This document shows, piece by piece, positions 1-23,846 of a stretch of DNA of 23,846 nucleotides. Each line of letters starts with the position of its first letter. Positions within the stretch are counted from its first letter, which is position 1. The translations under genes and the position numbers were made by a program. The DNA is taken from positions 1-23,846 of IMG/VR virus record IMGVR_UViG_3300032675_000134, one strand, 5' to 3'. This DNA comes from a virus. The notes under the pieces were generated by a model that ran no database searches, had not been told where the DNA came from, and saw only the letters and a program-made list of their open reading frames with translations.

Positions 1-299
1 TTCTTTTTCTCTGGTTCAACCGTTTGTTTTTTAGGTTTGACTTCAATCATCATGGTCTTTAACTTACCATCTTTGGTCCTAACTTTGACCAGGAAGTCAG
101 GAAAGTACCGGTGGTACTTTCCATCGACAGGAGATATATAAGGTATGATGAGTTCTTCGGACGCCCAAGAGATAACATCAGGGTTTTTGTCCAACCAGGT
201 CATGACCTTAGCCTCCCAAGTTGACCGGTAAATAATGTTTTTATAGTCACCCACATACTTTTGTGGATTCTTAGGTGTAAATCTTCCAGAATAAGCCAT
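1..299 (-). CDS. 4: Head completion nuclease, T4 gp4-like (partial, C-terminus outside window)
   Basis: In T4, gp4 is a PD-(D/E)xK-fold (TnsA-like) nuclease needed to finish DNA-filled heads before tail joining. Here the minus strand starts at ATG 299-297 and stays open to base 1, giving 99 codons of an expected ~150. The N-terminus begins MAYSG and continues TPKNPQKY, IIYRSTWE and WLDKNP, which I recognise closely from T4 gp4. The catalytic signature is visible: Glu29 in the STWE helix, Asp68 in RYFPDF, and Glu86-x-Lys88 in MIEVKPKK, so the nuclease core looks intact. It is the only gene here on the minus strand, and is divergent from the tube-cap gene across 31 bases. On its strand AGAGGG lies about 14 bases before the ATG, a long spacing for a ribosome site. 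Confidence 0.92.
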   Translation of the reverse strand, partial: MAYSGRFTPKNPQKYVGDYKNIIYRSTWEAKVMTWLDKNPDVISWASEELIIPYISPVDGKYHRYFPDFLVKVRTKDGKLKTMMIEVKPKKQTVEPEKK

Positions 300-304
300 A
301 AATA
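297..304 (+). promoter_or_regulatory. Candidate T4-type late promoter for the baseplate operon
   Basis: CATAAATA matches 7 of 8 bases of the T4 late promoter TATAAATA. With T4 geometry, transcription would start near 310. That leaves a ~20-base leader holding the GAGAG ribosome site before ATG 331. The element overlaps the minus-strand start codon of the gp4 homologue. It is the only such match here that is well placed before a gene. The assignment is by pattern only; AT-rich DNA yields chance matches. Confidence 0.5.
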
Positions 305-319
305 GTAATATTCCCTCTT

Positions 320-324
320 GAGAG
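320..324 (+). promoter_or_regulatory. Ribosome binding site for gp48-like gene
   Basis: GAGAG ends 6 bases before ATG 331, which is good Shine-Dalgarno spacing and supports that start. It sits in CTCTTGAGAG, whose complement also reads AGAG upstream of the minus-strand gene, so the short divergent leader carries purine tracts for both directions. Confidence 0.6.
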
Positions 325-330
325 AAATAA

Positions 331-1350
331 ATGCCAGCATCAATATCGATAACACCCACAAACATAGTACCTGGTTTCACTGGACAAAATCAAAATGCCC
401 AAGGTCCTTTGGCGAGCCTTTATCAAAAAACAGGACTTAACACAATCTATAATTATCCATCGGATTTAGGTTCAGGAACAAAAAATCACTATGTGAAGTT
501 TTGGGTAAAACAAATTGTGCCGCAAAAGACTGATGTTACACCAGTTCCAGGTGCCAATGTTAGTGATAAGGTTGGTGGTCAACAATTACTTGGCGTTCAA
601 ATTCAACCACAAACATATCAACCTAGGGCAGCCATATCGTTATATATGCCAGACACACTAAACGCCAGTTATAGTGCATCTTATGATGAATTAAGTCTAA
701 CAAATGAAATGGGTGGTGGTTTACGTGGTCTTCAAGGCATTTCAGAATTCGCTAGTGGTAAACTATCCAACACCGGTTCTGCATACGCATCCGATGCTGC
801 GGTACAGAAACTAAAATCTACAATTGTTGGATTTGCAGGTGGTGAATTAGGCGGAAATGAACAGACAATTAGTGATGTTAATTTGCAAGGTAATGGTTTT
901 GCGATTAATCCACAGTTGCAAATGTTGTATCGTGGTGTTGGTTTCAGACAATTTCAGTTAACTTTCACATTCACACCAGCTTCAGCAACAGAAGCACAAA
1001 TCGTAAACGATATTATTGGAACATTTAAGTATCATTTTGCACCAGACCTATTGCTTGGTTCTGCAAGTGATGCTGGTATGTTCCTTGTTCCACCATCATT
1101 CTTTAACATCGAGTTTATGATTAACTCACAAGAAAATCCATTCTTACCAAAATATGGTGACTGTGTTCTTTCAGAAATAGATGTTAATTATGCACCTAAC
1201 GGTTTTGCAGCTCACGTTGATGGTGCACCAGTTCAGACACAATTGAACCTAACATTTAAAGAAGTTGAAATTGTCACTAAAGCAAAATTGCAGGCAGGTT
1301 TCAATAATACATCTTACTCTGGAAGTGGTTCAACAGGAGGATTAAGATAA
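331..1350 (+). CDS. 48: Baseplate tail tube cap protein, T4 gp48-like
   Basis: In T4, gp48 sits on top of the hub with gp54 and forms the first tube-like ring from which the gp19 tube polymerises. The 339-aa product is near T4 gp48 length (364 aa). Two stretches align by eye with T4 gp48. Residues ~201-240 (FTFTPASATEAQIVNDII, then YHFAP) match its TPRSTEDLMAIIN region. Residues ~274-310 (YGDCVLSEIDVNYAPNG) match FGPCQIQSIRFDKTPNG, followed by a C-terminal strand ending KAKLQAGF. The N-terminal ~170 residues are Gly/Ser/Thr rich and diverged. gp54 belongs to a related tube-like fold but fits less well. The stop overlaps the next ATG by 1 nt. Confidence 0.85.
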   Translation: MPASISITPTNIVPGFTGQNQNAQGPLASLYQKTGLNTIYNYPSDLGSGTKNHYVKFWVKQIVPQKTDVTPVPGANVSDKVGGQQLLGVQIQPQTYQPRAAISLYMPDTLNASYSASYDELSLTNEMGGGLRGLQGISEFASGKLSNTGSAYASDAAVQKLKSTIVGFAGGELGGNEQTISDVNLQGNGFAINPQLQMLYRGVGFRQFQLTFTFTPASATEAQIVNDIIGTFKYHFAPDLLLGSASDAGMFLVPPSFFNIEFMINSQENPFLPKYGDCVLSEIDVNYAPNGFAAHVDGAPVQTQLNLTFKEVEIVTKAKLQAGFNNTSYSGSGSTGGLR

Positions 1351-2012
1351 TGCAATACTTTGCTCAATTCCCAATCATAGGCACAAGTGATTACAATGGT
1401 AATAGTGTGAGTGTTGTGAATATTATGGAACGTGTTGAAATTATTCCACAACTTTTGAAAAATTCTCTGTTATTCTATTCGTATAACATTCAAGAAGAAG
1501 ACACACCAGATACTGTTGCGAGTAAGTATTATAACGATAGTTACAGATACTGGATGGTTCCATTTGCAAATCAAACACTAGACATACAAGCGGATTGGCC
1601 AATGAGCCAAAGTATGTTCAATGATTACCTTCTTGACAAATATGCCAATACTGTCTCACAAATTTTAAACATCCCTGTGGCAAATGTTTCTCTGCAAAAT
1701 GTGTTTTCTTATACTGATTCCACAATACAGAGTTACATAAAGACGGTAACAACATACGATAGTTCTACTTCAAACACAACAGTTATGAATTATATCATTG
1801 ATGTTACTGCATATAACAACACAATGCCAGTTACAAACACAGCATATTTTGCTGGTACATCACAATACGTAACAAAAACTGTGTCAAAATCAACACAAAC
1901 TATTTTTCAATATGAGGTTGCTTTGAATGATAGTAAACGAAACATTAGTCTGTTGAATGCAAGTTATGCATCTCCATTAGAAAAACAATTTACATCAGTA
2001 TTGAACACATAA
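1350..2012 (+). CDS. 53: Baseplate wedge protein, T4 gp53-like
   Basis: In T4, gp53 staples adjacent wedges together during baseplate assembly and contains a LysM-like fold. The 220-aa product (T4: 196 aa) has the family signature at residues ~35-95: LLFYSYNIQEEDTPDTVASK, then YYNDSYRYWMVPFAN, then WPMSQSMFNDYLLDKY. This corresponds to T4 gp53's YIKGSPRPEELANAIYG, PQLYWVLLMCND and SQEAAYQASIQKY. The C-terminal half is Thr/Asn-rich and not recognisable. The gene starts by TAATG overlap with the tube-cap gene and ends one base before the hub gene, so translation is probably coupled. Confidence 0.87.
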   Translation: MQYFAQFPIIGTSDYNGNSVSVVNIMERVEIIPQLLKNSLLFYSYNIQEEDTPDTVASKYYNDSYRYWMVPFANQTLDIQADWPMSQSMFNDYLLDKYANTVSQILNIPVANVSLQNVFSYTDSTIQSYIKTVTTYDSSTSNTTVMNYIIDVTAYNNTMPVTNTAYFAGTSQYVTKTVSKSTQTIFQYEVALNDSKRNISLLNASYASPLEKQFTSVLNT

Positions 2013-2013
2013 C

Positions 2014-3372
2014 ATGGCAGGTATACGTAATCCAAAGGACTATGCATTAGTCAACTTAACACTGCTGACGGCCGTGGGTGCTTTAGACATTCGTTATCTA
2101 ATGAATGAGGTATCGTATCAAGAAGATTTATTTAAGAATACTGTTCACGGTTATGTGTTGTTGACTGAAGGTGTTGGTTATGCCGAAATACTTAACTTAA
2201 CAGGTAATGAAACTTTACAACTGACATTCAATAAATCTGGAAATGGAAGTTCTGCAAAATTGGGTGAACAGGTCGATAAGACATTCCGCGTATACAAGAT
2301 TGACAAGAGAGCCTTATCTGGCAATATGTACACCGAACAATATTGTTTGTACTTTTGCTCAGAAGAAATGGTACTATCAGAACAATATAAGATTAGTAAA
2401 TCATATCCAAACAAAGATATTGCATCAAACATCACGGACATATGCAAAACATATCTTGGCATTCCAGACAAAAAATTAAACATCGATCCAACATATGGAA
2501 CATATAGCTTTGTTGTACCAAACATAAAACCATTTGATGCCATTAATTGGATGTCAACTTATGCAAGACCAATGGCGCCGGTACCTGGTGCAGATATGTT
2601 GTTCTTTGAAAATAAGAATGGTTTTAATTTCAAGTCTTTACAAAACTTAATGGACAGTCAAAACACTGTTGCATATGGTAGTTATAGATATGATCCTAAA
2701 AATACAAACCAATCTAATTTGGAAGAAGAAGCAGAAAACGTTACAACATATGAAGTGATGAGTACATATGATGCCTTGAGTGCTGTAAATTCAGGTTTGT
2801 TTGCAAATCAATTGATATCGGTTGACATACTAACTCGTTCAAAAAAGGTAACTAATTTTGACTATTTTGACTACTGGAATAACCAACCATCGTTGGGTTT
2901 GAACAAGTATCCAATCACAAACAATTACAAAAACAGATTCGGCGACCAAATGAATCAAGCAGAGCAATCTGTCTTGAAATTGGTATTCTCCAACTTTGAT
3001 GAAGCCAATAACTCAGTTGTACAAGCCAATCCAGGTTCTGTTGCACCAAACATCTTTGCAGAGACATACATACCATACAGAACAGCACAGTTGGCACTAT
3101 CTAACTACACCAGAGTTAAGATGTCTGTACCTGGAGACCCAAACTTATCTGTTGGATATACAATTGAGTTTGAATTATTGTCACGAAATCCAAATCCGCA
3201 ACAAAAAATACCAGATGCATTTTTGTCTGGTGATTATTTGGTGACTGCGGTAAGACATATGATTACACAATCTGACTATAAAACAGTCATGGAAGTAGCA
3301 AAAGATAGTGTACCAACTCAATATGCTAGTATATCTACAACATCTTCATTGAATAAAACGGTGGTTAGTTAA
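2014..3372 (+). CDS. 27: Baseplate central hub protein, T4 gp27-like
   Basis: In T4, gp27 forms a trimeric torus that holds the gp5 spike and leads into the tail tube; phage Mu gp44 and the N-terminal part of T6SS VgrG share the fold. The 452-aa product has the family pattern: N-terminal LMNEVSYQEDLFKNTVHGYV, then residues ~90-150 with FRVYKID, YCLYFCSEEMVLSEQYKISK and NITDICKTYLGI. Next come FVVPNIKPFDAINWMSTYAR (~165-185) and a C-terminal barrel with PGDPNLSVGYTIEF and SGDYLVTAVRHMI. It is slightly longer than T4 gp27 (391 aa). Its stop overlaps the start of the OB-fold gene by 1 nt, matching the obligate gp27-gp5 partnership. Confidence 0.88.
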   Translation: MAGIRNPKDYALVNLTLLTAVGALDIRYLMNEVSYQEDLFKNTVHGYVLLTEGVGYAEILNLTGNETLQLTFNKSGNGSSAKLGEQVDKTFRVYKIDKRALSGNMYTEQYCLYFCSEEMVLSEQYKISKSYPNKDIASNITDICKTYLGIPDKKLNIDPTYGTYSFVVPNIKPFDAINWMSTYARPMAPVPGADMLFFENKNGFNFKSLQNLMDSQNTVAYGSYRYDPKNTNQSNLEEEAENVTTYEVMSTYDALSAVNSGLFANQLISVDILTRSKKVTNFDYFDYWNNQPSLGLNKYPITNNYKNRFGDQMNQAEQSVLKLVFSNFDEANNSVVQANPGSVAPNIFAETYIPYRTAQLALSNYTRVKMSVPGDPNLSVGYTIEFELLSRNPNPQQKIPDAFLSGDYLVTAVRHMITQSDYKTVMEVAKDSVPTQYASISTTSSLNKTVVS

Positions 3373-3704
3373 TGAAAGCAGTAAATAATTTTGCCGGTTT
3401 AAATGGATTTGTTTGGTGGGTTGGTGCCGTAGAGAACAGGGCAGACCCATTAGGTCTTGGTCGTTGTCAAGTTCGTATCTTTGGTTGGCACACAGACAAC
3501 ATATCTTTAATTCCAACAACAGATTTGCCATGGGCACATCCAATGAACTCAATAAATACTGCCAAACAGTTTCAACCACTAGAGATTGGTGATTGGGTTG
3601 TTGGATTTTTCATGGACGGTGAGAGTGGTCAATTTCCAATAATGATGGGTGTATTGCCTGGTTTCTCAGGTGAGACTTCAGGAACCGGAGCTTCAAAGGT
3701 ATAA
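3372..3704 (+). CDS. 5: gp5 N-terminal OB-fold protein (baseplate spike part 1)
   Basis: This 110-aa product equals only the OB-fold of T4 gp5, the spike protein that sits under gp27. Residues 14-38, with FVWWVGAVENRADPLGLGRC, match T4 gp5's WFVGVVEDRMDPLKLGRV. LPWAHPM (~56) matches LPWMSVI. GDWVVGFFMDGESGQFPIMM (~76) matches the VYGHFLDK/GIVLG strand pair. The chain ends soon after GVLPGFSGETS, where T4 gp5 would continue into a linker and lysozyme; no lysozyme follows. The T4 gp5 needle is encoded separately at 4559. The start overlaps the hub gene (TAATG). Function as an adaptor between hub and needle is inferred from the fold and position. Confidence 0.85.
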   Translation: MKAVNNFAGLNGFVWWVGAVENRADPLGLGRCQVRIFGWHTDNISLIPTTDLPWAHPMNSINTAKQFQPLEIGDWVVGFFMDGESGQFPIMMGVLPGFSGETSGTGASKV

Positions 3705-3705
3705 C

Positions 3706-4557
3706 ATGGCAGAAGCAAATTCATCAGTAGCATTTGTTAATAATGCAACAACTCAGATAGTAAATGGCATACTAAAAGAGATTAATCCACCACAATGGCC
3801 TGCTGCATTTGGTGGCAACTATCTGACACAAGGCATTCAAACAACACCAGGTGTTGCTCGTGGTGCATTGACAAACACAGGTGTTGCATATTCAAATGCC
3901 AACTTAGCACACGCTTGTGACTTTAAATTTCAACTTGATATTAATATTGGTGCATTGATTGGTGCAGATTTATCCGCATTAGTTGGTGCAATCAAAGCAG
4001 GCAAATTGGCTGCAGCTAATCTTATTCGAGCATCAATTCTTCAATTGCAACAAGAGTTTAATGCAGCAATCACTGCAATACTTTCTTTGTTAAATCTCGA
4101 TACTTCTGGTATAGCATCATTATCTGTATCTTTGGTTTATGATACAGGTATACGTATACAAGAAATTATCAACCAAGCTGCACAGATTCTTTATGATGTT
4201 TCTTTAGTTGCAAATTTAGTGAAAGATTTACAACAAATCATACAATGGATTGAAAGTTTACCTGCACAATTACAAAACTTATTGAAACAATGTTTGTCAA
4301 ACTTTCAAAGTTCATTAAATTCTGCAAAAAATTCTTTGTCTGTGGCATCAAACTTAGGTCAATCATTTAGTCTGGCAGCAGCAACAGCAAGTGCAACCAC
4401 ATCACAAACGGGAACACCTTCAGCTGCACTAACTATTACAACATCACCATCACAACAAAATATTGGTCAGTTGCAATCATACATAACAAGTGTCACAACA
4501 AGTAGTGTGGCAACCACATCAACAAGTACACAATTTAAGAATTCGTCAAGTCCATAA
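3706..4557 (+). CDS. Unknown helical protein lying between the two gp5 parts
   Basis: The 283-aa product is not recognised. ATG 3706 is chosen because it follows the OB-gene stop by one base; an in-frame TTG at 3649 lies inside that gene and would add unlikely residues. Residues ~25-75 include NPPQWPAAFGG. Residues ~80-215 are predominantly amphipathic or hydrophobic helix (for example AGKLAAANLIRASILQLQQE, AQILYDVSLVANLVKDLQQI and WIESLPAQLQNLLKQCLSNF). The last ~65 residues are a low-complexity Ser/Thr/Ala/Gln tail. Encoded exactly where T4 gp5 has its lysozyme, it could be a spike-associated, chaperone or hub-lumen protein. That is inference from position only. It shows no lysozyme Glu-Asp-Thr pattern. 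Confidence 0.72.
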   Translation: MAEANSSVAFVNNATTQIVNGILKEINPPQWPAAFGGNYLTQGIQTTPGVARGALTNTGVAYSNANLAHACDFKFQLDINIGALIGADLSALVGAIKAGKLAAANLIRASILQLQQEFNAAITAILSLLNLDTSGIASLSVSLVYDTGIRIQEIINQAAQILYDVSLVANLVKDLQQIIQWIESLPAQLQNLLKQCLSNFQSSLNSAKNSLSVASNLGQSFSLAAATASATTSQTGTPSAALTITTSPSQQNIGQLQSYITSVTTSSVATTSTSTQFKNSSSP

Positions 4558-4558
4558 T

Positions 4559-5383
4559 ATGATAGCAAAACCAGATTTTTTTACTGCATGGACAGAACCT
4601 GAATCCGCAGCCAATTCACAATATCAACCGGTATACCCATATAACCATGCAACACAGACCACCAGTGGTCACTCATTCGAATTGGATGATACTCCAACGA
4701 GGGAACGAGTACGACTAGAACACCGCACTGGTACTTTTATTGAAATGCATCCTAATGGTGACGAGGTGCATAAAATCATCGGTGATGGTTATGAAATTAT
4801 TCTTAAAGATAAGAATATGTTGGTGCAAGGTAAACTTAATATCACAGTTATTGGTGATGCCAACTTCCATATTCAAGGTGATAAGATAGAACAAGTTGAT
4901 GGTAATGTAGAACAACACATCAAAGGCAACTTTACACAAACTGTAGAGGGTATGGCAACATATACCACACAAGGTGACACACGTATTGTTGCTGGTGGCA
5001 TTGGTGTTAGTGGTCTTAAAATTACTGCACCAGTTACATCGATAACTGGACAAAATATGTCAGTCAATGCAGACTTTGTGGCTGAAAAGATTACATCAAG
5101 AGGTAGAATTGATGCAACCACAGGTGTTAGTGCAGGACCATTAGGTTTTGTAACTGTGACTGGTGGTGTTTCTGTTGGTATACCTGCAGCTGTACCAACA
5201 GAAATCAATGCAATTGGACCAATCAATTCATTGGTGTCTATGTCTGCACCATTAGGACAATTTGCTGTGATGCAGGCAGTGTGGGCATATGATACAGTGA
5301 ATCTATCGATGCACAATTCACACATTCACATCTCACCAAAAGGACCAACTGGTCCTCCAATTCCTTTGGAAATAGGAGCTTAA
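4559..5383 (+). CDS. gp5 C-terminal beta-helix needle (baseplate spike part 2)
   Basis: The 274-aa product matches the C-terminal part of T4 gp5, the trimeric beta-helical needle that pierces the outer membrane. Residues 36-55, SGHSFELDDTPTRERVRLEH, match T4's SGHIQEFDDTPGQERYRLVH. RTGTFIEMHPNGDEVHKI follows, then short repeats typical of the needle (GDANFHIQGDKIEQVDGN, VEQHIKGNFTQTVEG). Near the end, His255-Ile-His257 in NSHIHISPKGPTGPP resembles the H-x-H metal-binding tip of phage spikes such as P2 gpV and phi92 gp138. ATG 4559 follows the previous stop by one base; a longer in-frame reading from 4490 would overlap the upstream gene. In T4 this segment is released by autocleavage of gp5; here it is a separate gene. 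Confidence 0.86.
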   Translation: MIAKPDFFTAWTEPESAANSQYQPVYPYNHATQTTSGHSFELDDTPTRERVRLEHRTGTFIEMHPNGDEVHKIIGDGYEIILKDKNMLVQGKLNITVIGDANFHIQGDKIEQVDGNVEQHIKGNFTQTVEGMATYTTQGDTRIVAGGIGVSGLKITAPVTSITGQNMSVNADFVAEKITSRGRIDATTGVSAGPLGFVTVTGGVSVGIPAAVPTEINAIGPINSLVSMSAPLGQFAVMQAVWAYDTVNLSMHNSHIHISPKGPTGPPIPLEIGA

Positions 5384-5389
5384 TATATT

Positions 5390-6208
5390 ATGAGTAGCAT
5401 TTACGCAAGATTGGGATTCAATTCTAGTGATCCAACAACAAACGCAACTGTATCAACCTACAACAGTAACGTACAGACACAGTTGGCCATGGTGCCACCA
5501 TTACTAAAACCTTGGCAAGCAAACGCCGTTGGTTCTGGAGCTGTAACCAATTTGTTTCAAAATCCAGTGGCCAACATAACACAAAGTATCTGGAATGTTT
5601 CTAATACATTGGTTGTGTTGGCAAATAATCTAACATCTTCCGTGTCTGGTACAATTACCACACAATTGGCAAACGTAAATACAAATGCATTGTTGATATC
5701 TACCACTTCAGCAAACGCATATCTTTACATAACAAACAGACAATCTAATGTTGTTCCACCAAACTCAGATAATGTAACACCACACTACGTTTCAGCCATT
5801 TCTCAAAGTAAAACATTATCTTACTTGGTACACCAGTCTGACGGTGTGCAAAACAACTCTGTTATTATGGGTAACTTTACAAGTATTACTTTGGGTAACA
5901 CTTTAACTTCATTGTATAACACAATGAATACAGTTACAAATATTTTAAAGACAACAATTACTTATGGTGTCTCAAACACAACATCAATTGATGCAGCAAA
6001 TGCATCATTATTGGCAAATTCTGTATATGGAATTAACCAATTAATGACTGTATACCCAGCACAAGATACACAGTTTTTCCAAAATTCAGCAAATGTTTTG
6101 AATGATTTTGCATCGGTAACTCAATTTAGTAACTTAGGACAATCACAAATGTATTTGTTAACAAATTATATTGGCACAGCCAACCTAGTCTCCAATTTGA
6201 ACTCATAA
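5390..6208 (+). CDS. Unknown Asn/Thr-rich baseplate-cluster protein
   Basis: The 272-aa product is not recognised. GGAG at 5375-5378 lies 11 bases before ATG 5390. The N-terminus (MSSIYARLGF, then VPPLLKPWQANAV at ~35-47) looks structured. The rest is Asn/Thr/Ser/Leu-rich with long predicted helical stretches (IWNVSNTLVVLANNLTSSV, TLTSLYNTMNTVTNILKT). No signal peptide, catalytic motif or clear membrane helix is seen. It lies between the needle and gp25, so it is probably a virion protein of the hub-wedge interface or an assembly factor. That is inferred from operon position only. Confidence 0.72.
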   Translation: MSSIYARLGFNSSDPTTNATVSTYNSNVQTQLAMVPPLLKPWQANAVGSGAVTNLFQNPVANITQSIWNVSNTLVVLANNLTSSVSGTITTQLANVNTNALLISTTSANAYLYITNRQSNVVPPNSDNVTPHYVSAISQSKTLSYLVHQSDGVQNNSVIMGNFTSITLGNTLTSLYNTMNTVTNILKTTITYGVSNTTSIDAANASLLANSVYGINQLMTVYPAQDTQFFQNSANVLNDFASVTQFSNLGQSQMYLLTNYIGTANLVSNLNS

Positions 6209-6215
6209 ATAGTAG

Positions 6216-6608
6216 ATGGCAAATTTACAAAAAATATACGCAGACCTGGACTTAACGTTCAGAAAATTACCAGGGACAAGAGATGTGGCCTTGCGTTATG
6301 ACGAGCAGGCCGTAATTGCATCTGTTAGAAACTTACTGTTAACAAATTTCTACGAAAGACCTTTTCAACCAGATGTGGGTTCTAACTTGACTGCATTGTT
6401 ATTTGAACCTGCAACAAACATTACTGCTAGTTTATTGTCAAATGAAATACAAAATGTCATTACAAATTATGAACCTAGAGCAACAATACAGAACATTTCA
6501 GTAAATTTAACACCTGATGGTAATGGTTTCCAAGTGACTTTAAGTTTCTTTATTGGCAACAATACAATACCATCTAATGTAAATCTTCTTCTTCAAAGGT
6601 CCAGATAA
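6216..6608 (+). CDS. 25: Baseplate wedge protein, T4 gp25-like
   Basis: gp25 is a conserved small wedge protein of contractile injection systems (T6SS TssE relative) that docks on gp6 and touches the sheath, helping trigger contraction. The 130-aa length equals the family norm (T4: 132 aa). Residues 1-20 (MANLQKIYADLDLTFRKLPG) and 36-66 carry the core: VRNLLLTNFYERPFQPDVGS then LTALLFEP. The second conserved patch NYEPRATIQNISVNL is at ~84-98. The start lacks an obvious Shine-Dalgarno; CATAAATAGTAG precedes it. The gene overlaps gp6 by 1 nt, the same order as in many contractile systems. Confidence 0.93.
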   Translation: MANLQKIYADLDLTFRKLPGTRDVALRYDEQAVIASVRNLLLTNFYERPFQPDVGSNLTALLFEPATNITASLLSNEIQNVITNYEPRATIQNISVNLTPDGNGFQVTLSFFIGNNTIPSNVNLLLQRSR

Positions 6609-8692
6609 TGGCATCTAATACACAAATTCAAGTTGCAAGCCTAGATTTTGGTGGCATCAAGCAAAACTTTATCAATTATTTGCAGAACCAGCCCAATAGT
6701 CCTTTCAAAGACTATAACTTTACTGGTTCGGCAATGTCTACTCTGTTGGATGTTTTGGCTTACAACACACAATACAATGCATTTTACTTGAACATGGTGG
6801 CCAATGAGATGTTCTTGGACTCTGCACTGCAACGTTCTTCTGTGGTGTCACATGCCAAGTTGTTAAACTATGTTCCACAATCTTCAATTGGTGCTGTTGC
6901 ACAAGTTAATGTTGCGTTTACAGGTGTTTCTACTGGAACATACACAGTTACCATTCCACAATACACCAATTTCTTGTCAGAACCAATCAATGGTGTCAAC
7001 TATAACTATGTGACAACAGATTCTACCACAACTTCGGTGTCTGGCGGTAATGCAAATTTCTATGCACTTGAAATTAAACAAGGCACCCATCAAAAATATA
7101 CCTTTACTGCTGACAGTGTAGGTAATCCAACATCTTTGTTTGAAATTCCCGATCCAAATATTGATACATCCACAATGGTTGTCTCTGTATACCAATCATC
7201 TTCAAACAGTAGTTATCAAATTTTCTCACCAACAACAGACTATTTGCAATTGACACCTACAAGTCCAGTGTATTTTTTACAAGAAGCAGTGGACGGAAAC
7301 TACCAAATTTATTTTGGTGATGGTGTATTGGGACAACAGTTGAGTAGTGGCAATATCATTGTTATTGATTATATTTCAACCAATGGTACCGCTGGTGGAC
7401 TTGCAAATAACTTTGTTTTAATGGACAGTATTGCAGGTGGTGCAACAGTTTCAACATATTTGACAGCAACACAAGGTCAAGATAAAGAAGCAATTGAATC
7501 CATTAAGTTTCAGGCACCTAAAGCATTTGCATCACAAAGTCGTGCAGTAAGTAAGAATGATTATATCACAATCTTACAACAAAACACATTAGGAATTCAG
7601 TTTGATGCTGTTTCAGTATGGGGTGGAGAAGAAAATACACCACCTGTTTATGGTCAAGTTTTCATTTCTTTAAAACCAAAGGGTGCATACGACTTAACCG
7701 AAACACAAAAGAGCTTGATTATCAACAATGTTCTAAAACCAATTAGTGTTGTTACAGTTGAACCTACAATTGTTGATCCGGATTATGTTTACTTGCAAAT
7801 TGCAGCAAACGTTTTGTATCAACAATCGCAAACAACATTGACACCAGGTTCTATGCAGGCGAATGTCACCTCGGCAATCTATGGTTATGCAGCAAACAAC
7901 CTAAACACATTCAATGCAACATTCAGCTCATATGAATTATTGAGTGCCATCAATGCAGTTGACAGTTCTATTGTAAGTTCAGATTTCACTTTGCAAATGC
8001 AAAAGAAATTCTATCCAACTTTCAATGCACCAGTAACATACAACTTGTATTTTAACACATCAATCAAAAGAGGAACATACGGAAGTACACTAACAAGTAA
8101 TCCAGGTTTCACGATTATTGACCCAAATAATCCAAGTAACACAATCGATAACGTGTTTTTGGCTGAAGTTCCATCAGCAACAAGTAATGTTGAGTCGGTT
8201 TCGGTTGTCAATAGTGGTTACAACTACACAGCAACACCAACTGTTGTTATCACAGGTGACGGAACAGGCGCTACAGCAGTTGCAACTATGATTAATGGTT
8301 ATGTTACAGCAATTACTGTCACAAATCCTGGTACCGGTTATACATCAGTTACAGCATATATTGTTAATGCAGCTGGCGATACATCAGGTACAGGAGCTTC
8401 TTTGAGTGTTGTGTTAAATAACCAATATGGATCAATCAAAGCATACTACAACGATCCAGTCAAAGGACAAGTTGTTGTGGGTTCAAATGTTGGTTCAATA
8501 GATTATGTAAACGGCATAATTACGTTGTATGGTTTTTCTCCCGTTGATATCCCACAAAACCCATTGGGTCAATTATCAATAGGTGTGCAACCAACAACAA
8601 CAATTATTCCATCATCATACAACAGAATCGTAACGATAGACCCATATGATCCAAGTGCTGTCACAGTTATTGCAAACGCTAAAAGAAGTTAA
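6608..8692 (+). CDS. 6: Baseplate wedge protein, T4 gp6-like (baseplate J family)
   Basis: gp6 forms the continuous ring of the inner baseplate and binds gp25, gp53 and gp7. The 694-aa product is close to T4 gp6 (660 aa). Residues 1-80 have the family N-terminus, with SPFKDYNFTGSAMSTLLDVL then AYNTQYNAFYLNMVANEMFL. The J-type core spans ~220-460, with GNYQIYFGDGVLGQQL, then FQAPKAFASQSRAVSKNDYI and KPISVVTVEPTIVDPDYVYL. Residues ~530-605 hold a Gly/Tyr-rich module (VVNSGYNYTATPTVVITGDG, then NPGTGYTSV) that I do not recall in T4 gp6 and that recurs in other proteins of this cluster. It starts by TAATG overlap with gp25. Confidence 0.9.
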   Translation: MASNTQIQVASLDFGGIKQNFINYLQNQPNSPFKDYNFTGSAMSTLLDVLAYNTQYNAFYLNMVANEMFLDSALQRSSVVSHAKLLNYVPQSSIGAVAQVNVAFTGVSTGTYTVTIPQYTNFLSEPINGVNYNYVTTDSTTTSVSGGNANFYALEIKQGTHQKYTFTADSVGNPTSLFEIPDPNIDTSTMVVSVYQSSSNSSYQIFSPTTDYLQLTPTSPVYFLQEAVDGNYQIYFGDGVLGQQLSSGNIIVIDYISTNGTAGGLANNFVLMDSIAGGATVSTYLTATQGQDKEAIESIKFQAPKAFASQSRAVSKNDYITILQQNTLGIQFDAVSVWGGEENTPPVYGQVFISLKPKGAYDLTETQKSLIINNVLKPISVVTVEPTIVDPDYVYLQIAANVLYQQSQTTLTPGSMQANVTSAIYGYAANNLNTFNATFSSYELLSAINAVDSSIVSSDFTLQMQKKFYPTFNAPVTYNLYFNTSIKRGTYGSTLTSNPGFTIIDPNNPSNTIDNVFLAEVPSATSNVESVSVVNSGYNYTATPTVVITGDGTGATAVATMINGYVTAITVTNPGTGYTSVTAYIVNAAGDTSGTGASLSVVLNNQYGSIKAYYNDPVKGQVVVGSNVGSIDYVNGIITLYGFSPVDIPQNPLGQLSIGVQPTTTIIPSSYNRIVTIDPYDPSAVTVIANAKRS

Positions 8693-8696
8693 GTAA

Positions 8697-9866
8697 ATGA
8701 TACAAAGTAATCAGAAGACCTCGTTACTGGTTCCTTATCAACTCCCTAAGTTTATTAGTGAGGATCCAAACTACGAAAATTTCACTTTGTTCCTTAAAGC
8801 TTACTATGGGTGGCTGGAACAAAGTGGAAACGTCCAGGACGTAGCAAAGAGTCTGTTGGAATATATGGACGTGGATACAACCACGGAACAGTTCCTACAG
8901 TATTATGTTAACGACTTCATGGCTTATTTTCCACAAGAAATACTTGCGGATAAAACAAAAGCAATCAAGATAGCAAAACAACTTTACCAGAACAAAGGTA
9001 ATCCTGCGTCTTTTGAGTTTTTATTTCGAATTCTATACAACTCCGATGTTGACTTTTTCTATACTAAAGATGCGGTGTTTAAAGCTTCATCAGGTAATTG
9101 GTATGTACCGAGAAGTTTGAAATTAGCCACAAATGATCCTAATTTTTTAGCAATTAACAACCTAAGATTGCTTGGACAATCATCAAAGTCTATTGCAACA
9201 GTTGAAAATGCAACATATGATGGTAAAAAGACTGAAGTATTCATCTCAAACATTGAACGATTGTTTCAATCTGGAGAATATGTTACAGTAGTTGATAATA
9301 GTAATCAACCAGTGTGGTTCTTGAATGACCAAATTGTTCCAGCAGGAACATATGGTGCAGAAATTCTGTCAGCACTTATTGTTGGTCAAATTAGCCAAAT
9401 TCTTATTGACCCTAAAAACAGAGGGTTAAACTATGTTACCGGTGACCCCGTTGTTATCTATGGTGGTTTAAACCCTAACGTTGCTTTTCCTGTTGGTGCA
9501 ACAGCATTAGTTGGTTCTGTCGAATCTGGTGGCGTTACACGTGTTACAGTTGAAACAGGAGGTTATGGTTATTCAAATACTTCTCAACAACTAACACGTT
9601 CTGGTGCATCGAACACTCAAATTACATTTTCAAATTTGGTTGGTCCCACAACAACAAGTAAAGTTGCAACACCTATTGCCGTGGTCGGCGGTGGTGACCC
9701 AGCAGGTTATCAATTAGCATCATTCATTCCTATTGATAGCATTTACTATAAATTAAATTATTACATTGGCAATATTGCATCTAGTTATGGTGCAGTACAA
9801 TCATATTCAAACAAACGACCCATACAACTTTGCAAACACATACTCTGGTGGTATATTTCATGCTAA
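8697..9866 (+). CDS. 7: Baseplate wedge protein, T4 gp7-like, upstream part (frame 1)
   Basis: The 389-codon frame carries a conserved gp7 region at residues ~15-130: FISEDPNYENFTLFLKAYYG, then ILADKTKAIKIAKQLYQNKG and NPASFEFLFRILYNSDVDFF. T4 gp7 has a matching stretch (SNFEAFCEAYIQYLSDGYG ... ASYKFLFKVLYNEEVEIE). Residues ~240-315 contain a Gly/Tyr-rich module (VETGGYGYSNTS). The last ~17 residues (RPIQLCKHILWWYISC) look unlike the rest, while the overlapping +1 frame continues sensibly. The natural product is probably a ~1150-aa gp7 spanning 8697-12159. gp7 is the largest T4 wedge protein (1032 aa), forming a heterotrimer with two gp6 copies. Confidence 0.8.
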   Translation: MIQSNQKTSLLVPYQLPKFISEDPNYENFTLFLKAYYGWLEQSGNVQDVAKSLLEYMDVDTTTEQFLQYYVNDFMAYFPQEILADKTKAIKIAKQLYQNKGNPASFEFLFRILYNSDVDFFYTKDAVFKASSGNWYVPRSLKLATNDPNFLAINNLRLLGQSSKSIATVENATYDGKKTEVFISNIERLFQSGEYVTVVDNSNQPVWFLNDQIVPAGTYGAEILSALIVGQISQILIDPKNRGLNYVTGDPVVIYGGLNPNVAFPVGATALVGSVESGGVTRVTVETGGYGYSNTSQQLTRSGASNTQITFSNLVGPTTTSKVATPIAVVGGGDPAGYQLASFIPIDSIYYKLNYYIGNIASSYGAVQSYSNKRPIQLCKHILWWYISC

Positions 9867-12159
9867 TGCAAATACCACATTAGCAAATGCATTTACATTT
9901 ACATCGTTTGGAACATATCCAATATCTTCTATCGTGGTTGAAGACCAAGGTAGTGGTATGAGTCAAGCACCTTCAGTATCAGCAACTGCCGAATATACAA
10001 CAGACTTTGTTGAACCTGTTGGTTATTCAACTACCGACATACAGAATTTAGGTATTCTTGCTAAAATTCAAATTGTAAATCCTGGTCAAAATTATGCAAA
10101 CGGCGACACCTTAGTTTTCATTGGTGGTTCAGGCCGAAGTGCATATGGTAATGTGAAAGTTAATTCTGCTGGATCAATTGTGACAGCAAATTATGTGTAT
10201 AAGAGTGGTGTTACAGCACCTTTGGGTGGCATGGGTTACACAACAAGTGTACCAATTATTGCAATCGCCAATACTGCAACGGGTACTATCACAGCAAGTA
10301 ACACAAGTAATTTAGTTGTTGGTTCTTCTACAGCAACATTTACAACACAATTAAATGTGGGTTCATATTTGGTTACAACATCCAATGTAGTTGTTGGTCA
10401 AATCAGTTCTATTGCAAACTCAAATACATTGTACTTGTCATCGAATGCATCAAACAATTTTACAACATCATCGTTCTATAAAGCTTCTGCACAGTTGGTT
10501 GTTCCTGGTATTTTAGGTACCGGTGCAACATTTACAGACATTGTGTATAACGTTGGTGCGGTAACCACAATTAACATCACAGATAACGGTGAAGACTATA
10601 TTTCTGCACCAGGCGTTTCATTGGCAGTTCAAGACATTGTTGTACAAAATGTAAATCCAATTTTACTTCCTGCTGCTGGCGATGCAATCTATCAAGGTGC
10701 AAACGTTAACGTTGCAACATATACAGCTACAGTTGATTCTATCTTTGTGGTTCAACCAGACATAAATCCAGCAAACTCGGTATATCAACTAAGAGTTTAT
10801 AACTATACATCTATTCCTGTTCAAAATACGGCTGGTGTTATTGTTCCATTGAAGATAGATTCTATTGGTGCCACACTAAACATTTATACAGGGTTTAACA
10901 ATACAAAACAAGTTAATACAAAATTAACATTTGATAATACTGATGCAAGATTCGGTAAAGTATCTCCTGGTGTTATTACTTATGGTGATGGACATGCAAA
11001 GGCAAAATCAACATTCTTGAATGGTCTGGTGATTGGTGCAGGACAATATCTAGACACTGTTGGTCAACCAAGTTCGTTTAGTGTTCTACAAAATCAAGAA
11101 TACAACAACTACACATATCAGATTACACTTTCAAAAGAAATTGAAAAGTACCGTGACGTGTTGTTGAATCTATTGCACCCAACAGGTATGCAAGTTATTG
11201 GTCGTATTGCAATGTCATCGAACAATAACATGAACTATACGACTGTTGATGCATTGGCCAACGGGTTACCAATCAATGACTATTACAATTCAGGACCTAC
11301 TGCAACAATTGTTGGTGGTACCGCAGCAAATCCAAGTAACAACATCATTGCCTTCACCAATTTGGGATTTGGTGGTTCATTGACTACCGCATTTACTGCA
11401 AATCAATCTATCATCAACTTCACATATGGCACAAGACCTACTGACGTTATTGGTGGACTGGTAACAAAAGTAACACAGAATAACCTGACAATTCAAAGTA
11501 ACGTATGGACTTATTTTGCTAATGTGGCTGTTGGTGTTTCACCAGCAGGAAACAACAAACAATTCTATGTTAGTTCATTGACAGGAAGTTATGACATTGT
11601 TAACAATGGAAATTATAGTAATCCATATGCTCCACTAATTGACGTAATTAGAGTTGGTGATGTTATTAGTGTAAATGGTGCATCACAAACTGTACAAACA
11701 GTATCACCTGTTGTGTTTGAACAAACAACAACTGCTGTTGGCACAATCACCTCTCATTCAAATAGTAACACAATTATTGGAACATCAACAGCATTTACAC
11801 AACAATTGTCGGTTGGAACATATTTGGTAACAAGTGATTACAAATATCTTGGTACAATTACTAATATTGTAGATGACCAAACACTATACTTATTAACAAA
11901 TGCATCACAATCAGTAAATTCAAACAATTTCTTTGTAAACGTTGGAACATTAAGTAATACATATTATGGTATTGTAACGTTGAGTAATTCATTGACCAAT
12001 GGTGCAAACGGTTTGGTGTCAGTAAGTAGAACAATGACTTCAATACCAGGCCAAATTCAAATTTATAACTCAGTCGGAACACAGTATTTCTTGGAATTAA
12101 CTACTGAAAACGGAAACGTATTGACAGACGAACAAGGAAACGCACTTCTAATAGGATAA
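9787..12159 (+). CDS. 7: Baseplate wedge protein, T4 gp7-like, downstream part (frame 2)
   Basis: This frame opens after a stop at 9754-9756. The first TTG is at 9766 and the first ATG at 9787; neither has a Shine-Dalgarno, so independent initiation is doubtful. Meaningful protein sequence begins near NDPYNFANTYSGGIFHANAN at ~9814. Around 11095-11215 it has QEYNNYTYQITLSKEIEKYR, then LLHPTGMQVIGRIAM. This matches the C-terminal part of T4 gp7 (RSRSYYVMKIKSNL ... RFVHPVGFGFIAI), so both frames belong to one ancestral gene. Gly/Tyr-rich modules occupy ~9930-10650 and a duplicated ~66-residue module is present. The C-terminus LTTENGNVLTDEQGNALLIG is simple and polar. Confidence 0.8.
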   Translation: MVQYNHIQTNDPYNFANTYSGGIFHANANTTLANAFTFTSFGTYPISSIVVEDQGSGMSQAPSVSATAEYTTDFVEPVGYSTTDIQNLGILAKIQIVNPGQNYANGDTLVFIGGSGRSAYGNVKVNSAGSIVTANYVYKSGVTAPLGGMGYTTSVPIIAIANTATGTITASNTSNLVVGSSTATFTTQLNVGSYLVTTSNVVVGQISSIANSNTLYLSSNASNNFTTSSFYKASAQLVVPGILGTGATFTDIVYNVGAVTTINITDNGEDYISAPGVSLAVQDIVVQNVNPILLPAAGDAIYQGANVNVATYTATVDSIFVVQPDINPANSVYQLRVYNYTSIPVQNTAGVIVPLKIDSIGATLNIYTGFNNTKQVNTKLTFDNTDARFGKVSPGVITYGDGHAKAKSTFLNGLVIGAGQYLDTVGQPSSFSVLQNQEYNNYTYQITLSKEIEKYRDVLLNLLHPTGMQVIGRIAMSSNNNMNYTTVDALANGLPINDYYNSGPTATIVGGTAANPSNNIIAFTNLGFGGSLTTAFTANQSIINFTYGTRPTDVIGGLVTKVTQNNLTIQSNVWTYFANVAVGVSPAGNNKQFYVSSLTGSYDIVNNGNYSNPYAPLIDVIRVGDVISVNGASQTVQTVSPVVFEQTTTAVGTITSHSNSNTIIGTSTAFTQQLSVGTYLVTSDYKYLGTITNIVDDQTLYLLTNASQSVNSNNFFVNVGTLSNTYYGIVTLSNSLTNGANGLVSVSRTMTSIPGQIQIYNSVGTQYFLELTTENGNVLTDEQGNALLIG
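9805..9823 (+). other. Frame-change point in gp7-like gene (+1 or -2)
   Basis: Both frames are open together from 9757 to 9863. The best switch by content lies in TTCAAACAAACGACCCA. The upstream frame reads TCA AAC AAA CGA CCC and the downstream frame reads ACA AAC GAC CCA TAC. Removing one A would give a seamless SNNDPYNF. A ribosomal +1 slip at CGA-CCC-A is an alternative. A natural indel, a sequencing error in an A-run, and a programmed shift cannot be told apart here. Confidence 0.72.
10282..10485 (+). repeat. Internal protein repeat of gp7-like gene, copy 1
   Basis: About 68 codons encode GTIT...GSSTATFTTQLNVGSYLVTT, then GQISSIANSNTLYLSSNAS and a closing Phe. It repeats at 11740-11940 with the pattern GTIT-(I/V)G(S/T)STA-F-T-QL-VG-YLVT-G-I--I---TLYL--NA. 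Only the protein pattern is conserved; the DNA copies have diverged. Confidence 0.7.
11740..11940 (+). repeat. Internal protein repeat of gp7-like gene, copy 2
   Basis: This is the second copy of the module at 10282: GTITSHSNSNTIIGTSTAFT, QQLSVGTYLVT, then GTITNIVDDQTLYLLTNAS and NNFFVN. It lies C-terminal to the YTYQITLSKEIEKY region. Similar sticky beta modules are, to my knowledge, common in phage tail proteins. Confidence 0.7.
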
Positions 12160-12162
12160 AAA

Positions 12163-13593
12163 ATGTCACAAGTAAAGATTTCACAATTACCAGTATTCAA
12201 TACAATTAACGCCAATACAGCAAATACTTTGTTTGTGGGTGTTGATGTTCCCACAGATGTAACTTTTCAAATGACTGCACACACCTTAGCACAAGGTTTG
12301 TATTCAAATGAAAATCTGAATGTTGGTAGCAATCCAAATACATTACCCAATACTGTTGCACAGTTTGTTCAGGGTGGTGATTCTTACATTCAAACAAATT
12401 TGGTCAACACTAATGATGGTGGTTCTGCTGACATTGTGGTTACTGCAAATGCTGGTTCTGGTGGTACAGACTCTGCATACTTCATTGATATGGGGTTTGT
12501 CAATAAAAATTATCAACCAGGTTCTGAATTTAATAACATTGGCACAGCAGTATCTCCATTGGATGGTTACTTGTATGTTCAAGGCGGCGCGATTGGTGCA
12601 CCTGGCGGTCCAGGCGGCAACTTGATTGTTGGTACAACAACCGCAAATACTGAACTTAGATTTATAGTTGGTGGCGGAACTTCAAGTAATGTTGTTGCAA
12701 AAATGAATAGTAAAGGCTTGGTGTTGACAGGTAATGTGACACCATCAGGCACAAATGCATATTCTTTAGGTACATCCACATTACGCTGGGGTGATATTTG
12801 GATTGGACCAAACACTATCAATATTACAGATACGGTGACAGGAAATAATGCAGGATTAACTGTTGCAAATGGCATTTTACAAATACAAGGTGCAAATCAA
12901 CTACAGGTTGGACAATTAAAGTTTGTTAATAATACAATAGAATCAACCACAGGTAATGTTGACATACAGATTGATTTAACAAGCAGTAGTGCAAATTTGG
13001 TTCTAAACCGAAACGTAGTAACTGCTGCCGGTAAAACAATAGGATTAATTGATGCTACCACAAACGTTGCCGCAACACTATCTTCAAACAATGGAACGAT
13101 AGTTATTGCAGGAGCAACTGGTATATTGGTGGGCAATATTAAAATTTATGGAAGCACGATTGAATCTTCTGCACTTTCAACAGATATTCAACTTGGAGAT
13201 CCTGCGGCTTCTGCAAATTTGGTAATAAATCGTAATACAATTTTTACAAAAAATATTACATCCAACAACATAACAACAAATGGTTTAGAATTCATTCAAC
13301 CTAATTATATCAACATAACCGCACCAAGTTCAAATGTTCAATTGAGTAACACTGTATCACATAACATTTTAATAACAAATAATAGTTCAAATCCAACAAT
13401 CATAATGCCTGCAAATCCTAAAGAAGGACAAATTTGTAGTTTTACGAATGCTGGACCGAATACGGTCGCCCTATACAGTTCATCATCAAATCCAACCATA
13501 ATCCCATCATTTGTTGGTTCTCCCCCTGCAAAAGGATATATGTTGAAATATGTCTGGAATTCAGCAAACACACAATGGATAGTTTGTCCTTAA
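12163..13593 (+). CDS. Fibre-like baseplate/tail protein with intramolecular repeats
   Basis: The 476-aa product is probably a trimeric fibre or peripheral baseplate protein. The N-terminus MSQVKISQLPVFNTINANTA resembles the KISxLP attachment segments seen in many phage structural proteins. Residues ~140-170 are Gly-rich (GGAIGAPGGPGGNLIVG). Residues ~200-225, YSLGTSTLRWGDIWIGPNTI, match a motif frequent in phage fibres (LG-x3-RW-D-W-NTI). A 37-residue element occurs twice, 74 residues apart. The C-terminus (MPANPKEGQICSFTNAG ... WNSANTQWIVCP) resembles a small beta head domain. AGGA lies 8 bases before the ATG. T4 has no such gene between 7 and 8. Confidence 0.72.
   Translation: MSQVKISQLPVFNTINANTANTLFVGVDVPTDVTFQMTAHTLAQGLYSNENLNVGSNPNTLPNTVAQFVQGGDSYIQTNLVNTNDGGSADIVVTANAGSGGTDSAYFIDMGFVNKNYQPGSEFNNIGTAVSPLDGYLYVQGGAIGAPGGPGGNLIVGTTTANTELRFIVGGGTSSNVVAKMNSKGLVLTGNVTPSGTNAYSLGTSTLRWGDIWIGPNTINITDTVTGNNAGLTVANGILQIQGANQLQVGQLKFVNNTIESTTGNVDIQIDLTSSSANLVLNRNVVTAAGKTIGLIDATTNVAATLSSNNGTIVIAGATGILVGNIKIYGSTIESSALSTDIQLGDPAASANLVINRNTIFTKNITSNNITTNGLEFIQPNYINITAPSSNVQLSNTVSHNILITNNSSNPTIIMPANPKEGQICSFTNAGPNTVALYSSSSNPTIIPSFVGSPPAKGYMLKYVWNSANTQWIVCP
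12904..13014 (+). repeat. 37-residue fibre repeat, copy 1
   Basis: These 111 bases encode QVGQLKFVNNTIESTTGNVD then IQIDLTSSSANLVLNRN. They align without gaps to the copy starting 222 bases downstream, sharing VG, K, TIES, DIQ, SANLV and NRN. The pattern suggests an internal duplication in a beta-structured fibre shaft. Confidence 0.75.
13126..13236 (+). repeat. 37-residue fibre repeat, copy 2
   Basis: This second copy encodes LVGNIKIYGSTIESSALSTD then IQLGDPAASANLVINRN, the same length as the copy at 12904-13014. It is followed by TIFTKNITSNNI, where the first copy has VVTAAGKTIGLI. Confidence 0.75.
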
Positions 13594-13609
13594 TAAGAAT
13601 AAATAAATC

Positions 13610-15070
13610 ATGAACAATCCCAATCTAAACATACTCACAAACATGGCCAAGGTGGCTCAAGTTGAATTGGAATACTATCTTCCAATTGCAACAGTTCTTG
13701 GCCAACAAGTTGGTTCAATTTATGCGTTTCTTGGCCAAGAAGACCCATGGCCATATGTGAATGGTGTAGAAACTCCGATTCAACCAACAGAAGACCAATA
13801 TTATTTGAAGAAAACCTTCAAGAATATGTTTGCTTTGAAACTTCTCAATTCAAACAACTTGAGTCCTGTTATTCAAAGAATTGATTGGGCAAATAACACC
13901 AACTATTTTGCATATTCTGACACGCAAAACAACTATGCAAAAGATGCCAACGGATTTTTGATTAATAATTTCTACGTGAGGAACCGTTACGACCAAGTTT
14001 TCAAATGTTTAGCTAACAATCAAGGTGCACTATCCACATACGAACCATACTTCCAACCAGGTTCTTATGGTACCAATAACATCTATGAAGGTCCAGACCT
14101 TTATAAATGGAAATATATGTACACAATCGATGCTGGATCCAAGAATAATTTTATGGATTCTGTTTGGATGCCTGTGCCGGTTGGTGCAAACACACCACAA
14201 CCTTACATGACACAAGCAGGTTGCGGTGATGTTGAAGTTATTAATATAACTAATGGTGGTTCTGGTTATGACGCACTAAATGATTATATTGTTGTTACTG
14301 TATCGGGAGATGGAACCGGAGCAGTTGGCGCTATAACTCCTTCACAAGTTGTTGGTGGAAGTATTGTAGATGTTACTGTTCCACAAGGTGGTTCTGGAAA
14401 TAACTACACCTTTGCTAATGTATCAATCACTGCATATACTTCATCGAATCAAAAATTTTTGGCACCAATTACATCCAGAGCCACAGCAATTGCACCAGTT
14501 TCACCTGTTGGTGGCCACGCATATGACTGTGTTTCTGAATTAGGTTGCAGTCATATTATGTTTTCAGTTGAATTTAATGGTTCGGAAGGTGCTGGTGTAA
14601 ATTCTATTCCAACAGATGGTGTTGTTTATCGTCAAGTTGGACTTCTTATCGATCCCCAAATGTATGGTACAACCGGTGCAGTATTGGCCAATGGTGCAGT
14701 GTATAATACAACAACACAAATTCAATTGCCATCAGGTACAGGAATATATTATTCAGACGACCTTGTTTTTCAAGGTAAGTCAGTGGATACAACATCCAAA
14801 CAAACAATCATGAACACCGCTTCATTCTATGGTACGGTTTTGAATTTCAATACGTCTACCAATATATTACAACTGATAAATACAACAGGTGAATTAACGT
14901 TGAATCAATCCATCATAGATTTCCAAACAAATGAGTCTAGAGTTGTTTTCAGTTATTCAAATTCTCCAATAATTCCATTTTCTGGATACATCACATATAT
15001 AGAGAATCGAGCTGGTGTTCAGAGAAGTGCAGACGGTATAGAACAATTCAAATTCGTTCTTGGGTATTAA
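13610..15070 (+). CDS. 8: Baseplate wedge protein, T4 gp8-like
   Basis: gp8 is a dimeric wedge protein that binds gp7 and gp10 in T4. The 486-aa product is longer than T4 gp8 (334 aa). Landmarks are IYAFLGQEDPWP (~37-48; T4: IFITFGRSEPW), VIQRIDWANNTNY (~84; T4: VIPRRDWGDTRY), YDQVFKCLANNQG (~127; T4: WLVYRCLDVPDTG), LYKWKYMYTID (~165; T4: YVWEYLFEI), YRQVGLLIDP (T4: FRQISIITNP), and the C-terminal ITYIENRAG with IEQFKFVLGY (T4: IYMENRPP and EEINILFTF). The extra length is largely a Gly/Tyr module at ~208-282 (NGGSGYDALND, SGDGTGAVGA). The start has only a weak purine tract (AATAAG) upstream. Confidence 0.9.
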   Translation: MNNPNLNILTNMAKVAQVELEYYLPIATVLGQQVGSIYAFLGQEDPWPYVNGVETPIQPTEDQYYLKKTFKNMFALKLLNSNNLSPVIQRIDWANNTNYFAYSDTQNNYAKDANGFLINNFYVRNRYDQVFKCLANNQGALSTYEPYFQPGSYGTNNIYEGPDLYKWKYMYTIDAGSKNNFMDSVWMPVPVGANTPQPYMTQAGCGDVEVINITNGGSGYDALNDYIVVTVSGDGTGAVGAITPSQVVGGSIVDVTVPQGGSGNNYTFANVSITAYTSSNQKFLAPITSRATAIAPVSPVGGHAYDCVSELGCSHIMFSVEFNGSEGAGVNSIPTDGVVYRQVGLLIDPQMYGTTGAVLANGAVYNTTTQIQLPSGTGIYYSDDLVFQGKSVDTTSKQTIMNTASFYGTVLNFNTSTNILQLINTTGELTLNQSIIDFQTNESRVVFSYSNSPIIPFSGYITYIENRAGVQRSADGIEQFKFVLGY

Positions 15071-15075
15071 TATAC

Positions 15076-15080
15076 AAAGG
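15076..15080 (+). promoter_or_regulatory. Ribosome binding site for the 1740-aa gene
   Basis: AAAGG lies 8 bases before ATG 15089 in the 18-base gap after the gp8-like gene. This is one of the clearer ribosome sites here and fixes the start of the largest gene. Confidence 0.55.
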
Positions 15081-15088
15081 TTAAATAA

Positions 15089-18000
15089 ATGGCTATCAAT
15101 TTTAATTCTACTCCATACTATGACGATTTTGACCCAACAAAGAATTTTCATCGCATTTTGTTTAAACCTGGATATGCAGTTCAAGGTCGTGAATTAACTC
15201 AATCTCAAACAATTCTTCAGAATCAAATTTCTGAGTTTGCTTCGGCAATTTATTCACAAAATACTCCCGTATCTGGTGGACAAGTTACAACAAACTTGAA
15301 TTGTTATTACATCAAGTTGAACCAGACAAATCCTAATGGTTTGACAGTCACTGCTGCAAACTTTGCAAACCAAGTTATCACAGACCCAGCAGGTGTTGTT
15401 ATCGCTAGAGTTATTGGTACAATTGAAACAACAAGCAGCGGCTCTACTGTTGGTGATCCACCAACTTTGATTGTTTCTTATGTTTCAGGTCAACATTTTA
15501 CTGATGGTATGACATTGACAACATCAACACTAGCAATTCCACAATCCGCTACTGTTGCAACATCTTCAGATTCTACTGGTCCATCTACAGGTTTGTCATC
15601 TACCGCATCTGTTGCTAATGGTGTTTTTTACATTGTTAATGGTTATTCTGTTTCTCCAACAACAGGCCAAGAATATTCAATTGGTAATTTTGTAAATGTC
15701 AATCCCCAAACAATTGTTCTAGACAAATACGACAATACACCAACATATCGTATTGGTTTGCAAATCAATGAAACAGTTTATGACTATGTGACAGATTCTT
15801 CATTGTTAGATCCAGCTATCGGATCAACAAACTTCCAAGCACCAGGTGCGGACCGATATGTCATTACATTGACATTAACAACATTACCATTGACCATCGG
15901 TAATGACCAGGGTTTTATTGAATTGGTCCGTATCGTCAACGGTCAAATTCAAAATCAAGTCAACGGCACCTCTTATTCATCCATCGATGATTATTTTGCA
16001 AAACGTGATTATGAAACGAATGGTGATTACATTGTTAATGATTTCACATTAACACCTTCTGCAAACACATTAGGAGATACATCATCGTATGATTTGGGTA
16101 TCAGTAAAGGTATAGCATACGTTCACGGTTATCGTATTGAAGCTCAATCTGGTTCAACATTAACAATACCAAGAGCACAAAGTACAAACGTAATCAACAA
16201 CAATGATGTTTTTGTTGATTATGGAAACTATTTTGTTGTCGATACTGTTGGTGGTTTGTTTGACGTTGGTCAAGTTCCACAAATTGATTTACATGCTGTG
16301 ACTGCGGCAAATATTGCCACAGGAAGTATCAACGGATACAATTCTACTAAAGCTGGTACAGCATTTATTAGAAACTTACAATACGTATCTGGATCAGGTT
16401 CAACCACAAAATCTTACATCTACAATGCTTACGTTTCAGATTTTGTTGGAACAACGCTATCTGGAACAGCAACAAATTCTAGTACCGCAAACACAATTGT
16501 TGTCACAGATACCGCAGCAACATTCTCTAACGTTGCCAATGCATACTATGGTGCAACAATCACCACAACCAATTCAGGTAGTGCAGTTTCGGACACTTTG
16601 GTGATTACAAATTACACCGTATCTGGAACAACCAAAACCTTCTATACTTCTGGTTTCCAAATCACGCCAACCACCAGCACATCATTCACATTGTCATTTG
16701 GTACACAATCTGTTGATTCTCTAGTTGTTCCAAATGGTTCTGGTGGTTACACAGCTAATGCAAACATCAACATTGCCTTGGGTAAAAACCTTGGTGTTGC
16801 AACGAACCCAACACTATTTAATAATCCAGGTGCTTCTGAACTAATTTTCCCAATTGGTTACCCATATGTTTCCAACGTTTCAAGTTCAACATATTTCACA
16901 CAACGTGTGTATCGTAGTATAACATTGAATTCTCCATATACCTTGGACGCAACAGACGGTCAAGGTAGTGCAAGTCCATTCAGATTTGAAGGTTCCAACA
17001 ATTCTTCTGGAATGATTGTTATTGATAGTTCATCTGGAAACGTATTGGATTTTTCAACTTCTGGAAACACAATCACATTCTCATCAGACAAGACTTCTGC
17101 TAAATTCACATCATCAACATGGAATGGTAAGAGTGTTAATATTATTGCACAGGTTTCTATCAACAATGCTGATACTGCAACATATGTTTTGAAATCGAAA
17201 CATTTGGTTAATGGTAACACCGCATATGGTAGTTCTTCAATGACATCAATTGGTTACACCGGAACTTCTGTTGATATCAATGCAGTACAGACATTAATCA
17301 ATAAAGCAAACGTTGCTTCTGGTATTAAAATGTCTCTATACTGCACAGACATTAAAAATATTGTAAAAGTGTATGATACAGGTACATCAGCTTGTACAGC
17401 ATCAGGAACAGTATTGTCTACTCTAACAGACATTACAAACTTCTACAGTCTGGATAATGGTCAACGTGATAACTACTATGACTTTGGTTCAGTTTCATTG
17501 GTTCCAGGAGCACCTCTGCCATCTGGAAACATTTTGGTTGTATTTAATTATTACTCACATACAAAAGATACATCTGGAGACGGTTACTTTAGTATTCAAT
17601 CATATGCAAACACCGGTTCTGCATATGGTGGTGTATCAACCGCAGGTGAAGCATATCAACAAATCCCAGTGTATACATCAAAAGATGGTAATGTGTATGC
17701 ATTGAGAGATTGTTTAGACTTTAGACCAGTTCGTGCAAATCCAGGTCAAACAAACTTCTCTGCAACAGCTTACAATTGGGAATTCTCAAATAAACAAGCA
17801 CCAGGTACAACCAATATCAGTATCTTGTTGCCACAAAACAACACAAACTACCAAAGTAACTATGGATACTACTTGGGTAGACAAGACCGTTTGGTGTTGA
17901 CTAAAGATAAGAGTTTCCAAGTTATATCTGGAACACCTTCAGTAACTCCAATTCTACCAACACAACCTGACGGCACATTGTTGTTAGCTAACCTGTTGCA

Positions 18001-20311
18001 TGACCCATACACCGGTTATGTTCCAGGTGAAGGACCTCCTGGTGTTACACCAAATTTGTCTATCAACAAGATTCTACACAAACGCTGGGCTAAATCTGAC
18101 ATTACAGATTTGGAAACACGTATCAACAATCTTGAATACTACACATCACTAAGTCAATTGGAAGCAGCTGCATCATCAACTCAAGTTCCAGACAGTCTTG
18201 GTGTGACAAGACCAAATCTTGGTATTTTGGTTGATGCATTTAATTCTTACTCTACCGCAGATACTGGAAATGCAGATTATGCTGCCAATATTAACGTAAG
18301 AAAGAATCAATTAACACCAATTTCTATTGTTAATAACTATCAGTTGCAAAATCCTGTTGTGTTGTCATCTTTGGGAACATTGACTGAAACAAACACATAC
18401 ACAATTAATACAATTAATGGAACAAATTCAACTGTATATACTTTGCCTTACACAGCAGCAAATTTAATTGTTCAACAATATGCAACAGGTGCAGTTTCTG
18501 TTAACCCATTTGCGGTTACCATACAACAAGGTGTGGCACAATTAACTCCACCAATGGACAATTGGGTAGACAATACTCAGGCGCCTCCAATCTTGGTAAC
18601 TGACCCATCGATGCAAGTCTATCAACAGACAAACGGTGTCAACCTAACCAATTCTGGTGACTTCCAAACCATTCCTGGTACAGCAACTACTGTATCAAGT
18701 TCTGTTTCTGTTGTTAATCATGGTAACCCAGCCGTTAATAGTCCATTTGGTTCTACTGTTGGTTATACTGCAACAACAACTTCAACATACGCAAGTCAAA
18801 TCCAAAATGTGACAGGCAATTCTTACCAACCAGTTTCATCCACATTTGGTCAGAATAATGGTTACTTGACAAACATTGCAGTATTGCCATATATTCGTCC
18901 ACAACAACTCATCATTCAAGCAAGTGGTTTGTTGACTAACCAAAATGTGACAACATGGTTCGATGGACAACAAGTTGACCAATACATGCAATCACCAAAC
19001 ACCATCGAAGTTAGTGGTGTATCTGGAACATTTAACAATGGTGATATTGTTGGTTTCTATTTGTCCAACCAGTTCTATCCTGTAGCTCGTGTCATTTCTA
19101 TCTACCACTATCCAAATGGTACACAAGTTCGTTTGTATGTGGCCGATATTATCACACCTTTGAACAGTGTTGGTACAACTACATTACAAAATGGTTTCTA
19201 TGATGCAAACGGAAACTATTCCGGCACAACCGCATCTGGAACAATCAGTTCAGGTATCATTGATATCAGCATGAGTGGTGAAGTTGCTGGTGTTGGTGGT
19301 GGTTACTCAAACACATTCAATGGAAGTGCTACAACACACCTGTACTCAATACCAGTTGTGCAAGGTTACAGTTCTTTCTTGAATCAATATGGTGTTTGGG
19401 GTGATCCAAACAACAGTACAGCATTTAATCCTGTATACTCTGTAAATATTCCAGCAGGAACATATACAGTGCAGGTTGCTTCATCTGGAACAGGGACAGT
19501 AAGTTTCTGGTCAACAAGCACTCCAGGAACATTGTTAACAACAGTTTCCGCACCAGTCAATACACCATCTTCAGTAACAACATCATCAGTTACATTTGCT
19601 TCTGCTGTATTGTCTCTTGGTTATTCTGCAACAAGTTCAGGATCAACACAATCAGCTTTCGCTTTAGTCATTAAAGACTCTAGTGGTAATGTTGTATATT
19701 CATCTATAACTCCTCCTGGTTTGAGTGGACAATATTTGAATGCCGGAACAGAAGTAAATATGTATCAAGGTGGTGCATGGTTTGTGGGTGCAACACAGTT
19801 ATATCTTGGACCAAATGCATCTTCTTCTACAAATTATTATGCTGGTTCACAAATTACAATCACATCCAAATATTTGAATGCTGTAAATGTGGCTGCAACG
19901 TATGTTCCTCCACCACCACAACCAAGTCCAGGACCAAATCCAGGTTACGGTTGCGTAGTTGCAACTGAATTGGCAAAACAAAATAATGGATGGTCCAAAC
20001 GTGATATGTTGCGTTTGATGAGTTGGTCGTTTAAAGAATTGGACAAATCAACTATTGGCAATATCTTACACAAAGGTTACCAAGTTATTGGTCCTAATTT
20101 CTTGTTACCAATTGTTAAGAAGCGTGGATCTACTGCCGCAAAATATATTAAATGGTCTTTCAATCAGTCGATAAATATGTTACAAGGTAAGAAATATAAT
20201 AAAGTTTCTATACCAAACAGTTTAGCTTGGATGTCTATTATGATTGTGACTGGTTTATATGTTGTAACCAAAGAACAAGTTAAAGCACTTTACGAAAAAT
20301 TGGAAAAATAA
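15089..20311 (+). CDS. Giant DUF4815-type tail/baseplate protein with C-terminal Cys domain
   Basis: The 1740-aa product is probably a peripheral baseplate or fibre-network protein. Residues ~5-75 (YYDDFDPTKNFHRILFKPGY, then VQGRELTQSQTILQNQI) match the N-terminus of the DUF4815 family of phage structural proteins, supported by YSSIDDYFAKRDYETNGDYI at ~292. A Ser/Thr beta insertion lies at ~450-540. A short coiled stretch (DITDLETRINNLEYYTSLSQ) lies at ~1007. Residues 1607-1619 form a proline linker (VPPPPQPSPGPNPG). Residues 1620-1740 form a compact helical domain: GCVVATELAKQ with Cys1622, LHKGYQVIGPNFLLPIVKK, and a 16-residue hydrophobic stretch 1711-1726. Host binding is possible but unproven. 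It is the longest gene in the window. Confidence 0.8.
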   Translation: MAINFNSTPYYDDFDPTKNFHRILFKPGYAVQGRELTQSQTILQNQISEFASAIYSQNTPVSGGQVTTNLNCYYIKLNQTNPNGLTVTAANFANQVITDPAGVVIARVIGTIETTSSGSTVGDPPTLIVSYVSGQHFTDGMTLTTSTLAIPQSATVATSSDSTGPSTGLSSTASVANGVFYIVNGYSVSPTTGQEYSIGNFVNVNPQTIVLDKYDNTPTYRIGLQINETVYDYVTDSSLLDPAIGSTNFQAPGADRYVITLTLTTLPLTIGNDQGFIELVRIVNGQIQNQVNGTSYSSIDDYFAKRDYETNGDYIVNDFTLTPSANTLGDTSSYDLGISKGIAYVHGYRIEAQSGSTLTIPRAQSTNVINNNDVFVDYGNYFVVDTVGGLFDVGQVPQIDLHAVTAANIATGSINGYNSTKAGTAFIRNLQYVSGSGSTTKSYIYNAYVSDFVGTTLSGTATNSSTANTIVVTDTAATFSNVANAYYGATITTTNSGSAVSDTLVITNYTVSGTTKTFYTSGFQITPTTSTSFTLSFGTQSVDSLVVPNGSGGYTANANINIALGKNLGVATNPTLFNNPGASELIFPIGYPYVSNVSSSTYFTQRVYRSITLNSPYTLDATDGQGSASPFRFEGSNNSSGMIVIDSSSGNVLDFSTSGNTITFSSDKTSAKFTSSTWNGKSVNIIAQVSINNADTATYVLKSKHLVNGNTAYGSSSMTSIGYTGTSVDINAVQTLINKANVASGIKMSLYCTDIKNIVKVYDTGTSACTASGTVLSTLTDITNFYSLDNGQRDNYYDFGSVSLVPGAPLPSGNILVVFNYYSHTKDTSGDGYFSIQSYANTGSAYGGVSTAGEAYQQIPVYTSKDGNVYALRDCLDFRPVRANPGQTNFSATAYNWEFSNKQAPGTTNISILLPQNNTNYQSNYGYYLGRQDRLVLTKDKSFQVISGTPSVTPILPTQPDGTLLLANLLHDPYTGYVPGEGPPGVTPNLSINKILHKRWAKSDITDLETRINNLEYYTSLSQLEAAASSTQVPDSLGVTRPNLGILVDAFNSYSTADTGNADYAANINVRKNQLTPISIVNNYQLQNPVVLSSLGTLTETNTYTINTINGTNSTVYTLPYTAANLIVQQYATGAVSVNPFAVTIQQGVAQLTPPMDNWVDNTQAPPILVTDPSMQVYQQTNGVNLTNSGDFQTIPGTATTVSSSVSVVNHGNPAVNSPFGSTVGYTATTTSTYASQIQNVTGNSYQPVSSTFGQNNGYLTNIAVLPYIRPQQLIIQASGLLTNQNVTTWFDGQQVDQYMQSPNTIEVSGVSGTFNNGDIVGFYLSNQFYPVARVISIYHYPNGTQVRLYVADIITPLNSVGTTTLQNGFYDANGNYSGTTASGTISSGIIDISMSGEVAGVGGGYSNTFNGSATTHLYSIPVVQGYSSFLNQYGVWGDPNNSTAFNPVYSVNIPAGTYTVQVASSGTGTVSFWSTSTPGTLLTTVSAPVNTPSSVTTSSVTFASAVLSLGYSATSSGSTQSAFALVIKDSSGNVVYSSITPPGLSGQYLNAGTEVNMYQGGAWFVGATQLYLGPNASSSTNYYAGSQITITSKYLNAVNVAATYVPPPPQPSPGPNPGYGCVVATELAKQNNGWSKRDMLRLMSWSFKELDKSTIGNILHKGYQVIGPNFLLPIVKKRGSTAAKYIKWSFNQSINMLQGKKYNKVSIPNSLAWMSIMIVTGLYVVTKEQVKALYEKLEK

Positions 20312-22489
20312 ATGACAACACAAGTATTCCCGGCCAAATACACATATACAGCAAATATAACTGCATATGATGCCACTACAAAAATTGTGACACTTGATAA
20401 ACCTGTAAATATCTCTATGGGTTACAACCAACAATTTGGTGATATCACATCGTTATATTCTATTAGAGGTACTGCAACAAGTATTGCAAATGCCATAAAC
20501 GCTGGTGGTGCACCAAAATTATCAACAGACGAGGGTGGTAATTTTGTTGGCATTTTCAATATACCTAGTACTAAATTCCAAACTGGTTCTAGAGTATTTC
20601 GTATTGATAATAGAACTGTTTTGGGTGACCAAACTACTGCAACAACATATGCAGAAGCAACATTCACCGCATCTGGATTGGCCACAAACTCACAACAACT
20701 AAATTTTGGTGCATCGGTTGATTCATCTGGAACAACCTTTACACAAGTTAGCCAGACACCACAACAACTTGTAAGTACAATTACAACATATTCACCATAT
20801 GATCCTGTTGCTCAATCGTTCTTGGTTGACCCAGCAAATTATCCAAATGGTGTGTTTTTGAATTCTATTAAATTGTTCTTTGCAACCAAACCAACAACCA
20901 ACATGCCAATCACGGTGTCTATTGTACCAACTGTGAATGGATATCCTAAAGGCAAAGCTTTGGATTATTCAACAGTAACATTGCAAGCAAATCAAGTTGT
21001 TACGAGTTCTAGTCCTTATTATTTGGATTCTTCTACTTACACAGAGTTTATGTTTAATGCTCCGGTGTATATTCAATCTGGTGTTTTGTATGCAATTTTG
21101 ATTAAGGCATCTTCTCCAGATTATACCTTATATTATGCAGAACAAGGTAAGGTTGTAAGTCCAACATCAACAGCTAAATCAAGTGCTAGTGCAGCTGCAC
21201 CTTCGCAAGCCAATGCACCAAAAATTGGCCAAGCACCATATGTCGGTGCATTGTTTGAATCACAAAATTCTATCACATGGACAGCAGACCAAACTAAAGA
21301 TTTGATGTTTGTTATCGATAGATGTGTATTCCAAACAGGTTCGGCAACAATTCCTTTTGTTATTCCACAAGGCGCACCCGCAAGAAAACTAGGTCACAAT
21401 GATGTAAGATATAAGATTGACCCAACTATTATGAATAATACTTTGGGTAATTTTGGTACATATCAATATTTGGATGCATTGAATGTATCCACAACAGATT
21501 TCACACCAACCGATACATCAATCACATATGCATATCAATCAACATTGGCATCAACAAATGCGGCAACAGCTCTTACACCTATTACACCAGCGAGTAAGGG
21601 TACTGCAATGCCTGAGAATGTTTATTTGAATGATGGTTTAGGCGAACGTGTTATAAATCCAGCTTTGTCAAACACATTTACTTTGCAGGCAACATTGCAA
21701 TCCGCTGACGCTAACGTTTCTCCTATCATTTCTGATGATGCCGTATCATTGTTTGCAGTGAAGTATATCATCAACAATATGGGTATTGGCAACAATGTCA
21801 TCAGCGTTGCAAATACAGGATATGGTTATAACGTACAAACCGCTTCAATAAGCATTTCAAGTCCTGATGTTCCAGGATCAAATTCTGCCACATTAGGTTA
21901 CACAGCAAATGCTAACGGCGCAATTACTTCTGTTTATGTCATTACTCCAGGTTCTGGATATCTGACAAGTCCAACTATCACCATTTACGATCCAACAACA
22001 AGAAGCGGAAATGCAAACGCCTCTATCATTGTTCGTGGTGAAACAGGATCATCTGGTGGTAATTCTTGGGCAAAATACTTCACCAAGAAAGTTGTTCTTG
22101 CACCAGGTAATGACGCAGGCGACTTACGTGTTTATCTGAATGCATATCAACCATTGGGTTCTGGAATTTATGTTTACTATAAGATTCTAAGTTCACAAGA
22201 TGGTGGTGCTAAGTTTGAGTCTGGTAACTGGCAATTGATGACATGCACAAACAACTATAATACATATTCAACCGATAGAACAAATGTGATTGAGTATGAA
22301 TATGCACCAGGTGTATTCAACACACACCAAGCAAACAATTATATTTCATACACCAATGCTAGTGGCCAAACATTCTCAACATTTATACAGTTTGCAATCA
22401 AGGTTGTTATGGCAACAAACGATAAAACAAATGTTCCATATGTGGCCGCACTGAAAGCTCTTGCTCTACCACAAGGAACAGGACTGTAA
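20312..22489 (+). CDS. Tail/baseplate structural protein, companion of the DUF4815-type protein
   Basis: ATG 20312 follows the previous stop with no gap, so the two are likely translated together. The 725-aa product carries, at ~165-275, YSPYDPVAQSFLVDPANYPN, then SIKLFFATKPTTNMPITVSI, PTVNGYPKGKAL and SGVLYAILIKASSPDYTLYY. To my knowledge this domain is widespread in phage tail proteins, sometimes joined to DUF4815 in one chain. Residues ~495-576 hold the Gly/Tyr module twice (VANTGYGYNVQT, TPGSGYLTSPTITIYDP). The C-terminal part (WAKYFTKKVVLAPGNDAGDL, LNAYQPLGSGIYVYYKIL, IQFAIKVVMATNDKTNVPYV) is a beta-sandwich-like end. Exact role unknown; virion location is inferred. Confidence 0.78.
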   Translation: MTTQVFPAKYTYTANITAYDATTKIVTLDKPVNISMGYNQQFGDITSLYSIRGTATSIANAINAGGAPKLSTDEGGNFVGIFNIPSTKFQTGSRVFRIDNRTVLGDQTTATTYAEATFTASGLATNSQQLNFGASVDSSGTTFTQVSQTPQQLVSTITTYSPYDPVAQSFLVDPANYPNGVFLNSIKLFFATKPTTNMPITVSIVPTVNGYPKGKALDYSTVTLQANQVVTSSSPYYLDSSTYTEFMFNAPVYIQSGVLYAILIKASSPDYTLYYAEQGKVVSPTSTAKSSASAAAPSQANAPKIGQAPYVGALFESQNSITWTADQTKDLMFVIDRCVFQTGSATIPFVIPQGAPARKLGHNDVRYKIDPTIMNNTLGNFGTYQYLDALNVSTTDFTPTDTSITYAYQSTLASTNAATALTPITPASKGTAMPENVYLNDGLGERVINPALSNTFTLQATLQSADANVSPIISDDAVSLFAVKYIINNMGIGNNVISVANTGYGYNVQTASISISSPDVPGSNSATLGYTANANGAITSVYVITPGSGYLTSPTITIYDPTTRSGNANASIIVRGETGSSGGNSWAKYFTKKVVLAPGNDAGDLRVYLNAYQPLGSGIYVYYKILSSQDGGAKFESGNWQLMTCTNNYNTYSTDRTNVIEYEYAPGVFNTHQANNYISYTNASGQTFSTFIQFAIKVVMATNDKTNVPYVAALKALALPQGTGL

Positions 22490-22490
22490 T

Positions 22491-22712
22491 ATGGCTTTGG
22501 TTAAGGTTACTGGCACCAATTTTATCAGAGATACTGCAAGTATGGCCATTTTGCCACCAGACACAACTCTAAAAAATGATTATTTTGCTAGAGTCCGTGT
22601 GGCAAAGGCCCAAAAAGATGAAATAAATAACATTAAGTCTGAAATAGACGTTATCAAAACAGATATGGGTGAAATCAAAAGTCTGTTAAAGCAACTAATA
22701 GGTAAAGAATAA
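22491..22712 (+). CDS. Small coiled-coil protein of the tail cluster
   Basis: The 73-aa product starts at ATG 22491, one base after the previous stop; an in-frame TTG at 22461 would lie inside the upstream gene. Residues 1-40 (MALVKVTGTNFIRDTASMAI, LPPDTTLKNDYFARVR) look like a small folded or docking segment. Residues 42-73 (KAQKDEINNIKSEIDVIKTD, then MGEIKSLLKQLIGKE) form a heptad-like coiled coil with Ile/Leu at core positions. It may oligomerise or clamp a fibre. Function is not known. It overlaps the next gene by 1 nt. Confidence 0.75.
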   Translation: MALVKVTGTNFIRDTASMAILPPDTTLKNDYFARVRVAKAQKDEINNIKSEIDVIKTDMGEIKSLLKQLIGKE

Positions 22713-23846
22713 TGGCAAATACAGTTCCAATTTTAGGTTATGCTAACACTTTTGGTGATTGGGTCACTTCAACCAATGCAGGTTCGAATGAAATTAACTC
22801 CATTGGTGAGGCCGATTGGGTTAAAGACTCTGGTATTTTGTTCCTTAATGGTTATCCAACAAGTATGCAGGCAAATAATACTGCCTTGTTCAGTGGTTAT
22901 TTGCACGTCACTGGTGGTGCTTCTTCAGCAAAGGTTGATAACAACTTAACTGTTGGCGGCCAAGTATACTTCTCCAATACAGTATCAACATTATATGCAA
23001 ATGGTGCCATGTATGCCAATGGTACCATATACGCTGGTAACTCATATTACGGTCTAGTTGTTGGTAACAATACATTGTTATCTGGATATGTAAACATCGG
23101 TGGCAACACCACAATTTCCAATACAGTTAATGTAACAGGTTATGCAAACCTAAATAGTAATCTTTCTGTTTATGGACCAACTGTTCTATCCAATACATTA
23201 AATGTTACCGGTCTAACAACAATTTCCAATAATGAAATTGTTACAGGTTACATTACAGGCCAAAGTACACTACAAATTTATAATGGCGCAACAGTAAATT
23301 ACCTACAATCAAATACCGCAGTCAATACAAACACAGTATCTGCAACATCATTGGTTTATGGTAATGCAGTCCAAGCCAATAGTCAAGTCAATACTGCAAC
23401 AATTTCTGTTACAGGTACAGGTTATTTAAACTATGTACAGGCCAACTCTACTGTTAATACAACTACACTATCAGCAACCGGTACCGGTTTTGTAAACTAT
23501 TTACAAGCAAACAGTGTAGTAAACACAACAACTGCATCTGTTACAGGTACTGCTTTTGTAAATTACTTACAAGCAAATAATGCAATTAATACACAAACAA
23601 TTAATGCAAACGTATCTATCGGTAATGTAGTACAGGCCAACTCTACCGTTAATACTACATCATTAGTTGCATTTAGTAATGTGACAACTGGTATTGTCCA
23701 AGCAAACACAAGTGTTAACACCACTTCATTGATTGCTTTCAGTAACGTCACAACAAATACAATACAAGCTAACTCAACAATCAATACAACATCATTGATT
23801 GCTTTCAGTAACGTCACAACAAATACAATACAAGCTAACTCAACAA
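22712..23846 (+). CDS. Repeat-rich tail fibre-like protein (partial, runs off right edge)
   Basis: ATG 22712 overlaps the previous stop (TAATG) and the frame stays open for 378 codons to the edge. The N-terminus MANTVPILGYANTFGDWVTS has an NTFGDW segment like phage fibre attachment ends. Residues ~60-195 are irregular beta repeats with Asn-Thr-Val and Thr-Gly-Tyr (TISNTVNVTGYANLN, TVLSNTLNVTGLTTISN). From residue ~197 on, a regular 22-residue repeat begins (QANSTVNTTTLSATGTGFVN). The composition (Asn, Thr, Ser, Val, Ala; almost no charge) fits a fibrous trimer shaft. The receptor-binding tip would be outside the window. Confidence 0.8.
   Translation, partial: MANTVPILGYANTFGDWVTSTNAGSNEINSIGEADWVKDSGILFLNGYPTSMQANNTALFSGYLHVTGGASSAKVDNNLTVGGQVYFSNTVSTLYANGAMYANGTIYAGNSYYGLVVGNNTLLSGYVNIGGNTTISNTVNVTGYANLNSNLSVYGPTVLSNTLNVTGLTTISNNEIVTGYITGQSTLQIYNGATVNYLQSNTAVNTNTVSATSLVYGNAVQANSQVNTATISVTGTGYLNYVQANSTVNTTTLSATGTGFVNYLQANSVVNTTTASVTGTAFVNYLQANNAINTQTINANVSIGNVVQANSTVNTTSLVAFSNVTTGIVQANTSVNTTSLIAFSNVTTNTIQANSTINTTSLIAFSNVTTNTIQANST
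23726..23780 (+). repeat. 55-bp near-recent direct repeat, copy 1
   Basis: Positions 23726-23780 are identical to 23792-23846, offset by exactly one 66-base unit. DNA identity here, against only protein-level similarity earlier in the array, indicates recent duplication or gene conversion. Confidence 0.9.
23792..23846 (+). repeat. 55-bp direct repeat, copy 2 (reaches window end)
   Basis: This copy matches 23726-23780 base for base to the last base of the window, so the identity may extend further. An identical repeat at a boundary can also mark the place where an assembly stops or collapses. Confidence 0.9.

Follow-up and report, generated by a model that had tools for sequence, protein, structure and literature searches.

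The window, i.e. the whole stretch of 23,846 nucleotides analysed here (IMG/VR virus record IMGVR_UViG_3300032675_000134), exhibits an ORF (position 15089 to 20311, 1740 amino acids long) whose product is the N-terminal half of a tail protein of the VrlC/DUF4815 type. The ORF scores 191.4 bits against PF16075 (cut-off 30), which assigns it to the VrlC/DUF4815 family. The P-Y-Y-D-D-F motif of VrlC is present at its N-terminus (MAINFNSTPYYDDFDP), and a homologue of solved structure is the DUF4815 domain-containing protein ORF65 (PDB 9euf, E-value = 2.6e-25). In pelagimyophage, VrlC has been described as an integral component of a two-layered baseplate (PMC7029224). The phrog_358 profile is covered from 4 to 1262 by the 1740-aa protein (P0001) and continues from 1276 to 1637 in the next ORF (20312 to 22489); therefore a single ancestral VrlC chain is encoded here by two genes. 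The ATG of the second ORF directly abuts the stop codon of the first, and the split falls exactly after a C-terminal module of the first protein. The features of the locus are the following.

15089 to 20311, plus strand: N-terminal half of the VrlC/DUF4815 tail protein, 1740 aa (PF16075, phrog_358, PDB 9euf)
19907 to 19951, plus strand: Pro/Gly linker PPPPQPSPGPNPGYG, residues 1607-1621 (translation)
19952 to 20308, plus strand: Cys-box helical module, residues 1622-1740 (alignments A4, A5 and A10; five helices by AlphaFold2)
19952 to 20050, plus strand: Cys box and second helix (CVVATELAKQNNGWSKRDMLRLMSWSFKELDKS), the most constrained part (dN/dS; C2 and W26 invariant in A10)
20210 to 20266, plus strand: C-terminal hydrophobic stretch IPNSLAWMSIMIVTGLYVV, a borderline membrane helix (hydropathy)
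20312 to 22489, plus strand: C-terminal half of the VrlC family as a separate gene (phrog_358 profile 1276-1637; fused to the N-terminal half in 16 of 59 relatives)

Three other regions of the window deserve mention. A gp7-like gene (phrog_17744; 8697 to 12159) is frameshifted into two ORFs (8697-9866 and 9766-12159). Because the gene is intact, as a single 1160-aa ORF, in a nearly identical overlapping contig (L054) and in many relatives, the frameshift probably stems from a difference in assembly or sequencing. A gp5-like hub/lysozyme gene (phrog_430; 3372 to 5383) is represented by three overlapping ORFs in different frames, which may reflect further frame differences or a real split. The ORF at 22712-23845, which contains tandem repeats (FSNVTTNTIQANSTINTTSLIA...) and runs off the contig end, likely encodes a fibre.

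After a beta-rich body, the 1740-aa protein ends with ...ATYVPPPPQPSPGPNPGYG-C1622-VVATELAKQNNGWSKRDML...LHKGYQVIG...SLAWMSIMIVTGLYVVTKEQVKALYEKLEK*. The original prediction, made from the letters of the window, had placed an abrupt change of domain near this end, and our analysis supports it; the linker, Cys1622, LHKGYQVIG and 16-residue hydrophobic run (SLAWMSIMIVTGLYVV) that it described were all found in the translation of the ORF. The module starting at Cys1622 (GCVVATELAKQ, hereafter the CVVAT module) comprises 119 residues, is basic and is predicted to be all-helical. An AlphaFold2 model based on 14 homologues places helices at 2-10, 17-31, 35-57, 62-78 and 87-119 with moderate confidence (mean pLDDT 80.8). 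Five columns are invariant in an alignment of 20 members (A10): C2, W26, G43, Y44 and W69. The sequence preceding the module is rich in Gly, Pro or Ser in most members, and in all members measured the net charge is +6 to +15 and a hydrophobic stretch lies towards the C-terminus.

The same prediction called the domain membrane-like, which holds in part. A hydrophobic run is present, followed by a Lys-rich tail, but it qualifies only as a borderline membrane helix: its Kyte-Doolittle value is 1.54 and its Wimley-White sum -7.6, where beta-rich controls reach -5.6 and -7.9, and the stretch contains Pro and Asn. Since it does not clearly exceed the beta segments of VrlC itself in hydrophobicity, membrane contact is hypothetical. 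Cys-containing C-terminal tags, such as the MYXO-CTERM and other tripartite sorting tags, have been described (PMC11980579) and resemble the module in their invariant-Cys motif, hydrophobic segment and basic C-terminal tail. These tags are, however, short and occur on exported proteins with signal peptides, whereas the phage module exhibits about 85 conserved helical residues between the Cys and the hydrophobic stretch. Measured against a tripartite signal, the module has the basic tail and a hydropathy that is borderline and not above the beta controls, and the VrlC N-terminus (MAINFNSTPYYDDFDPTKNFHRILFKPGYA) exhibits, by inspection, no hydrophobic core of a signal peptide. A periplasmic sorting route of the kind used by CTERM signals therefore cannot simply be transferred to VrlC.

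Selection has acted unevenly along the protein. Comparisons among the window and two relatives (L002, L003) yield dN of 0.000-0.025 at dS of 0.5-0.9 for the first 33 codons of the module, against dN of 0.20-0.26 for the protein body and 0.42-0.61 for the domain preceding the linker. Given such a low dN at this dS, the Cys box and the second helix are the most constrained of the parts compared. Recent DNA transfer of the box is rejected: dS of the box resembles dS in the remainder of the module and, in pairs that include the window, is near that of the body.

The belief that similar ends exist in other phages turned out to be correct. Iterated profile searches of IMG/VR loci identified 32 distinct module ends, nearly all in metagenomic contigs; all are C-terminal, and all contain the Cys, located 114-123 residues from the end. 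Together with the low dN of the box, this recurrence shows that the end is not a chance feature. A survey of the carriers, as the original prediction had proposed, revealed several kinds. VrlC carries the module either at the site seen in the window (site 1) or at another one, which lies some 150 residues past the start of the C-terminal half (site 2; L057, L059, L073 and others). In L057, L059, L073 and similar loci, about 450 nt separate the module stop codon from the point where homology to the C-terminal half resumes. Further carriers are small proteins of Ig-like appearance (234-279 aa; L090, L112, L119, L121 and L123), the one in L112 being encoded downstream of an apparent gp23-type capsid gene (by inspection), and two podovirus-type proteins of 657 and 926 aa (L101 and L131), whose bodies are related to each other and whose genes lie near portal, coat or stabilisation genes. 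One carrier is known from a cultured phage: gp49 of Roseobacter phage CRP-1, encoded next to the portal gene, ends in a divergent copy of the module (CYVAT type). CRP-1 was first seen at a sub-threshold E-value of 0.2 in a tblastn search of annotated phages, and was accepted after motif comparison and BLAST. The end of gp49 matches those of L131 (BLASTP E-value = 7e-9) and L101 (E-value = 6e-7); its profile match (E-value = 2.6e-25) is not independent proof, because the profile includes a CRP-1 row. Apart from CRP-1, tblastn searches with the modules of the window, L003 and L059 found no relative in annotated phages, and the module profile, run over bacterial genome contigs, found none either.

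The window module exhibits no family match in Pfam, NCBIfam or PHROGs, and a profile search of PDB returned nothing. Fold searches with the models of this module and of a second module described below (KIICT) detected no significant match in PDB or BFVD (best BFVD E-value = 1.4, TM 0.52). These profile and structure searches, which the original prediction had called for, likewise gave no significant match to a C-terminal trimerisation, chaperone or docking domain. With the recurrence described above, neither of the two outcomes named there as speaking against the idea was observed. The resemblance of the Cys box to boxes of the CFI type, also proposed there, fared better. Bacterial CFI-box-CTERM proteins were fetched with a consensus sequence and verified with the NCBIfam model (108 bits). 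Their profile aligns by hhalign with that of the module (P = 1.9e-4, probability 48%) over about 48 columns in register from the Cys, and none of 200 column shuffles scored as well. Like the module, the CFI-box-CTERM domain (NF041770) is C-terminal, follows a Gly-rich linker, starts with an invariant Cys followed by [FV][IV]AT, and continues with helices containing G...Y up to a hydrophobic end that includes basic residues. The phage module differs in being longer, in keeping Trp and GY, and in residing, for VrlC, on a carrier with no signal peptide. Judged from these profiles, a distant kinship of the two domains is possible; we consider it likely but not proven, because most of the signal lies in the box, and removing the box leaves P = 0.02, a score equalled in 4 of 150 shuffles. 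The NF041770 cut-off (40 bits) is reached by no phage member (the window gives no match; the best seen, L112, scores 11.6 bits with E-value = 0.19), and for this reason we do not file the module under CFI-box-CTERM. Our literature search found no paper on the CFI box.

The position occupied by the module in the window's VrlC harbors different ends in other loci: Hint domains, a distinct helical module, or short tails. Hint domains are found in L030, L031, L032, L036 and L066, and as a tandem array in L042; PF05203 is above its cut-off in L066 and L042. The L042 protein (13495-16185) is a 2400-aa VrlC ending in about five tandem Hint domains, of which the inner ones end in HN-K and the last lacks HN. 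The distinct helical module, KIICT, starts with [KR][IV]IC[TN] and occupies the site in L017, L020, L034, L056, L072 and L078. On a tree of 59 VrlC bodies the end type changes at least 16 times, and the grouping of CVVAT ends as one clade is rejected (AU p = 1.7e-37). Moreover, in pairs such as L010/L012 and L072/L083, DNA identity is for the most part 65-85% as far as the linker and returns to this level where the C-terminal half begins, the module alone lying between. The VrlC site is an exchange site common to CVVAT modules, self-processing Hint domains and KIICT modules. Neither this exchange nor the gene split right behind the module figured in the original prediction.

The exchange with Hint makes processing at the Cys the main rival to the reading that we prefer below. 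According to this alternative, the module would be a propeptide or an aid to assembly, cut off where the linker meets the Cys while the particle assembles or afterwards, by a non-Hint route at the place of Hint. Real Hint domains (PF05203, PF01079, PF13403) reside at the same linker/Cys position of VrlC in other phages, and in one close pair, L091 (CVVAT) and L036 (Hint), which are sisters on short branches of the VrlC tree, the two proteins differ by this very exchange. Hint, bacterial intein-like and Hog modules resemble the CVVAT module in starting with a Cys after the same linker; the Cys of the CVVAT module directly follows the linker, as in Hint junctions. In Hint, N-terminal cleavage occurs at Cys1, and HN is needed for C-terminal cleavage (PMC7765530). 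The terminal Hint domains of VrlC exhibit the T..H block and lack the C-terminal HN; on this principle N-terminal cleavage only is expected of them. Yet Hint has its own fold and a catalytic T..H block, whereas the CVVAT module, of about 120 residues, is all-helical with neither. No Hint profile matches the module, so that it does not belong with Hint, and its conserved residues are C, W, GY and W, a His/Asn catalytic set not being among them. Nor did we find a protease that could act as its partner. We regard removal at the junction as unlikely. The helical tail found after Hint, considered as a relative of the module, exhibits no relation to it (P = 0.41). The papers that we consulted on Hint in phages concern inteins in enzymes or terminase, not tail proteins.

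The KIICT module (alignment A11) resembles the CVVAT module in that it too is a Cys-box module placed behind a linker at the C-terminus of many unrelated virion proteins, and in the order of its predicted elements: a box helix, a second helix and a third helix bearing GY. It differs in that its Cys lies three residues further in. The link between the two sequences is weak (P = 0.001-0.016), and a comparison of KIICT with the CFI box gave no reliable relation. AlphaFold2 predicts a confident helical fold for KIICT (pLDDT 88.7), with no significant match in PDB. Dozens of structural bodies unrelated to one another carry KIICT, with one or two copies per record. In L229-L250, L267, L272 and others it ends many such proteins, baseplate-hub-like (MFLGREGFYWWIG...) and fibre-like ones among them, sometimes in two neighbouring genes. 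Phage HTVC033P gp76 (ICT type) and CRP-1 gp49 (CYVAT type) are encoded at the same place in their genomes, following the portal gene, and their bodies exhibit no BLAST similarity to each other. A broader version of the processing idea would take Hint, CVVAT and KIICT as interchangeable devices for covalent processing or attachment of a virion-protein C-terminus at the Cys after the linker, the Cys-box modules being non-Hint, sorting-signal-like processing domains that would operate within the virion and be related to CFI-box-CTERM; we consider this version quite improbable.

The CVVAT module occurs exactly once per record in all 16 records searched, including contigs of 145, 157 and 208 kb, although records may be incomplete. 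The CVVAT query matched all 16 carrier records and none of 20 others. In the records tested, which again may be incomplete, no two of the three end types (CVVAT, KIICT, Hint) were found together. We are nearly certain that CVVAT is properly described as a portable C-terminal module borne by one virion protein per phage. A single copy, varying carriers and end types not found together would also suit a virion-borne cargo, i.e. a helical domain, possibly membrane-active, that would ride on whichever structural protein is available and be passed to or into the host to serve, for example, in exclusion or counter-defence, and the location of the podovirus-type genes described above would agree with it. 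This reading is nevertheless improbable: VrlC is by family a baseplate component (PMC7029224), of which ejection is not expected, and for the module Pfam, NCBIfam and PHROGs revealed nothing resembling known effectors or exclusion proteins.

The presence of the module coincides with the division of the VrlC gene. VrlC is a single chain of about 2,100-2,360 aa in the 16 unsplit relatives. All 36 loci of the tree with a module have the gene split (for L091 and a few others whose sequence stops close to the module, this was judged from the stop codon alone), versus seven of the 23 loci with no detected module, the other 16 being one chain. The raw table gives a Fisher p of 2e-9 for loci that are not independent; phylogenetically independent pairs, of which 4-5 are informative, all point in the expected direction with p = 0.06-0.13, which is not significant. 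The VrlC chain is divided wherever a module of one of these types is present, leaving the module a free C-terminus. Two near-complete phages with an unsplit VrlC exhibit no module in VrlC or other proteins by three profiles and a rough motif scan, and the module is therefore dispensable. The co-occurrence of split and module could instead mean that an ordinary accessory adhesion or docking domain keeps the two VrlC halves joined once the gene is split, or joins VrlC to a fibre. Such a role seems doubtful at best, given that the module also resides on proteins other than split VrlC and that the seven split VrlC proteins with no module end in short tails.

Overall, the best explanation in our judgement, held with considerable reserve, is that the module serves as an interchangeable end for tethering or contact, borne on a flexible linker and requiring a free C-terminus. 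Tethered contact or anchoring alone, as a mechanism, we propose more tentatively still. Extended by its linker from the tail or the virion surface, the module might use its basic and hydrophobic helices to dock onto an envelope or membrane partner, and the Cys box could provide a reactive or docking edge.

A widespread baseplate protein has a site that swaps unrelated C-terminal modules, including the self-processing Hint, in a gene broken in two so that the C-terminus is freed. This suggests that phage tail proteins may be finished or attached in a manner not described before. It also provides a tentative link between phage virion proteins and an uncharacterised bacterial C-terminal domain, the CFI box. 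The cultured Roseobacter phage CRP-1, through its gp49, offers a system for testing the function of the module. Our results suggest that many phage proteins annotated only as hypothetical may have one finishing or attachment device in common.
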